A stretch of 64,000 nt of DNA from assembly GCA_963681505.1 (NCBI GenBank), contig OY811975.1, positions 457,501 to 521,500 on the forward strand. The letters run 5' to 3'. The notes under the pieces are model-generated. The model searched no databases, was not told the origin of the DNA, and saw nothing but the letters and a program-made list of their open reading frames with translations. Below are positions 1 through 64,000 of the stretch, piece after piece; position 1 is the first letter of the stretch; each line of letters begins with the position of its first letter. The DNA is from Eunapius fragilis. Lineage: Eukaryota > Porifera > Demospongiae > Spongillida > Spongillidae. A program made the position numbers and the translations under genes.

Positions 1-169
1 AAAAGTTACCCTAAATCTTGTATAACTCTGCACAACTACAGTTATCTATGAATGTAATTTTGTGGTATTAGTTGTGCAGAGTTATACTGGATTTAGGGTA
101 ACTTTTGTGAGCCTATCCCAAGTTTCTCCAGCCCAGATAACTTAGGATAACCATACTTTTCTTGTAGTG
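1..169. mobile_element. Palindromic CACTA-type MITE, cut by window edge
   Basis: The two halves are reverse complements of each other: AAAGTTACCCTAAATC near the left edge pairs with GATTTAGGGTAACTTT near 100-115, and the arms meet around 60-70. The right end reads CTTTTCTTGTAGTG, the complement of a CACTACAAGAAAAG terminus. A full relative lies at 54495-54711 in the same place upstream of another ALG10 copy. The left terminus is outside the window. No coding capacity is visible. Confidence 0.75.
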
Positions 170-247
170 TATAAGGACTACACTATTATAATAAAACGAC
201 CCAGTACAGTAGTATAAATAAAATTAGCGCGCGAAAAGAAAAAAAAA

Positions 248-3061
248 ATGGCACGAGTTAGCAGCAGGCAGCATGTTGTGGGGTCTTGTACGCCCTGATA
301 AATGCGGCACAGCCGTCACCATACATGGTAGGTTGTACGCACGCTACCACCATCTTCCGTTGATGGACTTTTTTTTGTGTAGGACGAAGTGTTTCACATC
401 CCCCAGGTCCAGCACTACTGTTCGTATAACTTTTCCCATTGGGACCCAATGATCACCACGCCTCCAGGCCTATATCTGACGTCTTTGGCCTCTCTGGTTC
501 CTTTGTCGTGGCTGCTAGGAACCGAAACCACGAGTTTGTGTACGGTCTCCTTGCTGAGGTTGGCGACAGCACAATATGGCTGCCTCGATCCGCGTTTGCG
601 TTCTATTGACAGCCATTTCACACTGGGATACGTGAGCGAATACGGGGGTGGGGGTGTGTGTGGGGGTGTGTGGGTTGTAACCTCCCCTTTTATATAAGGT
701 TATAAGGTTCCTCCCCCTTCCCCCTTTCCCCCCCCCCTCCCCCCTCTTTTTGTATGAGGTCTGACCTGACCCCTGACCCCTCCCCCCCACTTTTGTATGG
801 GTCTAACCTGAACCCCTCCCCCCTCACATGGCGGTATGCATGTGTAGACGTTGTGGTGTTGCTGCCATCACAGGGCACAGAACATCATCTTCTCTGTTGC
901 CAACCTCCCTCTGCTGTACTCCCTCCTCTGCCATATCCATCATGGCACTTCTCTCCCCACCTGGGGTAAGCTGCTGCGCCATCTTTGTTTTCTCCCCAAC
1001 TGCCTTGGCAGCTGCTCACCAAACGTAACATCATCCCCTGCAGCTGTAGTCCATTCGTCCCTAAACATGGCCCTCTTCCCCGTCCTCTTCTTCTTCTCCT
1101 TCCTCTACTACACCGACGTTGGGTCTACTTTCTTTGTCCTGTTGGGGTATGCTCTCGGATTGAGGGGATACAGGGTATTGTCGGCTGTGGTGAGTTTTTG
1201 TGTGTGCACCAAACACCAATGGACTCAATCAAAAAAAAAACTGTCCTGTTTGACAGTACTGACAGGTTCCATTTGGTTCAGACAGACAAACGTTGTTTGG
1301 GTGGCCTTTGTAGCAGGCACTGTTGGACTGCAGTGGATGGAGAGACAGAGAGGTAGTGTGATTGGTTATTACATGTATGTGTGTGTGTATTTGTATGTGT
1401 GTGTGTGGTGTTTGTGTGTGTGTGTGTGTAAGCATGTGTGTATGGGCTTCTAATTGGCTCATGGAAAATAGTTCACACCCACAAGGTTGCACACTGGTCA
1501 ACTTTTATTGGTACATGTGCTTCGTGTGGCTGAAAATGTGTGTGAGTGTGTGGATATTAGTGGAGGGGGGTTACTGTAACCACTGGCTTTTAAATGGATG
1601 TATTTGGAAGAGAGTGTGTGTGCGTTGTTTAGGAGGGGGGAGGAGTGGTCGGGCTTAGGTTTGGTGGACCCTGGAACAATAGATGTGATGGTTAAGGAAT
1701 GGGGTAAGGGTGGGAGGGAGGGAGAGAGATGGGGTAAGGGTGGGACCGATGGGGTGATGGTAGGAGGGAGGGGGAGGGAAGAGGTAAGGGTGGGAGGGAG
1801 GGAGAGGGAATGGAGTAATGGTGGGAGGATGAGTTTCTTATTAACTGTAGAAGGCATTGCCAAAAAAATTTCCTTTCCTCTTTAAAAAAAAAAACAACTA
1901 ACAGGCAAACACATGACCAACCTGGCTTACATGTGGGGTGTGGTCAGAGATGTCCCCTCCCTCCTCCTACTGCTGTGGCCATACGTCTGTTCAGTCCTCC
2001 TCTTCATCTCATTCCTCCTCTGGAACGGGTCCGTTGTCCTGGGAGACAAGAGTCACCACCAGGCAGCAGTACACCTCCCCCAGGTGTTCTACTTCTTTAC
2101 GTTTGCCTGTGGCTTTGCGGGGGCGGTGTTGCTAACCCAATTGGAGCTCATCGTGTCTTATTGGACGCGATTTCGTCACATTTATTGGATTGCCTTACTC
2201 TCCATTCTTATGGTCGCGAGTTTATTGTCTGTGCATTACTTCATGTGAGTCCACCAACTGGGGTCTGTGCACTTCAGGTCCCCTGTGTATCCTAACCCCC
2301 ACCCCCCTTTAACTGGGTGTTTGTATTTCAGCCTCATTCCTCCTTAACTGAGTATATGTATCCTTGTCCCCATAACTGATCTGAGCATTTCAGCCTCCTA
2401 TTTGGGGTTTATGCATTGAGACACCCTAACTGGATCTGTGTGTTCTAGCCTACTACAGATTCCATTTCTCCTCCTCCCCATTCAGGTATGCCCACCCTTA
2501 CCTCCTTACCGACAACAGACACTATACCTTCTACGTGTGGAAGAACATACTCCAGCGTCACTGGGCGGCCAGGTACCTGCTCACCCCGGTGTACTGTCTG
2601 TGTTCCCTCGCCACCCTCCATGCTCTGTGTAAGTCCACACCCCTCCCACCTCTGTCCCTCGTACTTATGAACACTTCATTTTGTTGTGTATGGCAAAGCT
2701 GCAGTCTGCATTGTGGTGAGCTGGAGCTGAGAGTGGTCTGGTAGTGATGTCATGTTCTATCTTCTCCTTCTCTTTCCCTCTCAACCATCTCTACCTCCTC
2801 CCCCTTACCATACACAACAGGGTACTCCTCTATGTGTTCTGCGTCGCCGTGGTTCTTGTGCCTCAGCAGCTGCTTGAGTTCCGCTATTACATCATCCCCT
2901 TCCTCCTCCTTAGACTCCATATCCCCCAGTCCTCCTCACTCTGGGGACTGGCGGGGGAGAGTGTCTTTAATGTGGTTGTTACCATGGTTACTGTTGTGCT
3001 TTTTGTAAAGTATCCATTCAGGTGGCCAGGCAGTGACTCAATGCAGAGGTTCATGTGGTGA
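248..3061 (+). pseudogene. ALG10: ALG10 alpha-1,2-glucosyltransferase, copy 1 (exon 1 frameshifted)
   Basis: ALG10 adds the last (third) glucose to the dolichol-linked oligosaccharide in the ER membrane before transfer to protein. Exons lie near 248-327, 383-558, 874-965, 1044-1189, 1257-1352, 1905-2244, 2486-2626 and 2821-3061. Family marks are [11 protein letters not shown] and [14 protein letters not shown] in exon 2, FRQTNVVW in exon 5, a run of hydrophobic segments in exon 6, [15 protein letters not shown] in exon 7, and [13 protein letters not shown] plus a terminal QRFMW in exon 8. Compared with the intact copy at 54791, exon 1 lacks two 8-nt stretches (after ATGGCACGA and about 12 nt further on). 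The frame shifts and meets TGA/TAA at once. The exon 5 acceptor is also moved by one base. Exons 2-4 and 6-8 remain open and equal in length to copy 3, so the break is recent, or another start is used. Confidence 0.85.
1686..1830. repeat. GGGA-rich minisatellite in ALG10 copy 1 intron 5
   Basis: Degenerate units of about 25-30 bp built from GGGTGGGAGGGAGGGAGAG and ATGGGGTAAGG. The orthologous intron of copy 3 (56222-56424) holds a longer version, and copy 2 only a remnant near 10090-10135, so copy number changes between duplicates. Confidence 0.7.
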
Positions 3062-3440
3062 AGGTGTCATGGTGAAGATGTGTGTGTTAGTACAGGTTAT
3101 GTGTGTTTCTTTTGTATTATGTGCGAATCTTTAGGATCATGTATACATATAAGAGCAGTGGACACCATATGCAGGCTAGTACAGGCATATCTCTTTGAAA
3201 TCTGCCTGGATATTAGCCTGTGGCAATCCACATAGCTATATCTTTGTAGTAGAACTTACAATTCCTAAACAAATCATCTCGCTCTTTGAGCTGCAGCATA
3301 TAACCTTACAGCAGATGCTACCTAAGTATGTTCACTTGCAAACTGCAGCTGTAAATCGATCACCTTGGCAAAATAATGATCAATTTCTCCATCCAAACCT
3401 GCCTACTATAATATACACACCATTGTTTGAACATTAATAA
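3062..3440. other. ALG10 3' flank shared between copies, no gene seen
   Basis: This stretch aligns by eye with the sequence after copies 2 (11394-11765) and 3 (57675-58035). Shared blocks include ATGTGCGAATCTTTAGGATC and CTTTGAAATCTGCCTGG. Homology stops at the TA where the outer foldback element begins (3441). No protein is recognisable. Confidence 0.6.
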
Positions 3441-3811
3441 TAACTAGCGTGTCCCGTGAAAAATCACGGGCTGATTCTTCGTCTCGCTATTCATTTGCCA
3501 GGTGAACAGTTGGTCTACCTCATAGCTCCTCTTTTTACTGTCTTACCCAATGTTGCACATATAATCTGCCACCTGTTCTAACATACGGTTACTACGCAAC
3601 CTCTATAACATGCTCAGATATGCCCGCGCAATACAAATATTACATTATATTATGTCAGGTAGTAACATGTTCCAAGGGCCACACCTCCCTGGTGAGACTG
3701 CTGGTCACCAAGTACAGCTGTGACCTCAATGCTCGTGATTCAAAAGGTGAAACACCCTTCACATGTGCTGGTCTAGGTGGTAGTGTGGAGTATGTGGAGC
3801 TATTGATCAAT

Positions 3812-6085
3812 GGGTCATTCTATATCGATTCAACACACATAAGTTTCATTTTTGGAAGCATTTTTGTGGATGAGTGCAGGCTATTACCCTGTGTATATTT
3901 ATGTATTGTGCTAACTTTTAAATATCAATTGTTCGTAAGTTATTAGGTGTGAAAAAGTTGACCACATATGTAAACTATGCTAATTATCTTTGCGAGCGTT
4001 ACAGCAGTAGCGATGGTTATTTTTCCATGCGTACAGAACATCATGACTATCACGCTGTTTAATAAAAAAAGGAACTTCATAATTGAGCACAACGGAAAAT
4101 ATGTTTTTCGAGCGTAATAGTTGTCACCATTTAAAAATACACACTTTTTTTTTGGTTTTTTTTTAAATTTTAATGAAAGGCTATCTGTTTGCTTGTTGTG
4201 TTTCCAATCGCAAGACGGAACGCCAAGCCGTTACTAAACTACATCGCATCGAAGCGCTCGTGTTTTAGTCTTAAAGAAACCCTTCTAATGTGTTAATTGT
4301 GCACTAAACAAACTTATAATTGGCCACACATAATGAATTTAATTACTTGATGTACAAAGAATATTCCTCTTTTCAATGACTGCAAACTAAACACGTCTGT
4401 GTCACCCTCTCCCTCATAGTCCACCATATCACCCTCTTCCCTCATGGTCCACCATGTCACCCTCCTCCCTCATGGTCCATCTGTGTCACCCTCTCCTTAG
4501 TGGACCATGAGGGAGAGGGTTTACATGGTGGACCATGAGGTAGAGGTGAGGAGGAGGGTGACATGGTAAACCACGTGGGAGGGGTGAGGGAGGAGGGTGA
4601 CAAGGTGGATCATAAGGGAGGAGTAAGGGAGGAGGGTGACATGATGGGCCATGAGGGAGGAGGGTGACATGGTGGGCCATGAGGGAGGAGGGTGACATGG
4701 TGGACCATGAGGGAGAGGGTGGCATGATGGACCATGAGGGAGGAGGGTGGCATATGGTGGACCATGAGGGAGAGGGTGACATGGTGGGCCATGAGGGAGA
4801 AGGGTGACATGGTGGACTATGAGGGAGAGGGTGACATGATGGACCATGAGGGTGGAGGGTGGCATGGTGGACCATGAGGGAGAGGAGAGTGACATGGTAG
4901 ACCATGTGGGAGGGAGGAGGGTGACAAGGTGGATCATAAGGGAGGGGTAAGGGAGGAGGGTGACATGGTGGGCCATGAGGGAGGAGGGTGACATGGTGGA
5001 CCATGAAGGGAGGAGGGTGACATGGTGGACTATGAGGGAGAGGGTGACATGATGGACCATGAGGGTGGAGGGTGACATGATGGACCATGAGGGAGGAGGG
5101 TGACATGGTGGACCATGAGAGAGAGGTGAGGAGGAGGGTGACATGGTAGACCATGTGGGAGGGTGAGGGAGGAGGGTGACAAGGTGGATCATAAGGGAGG
5201 GGTAAGGGAGGAGGGTGACATGGTGGGCCATGAGGGAGGAGGGTGACATGGTGGGCCATGAAGGAGGAGGGTGACATGGTGGACTATGATGTCACCCTCC
5301 TCCCTCATGGTCCATCGTGTCACCTCCCTCCCTCATGATCCACCACGTCACCCTCCTGTGCTGTGTAGCATGTGGAAGGTTGACATGATGGACCATGAGG
5401 GAGAAGGGTGGCATATGGTGGACCATGAGGGAGAGGGTGACATGGTGGACCATGAGGGAGGAGGGTGATATGGTGGACTATGAGGGAGAGGGTGACACAG
5501 ACGTGTTTAGTTTGCAGTCATTGAAAAGGGGAATATTCTTTGTACATCAAGTAATTAAATTCATTATGTGTGGCCAATTATAAGTTTGTTTAGTGCACAA
5601 TTAACACATTAGAAGGGTTTCTTTAAGACTAAAACACGAGCGCTTCGATGCGATGTAGTTTAGTAACGGCTTGGCGTTCCGTCTTGCGATTGGAAACACA
5701 ACAAGCAAACAGATAGCCTTTCATTAAAATTTAAAAAAAAACCAAAAAAAAAGTGTGTATTTTTAAATGGTGGCAATTATTACGCTCGAAAAGCATATTT
5801 TCCGTTGTGCTCAATTATGAAGTTCCTTTTTTTATTAAACAGCGTGATAGTCATGATGTTCTGTACGCATGGAAAAATAACCATCGCTACTGCTGTAACG
5901 CTCGCAAAGATAATTAGCATAGTTTACATATGTGGTCAACTTTTTCACACCTAATAACTTACGAACAATTGATATATAAAAGTTAGTATAATACATAAAT
6001 ATACACAGGGTAATAGCCTGCACTCATCCACAAAAATGCTTCCAAAAATGAAACTTATGTGTGTTGAATCGATATAGAATGACCC
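3812..6085. mobile_element. Inner foldback element with long arms and satellite core
   Basis: The termini GGGTCATTCTATATCG (3812) and CGATATAGAATGACCC (ending 6085) are inverted and flanked by CAAT at 3808-3811 and 6086-6089. The arms are nearly identical for roughly 590 bp (3812-4410 against 5495-6085). Between them is about 1.1 kb of tandem repeats. No transposase is visible, so it must be non-autonomous. Confidence 0.85.
4400..5500. repeat. 28-bp satellite core of the inner foldback
   Basis: Units resemble GGAGGAGGGTGACATGGTGG plus GCCATGAG, with many variants. Orientation flips near 4500 and again near 5290 and 5390, so the core is itself partly palindromic. Long open frames on either strand here are repeat artefacts. 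Confidence 0.85.
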
Positions 6086-6387
6086 CAATGCGTTTCACTG
6101 TGACATCAACTCAAAGGGACAATTTGGTAGAACCATACTGCATAAGGCTTGTGACAATGGCCACACCTCCCTGGTGAGACTGCTGGTCATTGGATAAAAC
6201 AGTAAAAAAAGAGGAGCTAGGAGGTAGACCAACTGTTCATGTGACAAATGAATAGCGAGACGAATAATCAGCCAGTGATTTTTCATGGGGACACGCTAGT
6301 TACATAATATAATTGATATCCAAACATAATATTACATATACACTTTAGTTCAATGATGTTCATAAATGTTAGGTTGCTTCACAATGT

Positions 6388-7998
6388 CTATAGCACATCG
6401 TCATCACCATCACTATCAACATTGCTACTACCTTCATTGTCATCACTACCAACATTGCTACCACCTTCACTGCTATCACTACCAACATTGCTACCACCTT
6501 CACTGCTATCACTACCAACATTGCTACCACCTTCACTGCTATCACTACCAACATTGCTACCACCTTCACTGCCATTACTACCAACATTATTACCATAAGC
6601 ACTACTACCAAGATATGCATCAGTATCAGGACACCTATTGCCCCTCAGACTATTATTCTCTGAATCAGTTGCAGTTCTGGCACCACCCTGTAAGTCTTAG
6701 AAAATAAATCAAATGACCCACAAAAAGATACACAACAGAATACAACCTACTGGCTTTTTTCGTTTTAGTAATGCTAGGGATTGGTATTCTTGAATCAGTG
6801 CAGTATCTCTTTCTTTTATGGCCTGAAAAATACATGCCAAACACATGCAGTAATAATTTTTTTTTTAGAAATTAACAACAGATGACCTTGCTCATTATTT
6901 CATTATTTTATTAAAATGAGCAAGGTCATCTGTTGTCAATTATTCTATTCAAAATTAATTGATGCTAAAAATTTTTAACGACATGCACCTTAATTTACCG
7001 ATTATTTCATCAGCCTTCCTCTCAGCATCTGCCCTAGCCTTAGCTTGAGCTTCAACCTTAGCTTTATCCACCAAGAGCTGAAGATTCTCTCGCAGGTCTT
7101 GTATCTGCTGTTGCATACCCTCCATCTGCTGTTGCATACCCTCCATCTGCTGTTGCTGCAGTACAAAGGCTTTGGGGACAGCCATAAAATGTACTCCAAT
7201 GTCCTGTACATGTTGAGCCATCTGGTCACGTGGGGCCACGTGGGAACATCCCAAGGGGGTGTGGATACATGGGACTGGTTCCTTAGGACAGTCCATTTTG
7301 TGCGCATCAAGGCTTTGACGAGTAAGAGCGGGAGCACCGCACTGTAGAGGGCATGACACGGGAGCGTACGGACATATCTCGATGTGGGCGGGCATTCTAT
7401 TGAACGCTGTGGAGACTTGACACGATGCATGAGGACAGTGGGTGGGGCGAAGTCTGCAGTGGTATTTGAGGTGGTCAATGAGGTCATTGCGGCTCAATCG
7501 GACGTCGCACGTATTCTGCTCACCTCCATCTTTTCCTTCTGCTTTGGGCTTGGAGTTAGGACAGCTCTGGAGGCACACAAACTGTTTGTGTGTAGCCATC
7601 TCTCCCCGTGGAACGGGTGCCCCGCAACCCTCTGCAGGGCACGTGATGGGTTCCCAAGCACACTCGTTATCAAGATGGCCGTCCAATCGACCGCATGTTC
7701 CTTTCCACTTGCATTTATCATATACGCACACAACATCTAGAGCGGATACCTGTGCTGAAGCGAAGGGGCAAGGCAGGGGATCAGTTAGAAGTTTCCTGCA
7801 GACCGGACAGGCGGGATTTCCTCTGATGCTTTTGGTGAGGCAGCGGAGACAAAACAGGTGTCCAGATCGGCACGTGACGGGCGAGCGGCAAACTTCAAGG
7901 CATATGTGGCATTGGTAGCACTCGCTTTTTACTTGATTGCAGAATATGTTGGGGGGGAAGCCACCTCGTCTACTTCTCTCGTTCATGATCGATGACAT
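6388..7998 (-). CDS. TRAF-like RING / TRAF-zinc-finger protein without visible MATH domain
   Basis: Likely an E3 ubiquitin ligase or signalling adaptor of the TRAF type. The first exon (7998 to about 6999) encodes a RING finger near residues 28-72 (CYQCHICLEVC, GHLFCLRCL, CPVCRKLL). Several TRAF-type Cys/His fingers follow (for example CKWKGTCGRLDGHLDNEC, CPLQCGAPALTRQSL, CIHTPLGC). Then comes a glutamine-rich coiled coil with repeated MEGMQQQ and an Ala/Lys/Glu helix. Two further exons are likely: about 6822 to 6744 (KERDTALIQEYQSLALLKRK, coiled coil) and 6687 to 6388, a Gly/Ser/Asp-rich tail ending DSDGDDDVL with stop at 6390-6388. The last two exons share phase 0, but the GTAAAT donor of exon 1 at 6998 is phase 1, so that junction is unresolved. 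No MATH (TRAF-C) domain is seen. The start ATG at 7998 precedes the RING by about 27 residues. Confidence 0.75.
6398..6597 (-). repeat. 33-bp coding minisatellite in the TRAF-like tail
   Basis: Units of 33 bp encode GGSNVGSDSSE, about four near-identical copies with degenerate ones at both ends. The unit keeps the reading frame, so copy-number change would alter the acidic Ser/Gly tail length without breaking it. Confidence 0.75.
6877..6945. other. Perfect hairpin in the TRAF-like intron
   Basis: ACAACAGATGACCTTGCTCA and its exact complement are separated by an AT-rich loop of about 20 nt, giving a stem of about 22 bp. It lies between the first and second exons of the TRAF-like gene. It could be a tiny MITE or a small-RNA precursor; the sequence alone does not decide. 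Confidence 0.6.
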
Positions 7999-8043
7999 CC
8001 GGTCGGGTGGGGCTGAGCTGAATAATCAATTTGCACCGTAAAT

Positions 8044-8255
8044 AGACAACTTCACGATCTGATTATTTTGTACTCCGGATGTGATGTCACCTAGACACTA
8101 CGAAGAAGTCCGTTGTTGTCTCTAGCTTTTATTGGGCCCCACAACGATGTAACTATATGAGGCCCAGTAAAAGCTAGAGACAATAACGGACTTCTTCGTA
8201 GTGACTAGGTGACATCACATCCGGAGTACAAAATAATCAGATCGTGACGTTGTCT
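8044..8255. mobile_element. Palindromic MITE next to the TRAF-like start
   Basis: The AGACAAC and GTTGTCT ends enclose near-perfect inverted arms. GTACTCCGGATGTGATGTCA on the left matches its complement near 8210-8230, and the arms meet around 8150. AAT flanks both ends (8041-8043, 8256-8258), a possible 3-bp target duplication. It begins about 45 bp upstream of the TRAF-like ATG and so occupies its promoter region. Confidence 0.75.
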
Positions 8256-8259
8256 AATG

Positions 8260-9006
8260 GGACATACATGTATACGGTGAAATGTTTATATCGATTGTGA
8301 CTACAATCTCTGTATCCACCAGTACAAAACTAGTATTGGCACCAGACCCTTTACTACATTTAATAAACTACATCGCCAGAGCCATGCATCCTGGCCAGGG
8401 AAACTCCCACCCTGCTAACTTCTATTGGCTTGTGCCATAGTGTATATTAGGTTGTAGCAGGAGCTCAGGTTCAAACTAGTCATGCAACTTTGAAAAGTTT
8501 CACAGCACAAAGCTGAGTCTTCTGCATACCAACATTGAAACCAATTGTTTGTATCTGTTAGTGAAGCAGTAAGTGGCGTCAAACCGCTGCATACATCTGC
8601 ATGGATAGAGGGTTGCCTTCTTCCTTGCTCAACATGGCACCCATGATGGGCCATCCACACCAAACATAAGCCTGTGCCCCCTCTTTGCTCTTGAGGAAAA
8701 CACCCACCACAGCTACCTGCTGTGCAACTGCAATCTCCATCTCCACCAACACATCCCTTCGTGGGCTGGGTCCACCAAGTGCAGGGTGTTAATCCCCTTT
8801 GTTGCCAACCACATGCAGTGTGTACCCAGTCTGCTGCAATGCGAGGTAAAGCCCCTCCCCCTCCCACCTCCCCATTACCACAAAGACTTCTCTTGAGCCA
8901 GCAACATGAGAAGCACCTTGGTCATCCACACCAAGCAGAGGCCCTAAAGCTGCCAGGAATGTGGCGTGACCTCCTCCTTCAAGCATACCTCTCCTGTCAC
9001 ACCCAC

Positions 9007-9039
<33 letters not shown>

Positions 9040-9165
9040 TTCATGTGCAAGCTGTTCACCCACAAGCCACACCCCTCTGTTGGAGACAAACAACTGTTGG
9101 TGAGTATCCATCAGGTTGGCAGTGGTCACACCTGACAAATTTCTAGTAGTTGATGAGTGTTGGTA
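8260..9165. other. Unresolved stretch, weak coding look on the minus strand
   Basis: Open minus-strand pieces near 8990-8790 (LAALGPLLGVDDQGASHV) and 8750-8590 (EMEIAVAQQVAVVGVFLK) have protein-like composition and sit one frame apart. I recognise no family and cannot fix splice sites. A (GA)n tract lies at 9008-9038. Confidence 0.3.
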
Positions 9166-9177
9166 TGAGTTTATGGC

Positions 9178-9662
9178 AGGGTGATGATCATGGCAGGGTG
9201 ATGGTCATGGCAGGGTGATGGTGATAGTCATGGTATGGTGCAGGGTGATGGTCATGGCAAGGTGATGGTCATGGCAAGGTGATGGTCATGGCAAGGTGAT
9301 GGTCAAGGCAGGGTGATAGTCATGGCAGGGGGATGGTCATGGTATGGTGCAGGGTGATGGTCATGGCTGGGTGATGGTCATGGCAGGGTGATGGTCATGG
9401 CAAGGTGATGGTCGTGACAGGGTGATGGTCGTGACAGGGTGATGGTCATGGCAGGGTGATGGTCGTGACAGGGTGATGGTCGTGACAGGGTGATGGTCGT
9501 GACAGGGTGATGGTCGTGACAGGGTGATGGTCGTGACAGGGTGATGGTCGTGACAGGGTGATGGTCGTGACAGGGTGATGGTCGTGACAGGGTGATGGTC
9601 GTGACAGGGTGATGGTCATGGCAAGGTGATGGTCATGGCAGGGTAATGGTGATGGTCATGGC
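9178..9662. repeat. 17-bp minisatellite, array A
   Basis: About 28 copies of GATGGTCATGGCAGGGT and variants, with a homogeneous block of the GTGACAGGGTGATGGTC form at 9411-9610. The same unit recurs at 46844-47372, 37 kb away. The array ends about 70 bp before the truncated ALG10 copy 2. Confidence 0.9.
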
Positions 9663-9734
9663 TAGGTGACGGGAGTATATTGTATGCAATGGGTTTGCCC
9701 CACATAACAAAGATTCCACGAAAACCAGAGACAG

Positions 9735-9822
9735 GTTCCATTTGTTTGGGTGGCCTTTGTAGCAGGCACTGTTGTACTGCAGTGGATGGAGAGACAGAGA
9801 GGTAGTGTGATTGGTTATTACA

Positions 9823-9857
<35 letters not shown>

Positions 9858-11393
9858 CTGGAAAACAGTTCACACCACACACAGGGTTAACTTTTATTGG
9901 TAACTGTTTTGTCTGGCAGAAAATGAAAGCTCCAGTATGCCTTGTGTGTGTATATATTTGTGTGTGTTTGTGTGGGGAGGTTCCTGTAGCCACCGGCTGT
10001 TAAATGAAGGGTATATGTGTGTGTGTTGGGTGAGGAGGTTGGGCTCAGGTTTGGTGGGCCCAACCTCCTCAATGCAATGCGTAGCACATGGGATAAGGGT
10101 GGAGGTAGGGAGAGGGAATGGGTTAAGGGTGGGAGGATGAGTTTCATATTAACTGTAGAAGGCATTGCCAAAAAATTTTCTTTCCTATTAAAAAAAAAAA
10201 CAACTAACAGGCAAGCACATGACCAACCTGGCTTTCTTGTGGGGTGTGGTCAGAGATGTCCCCTCCCTCCTCCTACTGCTGTGGCCATACATCTGTTCAG
10301 TCCTCCTCTTCATCTCATTCCTCCTCTGGAACGGGTCCGTTGTCCTGGGAGACAAGAGTCACCACCAGGCAGCAGTACACCCCCAGGTGTTCTATTTCTT
10401 TACGTTTGCCTGTGGCTTTGCGGGGGCGGTGTTGCTATCCCAATTGGAGCTCATCGTGTCTTATTGGACGCGATTTCGTCGCATTTATTGGATTGCCTTA
10501 CTCTCCATTCTTATGGTCGCTAGTTTATTGTCTGTGCATTACTTCACGTGAGTCCACCAATTTGGGTCTGTGCACTTCAGGCCCCCTGTGTATCCTAACC
10601 GCCCCCCCCCCCCCCCCCCCCCCCCCCTTCTAACTGGTGTTTGTATTTTAGCCTCATTCCTCCTTAACTGAGTATATGTATCCTTGTCCCCATAACTGAT
10701 CTGTGCATTTCAGCATCCTATCTGGGGTTTATGCATTGAGACACCCTAACTGGATCTGTGTGTTCTAGCCTACCCTAAATTGACAGATTCCGTTTCTCCT
10801 TCCCTCCTCCCCATGCAGGTATGCCCACCCTTACCTCCTTGCCGACAACAGACACTATACCTTCTACGTGTGGAAGAACATACTCCAGCGTCACTGGGCG
10901 GCCAGGTACCTGCTCACCCCGGTGTACTGTCTGTGCTCCCTCGCCGCCCTCCATGCTCTGTGTAAGTCCATACACCTCCCACCTCTGTCCCTCGTACTTA
11001 TGAACACTTCATTTTGTTGTGTGTAGCAAAGCTGCAGTCTGCATTATGGTGAGCTGGAGCTGAGAGTGGTCTGGTAGTGATGTTATGTTCCATCTTCTCC
11101 TTCTCTTTCCCTCTCAACCATCTCTACCTCCTCCCTTTACCATACACAACAGGGTACTCCTCTATGTGTTCTGCGTCGCCGTGGTTCTTGTGCCTCAGCA
11201 GCTGCTTGAGTTCCGCTATTACATCATCCCCTTCCTCCTCTTCAGACTCCACATCCCCCAGTCCTCCTCGCTCTGGGGACTGGCGGGGGAGAGTGTCCTT
11301 AATGTGGTCATTACCGTGGTTACCGTTGTGCTGTTTGTAAAGTATCCATTCAGGTGGCCAGGCAGTGACTCACTGCAGAGGTTCATGTGGTGA
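9735..11393 (+). pseudogene. ALG10: ALG10 copy 2, exons 1-4 missing
   Basis: Only exons 5-8 of ALG10 remain, at about 9735-9801, 10211-10547, 10819-10959 and 11153-11393. Exon 5 has lost about 20 nt that encode the conserved FRQTN motif, which shifts the frame. Exon 6 lacks one codon (HPQ instead of HLPQ). Exons 7-8 are open and end in QRFMW as in the other copies. The 5' break lies beside the 17-bp minisatellite, which may mark the duplication breakpoint. A long C-run at about 10603-10627 sits in intron 6. No glucosyltransferase can be made from this copy. Confidence 0.9.
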
Positions 11394-12367
11394 AGTTGTC
11401 ATGGTGAAGATGTTTGTGTGTGTTAGTACAGGTAATGTTTGCTTCTTTTGTATTATGTGCGAATCTTTAGGATCATGTATGCAAGTAAGAGTAGTGGACA
11501 TCATATGCAGGCTAGTACAGGCATATCTCTTTGAAATCTGCCTGGAAATTAGCCTGTGGCAATCCACATAGCTATATCTTTGTAGTAGAACTTACAATTC
11601 CTAAACATCTTTGAGCTAAAAACCTTCCGGCAGATGCTACCTAAGTATGTTCACTTATCTTTGCAAACTGCAGCTGTGAATGGATCACCTTGGCAAAATA
11701 ATCATCAATTTTTCCTTCCAAATCTGCCTACTATAAAATATACACATTGTTCGAATTTTAATAATAATTATGTTTTTATTTGTGGTGTGTTCTGTGTTTT
11801 ATGTTGAATATAATTTCCCACTGGATTAAAACAGATTATAAAGCATAACCACCCTTTTGCATAGTTTTTCAAGTTTTCTTTTTCCGTGAACTCCAAAGAA
11901 CATCTATCAAATGGTCCTTACGCATCCTAAATCGGACTATCCATCATAGAGTTATTAGGCACTGAATTTATATTTAGCCATACATTTCAATGCTAGCGTT
12001 ACTTTTCTTTAGCATGTCCTGGATAATTTGATAAAGTATTATAAGGGTGATTTTGCTGGACACTGTTCCATACATAGATATTTTATCTCTGATTAAAATG
12101 AACTGCCACGTTCGGTCGGGTAGTCTGGTACCGTGATTTGTTCTGCAGCAACAGGGAAGGCTATCCAATCGGATTACACCATTCAAGTAGATTCATTTTT
12201 AGCCCTCACAACCAATATTCACCTAGCCATAATGAAGATATGTATTATTCACAGCAGTATTACATAACACATCTTGCCGACCAAACAGGTCACGCCCATC
12301 TAGCTACAGTAATGTTAGCTTTGGAAATCAGAGCATTGTGCGGTGACATATAACGATCGAACGTGCG
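11394..12367. promoter_or_regulatory. ALG10-to-ankyrin intergenic region, conserved with copy 3
   Basis: Aligns by eye with 57675-58621, including CTATCCAATCGGATTACACC near 12160 (CTATCCAATTGGATTACACC in copy 3) and GGTCACGCCCATCTAGCTAC just before the ankyrin start. The CCAAT core and its persistence in both copies suggest promoter function. No TATA box is evident near the start. Confidence 0.45.
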
Positions 12368-15156
12368 ATGGAAACCGACGCCCACACAAAACGTCGATTT
12401 GACCCCGCAAGTAATGATTTCTTGAAGCATATTTATTCAGCTGCACTACGAAGAGAGTCACCGAAATGATAAGAGATTATAAATCTCACTTTAGTAAAAT
12501 CAACGGGAAAACAGTTCTACACAATGCTTGTGTCAATGGCCACACCTCCCTGGTGAGACTGCTAGTCACCAAGTACAGCTGTGACCTCAATGCTCGTGAT
12601 AGAGATGGTGACACACCCTTCACATGTGCTGGTCTAGGTGGTAGTGTGGAGTGTGTGGAGGTATTGATCAATGAGTTTCACTGTGACATCAACACAAAAG
12701 GCTCCATTGGTAGAACCATACTGCATAATGCTTGTTCCAAGGGCCACACCTCCCAGGTGAGACTGCTGGTCACCAAGTACAGCTGTGACCTCAATGCTCG
12801 TGATAGAGATGGTGACACACCCTTCACATGTGCTGGTCTAGGTGGTAGTGTGGAGTGTGTGGAGCTATTGATCAATGAGTTTCACTGTGACATCAACACA
12901 AAAGGCTCCATTGGTAGAACCATACTGCATAAGGCTTGTGGCAAGGGCCACACCTCCCTGGTGAGACTGCTGGTCACCAAGTACAGCTGTGACCTCAATG
13001 CTCGTGATAGAGATGGTGGCACACCCTTCACATGTGCTGGTCTAGGTGGTAGTGTGGAGTGTGTGGAGCTATTGATCAATGAGTTTCACTGTGACATCAA
13101 CACAAAAAGCACCTATGGTAGAACCATACTGCATAAGGCTTGTTACAAGGGCCACACCTCCCTGGTGAGACTGCTGGTCACCAAGTACAGCTGTGACCTC
13201 AATGCTCGTGATAAAGATGGTGACACACCCTTCACATGTGCTGGTCTAGGTGGTAGTGTGGAGTGTGTGGAGCTATTGATCAATGAGTTTCACTGTGACA
13301 TCAACACAAAGGACTTCAGTGGTCAGACCATTTTGCATAATGCATACACCAAAGGACACATCAGTTTATTAAGATTATTAGTTGCCAAATATGGATGTGA
13401 CCTCACAGTATGTGAAGGATGTAAATGTGTGGCTTCAAAGGATGGCCTGAATATGATCAATAACTTGAAGAAAAGTGGGATTGGTAGGTCTGGGTCTGGG
13501 GAGGAGGTTGAGGTGCCTTTAATCCCATCACACCCTATGTTTTTACAGTGAGGAACTTTGAGTCCATCGCCATAACAACAATTGGTAAGTACCATCTCCA
13601 ACTGCAGCTGTCACTTGTGTCCACAAATACAACTCACTAAAGGGTGCATGACTTATTCTCATGTGTAGTTTATTTCTGACCTGTGAGATTGGAACGAGCT
13701 AATACTATTGGTTATTGTACACATAGTAGCTACATGTACTTAAGAGCCACACTATGCATGTACATGTGCTGTATATTTTGACTCTGGCAGTGCATGAGGT
13801 TTGTGATTATACTTACCACGACTGGTCCATTTGGTCAACACAATCCTCCCCTCTCCCCCCAGGACCAGATGACCTTGAAGGTGTGGACAGGGTCAGTAGC
13901 TCCATGGAGCAGACATGGTATGACTTTGGAGCCTTCATTGGTGTGAAGGTTTCCCACCTGGAGGACCTGAAGCGTATGCCTTCAGGTCAGATGAGCAGGA
14001 TCATGAGGTGGTGGATTGGTGGGGACACTGACAAGTTTGACTACTTCATGGAGCCAAGGTGGCACACATTGGTGAAGGCCATTGCCCATCCTGCTGGAGG
14101 GAACAGTGTCTCTGTTGCTGAAGAGATAGCAATGACTCACCAAGTCACTGAAGGTATCAGAACTTGTCATAACATTGGTGATAGCACCTAGCTAGTGGCT
14201 TGATATGTGTGTTACTTCATACATCTTATGGCAGTTTCTTTAAAAGAATATACACAGTTTTTTAATATGTATCACATCACTAAGATAGTATAACTGAAAT
14301 GTGTTATAGAGCCAAACATACAGATCGATGTGTCACTTGCATAGGACAGCATGATATTAAATATTAGATCAGTGACTCTCATATGGACCATTCCCTCACT
14401 GCTATCATTCCTGTACATTTGAATGTTCCATAGACATCAGCCCATGGTTGGAGAATGGTAGACCAGAGGTGGAAAATGGTAGACCAGAGGTGGAGAATGG
14501 TAGACCAGAGGTGGAGAATAGTACACCACAGGTGGAGAATGGTAGACCAGAGGTGGAGAATGGTAGACCAGAGGTGGAGAATGGTACACCACAGGTGGAG
14601 AATGGCAGACCGGAGGTGAAGAATGGTAGACCGGAGGTGAAGAATGGCAGACCAAAACTTAAGGATCTTCATTTACTACAGTTCTTCAACTGGCATGGCG
14701 TTGGTTTGGAGTTGGGCTTAGAAGACCTAAAACTGCGAATAATTGAACATAACCATCCTCGAGATCTGAATGGTGCAAAGGTTGAAATGCTGTACACATG
14801 GCTGGATCAAGACAGAGATGCTACATATGGGAAACTAGCCAAAGCTCTAGTAGCAGTGGGTGAAGAGCTCTGTGCCCGACAGTTAGCTGATAAGAAAGGT
14901 GAGTAGTATATAAGACAGCTCCCTTCAATGGAAATTGGTATGTCTTGGAATTTGGAACACATGATTTTCTACGTGTTTTCTGATTGTTATAAATTTGTAA
15001 TGCTTAGCATAATACTCTATGAATTATGCATGTTCAATTACACATTTCATTCTGGTGATAATATATATATTGAGTTCATGGCAGCAGAGGTAGAACGATT
15101 GAGGTCGTCAGCTGAATTTCTACTGATCGAGTTACAAATGGCTGAAATTGCTGCAA
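12368..15156 (+). CDS. Ankyrin / Death / Death-like protein (copy 2), 5' frameshift
   Basis: Exons 12368-13483, 13549-13584, 13863-14153, 14434-14898 and 15085-15156 join in phase 1. The ankyrin exon has nine repeats as 68-residue double units (GRTILHxACxxGHTSLVRLL then GDTPFTCAGLGG). Exon 3 is a Death-type domain (WYDFGAFIGVKVSHLEDLK, PRWHTLVKAI). Exon 4 carries a run of ENGRPEV 7-mers, then a second Death-like domain (GVGLELGLEDLKLRIIEHNH, TYGKLAKALV). Exon 5 is a short helix. Against the gene at 58622, about 10 nt are missing near 12449. The METDAHTK start therefore runs into TGA, and translation would have to begin at ATG 12466, losing about 33 residues before the first repeat. Any exons beyond 15156 are replaced by transposon DNA. 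Role by homology: an intracellular receptor or adaptor; the ligand is unknown. Confidence 0.8.
14448..14658 (+). repeat. 21-bp coding minisatellite (ENGRPEV linker), copy 2
   Basis: About ten units of GTGGAGAATGGTAGACCAGAG in frame, with AGTACACCACAG and AATGGTACACCACAG variants giving STPQ and GTPQ. It links the two Death-type domains. The kinase-bearing paralogue has about six units at 61163-61291. Confidence 0.9.
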
Positions 15157-15237
15157 GTAAGAAGTTTCATCTTTATAGCGGAGGCGTCACGGATTGGTAA
15201 TGCGTGCAATGTTTTCTTACGATGCGCGGCATAAGTA

Positions 15238-15582
15238 CAGTTTAGGTTCCGTAATTAAGTTTAGTGGTAAGAGTTCCTGCATGAGGGACAGAGTCACTTT
15301 CATCATAGACACGGACGACGGCCGTAGGAGTTCGACACATTAGAGGTTAGTTCATATCCGCGAAGCGGAGAGAGCGCCGCAGGCCCTGATCCTATGAGCG
15401 CCGCGCAGGCTAGCGTGAGCGAAGCGAACCAGGAACGCCGGGGCTACGAGCGCCGCAGGCATCAGATTTCCAGGACCGCGAAGCGGTCCTGGTATCTCCG
15501 ACTAAGACCCGGCCCGCCTTAACCCCTGTCCCTCCTATGCAGGAACTCTTCCCGCCTAAACTTAATTACGGAACCTAAACTG
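15238..15582. mobile_element. MITE with GC-rich core
   Basis: CAGTTTAGGTTCCGTAATTA at 15238 is repeated inverted, ending at 15582, and the matching arms extend to AAGAGTTCCTGCAT. The core is GC-rich and holds GAGCGCCGCAGG repeats and small palindromes such as CCGCGAAGCGG. It lies between the ankyrin-Death gene and the transposase remnant. Confidence 0.75.
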
Positions 15583-15599
15583 CGCTTTATGCGAACCAG

Positions 15600-17745
15600 A
15601 TGCTTACTGTGAGATCTGCGACCTATGCTTTGAACACAATTGGCGATTAAAAAGACATCTTAAAACGCCATGAAAATGTTGAATTACAATCTATTCAGAT
15701 GCCTAGTTTGGCACACGTTACAGAGGTAGGTACAGTTATTGCATGATTGTAAAGTTGTAATGCTGCATGTATACATATACAGATCCAAAATTCAATTGTG
15801 GGATGCAGTTTTGGGACTGAGACCTGTACAGATAATACTGAACTATCATTACCAGACTCATGCACTTGGACTGATACATTTGGAGTCCAGTGGAAATGAA
15901 TCCCACACTGATATGGAAGGTGAATGTTCTTGCAATCAATTGCACCTTTGCTCTGTGACAACCCTCAGGCATCCCAGCTACTGAACCACCTCGGAGGTGC
16001 TGCTAATAAGTATTGCACAGTATGTACAGGTAGTCCTTCAACAAATGTGTATTTGGTTTACCAATATATGTTTCTTCTTAGGTTGATCAACGTGACATTC
16101 CCCGCCGAAAGGACAAGAAGCAAAACCTTGCATTGTGTTGAAATGATACAGTTACAGCCGACAGAAGCAGGAAAGGCAGCAATGAGCAAGGGATTTGGTT
16201 TGAGAGATGTTCCTAATTTTCTACTGCACATTCCAGCAGACCTCTTCAAGTACGTTGTTTTCTAAGCCACAACAGCACTCATTTTTAACAGAAGCATTCC
16301 TGTAGAAGTATTGCATACCATCTTACTGGGACTATGCAAGTACTTTTTGAAGGACGTGATGCCTTGACTATCGAAAGCACAGAAAAAAAGAGCTTCTTGC
16401 TTGGATACGTGCATTCAACCTGTCAGGATTTCAAGATAAGGTCCATGGCAATGTGTGCAACCACTTCAAATCATTTGTTAGGAGAGACTTTAAAGCTAGG
16501 GCCCAGATGGCAATCTTTATTCATATTTAAGCAGTGAAGAATGTGAGGTGTTGACGAAGGTAATCAACCCATACAGTTATTTACATGGTCGTGTATTTAT
16601 TTGATGGCCTTCTCTGTAGGTATTCAGATGAGCATGCATATTGCTGTCATTTTAAGCTGTCGGATGCTGATGAATGGCAGCACTTGTGAAGAATTTGGTA
16701 AAAATGTTAGTTGCATTACTCAAGAAACAGAAATTGCACACTATTCTCCAGTGTATGATAAGCTATGAGCCATCATCAGCTTTGAGGTATTTTACAGTTC
16801 AACTGTTATACTTTTGCATACTGTTTTTTTTTAATGTAGATGCGAATCATTTAATGGTTCAGTAAGGATGCAGAACATTTATGGAAATAAACAAGCCCCC
16901 AGTAGGGACATTGCAGTATAGGGGCATTGCCAATCACTTTGCTTGCATTGAGTGCCTTCGTTTCATATGTGAAGGAGGTGTTTTCAATGCTGGAGAAAGG
17001 TATATTTATTTCTGTTTGTGTGCATGGGTAATGGTGATCATCATTTAGATGTGGCAGTGGGCTGCAAGAGCTTTACAAGCCCATGCAGTTCCTAAATTTT
17101 GTTCCGATGAAGGAGCTAAACAAAAGTAGAATTATCTACAAGCCAGGAAGTGCGAGGAAGGTTAGACAGTCCATACATCTAGCTGCAGTTATTACATGTA
17201 CATGTAGTAACCAACCTGTAGGCTTGCTCAACTGTACAATACCAGTGAACACTGTTGGACTATAAAAGTGAACTTCTTGTCGTGGGGCCTCCTTTCAATG
17301 TGCTCATTATGCCCAATGAACATCAAAAAATTACCACATACAAAGCAGTTGTGTCCACCAAGTGCACACCTGTTCATTCAGGGGACTATGTTGAGTTGTG
17401 TGTACCCTCTGATGAGGTATGTTATATGTGTAAGAAGTACATGTCTCAGCATTGTTAATTTACACAGATCAAATATGGCGAGTTGCTCACAATTCTGAAG
17501 TTAGCTCTACAGGGAACACTTTGTGTTTACTACGGGGCTTCATGTCTGTTCTGGAAAATGGAACTCCCAAGCTGAGTAGAAATGGCTGTCCTTTTGTTGA
17601 CACTTTCAAGAACTATACTCTTTGTTGGATAGCTCCAGCTGTCTCTTTCGTCCACAAACGCAGCAACACAGTAGAAGCAACAGTTTGCCAAGCTCAAGAA
17701 AGAGAGGTTGAAGGCATTGAGGCATGGTTGGAACAATTTGGAGTT
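15600..17745 (+). pseudogene. Decayed TNP2/CACTA-type transposase
   Basis: Scattered exons in several frames resemble the animal 'transposase domain' proteins related to plant TNP2. They include a Cys/His start (CEICDLCFEHNWRLKRH), then APLLCDNPQASQLLNHLGG at 15937-16030, QLQPTEAGKAAMSKGFGLRD with LLHIPADLFK at 16150-16250, SIPVEVLHTILLGLCKYF near 16291-16340, and GNVCNHFKSFVRRDFKA near 16450-16500. Stops and frameshifts occur inside these blocks (for example after KYFLKDVMP). Later pieces to about 17745 (TLCLLRGFMSVLENGTP, VEGIEAWLEQFGV) are probably the C-terminal part. The family call rests on the order and spacing of these motifs. It cannot encode an active enzyme. Confidence 0.65.
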
Positions 17746-17749
17746 TAGC

Positions 17750-18260
17750 TTTAATATGTTTAAAACGGTTATTTATGTCAGACATTTATTATAATGCACG
17801 AAGCCATGCAGCGCCATTACATGCCTATTCAGTCACGTTACAGTATTGATCCAAGCCAGTTACAGTAATAAATGAAACCTGTTAACAACGTTACCGTTTC
17901 AGGCTCAATGAACGGTACCGTACCAGGTTGTTTTCGATGGATTACACTATGGGGGGTGAACACTGCCATAATTCGACACGCGCGCGCTTTCGTATTCGGG
18001 TCGTGCCGTCTCGTATTTCTCTCGTTACAGCTCCGTAACAGTACGTTTGATCAGAACGTTCTGTTACAGACCTGACAAAGTCTATAAAATGTTATTATGA
18101 TTTACTATAGCACATTGTTAGCTTTTCGTTCTATTTACGGGCGAGATACGCTCAGCTTCCTCTCCTCTTCGTGCATCTTCGACAGTAGAAGCGGTACGTT
18201 CTGACCATAGTAGAGAATGACTAAGCTCGTGCACCCTTGTCCTACATGTGTACATTGTGA
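17750..18260. other. No gene seen
   Basis: No convincing coding exon, repeat or RNA gene was found. It has scattered GTTACAGTA-like words and a CGCGCGC stretch near 17981. It may be the 3' end of the transposon remnant or intergenic DNA. Confidence 0.4.
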
Positions 18261-18274
18261 TCACTAAATAAATT

Positions 18275-19330
18275 GTGTCTCACTTGTCACAGAGGTTAGA
18301 AGATTGATATGCATGCAACTGCAACATAAGTTCCATCCGTACGTTTGATGGGACCGAACCATCTTCCTGGGCAATCCTCCAAAGACATCTGATGACCAGT
18401 AGGTGTGGAGTAAGAGGGAGATATAGGGAGGGGTCAAGAAAGGTAGAGTGGGTAGTAGTGAGAGGGAGGATGAAGATAGGATAATAGTAAACTTTGAAGT
18501 TTTAATTTGTCCTTCATAGTATATATGTACATAACTGTATGTATGTGTACCTCTGATGCAACCGTGATGCCAAACTGGAAGGTGGAGCCTCATATTGCTG
18601 AAGCCATCAACACCACTGCCATAGTCATAAGTGATGCTCTGGTGCACACTGCTGTACTTGAGGGCGCATGAAGGGAGATGGAGAGGTCAGCCTGCTAACA
18701 TGGAGGAAAGAGGACCATTTTTGACTAGGACATCAAACTCATCCTTTCATGTACATGTGTACATAACTGTGCAGTAACATGTGGTGTTGACAGTTACGCA
18801 TACATGCACACGTGTACATGAGTTCCCTATCTCCCTCATCAATTTTCCTCTCTTCCTATGCCCCTCCTTCTACTTCTCTTTGTCTCAAGAAGAACTCTTA
18901 AACAATTCATGTACACGTAAATGTACCTTGCCCTCCCTCCATACACGTCTCAGGTCCTTTACAAAACACCTTGATTGTATCCTTAGAGCCCTTACAAAGG
19001 TACAACATGCACTGGGGAGGAGGGTAGGAGTGAAAGTGAGGGATGGGGAAGGGATCCCGATGATCTGAAACGTTTACAACCTCACTAAATAGGGAATTGG
19101 AGTATTCTTTTACCCGTAGTTTTGTTGTGCTACCATCCAGAGGGTAATAAGCATGATAGGAGTGTGTTCCTTCTATGGTGATTGATGATTCCAGCCGTTC
19201 ACGAAGAAGGTCCTCCTCTGTTTGAACTTCAGTCTTATCAACATATTCAAATGTTGTTGATAGGAGCGCTTCTTTGGCCCATTCATACAGCTGCTTAGGC
19301 GTCTGGATTTGACCAAAAGGAAAGGTTCTA
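18275..19330 (-). CDS. Unrecognised multi-exon gene, 3' part
   Basis: Three minus-strand pieces look like exons. One starts at a CCAG acceptor near 19302 and reads TPKQLYEWAKEALLSTTFEY ... TKLRVKEYSNSLF. One, near 18655-18552, contains VHQSITYDYGSGVDGF and ends at GTACAC. The last starts near 18390 at a CAG acceptor, reads CPGRWFGPIKRTDGTYVAVA and stops at a TAA near 18308. The first piece faintly recalls the extracellular part of polycystin-like channels (LYEWAKEALL, LRVKEY), but I would not name it. Boundaries are approximate. Confidence 0.4.
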
Positions 19331-19489
19331 TCTCCTAGACAAATCAACGATAGACGGCTACATTCACACAAAAGCGCGCACATAGAGACGCAATAAGGCA
19401 GCGGCGAACTTCACAAGCGCACAAAGACGCGGCTGTCTGAAAAGGTTGATGAACAAAAGAAAAGGTTCTATCTCCTAGACAAATCAACT
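19317..19489. repeat. Direct repeat of about 29 bp
   Basis: AAAGGTTCTATCTCCTAGAC plus AAATCAAC occurs near 19319 and again near 19460, about 140 bp apart. The first copy lies just upstream of the minus-strand exon described above. Confidence 0.7.
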
Positions 19490-20450
19490 ATTCATAGCCT
19501 ATCATTGGTTTTAAGTGTGTGAAACCACTATGTAAACGATTGCCACAGACATGTTACCAATTGCCTTATAAGGAAGTAAACAATGGTGAAGGAGCACAAC
19601 ATTTGGATCCTTCCCATTTAGAACACCATATCTCCAAAACCCTTAGAGGTCCCTAGGTGTTTGTTGCTGATTCAGCTAGCTCAAGGATCAAGGGTGATGT
19701 GGATATAAATTATTTGATTTGATCTTCTTACACTTTTTACAATTTCCCAAATGAACATGATACACTTCAAATGGTGCTTGAAAAACAGTGCATTAATGGT
19801 TATTAAAAACTAACAGGCAACAATTAAGATCACATGGCACACTATGATTTGGCATACTGTACTCAAATTACACTGGGATTTATAACTAAAAACGCCCCCT
19901 CTGTTTACACAGTGAAGCCCAAAAAGTCATGTGTTTAACAAGGGCTAGTTTGAAAGTGCTAAGTGCTGGAGACTCCCAAATTTGCATTTTAGCTCTTAAT
20001 ACTCATAAGTGCATGTCAATTAATTTTGGAAAAGATTGTGCAAGTCATGTAAAATTTTGATTGTCCTGATGTGGCTTGACCCCAAAGTCACTTGGAACCT
20101 CCACGACTGCAAGACTATCCTCATAGAATTTGGGCTCAATGTTCATGTTACTGAGCGCAGCAGGATCTGGAAGCCCACTCCATCAGGTCAGGTCCAGGTG
20201 GTACTGAACAAATGTGTTGTAGTAAATTGGGAAAGGTAGCTCTTGCTTTGCCCCCTTGTCTCCTATTGCCCCCCCCCCCCCCCCCCCCCCTTTGACACCA
20301 CTATCACCACTGTCTCAAACTGGTGGTACCAGGTGCTCTCTTGTGAGGATAACAGACCAATTGAATGCACATTCTATAAAACTCTAAGAGTACATGCTCT
20401 TGTCCACAATTCTACACCTTGAGGTTTGTAACACTCTTGTCATACAAACA
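19490..20450. other. No gene seen
   Basis: AT-rich DNA without recognisable exons on either strand. A C-run of about 20 bases sits near 20271-20290. Confidence 0.4.
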
Positions 20451-20454
20451 ACTT

Positions 20455-21130
20455 ATATCTGTTTGCCGCTGGCATGAATGGACCAGTAGGTCCCATCTGA
20501 TCCTGGAAAAGAATACAGTATTAACCCCTCTAGACACACTGAGCATAAGTCTACATTGCCACATATCTATGTTTGTGTACTTCTGCCTACTTTAATTAAA
20601 GCCTCCATCTGCTAATTCCATCATTTTATGTATTATCAACCACCTCTTAGAGGTCATCTACTCTAATTACAGCCCATCATCTATGTCACTTGCACTGATC
20701 AGTTAAAGCCCTCCTACACACATTGGATCTGGGGCGCCAACTGGCCCCAGTGCCCCAGGATTGCCTACAGCCCCACCCAGCCCTGGTTGACCATTATCAC
20801 CATATGAGGTGACCATATGCATGTGTGATGGTCCATGATGAGGTAAAGACACTAGGTGACTTACAGGTGCACCATTTGCTGGTTCAGCCAATCCATCAAT
20901 CCTTAATAAGGGGAGTGGGAAGGGGGTACAGTAAGCATTACCAGGGATCACATCCAGTACCTGCCCAAGTACAATGTATGCATGCACCATCGCACCTCCT
21001 GTACTATCTCACTATAGTAGAATCACTTTGCAAACATGGGTACATGTCTCCTTCACTTACCAGTTGCTCCCCATCAACCCCAAATAGTCCAGGTGACCCT
21101 GCAGATCCAGCCTCCCCAGTGTACCTGGTG
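20455..21130 (-). pseudogene. Collagen-like gene, 3' exons
   Basis: Minus-strand exons encode Gly-X-Y repeats. GEAGSAGSPGLFGVDGEQL ends at a GTAAGT donor near 21058. GDNGQPGLGGAVGNPGALGP lies near 20805-20720. A last exon after a TTTTCCAG acceptor near 20500 reads GTYWSIHASGKQI and then stops. Short Gly-X-Y stretches with a non-collagenous end resemble sponge short-chain collagens. The first exon is duplicated in inverted orientation at 21186-21240, and the upstream part of the gene is not visible, so this is probably a damaged 3' end. Confidence 0.55.
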
Positions 21131-21386
21131 GTACTCTCTTTCACCAGAAACGTCCAGATACCGCTGAAGAAATAGAAGATCAGACTGGGCTGGATTTGCA
21201 GGGTCACCTGGACTATTTGGGGTTGCTGGGGAGCAACTGGTAAGTGATGGGCCTCAAAAGGAGACATGTACCCATGTTTGCAAAGTGATTCTACTATAGT
21301 GAGATAGTACAGGAGGTGCGATGGTGCATGCGTACATTGTACTTGGGCAGGTACTGGATGTGATCCTGGTAATGCTTACTGTACCC
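20924..21386. repeat. Inverted duplication of a collagen exon and its flank
   Basis: About 200 bp at 20924-21130 return in reverse complement at 21186-21386, with a loop of about 55 bp. Both arms include the exon ending GEQL and its GTAAGT donor. GTACCC at the right edge directly abuts the TA of the next transposon (21387). A few substitutions separate the arms. Confidence 0.8.
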
Positions 21387-21684
21387 TACGGTGGCCCTGG
21401 AGGTCGCGAGCGAACACTGTACACTTGTGCTTTTCACGTCTGCGGTTTTGTGGTTTAAACAAATAACAAAAGGCGGTTTGCGTGTCCGGACATAACGCAT
21501 GCTTACACAAAACATCGGACACAGAAACATCGGACGTTTAAAAAAATAACAAAAAGCGGTTTGCGTGTCCGGACATAACGCATGCTTACACAAAACATCG
21601 GACACAAAACATCGGACGTAAGACGTTTGATAACAATTCGCGTAAGACGTTTCATAACATTTTAAACACAAACTTTGATCGACA

Positions 21685-22958
<1,274 letters not shown>

Positions 22959-23214
22959 GTGTCCGATGTTTTGTGTAAGCATGCGTTATGTCCGGACACG
23001 CAAACCGCTTTTTGTTATTTGTTTAAACGTCCGATGTTTCTGTGTCCGATGTTTTGTGTAAGCATGCGTTATGTCCGGACACGCAAACCGCCTTTTGTTA
23101 TTTGTTTAAACCACAAAACCGCAGACGTGAAAAGCACAGGTGTACAGTGTTCGCTCGCGACCTCCAGGGCCACCGTACTTTCAGGTTCAGATTTCATAGT
23201 GGTAAACATCCGTG

Positions 23215-26200
23215 ATGGCTGCACACAATGACGAAGATGACGGTGATTGTGAACAAAGTACCTACGAAAGCAAAGTCGCCACCCACATATCCCTCGAGGA
23301 GCAGAAACTGAAGCAGCTGAACAAGGATCTGAATGCAGCAGTGTCTCAAGCAGAGAAAGAGAAAGCGTTTCGCGAGTGTCTTGTCAGCATTTCTGACCAG
23401 AAGACAAGCGAATTCTTACACAGTCCAAATGAAAAGTGTCATGAAAAGTGGGAAGCTTTCCGTAACCAGTTTTCTGTGATCCTGTCGTCTTTAGCGAAAA
23501 AGCATGGATGCATGCACATCATCGTGGAGGAGCTCGATAAGTCATGGGTAGACGAGATGCAGCTAGGCTCAGGGCTTCGAATGCAACCACTGGATGAAAT
23601 CATGTGTGCCAATTGCATCCCGACACTAACTGGGAATTGTGTCACTGCGTGTGAGAAGCGAGGGATGATGGCCTGTTCAGGGTGCCACCTGGTGAAATAT
23701 TGTTCCCAGACATGTCAGAAGAAGCATTGGCCAGTACATAAGATTGACTGCAAATCCAGGTATGCTGAGACGGACTGGCTGGAGGGCAGCATGTATGATA
23801 CAACTGCAGAGGATGCCAGTGGGGAGGAAATGTCCCAGATTGTGGATCGAAGATTCCATTCAAAGGCTATCCAGTTTCCATCGAGTGCTTCTAGCCTCCC
23901 AACACCATGCAGTGCATGCCTCGCTGAGAGTGGGGACCTGAGTGACATGGTGCATACAATCCTGAGTGTTCCAGATGGATACAAGGGTGAGATCACCCTG
24001 CATCTCAACCATCCATCATCTAGCATAGCTTTCTGCAATCTGCTGTCACTGCTAGCCATGGGCATTCTCGGAGAGTTGAGTTGTGACATGCTGATACAAT
24101 TGTGGTATTCAGTTGCGATGACTAGCGAACAAATGTTGAACTTCTTTAAAATGCTCAACAAGCTAGTGGAGGACTCTGAGAGAAAGGTGACTAAAGGTCC
24201 ATACTGTGCATCTTTGCCCAAACTGTCACAAGTCATGTTCACAGTTGACCTTGAGATGAAGCAATGGTTAGTGATATTGACTGAGTATACCTTTGAAAGA
24301 TCAAGAGACATTGTAAAGTGCATGGAAGATCGGAGTAAGCACTTGTTCAGCCCTCAAGGCAAACAATAGGCTGTTGAGATGCTCACCACACTGTCCCCTC
24401 ACCAGAGAGTCTCGTGGGACAACTTTGTGCAGCTGGGCATGTTGCTCCCTCTAGGAGCACTCAATACACATCACAATGTGATGAACCCATTCCTGTTTGA
24501 TGTTGATCATCACTGGAGGCCAGAACGACAGCTTGATCCTCTACAGTGCTGGTCGAGGGCTGAGACCATTGCTACAGGGGAGGAGTGTCGGGTACCCAGC
24601 AATGATATTTACGGTGCATTGTTCTTCCTTATTCGGAAAAAGCTCTCTGCATGCATCCAGAAGCTAAGCAAGCAGAGGTTTCACATCATTGTCACCTGCT
24701 GTGAGCCGAGTGCTCTCGTGCATCGACTTCAACAATCCAAGACAGCAATGCACTATATCTCAGGGGTGGACGCTACACAGCTGCAGTATACACATTCAGA
24801 TGATCGGGACCTCAAGGCCCTCAGTATTAGGGCTCTGAAGGAGATTATTCAGGGTGCAGGCCTATCATTAGAAGGATGCCTGGAGAAGAGTGATCTTGTG
24901 GCTCGTGCTGCCTTGATTCTCGGACGTGGTGCACCATCCAATGGTAAGGATTCCACTGTAGTAGACACAACATTGCCTCCCACACAACAACAACCTGATG
25001 AGGCAAGCGAGCAGAGAAGGTTCATAAAGGCTCGAGCAAACCTTGATCCTCCCGATATCCTTGCTATCTGCTATCTCGCGGAGTTTGGTGATTTGACATG
25101 GATGCAGAAAGGTGTGGAAATGTCGATTCCTAAATGTCTCGCCCTCTATGGCTGGCATCAACTGTCTTTGTTCAGTGACGTGCATGCACTGAGTGCCTTA
25201 TCACATCTGCAGCGAGCAAAAGACATGAAGAATGCCGAAGGGCTCCTTTTCTGGGGTTTGGCTATGGAGAGTGCATATGGAGACGCCACTGACACTCGCT
25301 CAGAAGCTTGGACCTGCTACCATGAGTCTGCATGCCTCGGAGATCATTCTGCCATGTTTAATGTTGCACATGTCTTGGCAGCTCGTGGAGATCACAAACA
25401 GGCAGTTGGATGGTGGAAAAAGGCGAAACAGCATGGGCCTTCGTTGTTTGAGCTGTATCGCTGTTACCATCATGGGCATGGCTGCACACAAGACGATCTG
25501 GAAGCGAGTAAGTACTTGCGGCAGGCTGCAGATGAAGGCTATGGCCCTGCATGTGCTACCTTGAGTGAGTGGTATGGGTCTGGCTGGGAGAATGTGCTTC
25601 GTAAGAACCCAGAGAAACAAGCACATTGGCACAAGCAGGCCACCATCTCATCAGAGAAGCATCCTCTACCTCTCTGTACACTGCGGAGCTTACTTGGAAC
25701 AAATGCGACTCCAGCCTGGTGGAAGTCCCTAAGAACAGTGGTGGAATTGATGGAACCATGTGATGGAGGAACCAAGTCTGAAGCCACATCAGGTGTTAAA
25801 GTAGATAATACATTAGACACATTGAAGTTCGCTAGTGAGGGAGCAGAGAAATTTATGATGCAAATGAGATCAACAAACTCTAATGGAGGTGGCATGGGTG
25901 ACTTCGGTTTGACTCCATTATATCATTCATTTCTTCTGAGAGCAGAGAGCTTGGCTCTAACATCAGATGAACGGCTGCAGCTGCAGGGCATCGTGCAGGA
26001 AATCACAGACGTTCTGACCAGCAGCAGAGTGATTGCCTCGGTGGAAGTATGTGGTTCATATGGGAAAGGCACTGCTGTGAGTGGTTGTGCTGACCTGGAC
26101 ATGGTGGCAGTGGCTGTGAAATGCTTTGAGAGTGATATGTACCTGTCTCTGCAGTGCCATGTAGCCACTCTACTCAAAGACAACCTCAAGGTGGATTTAC

Positions 26201-29200
26201 AGTATAAGCCACTGGCTATATCCTTCACATACAAGCTTGTGGAGATCGATGTGGTACTAGCTAGCCCCAACATTGAGCCCATTTCACAGTGTTTCCTTCC
26301 ACCACGTCCACGCTTCTTTCGTAGGCCCTCATTATCTGTTCGAGAGTGTGCCTTCCTTCGTGCACAGCCCCCTCTGTTTGGTGCTGTTGTGCGACTATTG
26401 AAAAAGTGGCGAGCAAGTGCAGAGAACTGGCCTCGTGGCTGCAAGCCGCGTTCCTATTTACTGGAACTCATTGCATTAGCAGCAGTTCAGAAAGTTGATG
26501 TTGTGCGGTTAACTGAAGAAACTGTCCGTGATGGCTTTGTCACTTCACTTGAGTTGCTGCTGCAAGTAATCAGTGGCAGTCTGAAGCTGTACTGGGTTGA
26601 TAACTACCCTGAATATAGCATCCAGTTTGAGAATCATGATGGGCCAATCATGATGGATCCCTTTGATCCCACCAACAACTTGGCTGGGCTACTTCAGATC
26701 CAGGATTGGCGTCCCCTGAGCCAGCTGGCTGAGCAGACCCTCATTGCAATAAGAGATCACAACCTCATGCAGAGAGACATCCATATTACACCAACCACTG
26801 AGCAAAGTGTGTCTGCTATCTCTCCTCAGTATAGGTTTTCATGCTTTGTTCTCAGGGCAGAGCAGTTAATGAGAGCTGGAGATCTGGAGGAAGCACTAGA
26901 TGCCCTGGCAGCTGCATCACATATTGACAGCTCAAACATAAAACTGCAAAGCATGTGGCATGAGTGCATCACACAACTGTGTGTGGAAGAATGTGAGGCA
27001 AAGCAATCGTCATTAACAGAAGCTGAGTTGCTTTTGAGATTGAAGGATGCTGTTGCAGATTCAGATCTAGTGACAGGGTTTGATAAGAAAAACCGAGAAG
27101 CAAAACCACCTGATTTCATCTCCAAGGACATGGACGCATGTGAGGAGATGGACATCCCATTCTTGGCTTACATGCTTTCACGTAATGAGGCAGATAGTGA
27201 TTCCTCAGAAGAGGAAGACATCCCACGGATGGGGAAGCTGTTCCCTGAGGCCAGTGAAGGCGAGCTCTACATTCCTATCACCAGTCTAGTTTGGAAATCA
27301 GCTTTGAAGGAGGGAATGTACGTTATATGGTTGATGTTGAAGCAACGGATCGACAAGATGCCTTCAAAAGAGCAGCGAGATATAAACACGAGGGCAAGTC
27401 TGCAGTCTGTGTTGGCACATCATGCATTTCATGTGGGTAAGGATGTTATTGGCCTTGATCGTATGACAGCTTCCATCCTGGTAACAGATCGAACTGTATT
27501 GCACCGTGAGTTACATGCCCTAGCCCTCACTGCTGCTAAACGTGTGATAGGAGAAGCTTCTTCAGAGATGCAGGTCTTACCTCACTGTGGCCTCAGTCTG
27601 CAAGTGGCAGCCAGCATTGTCCATGTGCACTTACATGTGATGAGGAAGGCATGGGCCAAGGCTTTTGAAGCTCTGAAGCCTCTATTGGAACGAGATGACT
27701 TGTGGAATCGAGCTGATGTTTGTCATTTTATTGGGAGTAGCTTGTTGTGGACACGTGATTATGAAGCAGCCATGTTTTGGTTTGAGCAAGGGATCACAGC
27801 AGACCCCACCTTTCGTATGAATCTCTTTGCACTCGGGTATGTAATGATTCGCGCAAAGTCAACAAATGAAGCCGACCCAGAGCGAAAGTCACATATCATG
27901 AAGACTGCAGAGAAGCACTTGTGGCAGTACATCAAGCAAGGGGTCCCAGAAGACTTGAAACGTAGTGATGCATTGTACGAGCTGGTCCTTGTGGCTATGC
28001 TTTCATCAAACTTTCAGGAGGCTCATGACAGATTAGAGATGGCTATTGAGGCAGATATCAGGCGTACTCAGATCTACAATGAACCCAGCATCAATAGTGC
28101 TAAGCAGTGTCTGCTGGTGATTGCAACTGAAATGGAGCTGTTTGAAAAGATGACGGGAGCCATGCATAAAGCTTCTGAGCAAGTGTCAGTGACGCCTCCA
28201 TATGCACTCTCCATAGCTAAAGACAATCCTGAGATGAATCTATTTTATGACACTCTGCGAACAAAACTGTGTGGAAGCCCACTCCTGATTACTGTTGATC
28301 GTGCGACACAACTGAAGAATTTGTCGAGAGTACGCCTCCATAAAATGAAGGATTACTTCTCTCAGAAGATGACCACATCATTCTGGAGTGGCGACAAATT
28401 GGAGTCTGAATATGCTGCTAACATTCTAAAGACTCTGACAAAACATGAAGACAGTAATGACAGTGTTGACAGGGAAGATAAAAATAAGCAAGCGGAGAAG
28501 CAAAAGGACATGCAGCAGATTGTGGTGGACTGTGAAGGGTCTGGGGAATTCCTTTCATTGGGGGAAGCACTCAGGAGTGGTTGTGTTGCCACTGACACAG
28601 TGATCACAATGAAAGGAGGCACGTACAAGGAGAACATAGGCCTAATTCACATTGTGCATGAACACCTCACCATACAAGCAGCGAGCAGTAAAGAGAAGGT
28701 TGTTATCCAGACATATGGTGGGATCCGAGTGAAGGCCAATCATGTGACCCTGTCAGGGCTATCGGTGGACCTTCTGAGTCCCAAAGGTCATGACGGTGTA
28801 GAAGAATTGTATGGTCATGCCATCCATGTACAAGCAGGCACAGCCGTGGTGCTGGAAAACTGCAGTGCTACTAGTGCAACAGGTGCAGCAATCTGTGTAG
28901 GGGACAAGGTGTGCTCTGGTAAGGTCGAGGTTACCATGGTGATGTGCAATGCAAGATCTAGTGTTGGCAATGCTATCATTTGCATGGGTTCACACACCCA
29001 GTTGCAGTTACAGCAGTGCAATGCCAGTCACTCCAAGAGTGGGCTGGAGGTGCGAATGGGTGCCACAGCTCATGTGAGAAGCTCACACTTTTCTTGCAAT
29101 GAGAATTTTGGTGTGTTTGTGTGGCAACATGCAAGTGCAGAGACAGTTATTGGACCAGATAATGTCATCCAGGACAATCAAGGCTCAGGAGTCATACTGG

Positions 29201-29655
29201 CAGCATGGGGCATCCTCTTTCATCGTAACAAGGTCAGTGGGAATAAGTTGTATGGGGTCACTGTTGAGACTGGTTTCAAAGATGTTGAGGTCAAGGTAGA
29301 AGACTGTGAACTCTCTCAGAATGGCTTGGGTGGAGTCCAATTCTGTGGGGAAACATGTGGTGTCATCTCTGGTTGTTGCATAGAGAAGAACAATCAGTGT
29401 GGCATCATGGTGGGCATGGGTGTGGAGAAGTTGAGCATTATAGGCAACCGAATCCAAGGCAATTACTCACCGCAAGAAACTGGCATAGTGATGTTAGGCA
29501 GAGCAAAAGTGGCAGATGATAACGAGTTCAGCAACAATCAGATGACTCTTGAAAAGGCAGTAGAGTTTATCAAGCCAAAAACAGAAAAAGCAAAAGAGTG
29601 CGAACACCATCAAAGAAGGCATGCAGGTAAGTTGCGCCATGACAATTTAATGTAA
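23215..29655 (+). CDS. MYND / Sel1 / OAS-like nucleotidyltransferase / TPR / beta-helix giant protein
   Basis: Probable cytosolic nucleotide-polymerising sensor. The start ATG 23215 lies in a GTGATGG context. The N-terminus has a coiled coil, then a MYND zinc finger near residues 130-180 (CANC, CSGC, YCSQTCQKKHWPVHKIDC). Sel1-like repeats span about 25204-25640 (FWGLAMESAYG, SKYLRQAADEGYGPA). An OAS-type fold follows at about 25930-26760: GSYGKGTAVSG, Asp-Leu-Asp at 26092-26100, a third Asp in VEIDVV at 26248, and the OAS1-C-like KPRSYLLELIALAA. All three catalytic acids are present. TPR-like helices occupy 27600-27900, and a right-handed parallel beta-helix of Asn/Gly/Cys-rich coils 28507-29560. 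An in-frame TAG at 24367 splits the frame unless a predicted 93-nt intron is removed; with removal the product is about 2,115 residues. A GTAAGT donor near 29625 may lead to a last exon. OAS proteins are known in sponges; I know no family with this architecture. Confidence 0.8.
24313..24405 (+). other. Candidate 93-nt intron carrying the only in-frame stop
   Basis: GTAAAG at 24313 follows an ATT codon in phase 0. A pyrimidine-rich CTGTCCCCTCACCAG ends at 24405, and the next codons (RVSWDNFVQLG) continue the same frame. The length is a multiple of three. Its removal deletes TAG 24367-24369; its retention ends the protein after the MYND part. The alternatives are stop-codon readthrough, a nonsense allele, or two separate genes. 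Confidence 0.5.
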
Positions 29656-30230
29656 ACAAACCATCAGCCATACTTCTACAGTAAGCAGCAACTTTTTAAC
29701 CCTGAAAGAAAAAAAGTTGTCCCATTGAACGTAATAAATAAGTTATTATAAATTCAGTGCTCAGTTTAAAACAATGGGAACTGCATAAAAAGGGCTTAGT
29801 CAAATACTAAATCACAAATTTCTGAAAACATGGAAAAACGTATTTCGAATCCCTGTTAAGTATTGCCATTTTCTTTTTGGAAGGGCAGTTATGTAACATC
29901 TTTAATTAGTGCACTTATGATCACCACAACAGGTTTCAGCATAGATGACATCATTCCCAGTATCCAAGCAACACAGAGTACATCAGCTGTCAATGGTAAG
30001 ATAACCAACTACCAGAATACACTACTAGTAACTGTTATTATATGTGTGCTTATAGTTACCATGCCAACTGGTCCAGTGCTCATGGTATGCAGGATTAGAT
30101 ATCCCTGACATCATTGTGACTGAACTGCCTTAAAAGGGGAGGGGGGTGGTGGTGGGGGGGGGGGGGGGCTATGGATGGGTGGGTGGTGGGGGTGGCAGAA
30201 GAGGTAGATACCTAGCTAGGGACTAGGTGG
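29656..30230. other. 3' flank of the OAS-like gene
   Basis: AATAAA at 29733-29738 is a plausible polyadenylation signal. A small exon-like piece (acceptor TTTCAG near 29939, donor GTAAG near 29997) would, if spliced from the 29625 donor, add one residue and then a stop. GT-rich and G-run DNA follows to 30190. No other gene is seen. Confidence 0.4.
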
Positions 30231-30410
30231 TTAGCCATGAGAGGATACCTAGGTAGAGGGACTTGGTGGTTAGCCATGAGAGGATACCTAGGTAGGGGGA
30301 CTTGGTGGTTAGTCATGAGAGGATACCTAGGTAGGGGGACTTGGTGGTTAGTCATGAGAGGATACCTAGGTAGGGGGACTTGGTGGTTAGCCATGAGAGG
30401 ATACCTAGCA
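30231..30410. repeat. 39-bp minisatellite, forward block
   Basis: Four to five units of CCATGAGAGGATACCTAGGT plus AGGGGGACTTGGTGGTTAG. The same unit appears inverted at 31446-32316. The 39-bp length keeps frames open on both strands. Confidence 0.9.
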
Positions 30411-30411
30411 A

Positions 30412-31377
30412 GGGCGTCGGAAGGTAAAATACGTTGGTCCGGCAAACAAATAAACAATGAGGTGGGTGGACTCGGAGAGGCCCGCCCACAGCAACGGAAT
30501 GTGGAGCGCTGCAGATGCTTTCCGATCTGGGTCTGGGGTTTCGCCCCAGTTTTGCCAGTTGTGCATTATTAATGCAAGGAATGACTAGCAGCGTTAAGTG
30601 CTCGAACTTGGGGTTATGATCACGTGAGAGGTTTCCAATCCATATCACCGGTCTAGTCTTTAACTCTTTGGACGCCAAGTGTGTATTCATGCGTACGCAC
30701 ACAACTGTTATAATACCATTCATGTATAAATTAGATCTTACATGGGAATTACGTGTGTTGATCATTCACAATTCCATGATGCATGCAAATGCTTGCTGCA
30801 CTTGTACCCTTATAAGTACATGTACAAGGTACCTATGCTCCTTACACCTACTAATCAACACCATTATTCAGATGACTGCATCAGCTAGGAATGTGTAACT
30901 AATTGACCATCACTAGTGCTTAAATTGCCAGTTCACTTCCCTCTTTTGCCTGGTTCATATCATGGTAGTAGCAACAGAAGGTGCCAGTAAGTTGTAATGG
31001 ACAAACAAAATATACTTACACTGAGACCACAAATGCTCAAACATTTTATGATTACGAGGTTACATGCATGCAAGTCAGTATTGTGTGTATGGACAATGGT
31101 ATTCAAGTGATTCTATAGTCACAACACAACACAGCAATGCATGGTTGTGTGAACATGCATGTATATATGCAATTGGCGTTCAAACAGTTAAAGTTAATTC
31201 GATGCTTGCCCCAAACAATTTAATTGTAGTGAAATACACCCCCAAAATGGCAAATAAAAACAATTGCTGTGACGTTTTGAATGTTTATCGATACCCATGT
31301 TACCTTATTCATATTATTTATTTTTTAGAAAATATTGGTCCGGCGGCCGCCGGACCTGCCGGACCGGTTCCGACGCC
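30412..31377. mobile_element. Insertion of ~970 bp inside the 39-bp minisatellite
   Basis: Left end GGGCGTCGGAAGG and right end TTCCGACGCC are inverted, with inverted GGTCCGG words just inside both ends. Minisatellite units resume immediately on both sides. The interior is AT-rich with no recognisable protein. No clear target duplication is seen, so boundaries are approximate. Confidence 0.55.
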
Positions 31378-31379
31378 GA

Positions 31380-32316
31380 TGCCTAGGTAGGGGGACTTGG
31401 TGGTTAGCCATGAGAGGATACTAGGGGAACTTGGTGGTTAGCCCCCTAAGTCCCCCTACCTAGGTAACCTCTCATGGCTAACCACCACGTCCCCCTACCT
31501 CTCATGGCTAACCACCAAGTCCCCCTACCTAGGTATCCTCTCAAGGCTAACCACCAAGTCCACCTACCTAGGTATCCTCTCATGGCTAACCACCAAGTCC
31601 CCCTACCTAGGTATCCTCTCATGACTAACCACCAAGTCCACCTGCCTAGGTATCCTCTCATGGCTAACCACCAAGTCCCCCTACCTAGGTATCCTCTCAT
31701 GACTAACCACCAAGTCCCCCTACCTAGGTATCCTCTCATGGCTAACCACCAAGTCCCCCTACATAGGCATCCTCTCATGGCTAACCACCAAGTCCCCCTA
31801 CTAGGTATCCTCTCATGGCTAACCACCAAGTCCCCTACCTAGGTATCATCTCATGACTAATCACCAAGTCCACCTACCTAGGTATCCTCTCATGACTAAC
31901 CACCAAGTCCACCTACCTAGGTATCCTCTGATGGCTAACCACCAAGTCCCCCTACCTAGGTATCCTCTCATGACTAACCACCAAGTCCCCCTACCTAGGT
32001 ATCCTCTCATGGCTAACCACCAAGTCCCCCTACATAGGCATCCTCTCATGGCTAACCACCAAGTCCCCCTACTAGGTATCCTCTCATGGCTAACCACCAA
32101 GTCCCCTACCTAGGTATCATCTCATGACTAATCACCAAGTCCACCTACCTAGGTATCCTCTCATGACTAACCACCAAGTCCACCTACCTAGGTATCCTCT
32201 GATGGCTAACCACCAAGTCCCCCTACCTAGGTATCCTCTCATGGCTAACCACCAAGTCCCCCTACCTAGGTATCCTCTCATGCCTAACCCCCATGTCCCC
32301 CTACCTAGGTATCCTC
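31380..32316. repeat. 39-bp minisatellite, inverted block reaching a myosin exon
   Basis: After about 65 bp in forward orientation the array flips near 31445 and runs for about 22 units as CTACCTAGGTATCCTCTCAT plus GGCTAACCACCAAGTCCCC. A larger block (about 31710-31860) is repeated at 31980-32130. The last unit merges into the myosin V exon: the exon's opening GTATCCTCTCATGGCT is the repeat's own sequence. Confidence 0.85.
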
Positions 32317-34755
32317 TCATGGCTGGACAAAGACCTCCACCTTCTGCTCAACACTCTGGTGATGGACATGAAGCCAGATCAGGTGGAAGGCCACACACCC
32401 TGCATAGTGGCTCACATGATCTTCATGTGCCTGCGTTATCCCGATCACTGCCATAAGAAGGAATTGACCACTGGGTTCATCCAGGAAGTAATCAAGGCTA
32501 TTAAAGAAGTCAACAAAGTGAGTATAAATGAGTATTGGTGGAGATGGGGTTAGTAAGAAGGGAAGAATGGGGATGGAGGGGTGGGTCCAAGGTTCCTTAT
32601 ATGGTAGTGGTTCATGTTCTGTTCCCAGCTACATCAGAAGGACCCACAGATGTTGGCCTTCTGGTTGGCCAATATAACAGCTCTGTCCCTCCATCTTAGG
32701 CAGTGCACAGGGGACAACAAGGTGAGGGGTGTGGTCAATACTATATAGGTTACAACACCATCATTGTATTGATCATTAAAACCACAATGGTTTACTAGCT
32801 TAACCCTATCATAAACCACACCCACCTTAACCACCTCCCATCATCACTCCACCTCCAGCACCAAACATCCAAGAACCGTTTGACAAACTTTGACCTGACA
32901 GAGTATCACCATCAGCTTAATGACCTGGCTGTTGATATCTACAATCTGATTATAAGGCTGGCCCGCGGACGGATCAAGGCATTAATTAGTAAGTGGGTGT
33001 CTGAATTAATGTTAGAAAAGGAAATTAAGGGAATACTGGTAACCTTAATGTTATAAGGCACTATGCTGCAATACCTATGTGGTATTGTATGAGCCATCAA
33101 TGATAATAAAGGGCCAGGGGTTAATACATGTGATCATGGACATGGTTAATACATGTGATCATGGACATGGTTAATACATGTGATCATGGACATGGTTAAT
33201 ACATGTGATCATGGACATGGTTAATACGTGTGATCATGGACATGGTTAATACCTGTGATCATGGACATGGTTAATACATGTGATCATGGACATGGTTAAC
33301 ACATGTGATCATGGACATGGTTAATACATGTGATCATGGACATGGTTAATACATGTGATCACGGACATGGTTAATACATGTGATCATGGACATGGTTAAT
33401 ACATGTGATCATGGACATGGTTAATACATGTGATCATGGACATGGTTAATACATGTGATCATGGACATGGTTAATACATGTGATCACGGACATGGTTAAT
33501 ACATGTGATCATGGACATGGTGAATACATGTGATCATGGACATGGTTAATACATGCGATCATGGACATGGTCTGTCTCCCCAATGCAGTTCCCTGTATGC
33601 TGGAGTATGAAGGCCTTCAGATGGGTACTGTTGGTAGCATGAAGGGGAACACCAAGGGGAAGGCCAATGTCCCCAAGATGACTGTCATGGATCTGGTGAA
33701 CACACTGGAGGAGATTGTTGGCACATTGGAACATGCACATGTAGACCGCAGCCTTGTAGTGCAGGTGTTAAAGCAGGTATCCTTGTGTGTGCATGTGTGT
33801 GTGTGTGTGCATGTGTGTGTGTGTGTGTGCATGTGTGTGTGTGTGTGCATGTGCATGTGCATGTACCGGTAGATGTTTCCTTCTTTCCAGGCTTACACAT
33901 TTGTCCTCCCAGTCTTTCATATTCCCTCCTCCCCAGTCTTACATATTCCCTCCTCCCCAGCTCTTCTACTACATCAATGGTCACATGCTCAACACCATTA
34001 TGCTGAGGAGGGAGATGTGTCATTGGGAATATGGCCATCAGATCAGGTCTGTCACGTGTTTAGCCTGTCTCCATGGTGATGTGTTCTATTTCTGCTGCCC
34101 CACCCCTCACAGCTACAACCTTAGCCAGTTGGAGGAATGGTGTGTGAAGAGAGGACTGGTAGAGAGTGGTGTGTTAGCTGAGATCAGTCCTGTGTACCAG
34201 ACATGTAAGCTACTTCAGATGAACAAGACCAATGATGTCATGGAGATTACTTCCATCTGCCCCTCACTTAACCCAAAACAGGTATGAACTGGGGAAGAGG
34301 ATGACATGGGTGCATCTTTGGGTCATGGGGGATGGGAGATAAAATGGCAGGAGAGAGTGGGTGAATTATTTGAGTCATATGTACATTTAATTACCTGTGA
34401 CCCCTGTCAATAATATAATTTCCTCTCATTCCATCACTTAATCCTTCCCTCTCTCCTCTCTCTCTCCCAACTCTCCCTCATCCCTCTCCTTCCCCTCCCC
34501 TTCCCTCTCTACTCTCCTCTCCTGTAGGTCCATAAAATTCTAACCCAGTGTGTCAATGACCTTGACGCTCCCTTGCCAGACACAGTATTGAAAGATGTAG
34601 TGATGATGGTTGGCAGCCACAGTGGCTACATCAGGCTGATGGTTTACCTTCTCCACATGTACCCTGTCACCCTTCCCACCACCTCAGTGGATGTTAATTT
34701 TCAGGAGATCACTCTGCCTCCAGGATTGAAAGCAAACTTCCTCACAAAGATATAG
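32309..34755 (+). CDS. MYO5: Myosin V, C-terminal globular tail (DIL domain); 5' part absent
   Basis: Encodes the cargo-binding globular tail of a class V unconventional myosin. Exons are 32309-32517, 32629-32721, 32859-32988, 33589-33776, 33961-34046, 34113-34281 and 34528-34755, with GT..AG borders. Family marks are AHMIFMCLRYPDH, FWLANITALSLHLRQ, RLTNFDLTEYHHQLNDLAVD, QLFYYINGHMLNTIMLRRE, LSQLEEWCVKRGL and the closing LPPGLKANFLTKI. Everything from a short lead-in to the stop matches the tail. The motor, IQ motifs and coiled coil should lie upstream, but that space holds the minisatellite, an insertion and the OAS-like gene. Either the rest is far away, or this tail has been separated from its motor. 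The first acceptor (CTACCTAG at 32308) lies within repeat sequence. Confidence 0.85.
33129..33566. repeat. 25-bp minisatellite in a myosin V intron
   Basis: About 17 near-identical units of TTAATACATGTGATCATGGA plus CATGG. It ends about 20 bp before the acceptor of the exon at 33589. A (TG)n tract follows in the next intron at 33785-33870. Confidence 0.95.
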
Positions 34756-36250
34756 AGATGTATTATAGCTTTAGGGACATGTTGTGTTTTCAACTATATT
34801 AGCTCTAGATTGTCTAATTTACTAGCTTTAGATTTTCTAATGTTGTAGTGCCAGTAAACTGTGGGGATGATGTCCATGAGTGAAACTGTTTGAAGCATTT
34901 ATAAATTGCTTGTACATGAACCCAACAACATGAGCCTAAAATCGCGCAGCGGTTGTTAAATCTTTAGAACCAGGTGACAGCACATGGAGTTTTTCCCTCC
35001 TCATCCTCCTCCAACCTTCTCCCTCCCTTTTCCACCTTCTCCACCCTCCCACCTTCTCTCCCTCCTCTCCCCCTCACACTTCTCCTCTTCCTCCCACCTT
35101 CTCTTTCTTCTCCCACCTTCACCCTCGATCCCAGAGACCAACCTGAGTGACCATGTCATATTTCATTGTAGTCATTGTGGGCGTGGTTCCTCTTCCCCAG
35201 ACCCAGACATGCGGTACTAATGTTCCCAAAGAGCCATGCTTACAGGTTCTACTCATAGAGGAAGAGCTGTGCACACATAGGGGTGGGCCTAGGGGAGTAC
35301 AACCAAAATTACATCATGGTGTCCATGAATGAAGCAACACTCAGTATTGAATTGGAAAAAACTTTTGATTAAAAAAAATGAAATTTCATTGCTGGGTTTG
35401 TAAAAGAAACGTTAAATTTTCCACTAGTAAACTTCTGTTATAAATACAGCGTATCTCCTGAAAGAATGCCACAAAGTCCTTTCACATCTCCCTCAAACCC
35501 ACTTAGGCACATGATGCAATTCATAACTTGACACAATAACTTTTGTAAAAATACTTTCAGTAACCCAGCCAATCAGTTTCCAATCGAATCAAAGATTGCA
35601 CAATGATTACATGTGGGTGTGGTCATGATCAAGGCCTAACCCCTCCCACATTAATTCACCCCACCCCCTGGTTCTATCTTACATGCCACTCCCCACGTCC
35701 TCAGGTCATATCATGGTGGTGATGGGAAGGTGATTGTGATGGTGGGAGTGGCTGCAGTTGTATCTATGAGGACATTAACATAAAATGTCTACTGAAGAGA
35801 GCAGCTATCACAGGTCTAGTATGATTGAGGACATGTGAGTAAGATGATGGGGAGGATGTGTTAGTACAAAGAGCACACATCCTCCACATCAGCCCATTGG
35901 ACTACACTCCTCCCGTATATTACTTAGAGGGCGGGGTGGGATCACATAAGACCTTTCTGGGGTGACATAAATATGGAGTCCGTAATACTTGCAAGTGACA
36001 CACCTCTGGCTCTTGGAATTGCTATTGGGGAAGACCACCCTTGTGTGAACTGCTACCAGTGGAGAAATGGGGAAAATGTGCAAACATTGCTCCCTCAAAT
36101 GCTGTCATCCCACCTGCATCATGGCTTCCCTTTAACCCCATAGCTCATTGTCAGTAATAACCACTGAGGCAATGATTCTTTGTGCTTCGGGCTGAACTTC
36201 ATACACATAGGATCCCAACAACATCTCGAATTTCACACCCAGCCAATAAG
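34756..36250. other. No gene seen
   Basis: Pyrimidine-rich DNA at 34995-35130 and otherwise AT-rich, unannotated sequence. I could not recognise exons on either strand. Confidence 0.45.
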
Positions 36251-36252
36251 AA

Positions 36253-36540
36253 GTGTATAGTCCCATTACGCATTTTAATCCTGGCAAGGCACCCACCTCT
36301 GTCTCTAAGTTTCTCGCAGGGGGTAGTTCAACTGCCCTGAACAAATCCAAACAAGGCAGTCTTCCTGATGTCAGACCTATCGCTGTTGGGGAAGCATTGA
36401 GGAGGTCAACAGGGAAATACTTGTGTTCCTTGATAAAGTACAAGGCATCTGAATCTTTTCAGCCCCTCCAGTTAGGAGTAGCCTGTGCATCAGGTTCAGA
36501 GAAAGAAGTGTACAGCTTTATGACTGATAAGCACGGGGGC
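36253..36540 (+). pseudogene. Reverse-transcriptase fragment (non-LTR type)
   Basis: A short open stretch reads SKFLAGGSSTALNKSKQGSL, DVRPIAVGEALRRSTGKYLC and SFQPLQLGVACASGSEKEVY. This is the N-terminal fingers region of reverse transcriptases of the kind common in sponge and cnidarian retroelements. There is no catalytic YxDD. The fragment ends at a G-run (about 36541-36564) and then the 46-bp satellite. Confidence 0.7.
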
Positions 36541-36630
36541 CGGGGGGGGGGGGGGGGGGGGGGGAAAGATTGGTCTCCAGGCAGGCCATTCTGGAAGAAT
36601 TCGCTCTCCATTTTCCTGAGCTTTTACCTT

Positions 36631-39600
36631 GGGGCACATGGTGCTATGCTGGTCATCCCTTGCTGTGGTACCCCATGGACCACATGGTGCTATGCTGGTC
36701 ATCCCTTGTTGTGGTACCCCATGGACCACATGGTGCTATGCTGCTCATCCCTTGCTGTGGTACCCCATGGACCACATGGTGCTATGCTGGTCATCCCTTG
36801 CTGTAGTACCCCATGGACCACATGGTGCTATGCTGGTCATCCCTTGCTGTGGCACCCCATGGACCACATGGTGCTATGCTGGTCATCCCTTGCTGTGGCA
36901 CCCCATGGACCACATGGTGCTATGCTGGTCATCCCTTGCTGTGGTACCCCATGGACCACATGGTGCTATGCTCCTCATCCCTTGCTGTGGTACCCCATGG
37001 ACCACATGGTGCTATGCTGGTCATCCATTGCTGTGGTACCCCATGGACCACATGGTGCTATGCTGGTCATCCCTTGCTGTGGCACCCCATGGACCACATG
37101 GTGCTATGCTACTCATCCCTTGCTGTGGTACCCCATGGACCACATGGTGCTATGCTGGTCATCCCTTGCTGTGGTACCCCATGGACCACATGGTGCTATG
37201 CTGGTCATCCCTTGCTATGGCACCCCATGGACCACATGGTGCTATGCTGGTCATCCCTTGCTGTGGCACCCCATGGACCACATGGTGCTATGCTGGTCAT
37301 CCCTTGCTGTGGCACCCCATGGACCACATGGTGCTATGCTGGTCATCCCTTGCTGTGGCACCCCATGGACCACATGGTGCTATGCTGGTCATCCCTTGCT
37401 GTGGTACCCCATGGACCACATGGTGCTATGCTCCTCATCCCTTGCTGTGGTACCCCATGGACCACATGGTGCTATGCTGGTCATCCCTTGCTGTAGTACC
37501 CCATGGACCACATGGTGCTATGCTACTCATCCCTTGCTGTGGTACCCCATGGACCACATGGTGCTATGCTGGTCATCCCTTGCTGTAGTACCCCATGGAC
37601 CACATGGTGTTATGCTGGTCATCCCTTGCTGTGGTACCCCATGGGTCACATGGTGCTATGCTGGTCATCCCTTGGTGTGGTACCCCATGGACCACATGGT
37701 GCTATGCTGCTCATCTCTTGCTGTGGCACCCCATGGACCACACGGTGCTATGCTACTCATCCCTTGCTGTGGTACCCCATGGACCACATGGTGCTATGCT
37801 GGTCATCCCTTGCTGTGGCACCCCATGGACCACATGGTGCTATGCTACTCATCCCTTGCTGTGGTACCCCATGGACCACATGGTGCTATGCTGGTCATCC
37901 CTTGGTGTGGTACCCCATGGACCACATGGTGCTATGCTGGTCATCCCTTGCTGTAGTACCCCATGGACCACATGGTGCTATGCTGTGGTCATCCCTTGCT
38001 GTGGCACCCCATGGACCACATGGTGCTATGCTGGTCATCCCTTGGTGTGGTACCCCATGGACCACATGGTGCTATGCTGGTCATCCCTTGGTGTGGTACC
38101 CCATGGACCACATGGTGCTATGCTGGTCATCCCTTGCTGTGGTACCCCATGGACCACATGGTGCTATGCTGTGGTCATCCCTTGCTGTGGCACCCCATGG
38201 ACCACATGGTGCTATGCTGGTCATCCCTTGGTGTGGTACCCCATGGACCACATGGTGCTATGCTGGTCATCCCTTGGTGTGGTACCCCATGGACCACATG
38301 GTGCTATGCTGGTCATCCCTTGCTGTGGCACCCCATGGACCACATGGTGCTATGCTGGTCATCCCTTGCTGTGGCACCCCATGGACCACATGGTGCTATG
38401 CTGGTCATCCCTTGCTGTGGTACCCCATGGACCACATGATGCTATGCTGCTCATCCCTTGCTGTGGTACCCCATGGACCACATGGTGCTATGCTGGTCAT
38501 CCCTTGCTGTGGTACCCCATGGACCACATGGTGCTATGCTGGTCATCCCTTGTTGTGGTAACCCATGGACCACATGGTGCTATGCTGGTCATCCCTTGGT
38601 GTGGTACCCCATGGGTCACATGGTGCTATGCTTCTCATCCCTTGCTGTGGTACCCCATGGACCACATGGTGCTATGCTACTCATCCCTTGCTGTGGTACC
38701 CCATGGACCACATAGTGCTATGCTGGTCATCCCTTGCTGTGGTACCCCATGGACCACATGGTGCTATGCTGGTCATCCCTTGCTGTGGTACCCCATGGAC
38801 CACATGGTGCTATGCTGCTCATCCCTTGTTGTGTTACCCCATGGACCACATGGTGCTATGCTGGTCATCCCTTGGTGTGGTACCCCATGGACCACATGGT
38901 GCTATGCTGGTCATCCCTTGCTGTGGTACCCCATGGACCACATGGTGCTATGCTGGTCATCCCTTGCTGTGGTACCCCATGGACCACATGGTGCTATGCT
39001 GGTCATCCCTTGGTGTGGTACCCCATGGGTCACATGGTGCTATGCTTCTCATCCCTTGCTGTGGTACCCCATGGACCACATGGTGCTATGCTGGTCATCC
39101 CTTGGTGTGGTACCCCATGGGTCACATGGTGCTATGCTTCTCATCCCTTGCTGTGGTACCCCATGGACCACATGGTGCTATGCTACTCATCCCTTGCTGT
39201 GGTACCCCATGGACCACATGGTGCTATGCTACTCATCCCTTGCTGTGGTACCCCATGGACCACATGGTGATATGCTGGTCATCCCTTGCTGTAGTACCCC
39301 ATGGACCACATGGTGCTATGCTGGTCATCCCTTGCTGTGGCACCCCATGGACCACATGGTGCTATGCTGGTCATCCCTTGCTGTGGTACCCCATGGACCA
39401 CATGGTGTTATGCTGGTCATCCCTTGCTGTGGTACCCCATGGACCACATGGTGCTATGCTGGTCATCCCTTGCTGTGGCACCCCATGGACCACATGGTGC
39501 TATGCTGTTCATCCCTTGCTGTGGTACCCCATGGGTCACATGGTGCTATGCTGGTCATCCCTTGCTGTGGCACCCCATGGACCACATGGTGCTATGCTGC

Positions 39601-40203
39601 TCATCCCTTGCTGTGGCACCCCATGGACCACACGGTGCTATGCTACTCATCCCTTGCTGTGGTACCCCATGGACCACATGGTGCTATGCTGGTCATCCCT
39701 TGCTGTGGCACCCCATGGACCACATGGTGCTATGCTACTCATCCCTTGCTGTGGTACCCCATGGACCACATGGTGCTATGCTGGTCATCCCTTGCTGTGG
39801 CACCCCATGGACCACATGGTGCTATGCTACTCATCCCTTGCTGTGGTACCCCATGGACCACATGGTACTATGCTGGTCATCCCTTGCTGTGGCACCCCAT
39901 GGACCACATGGTGCTATGCTGGTCATCCCTTGCTGTAGTACCCCATGGACCACATGGTGCTATGCTGGTCATCCCTTGCTGTGGTACCCCATGGACCACA
40001 TGGTGCTATGCTGCTCATCCCTTGCTGTGGTACCCCATGGACCACATGGTGCTATGCTGCTCATCCCTTGCTGTGGTACCCCATGGACCACATGGTGCTA
40101 TGCTGGTCATCCCTTGCTGTGGTACCCCATGGACCACATGGTGCTATGCTGCTCATCCCTTGCTGTGGTACCCCATGGACCACATGGTGCTATGCTGCTC
40201 ATC
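36631..40203. repeat. 46-bp satellite, left array (about 78 copies)
   Basis: The unit is CATGGTGCTATGCTGGTCAT plus CCCTTGCTGTGGTACCCCAT plus GGACCA. Variants cluster at two sites: GCTGG/GCTGC/GCTAC/GCTCC before TCATCCC, and TGGTACC/TGGCACC/TAGTACC. A few units carry an extra GT (for example near 37981 and 38170). Because 46 is not a multiple of three and the unit lacks stops on this strand, all three forward frames are open for kilobases. Confidence 0.97.
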
Positions 40204-42439
40204 CCCTATAAAAAATTCTTGCAACGGCTTGCCAAGTCTTAGCAAGTCTTAGCAAGACGTACCAAGTCTTAGCAAGACCTTGTTAAGTCTTGTCAAGACT
40301 ATTTCTATTAATAGTGACGCAATAATCAAAACTAATAAAATAAGCATGCACGTGGTGGAAGTTGGAGTGTTATAGCAGGATAGATATATATTGTTTACCT
40401 CTGCAGTGCTGATAGGACAAGGTGTCAACTGAAGAAAAAAGAAAAAGGAATCCTACAAAGAAGGTATTACATTGACCCTGAACAGTAAGCGCATGTGTAT
40501 ATTCTAATTAAATCGCATGTGGCTTGAATTGTGCGCTGTACGACCTTTAAGGGATAAACATGGTTGCGGCCGCTCTGTACATGCCACGTTTGTAGCCAGA
40601 AACTCAAGGACTACAGTTATAATGTTTTGCGCCATAATGTAGCTAGGTCGTGACGCGTTAACCGCAACAGAAATTAACTCGGCAGCTATTTTTTAATATG
40701 GTGGTATAAAGAGATATATATAATTTCTGGTATGGTTGAACGCAGTGCGTGGATAACTTTAAAGCCAAACGATCGACTTGTATGTGAACTGTTGATATCT
40801 GAACTCGACGTCCATATTTTCATTTGCGCGTACTACAGGTGCAATGTAATGACCGCGATATAGAAGCTAGTACAGACTCGTTTAAAGGTGGGGAGGGGGG
40901 GGGGGGGGGGATAGGTAGAGGAGGCTCTACCTATATTTTTAGGTTGATAAAGTTTGGGGAGGAGGGGGAACCACGACCCCGTGCTTCCTACTCCACTTGC
41001 TCAAACGTATTATGTATGACTATAGTCTTTTTTTGTGTTAAGGTATGGGAGCTAATTAAAAGTCACATGTGTTCATGAGATCAATGGAAAGTTCAATTTG
41101 CACCCTTTCAAGGTAACTATATTTTGTACTTATGTTTATGTACAGGTGAGATTTTCACAACTTTATACGAAGTAAGTGGTACAATTCATCAATTTTTAAA
41201 AATGCTCATCCTTCGACCATTAGAGACGGAAGAAAGCCAGTCAGAATCAGCACCACTGGTATAACATTTGCATTATTTGTTTAAAGTGTGATAACAATGA
41301 AGATAAGTGTGCCAATTAAGGTTTGCTAGGTACTCTTTTTGTGTCTTTATATGCAGGATTTCTTTCAGGTCAAGGACAGTATAGTTTACAGCCAATTGCA
41401 ACCCAAACTTGTACATGGTCAGTTGCTATCAGCTGTATGTAATAAAATGTGTAGCAACTCTGTAGGGATTGCCAGCCAAGAATCCATCATTGTACATATT
41501 TGGCTTGCAGTTAATGGATTTCTATCAATGTTCAACTGTCCACTTCCATTCCTGGCACAAAAAGTGAGAGGGCAAATTGGACCAGTTATACTTGTATTAT
41601 ATTTTGTTCTCAACAATAGGAACAGCCCAAGTAAATGTGACATGTACACATGCAGAGTATTTTAATTTTTAATATGAAATGTGTGATATCAGTTCGTTAC
41701 ATCAACACCCTCCGTATCAATCCAGGAAGCAAGACCTGAAATTCTTGAGCAAACACACATAGTATGTTGAATTTTAATTTTGCATAGTGTGTTTCATTGA
41801 ACATATATGCAGCTGTATAATGTATAGGTGAATGGTTATGCTGTTACCAGCAAAGAGTATATTTTGACTGGATCTCTTTTTTACTTAAAGAGGAATTGGC
41901 AAGGTCTTTTTTTTTTCACCAACAAAAGTGAAAGATTGGCTTTGGATCAAACCTAAGTTGCCTAAGTGATACGTAAGCTACATTGAGGCATACTCATTTC
42001 ACTGTTGTAACATTTTTCTTCATTCAGAATTGATCAAGAATTAATATATCGACAGTGAATGGGAAATCAAAGATTTTGTACAGAAAGCAAATCCAAAGTG
42101 TAGGGACACTAAGTTATAGTTCAAGTGTATGAGTATGCTAATTTATACATGTATACTATTATATATTTAACCTTGCCAAGTCATACACAATCTTGTCAAA
42201 TCTTGATAAGCCTTGTCAAGACCCATCTTGGAATAACTTGACACTTCAGGCCAAATCTTGTCACTTCTGTCCATATTTCTTGAAATCTCTTAGCAAGTCT
42301 TGCTTGTAGTCTTGACAAGTCTTGGTAAGTCTTGACAAGTCTTATGAAAACATGAAGCAAGTTTTAACAAGACTTGCCAAGTCTTACTTTAAATTTCTTG
42401 GCAAGACTTGGCAAGTCTTGCCACTTTTTTTTTATAGGG
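40204..42439. mobile_element. 2.2-kb insertion splitting the 46-bp satellite
   Basis: The ends CCCTATAAAAAA (40204) and TTTTTTATAGGG (ending 42439) are inverted. ATC flanks both sides (40201-40203, 42440-42442), and removing the insert with one ATC restores the satellite unit. Subterminal CAAGTCTTG / CAAGACTTG words are packed at both ends (40215-40300, 42165-42425), as expected for transposase-binding repeats. A 3-bp duplication fits CACTA or Harbinger-type elements. A plus-strand stretch near 41355-41640 (SVGIASQESIIVHIWLAVNG) is open but unrecognised. A G-run lies at about 40890-40909. Confidence 0.8.
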
Positions 42440-45400
42440 ATCCCTTGGTGTGGTACCCCATGGACCACATGGTGCTATGCTGGTCATCCCTTGCTGTGGT
42501 ACCCCATGGACCACATGGTGCTATGCTGGTCATCCCTTGCTGTGGCACCCCATGGACCACATGGTGCTATGCTGGTCATCCCTTGCTGTGGTACCCCATG
42601 GACCACATGGTGCTATGCTGGTCATCCCTTGCTGTGGTACCCCATGGACCACATGGTGCTATGCTGCTCATCCCTTGCTGTGGTACCCCATGGACCACAT
42701 GGTGCTATGCTGGTCATCCCTTGCTGTGGCACCCCATGGACCACATGGTGCTATGCTGGTCATCCCTTGCTGTGGTACCCCATGGACCACATGGTGCTAT
42801 GCTGGTCATCCCTTGCTGTGGCACCCCATGGACCACATGGTGCTATGCTGGTCATCCCTTGCTGTGGTACCCCATGGACCACATGGTGCTATGCTCCTCA
42901 TCCCTTGCTGTGGTACCCCATGGACCACATGGTGCTATGCTGGTCATCCATTGCTGTGGTACCCCATGGACCACATGGTGCTATGCTGGTCATCCCTTGC
43001 TGTGGCACCCCATGGACCACATGGTGCTATGCTACTCATCCCTTGCTGTGGTACCCCATGGACCACATGGTGCTATGCTGGTCATCCCTTGCTGTGGTAC
43101 CCCATGGACCACATGGTGCTATGCTGGTCATCCCTTGGTGTGGTACCCCATGGGTCACATGGTGCTATGCTACTCATCCCTTGCTGTGGTACCCCATGGA
43201 CCACATGGTGCTATGCTACTCATCCCTTGCTGTGGTACCCCATGGACCACATGGTGCTATGCTGGTCATCCCTTGCTGTAGTACCCCATGGACCACATGG
43301 TGCTATGCTGGTCATCCCTTGCTGTGGTACCCCATGGACCACATGGTGTTATGCTGGTCATCCATTGCTGTGGTACCCCATGGGTCACATGGTGCTATGC
43401 TGGTCATCCCTTGCTGTGGCACCCCATGGACCACATGGTGCTATGCTGCTCATCCCTTGCTGTGGCACCCCATGGACCACACGGTGCTATGCTACTCATC
43501 CCTTGCTGTGGTACCCCATGGACCACATGGTGTTATGCTGGTCATCCATTGCTGTGGTACCCCATGGACCACATGGTGCTATGCTGGTCATCCCTTGCTG
43601 TGGTACCCCATGGACCACATGGTGTTATGCTGGTCATCCCTTGCTGTGGTACCCCATGGACCACATGGTGCTATGCTGGTCATCCATTGCTGTGTTACCC
43701 CATGGACCACATGGTGCTATGCTGGTCATCCCTTGCTGTGGTACCCCATGGACCACATGGTGCTATGCTGGTCATCCCTTGCTGTGGCACCCCATGGACC
43801 ACATGGTGCTATGCTACTCATCCCTTGCTGTGGTACCCCATGGACCACATGGTGCTATGCTGGTCATCCCTTGCTGTGGTACCCCATGGACCACATGGTG
43901 CTATGCTGGTCATCCCTTGGTGTGGTACCCCATGGACCACATGGTGCTATGCTACTCATCCCTTGCTGTAGTACCCCATGGACCACATGGTGCTATGCTG
44001 TGGTCATCCCTTGCTGTGGCACCCCATGGACCACATGGTGCTATGCTGGTCATCCCTTGCTGTGGCACCCCATGGACCACATGGTGCTATGCTGGTCATC
44101 CCTTGCTGTGGCACCCCATGGACCACATGGTGCTATGCTACTCATCCCTTGCTGTGGTACCCCATGGACCACATGGTGCTATGCTGGTCATCCCTTGTGT
44201 GGTACCCCATGGACCACATGGTGCTATGCTGGTCATCCCTTGCTGTGGTACCCCATGGACCACATGGTGCTATGCTCCTCATCCCTTGCTGTGGTACCCC
44301 ATGGACCACATGGTGCTATGCTGGTCATCCATTGCTGTGGTACCCCATGGACCACATGGTGCTATGCTGGTCATCCCTTGCTGTGGCACCCCATGGACCA
44401 CATGGTGCTATGCTACTCATTCCTTGCTGTGGTACCCCATGGACCACATGGTGCTATGCTGGTCATCCCTTGCTGTGGTACCCCATGGACCACATGGTGC
44501 TATGCTGGTCATCCCTTGCTGTGGTACCCCATGGACCACATGGTGCTATGCTGTTCATCCATTGCTGTGGTACCCCATGGACCACATGGTGCTATGCTGC
44601 TCATCCCTTGCTGTGGTACCCCATGGACCACATGGTGCTATGCTGGTCATCCCTTGGTGTGGTACCCCATGGGTCACATGGTGCTATGCTACTCATCCCT
44701 TGCTGTGGTACCCCATGGACCACATGGTGCTATGCTACTCATCCCTTGCTGTGGTACCCCATGGACCACATGGTGCTATGCTGGTCATCCCTTGCTGTAG
44801 TACCCCATGGACCACATGGTGCTATGCTGCTCATCCCTTGCTGTGGTACCCCATGGGTCACATGGTGCTATGCTGGTCATCCCTTGCTGTGGCACCCCAT
44901 GGACCACATGGTGCTATGCTGCTCATCCCTTGCTGTGGCACCCCATGGACCACACGGTGCTATGCTGGTCATCCCTTGCTGTGGTACCCCATGGACCACA
45001 TGGTGCTATGCTGGTCATCCCTTGCTGTGGCACCCCATGGACCACATGGTGCTATGCTACTCATCCCTTGCTGTGGTACCCCATGGACCACATGGTGCTA
45101 TGCTGGTCATCCCTTGCTGTGGCACCCCATGGACCACATGGTGCTATGCTGGTCATCCCTTGCTGTGGCACCCCATGGACCACATGGTGCTATGCTGGTC
45201 ATCCCTTGCTGTGGCACCCCATGGACCACATGGTGCTATGCTGGTCATCCCTTGCTGTGGTACCCCATGGACCACATGGTGCTATGCTGGTCATCCATTG
45301 CTGTGGTACCCCATGGACCACATGGTGCTATGCTGGTCATCCCTTGCTGTGGCACCCCATGGACCACATGGTGCTATGCTACTCATCCCTTGCTGTGGTA

Positions 45401-45508
45401 CCCCATGGACCACATGGTGCTATGCTGGTCATCCCTTGCTGTGGTACCCCATGGACCACATGGTGCTATGCTGCTCATCCCTTGCTGTGGTACCCCATGG
45501 ACCACATC
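42440..45508. repeat. 46-bp satellite, right array (about 66 copies)
   Basis: Same unit and variants as the left array. A distinctive order of variants (CTCC, then TCCATTGC, then TGGCACC, then CTAC) occurs near 36970-37120, 42890-43040 and 44270-44420, so multi-unit blocks have been copied within and between the arrays. Confidence 0.97.
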
Positions 45509-46400
45509 TCCTCAGTAGCTGGGTGTCCACCAAGTGATAATAATTGTGTTTATTTATTTTTAATGCACAGGCCCTACATGTACATGGTGAGTATTGTTTA
45601 TACTCACCAAACATGGGTCTGAGTAGTATCGGCCCCAGACCCTAGTATGTTGCAGCACTGTTTTAATGTGCGGTGATGTAATACATCCATGGGTCTGAGA
45701 AGCATAAATGTTGGCTCAGAGAGAATGGTATGGAGCACATGAAACAAGGGTAGTGGGGAGGACCAGATATAACAATAACAAGATAATCAAACACTAAGGG
45801 CAACAGAATTCCACTGGTACAATGACGGAGTCATTTGGTCAAGGGCAAAAAAACAAGTGAAGATAATGAACCAGTGATTAATGTTTGAAATAAATACGTT
45901 TAAAAAAAATGGTTTTGTTTAAAAAGTTAGGTCTACAGAGATACTACTACTGGAGCTCACCATACTCCTACTGGAGCCCACCATACTCCTATTCGAGCTC
46001 ACCATACTCCTACTGGAGCTCACCATACCTTCAACTCCATAGACTCAAATGCGGGGTCCAATGGTCTTAAATCCTCATTGCTCACCATAGAGATTGGCTC
46101 TCTTGTACACACTGCTCCCAACACATACACACACACAGCTCTGTGTAAGCAATTCCCATCTAACTTTCCCGGGAGTGATTTGATGGTTGTACTAAAACTG
46201 TCATCCCTCCGGCCCCCACTACATCTTTATGGCAAGAAATGAAACAGTATATGGAACTAAAACATCTCACCTCCTCTGTCAAGGTCAGAATATAGTTTAA
46301 TGTTATGAACAGTAAAAATAATTGAATCAAGATCCTCGAAATCAAGCTATTAATAGTTTCAATACGCTATTACACGTAAACATACAATGCACATGTTCCG
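45509..46400. other. No gene seen; short tandem repeat at about 45935-46030
   Basis: About four copies of CTACTGGAGCTCACCATACTC lie near 45935-46030. No exon was recognised in the rest. Confidence 0.5.
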
Positions 46401-46401
46401 G

Positions 46402-46505
46402 TAAACAAATGTTGCAGCTTCAGGCCCAGGTTAGTAGCTGGAGCTTTTGGAGATCACAATCTGATCCAATCCAGACCCTAGCAGGTCCTTCAAGGTCAGT
46501 GTGGT
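46402..46505 (-). pseudogene. Degenerate second copy of the trpC-like fragment
   Basis: Matches 46662-46848 at both ends (CACACTGACCTTG start, TAAACAAA-type flank) but lacks the middle of the fragment and has a stop where the two halves join. It indicates a local duplication followed by deletion. Confidence 0.55.
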
Positions 46506-46661
46506 AATAATAACCTTATTAATCTGTGGTATACCGATATGGGGGATAGGTGACACTGTTAACAAATCCCCAGAACTCAAACATCTCACCCCACCCTCGA
46601 AATCAAGCTATTGTGACTTAATAGTTTAGTATGCTATTGACCAATCATTCAATACACGTAT

Positions 46662-46848
46662 TCAGGTTAACAAACGTTGTAGTTCCAGGCCCGGGTCGGT
46701 AGCGTGCATAAAGGTCTCACCCACCAAAAAGGCACCGACGCCCACATCCCGCAGAATCCTGACATCGCCCGGAGCCGATATGCCACTTTCGGAGATCATG
46801 ATCCAATCCGATTTCAGCCCCAACAGGTTCTCCAAGGTCAGTGTGTGA
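46662..46848 (-). pseudogene. Indole-3-glycerol-phosphate synthase (TrpC) C-terminal fragment
   Basis: TrpC makes indole-glycerol phosphate in tryptophan synthesis, a pathway animals lack. The minus strand reads LENLLGLKSDWIMISESGI, then PGDVRILRDVGVGAFLVGET, then FMHATDPGLEL and a natural-looking end LQRLLT with TGA at 46664-46662. SESGI and FLVGETFM are hallmark phosphate-binding loops of the TIM barrel. The upstream part is replaced by the 17-bp minisatellite. The likely source is bacterial (symbiont or old transfer). Flanking repeats are of the animal type, which argues against simple contamination. Too short to be an enzyme unless spliced to distant exons. Confidence 0.65.
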
Positions 46849-47372
46849 TGGTCATAGCAAGACGATGGTCATGGCAGGATGATGGTCATGGTAGGGTGAT
46901 GATCATGGCAAGGTGATGGTCATGGCAGGGTGATGGTCGTGGCAGGGGGATAGTCATGGTAAGATGATGGTCATGGCCGAGTGATGATCATGGCAGGGTG
47001 ATGGTCATGACTGGGTGATGGTCACGGCTGGGTGATGGTCATGGCAGAATGATAGTCATATCAGGGTGATGGTCATGGCAGGGTGAGTGTCATGGTAGGG
47101 TGATGGTCATGGCAGGGTGATGGTCATGGTAGGGTGATGGTCATGTCATGGCAGGATGATGGTCATGGCAGGGTGATGGTCATGGCAGGGTGATGGTCAT
47201 GGCAGGGTGATGGTCATGACTGGGTGATGGTCATGGCAGGGTGATGGTCATGGCAGAATGATAGTCATATCAGGGTGATGGTCATGGCAGGGGGATAGTC
47301 ATGGTAAGATGATGGTCATGGCCGGGTGATGGTCATGACTGGGTGATGGTCATGGCAGGGTGATGGTCAGGG
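46844..47372. repeat. 17-bp minisatellite, array B
   Basis: About 30 units of GATGGTCATGGCAGGGT and variants. The same family as 9178-9662 but more heterogeneous. Confidence 0.9.
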
Positions 47373-48145
47373 CCCTGCCTGTTTGTGAATATCAGCGACA
47401 TCTGGTAACCTAAAATAGAAATCGATGAAATACAAAGAGTGTGTTGCAGTGATTTGGATAATGGTCGGACATCAGACCTTTTTCCTATCGATTTAGCCAA
47501 ATGACCGACGCGCTGACGACATGTCCAAAAAGTGGGGTAGCAGACAACCTGCTTAAAATTCAGCACACTTCAAGCACACTTCAAGCACACTTCAAGCATA
47601 CTTCAAGCATACTTCAAGCACACTTCAAGCACACTTCAAGCACACTGTCTGCCACCCACTTCTCGAACATCTGTGGTCTAATCTTGTTGTCTACCACCTG
47701 CTTACTGGACACCCTGTCTGTGCATGTGTAAGTTGAAGGTACTCTTAAGAAACACTGTCTTACAATAAGAACAGCACAAAATAAATATCAGTAAATGGAG
47801 GAGGAGTGTTTGGTTACTATGGAGACAGTTTGGCTAACCTACTATTGCATTAAGACAATGCCACAGTGTTAAAATGTGTCCACGTAACCTAAGTAGTATA
47901 CATGGAAACTGAAGACATATAGCTTTCAGGAGAATAATTTTTTGCCGTGACTGTATGCAAAACACCATAGTATATTACAGCATATTACTCATGAGTGACT
48001 GACTGTATGATTGTAGATTTTGATTTGATCTAAGGGAAGGAATACTACAAACTAAATCATATGGCTGGTCAAAAATTTTATGATCAAATTTACCATGTAC
48101 TGGCTTAATGTCTGGTCAAAGGCAAAACCTTATTCAAATCACTGC
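47373..48145. other. No gene seen; 12-bp tandem repeat at 47568-47645
   Basis: Six to seven copies of CTTCAAGCACA/CTTCAAGCATA. The remainder shows no recognisable exon or RNA gene. Confidence 0.5.
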
Positions 48146-49540
48146 ATGGTGTTGGGTCCAGGGAGGGAGGGACTACATGGCCTTGGGTCCAGGGAGGGAG
48201 GGACTACATGGTGTTGGGTCCAGAGAGGGAGGGACTACATGGTGTTGGGTCCAGGGAGGGAGGGACTACATGGTGTTGGGTCCAGGGAGGGACTACATGG
48301 TGTTGGGTCCAGGGAGGGAGGGACTACATGGTGTTGGGTCCAGGGAGGGAGGGACTACATGGTGTTGGGTCCAGGGAGGGAGGGACTACATGGTGTTGGG
48401 TCCAGGGACGGAGGGACTACATGGTGTTGGGTCCAGGGAGGGAGGGACTACATGGTGTTGGGTCCAGGGAGGGACTACATGGTGTTGGGTCCAGGGAGGG
48501 ACTACATGGTGTTGGGTCCAGGGAGGGACTACATGGTGTTGGGTCCAGGGAGGGACTACATGGTGTTGGGTCCAGGGAGGGAGGGACTACATGGTGTTGG
48601 GTCCAGGGAGGGAGGGACTACATGGTGTTGGGTCCAGGGAGGGAGGGACTACATGGTGTTGGGTCCAGGGAGGGAGGGACTACATGGTGTTGGGTCCAGG
48701 GAGGGAGGGAGGGACTACATGGTGTTGGGTCCAGGGAGGGAGGGACCACATGGTGTTAGGTCCAGGGAGGGAGGGACTACATGGTGTTGGGTCCAGGGAG
48801 GGACTACATGGTGTTGGACCCAGGGAGGGACTACATGGTGTTGGGTCCAGGGAGGGAGGGACTACATGGTGTTGGGCCCAGGGAGGGAGGGACTACATGG
48901 TGTTGGGTCCAGGGAGGGAGGGACTACATGGTGTTGGGTCCAGGGAGGGAGGGATTACATGGTGTTGGACCCAGGGAGGGAGGGACTACATGGTGTTAGG
49001 TCCAGGGAGGGACTACATGGTGTTGGGACCAGGGAGGGAGGGACAACATGGTGTTGGGTCCAGGGAGGGACTACATGATGTTGGGTCCAGGGAGGGAGGG
49101 ACTACGAGGTGTTGGGTCCAGGGAGGGACTACATGGTGTTGGGTCCAGGGAGGGAGGGACTACATGGTGTTGGGTCCAGGGAGGGACTACATGGTGTTGG
49201 GTCCAGGGAGGGAGGGACTACATGGTGTTGGGTCCAGGGAGGGAGGGACTACATGGTGTTGGGTCCAGGGAGGGAGGGACTACATGGTGTTGGGTCCAGG
49301 GAGGGAGGGACTACATGGTGTTGGGTCCAGGGAGGGACTACATGGTGTTGGGTCCAGGGAGGGACTACATGGTGTTGGGTCCAGGGAGGGAGGGACTACA
49401 TGGTGTTGGGTCCAGGGAGGGAGGGACTACATGGTGTTGGGTCCAGGGACGGAGGGACTACATGGTGTTGGGTCCAGGGAGGGACTACATGGTGTTGGGT
49501 CCAGGGAGGGAGGGACTACATGGTGTTGGGTCCAGGAACT
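48146..49540. repeat. 31/27-bp minisatellite
   Basis: Units CATGGTGTTGGGTCCAGGGA plus GGGAGGGACTA (31 bp) or a 27-bp form lacking GGAG, about 46 copies. The mixture of lengths lets all three forward frames stay open; the resulting Gly/Trp-rich frames are not genes. Confidence 0.95.
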
Positions 49541-50128
49541 CTGAGCGGTTTTGTAATCTATTAATCCTTTTTGGGGGGGATGGGAATGGGGGGTGGGAGA
49601 GAGAGAGAGAAGGCAGAGGTTGAAACCGTCTCTGCCAAGTCAACCCCAAGCAAAGAATACATTCTTTTGTGGAGCAAAGTCGTTAACACATACATGTATT
49701 CCTAACCCACTTCTGGCAACTTGACAAACGAGATTAAGGCTTCCAGAGGCCAAATGTAACACCTTGAATTTCAAGTGGGATCCAAGCAGGGCAGTCTCCC
49801 CCCCACTGTGGGCCACCATAACAGAAGTGGTCCAGTTATTATGAATTATACCCAATGATGTAATGCAGAGATGTTGTAGCGCTGTACACTCCTGCAAGCT
49901 CATCCATCGAGGTCTGGGGGCGGGGCCACAGCTGCTGAGGCATTTCGGACGGTTAGAAGGCCAATCAGTAGATGTGTAATAGATGTAAACTCTCACTATA
50001 CATGCATGTGCATGCTTGATAAGAAATCAGGAGGATGGCTCGGTGTGTTGAACAATATCGTCATTCTTTAGGGTAGATAATATAGGTCTGGGGCTGAGAC
50101 GCGAGCGAAAGGTGGTCCGGTTGAAACT
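49541..50128. other. No gene seen between two minisatellites
   Basis: A minus-strand open stretch at about 49996-49640 matches nothing I know and has no coding signature. The missing C-terminal exons of the fatty acyl-CoA reductase could lie in or beyond here, but none is recognisable. Confidence 0.35.
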
Positions 50129-50129
50129 G

Positions 50130-50850
50130 TGCAACCAGACCAGGCGAGCATACCCCCCTGCAGACCAGGCGAGCAAACCCCCCTGCAGACCAGGCGAGCA
50201 AAGCCCCCTGCAGACCAAGCCCCCTGCAGACCAGGTGAGCAGAGCCCCCTGCAGAACAGGTGAGCAAAGCCCCCTGCAGACCAGGTGAGCAAACCCCCCT
50301 GCAGACCAGGCGAGCAAAGCCCCCTGCAGACCAAGCCTCCTGCAGACCAGGTGAGCAAAGCCCCCTGCAGACCAGGTGAGCAAACCCCCCTGCAGACCAG
50401 GTGAGCAAAGCCCCCTGCAGACCAAGCCCCCTGCAGACCAGGTGAGCAAAGCCCCCTGCAGACCAAGCCCCCTGCAGACCAGGTGAGCAAAGCCCCCTGC
50501 AGACCAGGTGAGCAAAGCCCCCTGTAGACCAAGCGAGCAAACCCCCCCTGCAGACCAGGTGAGCAAAGCCCCCTGCAGACCAGGTGAGCAAAGCCCCGTG
50601 CAGACCAAGCCCCCTGCAGACCAGGTGAGCAAAGCCCCCTGCAGACCAGGTGAGCAAAGCCCCCTGCAGACCAAGCCCCCTGCAGACCAGGTGAGCAAAG
50701 CCCCCTGCAGACCAGGTGAGCAAAGCCCCCTGCAGACCAGGTGAGCAAAGCCCCCTGCAGACCAGGTGAGCAAAGCCCCCTGCAGACCAAGCGAGCAAAG
50801 CCCCCTGCAGAACAGGTGAGCAAAGCCCCCTGCAGACCAAGCCCCCTGCA
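50130..50850. repeat. 25/16-bp minisatellite with splice-like words
   Basis: Units CCCCCTGCAGACCAGGTGAG plus CAAAG (25 bp), or a short form CCCCCTGCAGACCAAG (16 bp). The 25-bp unit holds CTGCAG and CAGGTGAG, close to an acceptor and a donor on the plus strand. A (GT)n tract follows at 50945-50980. Confidence 0.95.
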
Positions 50851-50942
50851 CAGACTGTCTGCCTAAACCATACAAATTCAAGTGTGGCAAATCTGAAGCT
50901 TCTGTAGGGGCAATTAACATGCCTGAATCACCACAATGCTAC

Positions 50943-50979
<37 letters not shown>

Positions 50980-51080
50980 TTGTTCATGGGTACAGCGATG
51001 TGCAAAAAGCTGATGGCAGAGCCAACACCCTTGGACTAAAAATCATTGTGTCCTCTAACCGCAACAACAACAACAACAAC

Positions 51081-51114
<34 letters not shown>

Positions 51115-51134
51115 CCACAGAATATCTGACTTAC

Positions 51135-53208
51135 ACATCCTTATCCAAGATATGGGGTTGAGGTTGCTGGAGGTGCAGTTGTAGACAATGGGCTGAGCTG
51201 GCTTCTGTAGGGCCGTCACCCAGCTGACGGATATCAGCATGTTGTTGACGTAGTCCACGGGGATGAAGTCAGCTATGTTCTCCTCCTGACACTTCAGCAC
51301 ACGAAGAAGACCTTTGCCAACCTGTAGGGGTGGGGGTGGGAGGTGAGGGTGGGCAGGGTAAGTAAGGAGGTGATTAAGAGAGTGATAGAGAGAGTGGGAG
51401 GGAGGATGGGGAAGAGGAGAGAGGAGGGGGATAGGAGAGGTGAGGGAGGGGAAGGGAAGAGGAGAGGGGAGGGAAGGGAAGGGGAGAGGAGAGGGGAGGG
51501 AGGGAGAAGGGAACGGAGGGAAAGGGAGGGAAGGAAGGGAAAGGGAGGGAAGGGGAAGGGGAGAGGAGGGAGAAGAGGAAAAGGGAGGCGAATAGGAGAG
51601 AGAGGAGAGGGGAGAGAGAAAGCAGAATGTGTAAAGGAAGTAGGAAACAAAGCCGAGTGAATGGCAAAGAGGTGGAAGGAGGAAGAGAAGCAGAAGGATT
51701 AGTGTGAAGAGAGAGAGAGAGAAAGAGGAGACCTAGCACCCTTACAGCAACGTAGAGTCCACCAGGCCCATGAAGGCAGTCAATCCAACCCTGTGGTGTG
51801 GTGTGGTGTGGTGTGATGTGGTGTGGTGTGGTGTGTGGTATGGTGTAATGTGGGGTCGGAGGGACAAGAGAAAGATGTGCCATTAGACATACCCCCCATG
51901 CACTTTGCTACAAACTGAAAACTGACGGGATGAGGTTCCTTCATGGCGGCCCCGATGATGGAAGGCCGAAATATGGCAACCGGGAGACCCTTGCACTCCT
52001 TCATCACCATCTGCTCTGCCAGGGCCTTTGTGAACGTGTAGGTGTTGGGCCTCTGCTTCAGGAGGGAAGGGGTTAAAGCCTTGAGTTGGTCGTCATCCAT
52101 CCAGCTGCAGTGGATCAGGTGAAAGAGACACACAAAAGGTGAAGTGCAGAAACAGGAAGAGGCATGGAGCGGGGAGGTGTGGGTAGGGATGGTGTGGGTA
52201 GGGAGATGTGGGAAGGTGTGGGTAGGGAGATGTGGGATGTGTGGGTAGGAGATGTAGGAAGGTGTGGGTAGGGAGGTGTGAGTGGAATAAGGAGGGGGAT
52301 GAGAAAGGGACGGGAGAATAAGGAGGAGGATGAGAGAGGGACGGGAGGATAAGGAGGAGGATGAGAGAGGGATGGGAGGAGGATGACCACTAAATATGTA
52401 AACATGACCTTAGAAGTGTGGTGCATAAGCAATACATGACACCCACGCACACACAACCAGTCATGATTTCTGACATGGTCATTCCTTATATGGATATGAG
52501 GTACTCACTCCAGCAGTTCCAGAAGCTTCTCCGCAGGAGGTGATACTGGATACACTACTTCATCAATGGTGTCACCAGAGGGACGATCACAGTAGGCATA
52601 TGCTGTTGAAACGTGTACAAAGGACTGGAGGGTGTGTGTGGGTATGTGTGAGGGTGTGCCAGGGTGTGTGGGTGAGTGTGCGTGCAAGGGTATGTGTGAG
52701 GGTTGAGGGTGTGCGTGGGTGTGTATGAGGGTGTGTGTGAGGATGTGTGTGCAAGGGTATGTGTGAGCGTGTGTGTGAAAACATCATTACATGCACACAT
52801 ACACACACACACACACACACCACCATACACACAGATGTGGCTGTTACTCATTCTTAGATCCATGCACAACACCCACTCAAAAGCCCTTCCTCATGAGTTA
52901 GGGGTGGGGGAGGAGGGGGGGGGAGGAGGGGGGAAGGCCTGCATAATAGCACACATACGCTCGGGGCAGAGGGTAATGCATGTGGTCTGGGGCAGAGGGT
53001 AATGTATGTGGTCTGGGGCAGACAATGGAGATATCTCCAAGGTACATGATGAGGCAGCAAAGAAAGTGCAACACACACACACACACATGCACACACATAC
53101 ATACGCACCACACACACCACACACAAACATAATGGATTCAAAAACAGCATTGTGCCCAGGTCTAGAGCAAAACTGCACACATCTGCACACACATATAATA
53201 CAAGGACC

Positions 53209-53247
<39 letters not shown>

Positions 53248-53721
53248 CACATGTGTGCACATACAATAAGTACTCAACAAACACACATTAGTCAATTAAC
53301 GCTGCAATATTTTTGTTTAAATAAAGTGGAGTTGTCCAGATACAATCTGAAGCCGTGAACATGTTGAATAACTTCAAATTGGTATAACGTTTCAAAGGGT
53401 CTGGAAGAAAAATTCTTTGGTAATGCCAAACACATCTTTGACACATACTCATCTCTTGGCGTTGATCAATTAACAAGGTAGGTCACACAATTACGCCCAC
53501 ACAGCATTAGACACTTGACACCAACTCACCGCCAGTTTCTTCATCCTTTTGCACAGTTTAATGACCTCCAACACGCCAACGACGTTCATCGTTAAGGACT
53601 CCCTGACGTTAAAGAGAAGACATATTTAACTTTTGCATGCACAGGCACACAACACACATACACACATCAATAATCACACATATCCACTCACATATCCACA
53701 TACACATATACACATATACAC

Positions 53722-53760
<39 letters not shown>

Positions 53761-54358
53761 TACACACATACACATACTAAGAACTGTCATGCTTACCTCA
53801 ACGGTGCATCAAATCGAATTGTTGCAGCCAGGTGAAACACCACATCAGTGTTCTCTACAAGGAAGGCCTGGTCATCGTCACTTAGGCCAAGCTTCTCATG
53901 CGACACGTCCCCAACCACTGGATACACCTTCTCAAAGACATGCGGCTGCTCCTCTCTGAGTACGTCAAAAGCCTGTGTGGGCGTTCGTAACCAAAACGAC
54001 AGTGGTGCGCCGCCCTTCTATCGCGTTTTTTAATCACCCGCATAGTAATAGGCCTACTTTATGCAACCGCGTTACGCAAGGTCAGCCGCCGCAAAGGGTC
54101 ACCCTGCTGCACTTTTTCGGAAGGCCATAATATTTTACTCACCTTTGAGCTAAGGAGCTCGTCAAGTCTCTGCCTTGCGGTTTTTTCTTTCTTCGGACGC
54201 ACAAGGACGATAACACGCTTCAGACCTTGCAGGCTTCGTAGCAGTTTCTCTAGCAAACATTTCCCCATGAACCCTGTGCCTCCTGTTAGAAATACTTGCT
54301 TCCCTTCGAAAAATTCTTGCATATTTGGCCGCTGCGTTTCAGAGAGCGTGCAAGCCAT
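51135..54358 (-). CDS. Fatty acyl-CoA reductase, N-terminal and central part
   Basis: Reduces fatty acyl-CoA to fatty alcohol with NADPH, feeding ether-lipid and wax synthesis, typically at peroxisomes. Seven exons read in phase: 54358-54143, 53972-53797, 53602-53530, 52624-52509, 52104-51927, 51790-51746 and 51321-51135. Seen are the Rossmann NADP site [48 protein letters not shown], the Tyr-x-x-x-Lys pair in [23 protein letters not shown], and VPVDYV-type [11 protein letters not shown]. The last visible exon ends at a GTAAGT donor. The C-terminal sterile domain is not recognisable to the left, where minisatellites lie, so the gene is either long or truncated. The start MACTLSETQ is 432 bp from the divergent ALG10 copy 3. 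Confidence 0.9.
51335..53270. repeat. Simple repeats in reductase introns
   Basis: GGGA/GAGA-rich DNA at 51335-51620, TGTGG repeats at 51792-51845, GTGTGGGTAGGGA repeats at 52165-52380, and TG/CA tracts at 52620-52825, 53070-53130 and 53210-53255; a further CA/TA tract at 53690-53780. Open frames through them are artefacts. Confidence 0.85.
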
Positions 54359-54790
54359 TTCGACCTCGAGTTGAAGGTGCGGATATATAGAGGCGTGGCT
54401 ACTGCACGTGAGATTACAACACAGGGCATATTAATTCACAAGTAAAATAATGCAAATAGTTATATATATATATTTGTTTTCATTTCATTTCTAACACTAC
54501 AAGAAAAGTATGGTTATCTAGGCTTGAGTAACTTGGGATAAAGTCACAAAAGTTACCCGAAATCTTTTATAACTCTGCACAACTACAGTTATCAGATCTA
54601 TGAATGTAATTTTGTGGTATTAGTTGTGCAGAATTATACTGGATTTAGGGTAACTTTTGTGAGTCTATCCCAAGTTTCTCCAGCCCAGATAACCATACTT
54701 TTCTTGCAGTGTATAAGGACCACACTATTATAATAAAACGACCCAGTACAGTAGTATTAATAAAATTAGCGCGCGAAAAGAAAAAAAAAA
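54359..54790. promoter_or_regulatory. Bidirectional promoter region of the reductase and ALG10 copy 3
   Basis: The two start codons face away from each other across 432 bp. Half of this is a palindromic MITE (54495-54711). AT-rich tracts flank it. The same MITE-to-ALG10 spacing exists before copy 1, so both promoter and MITE were part of the duplicated unit. Confidence 0.5.
54495..54711. mobile_element. Palindromic MITE with CACTACAAGAAAA terminus
   Basis: Begins CACTACAAGAAAAGTATGG and ends with the complement, CTTTTCTTGCAGTG. Inner arms repeat GGGTAACTTTTGTGA and GTTGTGCAGA in both orientations, with a central unpaired region. The 13-base end equals the published En/Spm (CACTA) terminus of maize. 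Target duplication is unclear (TAA against TAT). Confidence 0.85.
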
Positions 54791-57674
54791 ATGGCACGAG
54801 AGTTGTGGTTAGCAGCAGGACTTCTCTCAGCATGTTGTGGGGTCTTGTACGCCCTGATAAATGCGGCACAGCCGTCACCATACATGGTAGGTTGTACGCA
54901 CGCTACCACCATCTTCCGTTGATGGACTTTTTTTTGTGTAGGACGAAGTGTTTCACATCCCCCAGGTCCAGCACTACTGTTCGTATAACTTTTCCCATTG
55001 GGACCCAATGATCACCACACCTCCAGGCCTATATCTGACGTCTTTGGCCTCTCTGGTTCCTTTGTCGTGGCTGCTAGGAACCGAAACCACCACTTTGTGT
55101 ACCGTCTCGTTGCTGAGGTTGGCGACAGCACAATATGGCTGCCTCGATCCGCGTTTGCGTTCTATTGACAGCCATTTCACACTGGGATACGTGAGCCAAT
55201 CCGAGGGGGGGGGGGGGGGGGGGGGTGCAACCGCCCCATTTAAATAAGGTTATAAGGTTCCTCCCCCTTCCCCTTTCTCCCCCCCTCCCCCCTCTTTTTG
55301 TATGAGGTCTGACCTGACCCCTGACCCCTCCCCCCTCTTTTGTATGGGTCTGACCTGAACCCTCCCCCCTCACATAACGTCATGCATGTGTAGACGTTGT
55401 GGTGTTGCTGCCATCACAGGGCACAGAACATCATCTTCTCTGTTGCCAACCTCCCTCTGCTGTACTCCCTCCTCTGCCATATCCATCATGGCACTTCTCT
55501 CCCCACCTGGGGTAAGTTGCTGCGCCATCTTTATTTTCTCCCCAACTGCCCTGGCAGCTGCTCACCAAACGTAACATCATCACCTGCAGCTGTAGTCCAT
55601 TCGTCCCTAAACATGGCCCTCTTCCCCATCCTCTTCTTCTTCTCCTTCCTCTACTACACCGACGTTGGGTCTACTTTCTTTGTCCTGTTGGGGTATGCTC
55701 TCGGATTGAGGGGATACAGGGTATTGTCGGCTGTGGTGAGTTTTTGTGTGTGCACTGAAACCCAATGGACTCACTCAAAAAAAAAAAAAAAAAACACTGC
55801 CCTGTTCGAAGGTACTGACAGGTTCCATTTGGTTCAGACAGACAAACGTTGTTTGGGTGGCCTTTGTAGCAGGCACTGTTGGACTGCAGTGGATGGAGAG
55901 ACAGAGAGGTAGTGTGATTGGTTATTACATGTGTGTGGTGTTTGTGTTTGTGTGTGTAAGCGTGTGTGTATGGGCTTCTAATTGGCTCATGGAAAACAGT
56001 TCACACCCACAAGGTTGCACACTGGTCAACTTTTATTGGTACATGTGCTTCGTGTGGCTGAAAATGTGTGTGTGAGTGTGTGGATATTAGTGGAGGGGTT
56101 ACTGTAACCACTGGCTGTTAAATGGATGTATTTGGAAGAGAGTGTGTGTGCGTTGTTTAGGGGGGGGGGGGAGGGATGGTTTGGGCTCAGGTTTGGTGGA
56201 CCCTGGAACAATAGATGTGATGGTTAAGGGATGGGGTAAGGGTGGGAGGGTGGGAGAGGGGATGGGGTAAGGGTGGGAGGGAGGGAGAGGGGATGGGGTA
56301 AGGGTGGGAGGGAGGGAGAGAGGATGGGGTAAGGGTGGGAGCGACGGGGTGATGGTAGGAGGGAGAGGGAGGGAAGAGGTAAGGTAGGAGGGAGGGAGAG
56401 GGAATGGGGTAAGGGTGGGAGGAAGAGTTTCATATTAACTGTAGAAGGCATTGCTAAAAAAATTTCCTTTCCTCTTTAAAAAAAAAACAACTAACAGGCA
56501 AACACATGACCAACCTGGCTTACTTGTGGGGTGTGGTCAGAGATGTCCCCTCCCTCCTCCTACTGCTGTGGCCGTACGTCTGTTCAGTCCTCCTCTTCAT
56601 CTCATTCCTCCTCTGGAACGGGTCCGTTGTCCTGGGAGACAAGAGTCATCACCAGGCAGCAGTACACCTCCCCCAGGTGTTCTACTTCTTTACGTTTGCC
56701 TGTGGCTTTGCGGGGGCGGTGTTGCTATCCCAATTGGAGCTCATCGTGTCTTATTGGACACGATTTCGTCGCATTTATTGGATTGCCTTACTCTCCATTC
56801 TTATGGTCGCGAGTTTATTGTCTGTGCATTACTTCACGTGAGTCCACCAACTTGGGTCTGTGCACTTCAGGTCCCCTGTGTATCCTAACCCCCCTGCTCC
56901 CATCCCCCTTTAACTAGGTGTTTGTATTTCAGCCTCATTCCTCCTTAACTGAGTATATGTATCCTTGTCCCCATAACTGATCTGTGCATTTCAGCCTCCT
57001 ATCTGGGGTTTATGCATTGAGACACCCTAACTGGATCTGTGTGTTCTAGCCTACCCTAAATTGACAGATTCCATTTCTCCTTCCCTCCTCCCCATGCAGG
57101 TATGCCCACCCTTACCTCCTTGCCGACAACAGACACTATACCTTCTACGTGTGGAAGAACATACTCCAGCGTCACTGGGTGGCCAGGTACCTGCTCACCC
57201 CGGTGTACTGTCTGTGCTCCCTCGCCGCCCTCCATGCTCTGTGTAAGTCCACACACCTCCCACCTCTGTCCCTCGTACTTATGAACACTTCATTTTGTTG
57301 TGTATAGCAAAGCTGCAGTCTGCATTATGGTGAGCTGGAGCTGAGAGTGGTCTGGTAGTGATGTCATGTTCTATCTTCTCCTTCTCTTTCCCTCTCAACC
57401 ATCTCTACCTCCTCCCCTTACCATACACAACAGGGTACTCCTCTATGTGTTCTGCGTCGCCGTGGTTCTTGTGCCCCAGCAGCTGCTTGAGTTCCGCTAT
57501 TACATCATCCCCTTCCTCCTCTTCAGACTCCACATCCCCCAGTCCTCCTCGCTCTGGGGACTGGCGAGGGAGAGTGTTCTTAATGTGGTCATTACCGTGG
57601 TTACTGTTGTGCTGTTTGTAAAGTATCCATTCAGGGGGCCAGGCAGTGACTCACTGCAGAGGTTCATGTGGTGA
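54791..57674 (+). CDS. ALG10: ALG10 alpha-1,2-glucosyltransferase, copy 3 (intact)
   Basis: Completes the Glc3Man9GlcNAc2 donor for N-glycosylation on the lumenal face of the ER. Exons 54791-54886, 54942-55117, 55420-55511, 55590-55735, 55812-55908, 56498-56837, 57100-57240 and 57434-57674 sum to 1,329 nt, that is 442 residues and a stop, near the usual ~470 of the family. Exon 1 encodes a hydrophobic signal-anchor-like start ([20 protein letters not shown]). Conserved marks are [74 protein letters not shown] and the terminal QRFMW. About ten hydrophobic segments suit a multipass ER protein. The exon 2 donor is GTTGGC, weak at positions 3-6 but required by phase. This is the only copy here that can make full-length enzyme. 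Confidence 0.93.
56222..56424. repeat. GGGA-rich minisatellite in ALG10 copy 3 intron 5
   Basis: Units of GGATGGGGTAAGGGTGGGAG plus GGAGGGAGAG, six to seven copies, longer than in copy 1. Confidence 0.75.
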
Positions 57675-58621
57675 AGGTGTCATGGTGAAGATGTGTGTGT
57701 TAGTACAGGTTATGTGTGCTTCTTTTGTATTATGTGCGAATCTTTAGGATCATGTATGCAAGTAAGAGTAGTGGACATCATATGCAGGCTAGTACAGGCA
57801 TATCTCTTTGAAATCTGCCTGGAAGTTAGCCTGTGGCAATCCACATAGCTATATATATTTGTAAGTGGAGCTTACAATTCCTAAACATCTTTGAGCCTAA
57901 AAACCTTACAGCAGATGCTACCTAAGTATGTTCACTTATCTTTGCAAACTGCAGCTGTAAATGGATCACCTTGGCAAAATAATGATCAATTTTTCCTTCC
58001 AAATCTGCCTACATCATTGTTCAAATATGTATAATAATTAAGTTTTTATTTGTGGTGTGTTCTGTGTTTTTATGTTGAATGTAATTTCCCACTGCATTAA
58101 AACAGAGATAGTAAATCAAAATCACCCTTCTACATAGTCTTTCAAGTTTTCAAATTTTTTATTTTCCGTGAACTCCAAAGAGCTTCTATCAAATGGTGCT
58201 TGAGCATCCTAAATTGGACTATCGAACATAAAGTTATTGAACACTGATTTAGCCATACATTTCAATGCCAGCGGTATTTTTCTTTAGCTTGTCCTGGATA
58301 ATTTGATAAAGTATCATAAGGGTGGACACTGTTCCATACATAGATATTCTATCTCTGATTTAAATGAACTACCGCCTTCGGTCGGGTAGTCTGGTGCCGT
58401 GATTTGTTCTGCAGCAACAGGGAAGGCTATCCAATTGGATTACACCATTCAAGTAGATTCATTTTTAGCCCTTCGCAATCTCACAACTTAGAAATGATAT
58501 GAATTATTCACAGCAGTATTACATAACACATCTTGCCACCGAACGGGTCACGCCCATCTAGCTACAGTAGTGTTAGCTTTGGAAACCAGAGACGCACCAT
58601 TGTGCGGTGATCGAACGTGCG
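57675..58621. promoter_or_regulatory. ALG10-to-ankyrin intergenic region, copy 3
   Basis: Matches 11394-12367. The CCAAT word (CTATCCAATTGGATTACACC near 58426) and the GGTCACGCCCATCTAGCTAC block near 58546 are kept. Small indels separate the copies. Confidence 0.45.
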
Positions 58622-61600
58622 ATGGAAACCGACGCCCACACAAAACATCGATGTGACCCCGCAAGTAAAGATTTCTTGAAGGATATTTATTCAGCTGCAC
58701 TAAGAGAAGATGAGAAGAGAGTCACCGAAATGATAAGAGAATATAAATCTTACTTTAGTAAAATGAACGGGAAAACAGTTCTACACAATGCTTGTGTCAA
58801 TGGCCACACCTCCCTGGTGAGACTGCTGGTCACCAAATACAGCTGTGACCTCAATGCTCGTGATTCAAATGGTGACACACCCTTCACATGTGCTGGTCTA
58901 GGTGGTAGTGTGGAGTGTGTGGAGCTATTGATCAATGAGTTTCACTGTGACATCAACACAAAAGGCTACATTGGTAGAACCATACTGCATCAGGCTTGTT
59001 CCCAGGGCCACACCTCCCTGGTGAGACTGCTGGTCACCAAGTACAGCTGTGACCTCAATGCTCGTGATTCAAATGGTGACACACCCTTCACATGTGCTGG
59101 TCTAGGTGGTAGTGTAAAGTGTGTGGAGCTATTGATCAATGAGTTTCACTGTGACATCAACACAAAAGGCTACATTGGTAGAACCATACTGCATAATGCT
59201 TGTTACAAGGGCCACACCTCCCTGGTGAGACTGCTGGTCACCAAGTACAGCTGTGACCTCAATGCTCGTGATAGAGATGGTTACACACCCTTCACATGTA
59301 CTGGTCTAGGTGGTAGTGTGGAGTGTGTGGAGCTATTGATCAATGAGCTTCACTATGATATCAACACAAGGGACTCAGGGGGTAAAACTATTCTACACAA
59401 TGCTTGTTTGAATGGCCACACCTCCCTGGTGAGACAGCTGGTCACCAAGTACAGCTGTGACCTCAATGCTCGTGATAGAGATGGTGACACACCCTTCACA
59501 TGTGCTGGTCTAGGTGGTAGTGTGGAGTGTGTGGAGCTATTGATCAATGTGTTTCACTGTGACATCAACACAAAAGACTCCATTGGTAGAACCATACTGC
59601 ATACTGCTTGTTTGATGGGCCACACCTCCTTGGTGAGACTGCTGGTCACCAAGTACAGCTGTTACCTCAATGCTCGTGATAGAGATGGTGACACACCCTT
59701 CACATGTGCTGGTCTAGTTGGTAGTGTGGAGTGTGTGGAGCTATTGATCAATGAGTTTCACTGTGACATCAACACTATAAACTCCATTGGTAGAACCATA
59801 TTGCATAATGCTTGTGGCAACGGTCACACCTCCCTGGTGAGACTGCTGGTCACAAAGTACAGCTGTGACCTCAATGCTCGAGATTTAAATGGTGACACAC
59901 CCTTCACATGTGCTGGTCTAGGTGGAAGTGTGGAGTGTGTGGAGCTATTGATCAATGAGTTTCACTGTGACATTAACACAAAGGACTTCAGTGGTCAGAC
60001 CATTTTGCATAATGCATACACCAAAGGACACATCAGTTTATTAAGATTATTAGTGGCCAAATATGGATGTGACCTCACAGTATGTGAAGGATGTAAATGT
60101 GTGGCTTCAAAGGATGGCCTGAATGTGATCAATAACTTGAAGAAAAGTGGGATTGGTAGGTCTTGGTCTGGGGAGGAGGTTGAGGTGCCTTTTATCCCAT
60201 CACACCCTATGTTTTTACAGTGAGGAACTTTGAGTTCATCGCCATAACAACAATTGGTAAGTACCATCTCCAACTGCAGCTGTCACTTGTGTCCAAAAAT
60301 ACAACTCACTAAAGGGTGCATGACTTATACTCATGTGCAGTTTATTTCTGACCTGTGAGATTGGAACGAGCTAATACTATTGGTTATTGTACACATAGTA
60401 GCTACATGTACTTAAGACCCACACTATGCATGTACATGTGCTGTATATTTTGACTCTGCCAGTGCATGAGGTTTGTGATGATACTTACCACAACTAGTCC
60501 ATTTGGTCAACACCATCCTCCCCTCTCCCTCCAGGGCCAGATGACCTTGATGGTGTGGACAGGGTCACTAGCTCCATGGGGCAGACATGGTATGACTTTG
60601 GAGCCTTCATTGGTGTGAAGGTTTCCCACCTGGAGGACCTGAAGGGTATGCCTTCAGGTCAGATGAGCAGGATCATGAGGTGGTGGATTGGTGGGGACAC
60701 TGACAAGTTTGAATACTTCATGGAGCCAAGGTGGCACACACTTGTGAAGGCCATTGCCCATCCTGCTGGAGGAAACAGTGTCTCTGCTGCTGAAGAGATA
60801 GCTATGACTCACCAAGGTATCAGAACCTGTTATAATGTTGGTGATACCACCTAGCTAGAGGCTTGATATGTGTGCTTGTACATACATCTTATGGCAGTTT
60901 CAACTCTAGTCAATTTGCAACTTGTAAAGAAGACTCACAGTTTTTAGAATTCATCAACTACCACAATGTGTATCACATGACATGCTAAGATAGTATAACT
61001 GAATGTATTATAGAGTTACACTGTTCATAAAGCCAAACATACGGACAGTGTGTCATTTGCATAGGACAGCATGATATCAAAAAATAGATCAGTGACTCTC
61101 AGATGGACCATTCCCTCACTGCTATCATTCCTGTGCATTTGAATGTCCCATAGACATCAGCCCATGGTTGGAGAATGGTAGACCAGAGGTGAAGAATGGT
61201 AGACCAGAGGTGAAGAATGGTAGACCAGAGGTGGAGAATGGCAGACCAGAGATGGAGAATGGTAGACCAGAGGCAGAAAATGGCAGACGAGGTAAAATCA
61301 TCATTTAAGGACCTTTAACATACACTATGTATGAGTAGCAGTTTCAATGAATAAATTTTCAGCCCTAGTTAACCACAGTGCCGGCACCTAGGCCTAGACA
61401 CCTAAAGTGTTATGCTTTTACCCATACCAGGAACCTCAAAATTATTTATATTGTATAGGAACTAATGGCAGCTCATATCCCATCCATCACACTAAACCCT
61501 TTTTGTATAGCCATAGTAATCAATACAAAGCAATCCTCCATAGATGCTTTCCCTCTAAAAATCTTTTAATTGACCCCCAAACAACGTTTATACCACAATG

Positions 61601-63776
61601 ACATTTTAACTAATCAAATGCAAGGAGAATATTGTCTGATGTGATAGCATGAACATGTACATGCAGGTACTGTGCAGGACACATTAGCTGCAGCTCATGT
61701 CCATTTGACTTCACAATCAACACTATTAACTTCACTGAAAGGTAATCTCGTTCCATGTGTGATTATGATTTTTTGCATGCAATTTCAATGATCAACATCT
61801 GTGTTATGTTGGTCAACATGCTCTTAAAATAATCATTAACATCTGCATTTATAAACATTACCATTCATTATAAGTGGATTAGTGGATGGAATCGGCATTA
61901 AATGATCCAGCTATATAATGTATATAATTTAATATCATACCGCAGATTCTGAAAATCTGTTCTTGCATTAATAAAATACCATTATCACAAATGACCACAG
62001 CGAATCGTTTACATTTGTGTAATGGATAAGCTGATTTATGAGTAATTGGTTAAAATGCTGAAATAATATTATGTGTTAAATATAGCACCACTACTGGTTT
62101 ATGAGTAATTGGTTAAAATGAAAGTACACTGTTACTTGCCATTCCTGCTTTTTGTCATCATGCATTTGTTCAATAAAGTGTGAAAAAGTAACTACCAACA
62201 GTACTTTGCAAAAGTCAATGCGAGTCAATTTAAAGTAATCATTTACACAACATCAAACGCTGTCAATTACAAAACTGTGTTCTTAAATTGTTTGGCAGAA
62301 CAGTGTCGTATTAACTTTAATTATGGTGCAATATTTTTCCATTGCTCCATGGTATTACTTTTTGTTGTTCTGAGCCTTCCCCCCCCCCCAATCATGTATT
62401 TATGTGTACAGACATATAGGAGAGTACATTAACGTGCAATTGATATATACCAACAATACACGTCTAACCTACAGACACTATTGTAACTAGAGATTCATCA
62501 CAATGAAGTATACTATAATTGGGGTCAAATCCTTATAAGGGAGTTGCTAAGGCAACTACCCCCCCCCCCCCCCCCCTTTCCCCAATACTCGTGATCTTAT
62601 CCCCAGACCTAAGCTACATGCAGGTCATTTGTGCCTTTCTTGTTTAAAGCAGAAGTACAATTTAGTGACATCACTTTTGCTGATAAGGACAAGATAGGAG
62701 ATGGAGGACAGGGAACTGTGTATAGAGCACTTTGGAAGCCTAATAAAATGAACGTTGCAGTAAAAGTGTTACTTGCAAATTCAAATGCTGGCAAAAGAGA
62801 GGTTAGCCTGTGTATTCACTTCGTGCTGCTTGTCAAAATAATATTCTAAAATCAGATAGAAACATTGAGAGCTGTGAAGCATACGAACATTGCACAGTTA
62901 TTTGGTGTGTATGAAAACAAGGACAAAAAGCTTTGCTTAGTCCTAGGTGGGTAATACTGCATTGCAAACTTTGCTCTGAAAAATAACATACTTAATAAAT
63001 TATCAGAACTTGCTGAGACATCTTTGGATAAACATCTGAAACAATGCACTCCCAACCTAGTGACAAGTTTGGACTGGTCAATGCAGATAGGAGAAGGTAT
63101 GTTAGAAGCATCACCACGATTCACTATGTTGAAATCATTATGGAATGATGCAATTTTAATAGGCATGAAATACCTTCATTACGGCGCGCCTATGGCCATA
63201 GTACATGGAGATTTGAAGTCCTTAAATGGTATGTAGTATGCAGAGCAATTATGAAATCATTAAGAGCCACCATAATTTGTTTGTTACAGTTCTAGTTCAT
63301 CCTGGTAATGTGCTTAAGGTAAGTTGAATAGTTCATTCCTTTTATGACCTTAATGCCAGTATATTCTCAGATTACAGATTTTGGATGTGCAAAATTTCAG
63401 ATTGGCAATATGTCTACAGTGACTAGACGTACTTGTCAGTGGTGTGCTCCTGAGGTCAATGACAATATTTCATATCATCGTATTTTATCAATTACAAATT
63501 ACAGTTATTTGATGCATCAAAACATTCCATGGAGTCGGATATTTATGCTTACGGAGTTTTATTGTGGGAATTAGTCACCCACAATGAACCATACAAAGGA
63601 CTAAGTGAAGCACAAATTATGTGCAAAGTGTTTGGTAGGAATGAGGTAAGAATTTTGGTAAGAGACGTGAATTAAGTTGTTCTGATGCTTGTTTTTAACA
63701 GCACCTTGAGATTCCTTTTGACTGTCATAAAGTGATGAAAAGGCTCATGCTACAATGCTGGAAAAAGGATCCAAAG
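58622..63776 (+). CDS. Ankyrin-array / Death / TKL-like kinase receptor (copy 3)
   Basis: One gene by phase: 58622-60155, 60221-60256, 60535-60816, 61154-61291, 61667-61741, then kinase exons 62653-62801, 62856-62946, 63007-63096, 63163-63228, 63290-63318, 63371-63454, 63505-63645 and 63702-63776. The first six exons are linked in phase 1, and later junctions also agree. The N-terminus has 13 ankyrin repeats as 68-residue double units. Next come a Death-type domain (WYDFGAFIGVKVSHLEDLK) and a linker of ENGRPEV repeats. The kinase shows the Gly loop GDGGQGTVYRA, VAVKVL with the ATP Lys, HGDLKSLNVLV (catalytic loop, HGD not HRD), ITDFGCAKF and CAPE, and ESDIYAYGVLLWELVTHNEP, so it looks catalytically complete and TKL-like. 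Subdomain XI ends at the last exon; the stop lies beyond. Plausible role: recognition by ankyrins, clustering by Death, output by kinase. The link between exon 5 and the kinase rests on phase and order only. Confidence 0.8.
61163..61291 (+). repeat. 21-bp coding minisatellite (ENGRPEV linker), copy 3
   Basis: Five to six units encoding ENGRPEV/ENGRPEM/ENGRPEA between the Death domain and the kinase. The exon then ends GRRG with a GTAAAA donor. Confidence 0.85.
61742..62652. other. Intron before the kinase exons
   Basis: AT-rich DNA with no recognisable exon. A 20-base word, TGGTTTATGAGTAATTGGTT, or its core TTTATGAGTAATTGGTTAAA, occurs near 62035 and 62098. C-runs lie at about 62380-62390 and 62558-62577. 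Confidence 0.5.
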
Positions 63777-64000
63777 GTATATGGTACACTTAGTACCCAT
63801 TAGACACCTGTGGATGGGTAACATTACTGCTACCATGTTGAGAATTTAAGTGCTTCCTATCAGAATTCTTGTTTACGATAAATTCAAGATTCATCATATT
63901 CCAATAGATAAGTTTGATCAATATCATGACCATTGATAATATGCCATCACATTCAAAGCATAGAAGCTTAGCTTAGTTCTGTGTTTTGGAACATGTTCTT
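63777..64000. other. Right edge, no exon seen
   Basis: AT-rich DNA after the GTATAT donor of the last kinase exon. The stop codon and any C-terminal tail of the kinase gene are expected beyond the window. Confidence 0.45.

Follow-up and report, generated by a model that had tools for sequence, protein, structure and literature searches.

The 64,000-nucleotide stretch of Eunapius fragilis DNA analysed here (the window) raises the question of whether a sponge genome encodes an OAS-type enzyme fused to MYND, Sel1, TPR and beta-helix modules, and whether the copy in the window still encodes it. The copy is a broken member of a family of such fusion genes. In the fuller reading, which we consider probable, the window holds a disrupted member of a freshwater-sponge family arranged mostly in clustered arrays, the intact members are presumably active OAS-superfamily CD-NTases of about 2,430 residues, and the window copy has probably lost its function recently.

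The first-pass annotation had described one long frame of about 2,100 residues. Translation of the window DNA showed that the frame from the ATG at 23215 to the TAA at 29653-29655 is broken by an in-frame TAG, which splits it into ORF A and ORF B. The features of the copy, with the E values of a Pfam profile scan of the window ORFs (matches listed up to 0.05), are as follows.

23215..24369, plus strand: ORF A, opening with ATG and closed by the in-frame TAG after 384 codons, with the N-terminal tail, a MYND finger and DUF4470; homology to paralogues from 23221 at the earliest
23605..23757, plus strand: MYND zinc finger 1 (zf-MYND, 1.3e-8; 23647-23751 in the genome scan)
23896..24117, plus strand: DUF4470 (3e-7; partial, profile positions 18-96 of 97)
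24367..24369, plus strand: in-frame TAG (in the other 46 family rows with a letter there, 45 Tyr and 1 His, the latter in P0018)
24379..29655, plus strand: ORF B, 1,758 amino acids, from the SAP-like stretch to the beta-helix, ending in TAA
24808..24906, plus strand: SAP-like stretch (ARMET_C / RNF34-like; ARMET_C 0.0017, RNF34L-like 0.04, both below the curated cut-off)
25183..25650, plus strand: Sel1/TPR solenoid N-terminal to the enzyme core (profile and PDB sequence matches)
25942..26349, plus strand: putative nucleotidyltransferase (CD-NTase/OAS) catalytic domain, with the GSYGKGTAVSGCADLD motif and D codons at 26092, 26098 and 26248
26350..26742, plus strand: OAS1_C domain (1.7e-10; 8.8e-10 in the genome scan)
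26848..27813, plus strand: TPR-like helical region (TPR_2 5.3e-8, TPR_14 0.00046)
28510..29574, plus strand: right-handed parallel beta-helix (Beta_helix 9.7e-17, NosD 1.5e-7 in ORF B)
29653..29658, plus strand: end of ORF B and of family homology; intact relatives continue for about 290 residues, including 2 further MYND fingers

Most of the modules named in the first-pass annotation were recovered at these positions, including the MYND finger, the TPR-like helices, the C-terminal beta-helix, the acids as placed (DLD at 26092-26100 and D at 26248) and the KPRSYLLEL stretch. The Sel1-like repeats were also found, with a Pfam match (1.7e-5) below the curated cut-off and a best match of 8.1e-13 to Sel1-type PDB chains. 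The OAS-type core was borne out by OAS1_C (PF10421; 41.2 bits against a cut-off of 19.9) and by PDB sequence matches to OAS2 (2.2e-8) and OAS1 (4e-7 to 7.1e-7), and both the GS motif and all three active-site acids are present. Among the profiles proposed for the search, NTP_transf_2 gave no significant match in any scan, neither of the window ORFs nor of L011, an intact family locus. The DUF4470 behind the MYND finger, the SAP-like stretch, the 3' loss with its two MYND fingers and the multicopy family are features beyond that annotation.

BLASTN against 11 family loci bounded the homology of the window to the family by 23221 (earliest) and 29658 (latest), and the final approximately 290 residues of the relatives, with their two MYND fingers, are absent from the window copy. 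Its domain order is kept as far as the copy extends, and its relatedness to the family is plain; the full architecture, by contrast, is not found in one frame, owing to the TAG and the missing MYND fingers 2 and 3. At the sequence level, ORF B matches the full-length relatives at 75-79% identity along its length, which over 1,758 codons is far beyond chance. A database protein of 1,742 amino acids (P0001) apparently has a GTG for its start, the choice of a bacterial-style gene caller, and because of this apparent start it was not counted as transcript evidence.

Searching the genome (218,937,333 bases in 24 contigs, one assembly) with the ORF B protein gave 30 rows, which merged to at least 26 loci (27 of 40 candidates scored; a lower bound). 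Contig C12 holds seventeen of them, 16-46 kb from one to the next save for one gap of 321 kb, and C3 holds six; C5 (the window), C11 and C22 have a single locus each. A single stop-to-stop frame of 2,441-2,542 codons spans 13 of the 26 loci, and the remaining loci are either shorter or damaged by stops, by breaks of frame or by loss of an end. The intact order is MYND, DUF4470, SAP-like, Sel1, nucleotidyltransferase/OAS1_C, TPR, beta-helix, MYND and MYND, in about 2,430 residues, and three MYND stretches each were found in L011 and in the E. muelleri protein P0014. In the genomic frames of these 13 loci, the OAS and MYND parts thus lie in one uninterrupted frame, which speaks against separate genes. 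The proposed fusion of an OAS with MYND, Sel1, TPR and beta-helix parts in a sponge therefore holds for the family but fails for the window copy, which is split by a stop and truncated. Flanking sequence is common to close tandem pairs. A mobile-element origin of the copies was considered but not adopted; the window and the dispersed copies share little outside the coding region.

The family alignment comprises 49 rows: the window, 21 loci of this genome and 27 database proteins, 10 of which are identical to loci of this genome and are hence counted twice in the 49-row figures. With these ten duplicates excluded, a FastTree phylogeny (39 rows, 1,699 columns, midpoint root) placed the window copy apart from the arrays in a cluster with the proteins P0013 and P0029 (local support 0.986; 0.855 for the pair). 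P0013 (2,539 amino acids) and P0029 (2,190 amino acids) carry MYND and DUF4470 and are not among the loci of this genome, of which the window is nearest to them, at 76.7% and 71.5% identity, respectively. E. muelleri is represented in the tree by P0014 and P0022. Three protein searches yielded 40 of 6,925, 39 of 7,997 and 8 of 7,994 scored candidates, none of them with less than 66% identity to the query, and since the search requires shared 5-residue words, it may miss remote OASs, for instance those of marine sponges. No family member was confirmed on bacterial and viral contigs (40 and 7 pattern matches).

In pooled pairwise counts from 12 copies of this genome (nine for the C-terminal MYND fingers), omega was lowest in OAS1_C (0.27), the SAP-like stretch (0.27), the nucleotidyltransferase domain (0.28) and Sel1 (0.29), intermediate in the beta-helix (0.36), the C-terminal MYND fingers (0.39), TPR (0.45), the DUF4470 region (0.45) and MYND 1 (0.47), and highest in the linker (0.56) and the N-terminal tail (0.61). 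Sliding windows ranged from 0.17, within DUF4470 and within OAS1_C, up to 0.93. The catalytic core is under strong purifying selection (omega of 0.27-0.28). No segment or sliding window of these counts exceeded 1, so that the counts give no sign of the arms race to be expected in a pathogen sensor. The SAP-like stretch, Sel1 and part of DUF4470 show a constraint equal to that of the core. Among the 46 rows that cover MYND 1, between 39 and 46 conserve each of its ten C/H positions.

The branch leading to the window copy (dN 0.065, dS 0.144) has an omega of 0.45, against 0.48 and 0.47 for the intact L011 and L024. Before the TAG the values are 0.50 for the window, 0.44 for L011 and 0.60 for L024, and in ORF B they are 0.43 for the window and 0.49 and 0.45 for the intact branches, so the constraint on ORF B is not relaxed. 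Since the window branch resembles the two intact ones and the copy contains no frameshift, the damage looks recent, which suggests that the lesions are young or else that ORF B is still in use. The latter would require translation of ORF B from a start inside the frame, or a TAG that is spliced out or polymorphic, with the last two MYND fingers dispensable, and we regard it as unlikely. The open frame and an omega no higher than that of the intact branches are what a working copy would show, and skipping 24335-24409 (75 bases, GT...AG) would clear the frame of stops. However, all 46 other rows with letters at the TAG site have an amino acid there and need no such intron, the one copy has two separate lesions, the stop and the 3' loss, and MYND and DUF4470 are present in the two proteins closest to it in the tree. 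It is very improbable that assembly errors account for both the TAG and the 3' end, in a gene that is really intact: the evidence does come from one assembly, but the genome note gives a QV of 60.4 for the primary assembly, and the 3' lesion consists in lost homology and not in one altered base. We suggest that the window copy is most likely either a young pseudogene or a truncated version, whose function has probably been lost recently or which at most would yield a truncated protein.

Turning to the intact enzymes, the first two active-site acids are found in 48 of the 49 rows, the exception being the 5'-truncated frame L030, and the third in all 49 (duplicates included). A profile of 11 family cores found OAS2 (7.4e-16) and OAS1 (1.4e-10) among PDB sequences and aligned the GS...DxD motif with that of both (GSFGKGTAVSGCADLDLV over GSSGKGTTLRGRSDADLV); the catalytic half alone reached an insignificant 5-8 bits against OAS1 in this comparison, the weight lying in OAS1_C. 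A SMODS match had an E value of 0.03, and the PADLOC oligonucleotide-cyclase profile gave 6e-9 in the window and 1.3e-10 over residues 923-1176 of L011. Of the structure prediction that had been proposed, the beta-helix came out confidently, but an AlphaFold2 model of the window OAS core with 10 close paralogues (pLDDT 37.8, pTM 0.28) was set aside. Taken together, the sequences suggest that the intact members are OAS-superfamily CD-NTases, which probably make 2',5'-linked oligonucleotides under the control of the solenoid and the beta-helix.

Activation by dsRNA, which had been raised as usual for OAS enzymes, fits the family poorly. In the aligned segment, which reads FLKQRPTKLKSLIRLVKHW in OAS1 and FLRAQPPLFGAVVRLLKKW in the window, three of six K/R residues are replaced and three kept; TKLKS of OAS1 corresponds to PLFGA, and the F, G, A and V of the segment are fixed in all 49 rows, duplicates counted. 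How far the segment bears on dsRNA depends on which OAS1 residues contact RNA, and the replacements count weakly against dsRNA activation. The genome scan showed one KEN-domain locus, in two exon rows, and the kinase exon beside it we take to resemble IRE1. It is improbable that the intact enzymes are vertebrate-type dsRNA-activated 2-5A sensors, for which the OAS1_C and OAS profile matches and the retained basic residues would speak; against this stand the fixed substitutions, the IRE1-like appearance of the sole KEN-domain locus, and the account of sponge OASs in PMC6307210, according to which these enzymes are dsRNA-independent and produce 2-5A and 3-5A, and RNase L and interferon genes were absent from the four sponge species searched.

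The beta-helix has a confident predicted model, which resembles alginate epimerases and lyases. The alginate C5-epimerases AlgE4 and AlgE6 and the PL6 lyase Pedsa0632 have 12-16% identity to this part; sharing a fold shows no function. VIA-align re-examined Foldseek's own matches; an FBXO11-type chain was not among the matches listed, which is uninformative. DUF4470 gave 33 matches in the genome, eight of them away from the family loci, including L039 (a 1,163-residue frame with DUF4470 and two C-terminal MYND fingers) and L040 (1,008 residues, DUF4470 only). L039 has significant BLASTP similarity to the N-terminus of the family within and just behind the MYND fingers. An L039-type protein was considered as the progenitor; the similarity is essentially that of MYND only. 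DUF4470 and a C-terminal pair of MYND fingers are thus common to L039 and the fusion family, but L039 shows no OAS, Sel1 or beta-helix match.

How the family might work can be outlined conditionally. The intact members would be active enzymes joining nucleotides, most likely by a 2',5' linkage by analogy with other sponge OASs. The Sel1/TPR and beta-helix modules may restrain the enzyme or switch it on, the MYND fingers may dock partner proteins, and the product would act via a receptor other than RNase L. Second-messenger sensing by the fusion, as the first-pass annotation had it, is thus something that we infer. The intact enzymes might instead be constitutive or regulatory OASs in which the solenoid and the beta-helix are scaffolds of a complex and not sensors, a possibility that we rate below the reading given at the outset. 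The absence of any segment with an omega above 1 agrees with it, as does the dsRNA independence mentioned above. Against it stands the expansion of the family to at least 26 mostly clustered loci, many of them broken; such copy turnover is usual in defence or recognition genes and less so in housekeeping enzymes. More speculatively, and we hold this to be doubtful, the family could consist of amplified giant OAS-type receptors that recognise sugars or proteins on microbial or algal surfaces through the beta-helix and the solenoids and trigger 2',5'-linked messengers, read by a non-RNase L receptor, in order to sort food, symbiont and pathogen.

In the genome scan, OAS1_C gave 24 matches at E values up to 0.001 and 28 up to 10; 25 of the 28 rows fall in the giant family and the other three have E values of 0.2, 1.2 and 1.9, in a scan that may miss a conventional OAS whose exons are small. 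If this share holds, the OAS function in these sponges is to be sought in the giant family. An OAS of another freshwater sponge, Lubomirskia baicalensis, was reportedly cloned in 2008. Marine sponges form 2',5'-linked products from several NTPs, and the role of OAS there has been called not known (PMC2852836), which also agrees with constitutive or regulatory OASs. What OAS does in sponges, of which the four species searched had neither RNase L nor interferon genes, is a question to which this family is relevant (PMC6307210, PMC2852836). The beta-helix and MYND parts would offer handles for the ligand and the partner, and a published change of expression in algal symbiosis opens the question to tests in a laboratory sponge.

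The closest known counterpart is the Oas1a-like gene of the freshwater sponge E. muelleri, which was compared with the family through its description. According to PMC7882143 (2021), it contains OAS1, nucleotidyltransferase, TPR, three MYND, pectinesterase-like and parallel beta-helix regions, and its expression is lower, not higher, in alga-bearing sponges. Because of this report, the "new type" of sensor announced in the first-pass annotation was an overstatement. OAS has been treated as an ancient eukaryotic superfamily (PMC10732462), and the main text of that paper names neither MYND nor Ephydatia. The family shares OAS1_C and the GS...DxD...D triad with OAS1-3 and the sponge OASs, but its core is embedded in a multidomain protein of about 2,430 residues, and three of the six basic residues of the OAS1 segment considered above are replaced. 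The PADLOC Cyclase and NCBIfam CBASS_cyclase_a (NF041116) profiles of the CBASS CD-NTases match across the same approximately 250 residues of the family core; the NF041116 match of L011 (4.5e-11, 42.4 bits) lies far below the cut-off of 200, however, and the family has OAS1_C and is encoded by eukaryotic genes. The Pfam scans listed no Mab-21 domain, either for the window ORFs (matches to E 0.05) or for L011 (to E 1), and the genome scan gave no match to STING or Mab-21, its controls being equally silent. The coral cGAS-like receptors with ankyrin, TPR or death domains likewise combine a nucleotidyltransferase with interaction repeats and are expanded in an early-branching animal, but they are described as Mab-21 type (PMC9980059), whereas the family is of the OAS type. 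In open-licence PMC papers, nothing was found on the OAS fusion family as such, on its number of copies, on its evolution or on its role. The fusion architecture itself has already been published for one E. muelleri gene, and the available text of PMC7882143 describes a single gene and leaves a family, its copy number, DUF4470 and the SAP-like part unmentioned. What is new here is the copy number, the constraint on the core, the DUF4470 and SAP-like parts, the beta-helix model and the damage to the window copy.

Immediately upstream of the damaged OAS gene of the window, an 83-base unit is repeated in two short arrays (positions 21453-21619 and 22958-23111), spaced by approximately 1.3 kb. As judged by eye, their orientation is opposite, and the pair could represent the ends of a mobile element. 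A minisatellite of 8.9 kb, composed of about 193 copies of a 46-base unit with 76% matches, occupies window positions 36635-45507, and the long open frames that overlap there are probably a by-product of this repeat.

The window also carries two ankyrin-repeat frames (12466-13551 and 58607-60223), each made of 204-base units (68 codons), which match at 94% in the former and 90% in the latter. The 347-aa frame on the minus strand at 6955-7998 is predicted from its sequence to be TRAF-like; its match to TRAF-type zinc fingers reaches 1.7e-17, and a RING domain is matched less strongly, at 3.7e-5, which falls under the cut-off.

Elsewhere in the genome, a MYND match (G000:C16:363918-364025) lies within a 2,549-aa frame that has no interruption and is outside the set of loci matching the OAS1_C profile. 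Another locus, L039 (G000:C1:19948600-19953400), encodes at its positions 864-4355 a 1,163-aa protein in a single frame, with DUF4470 near its N-terminus and a pair of MYND fingers towards its C-terminus. L039 has DUF4470 and MYND in common with the OAS fusion family of freshwater sponges but is without the OAS core.
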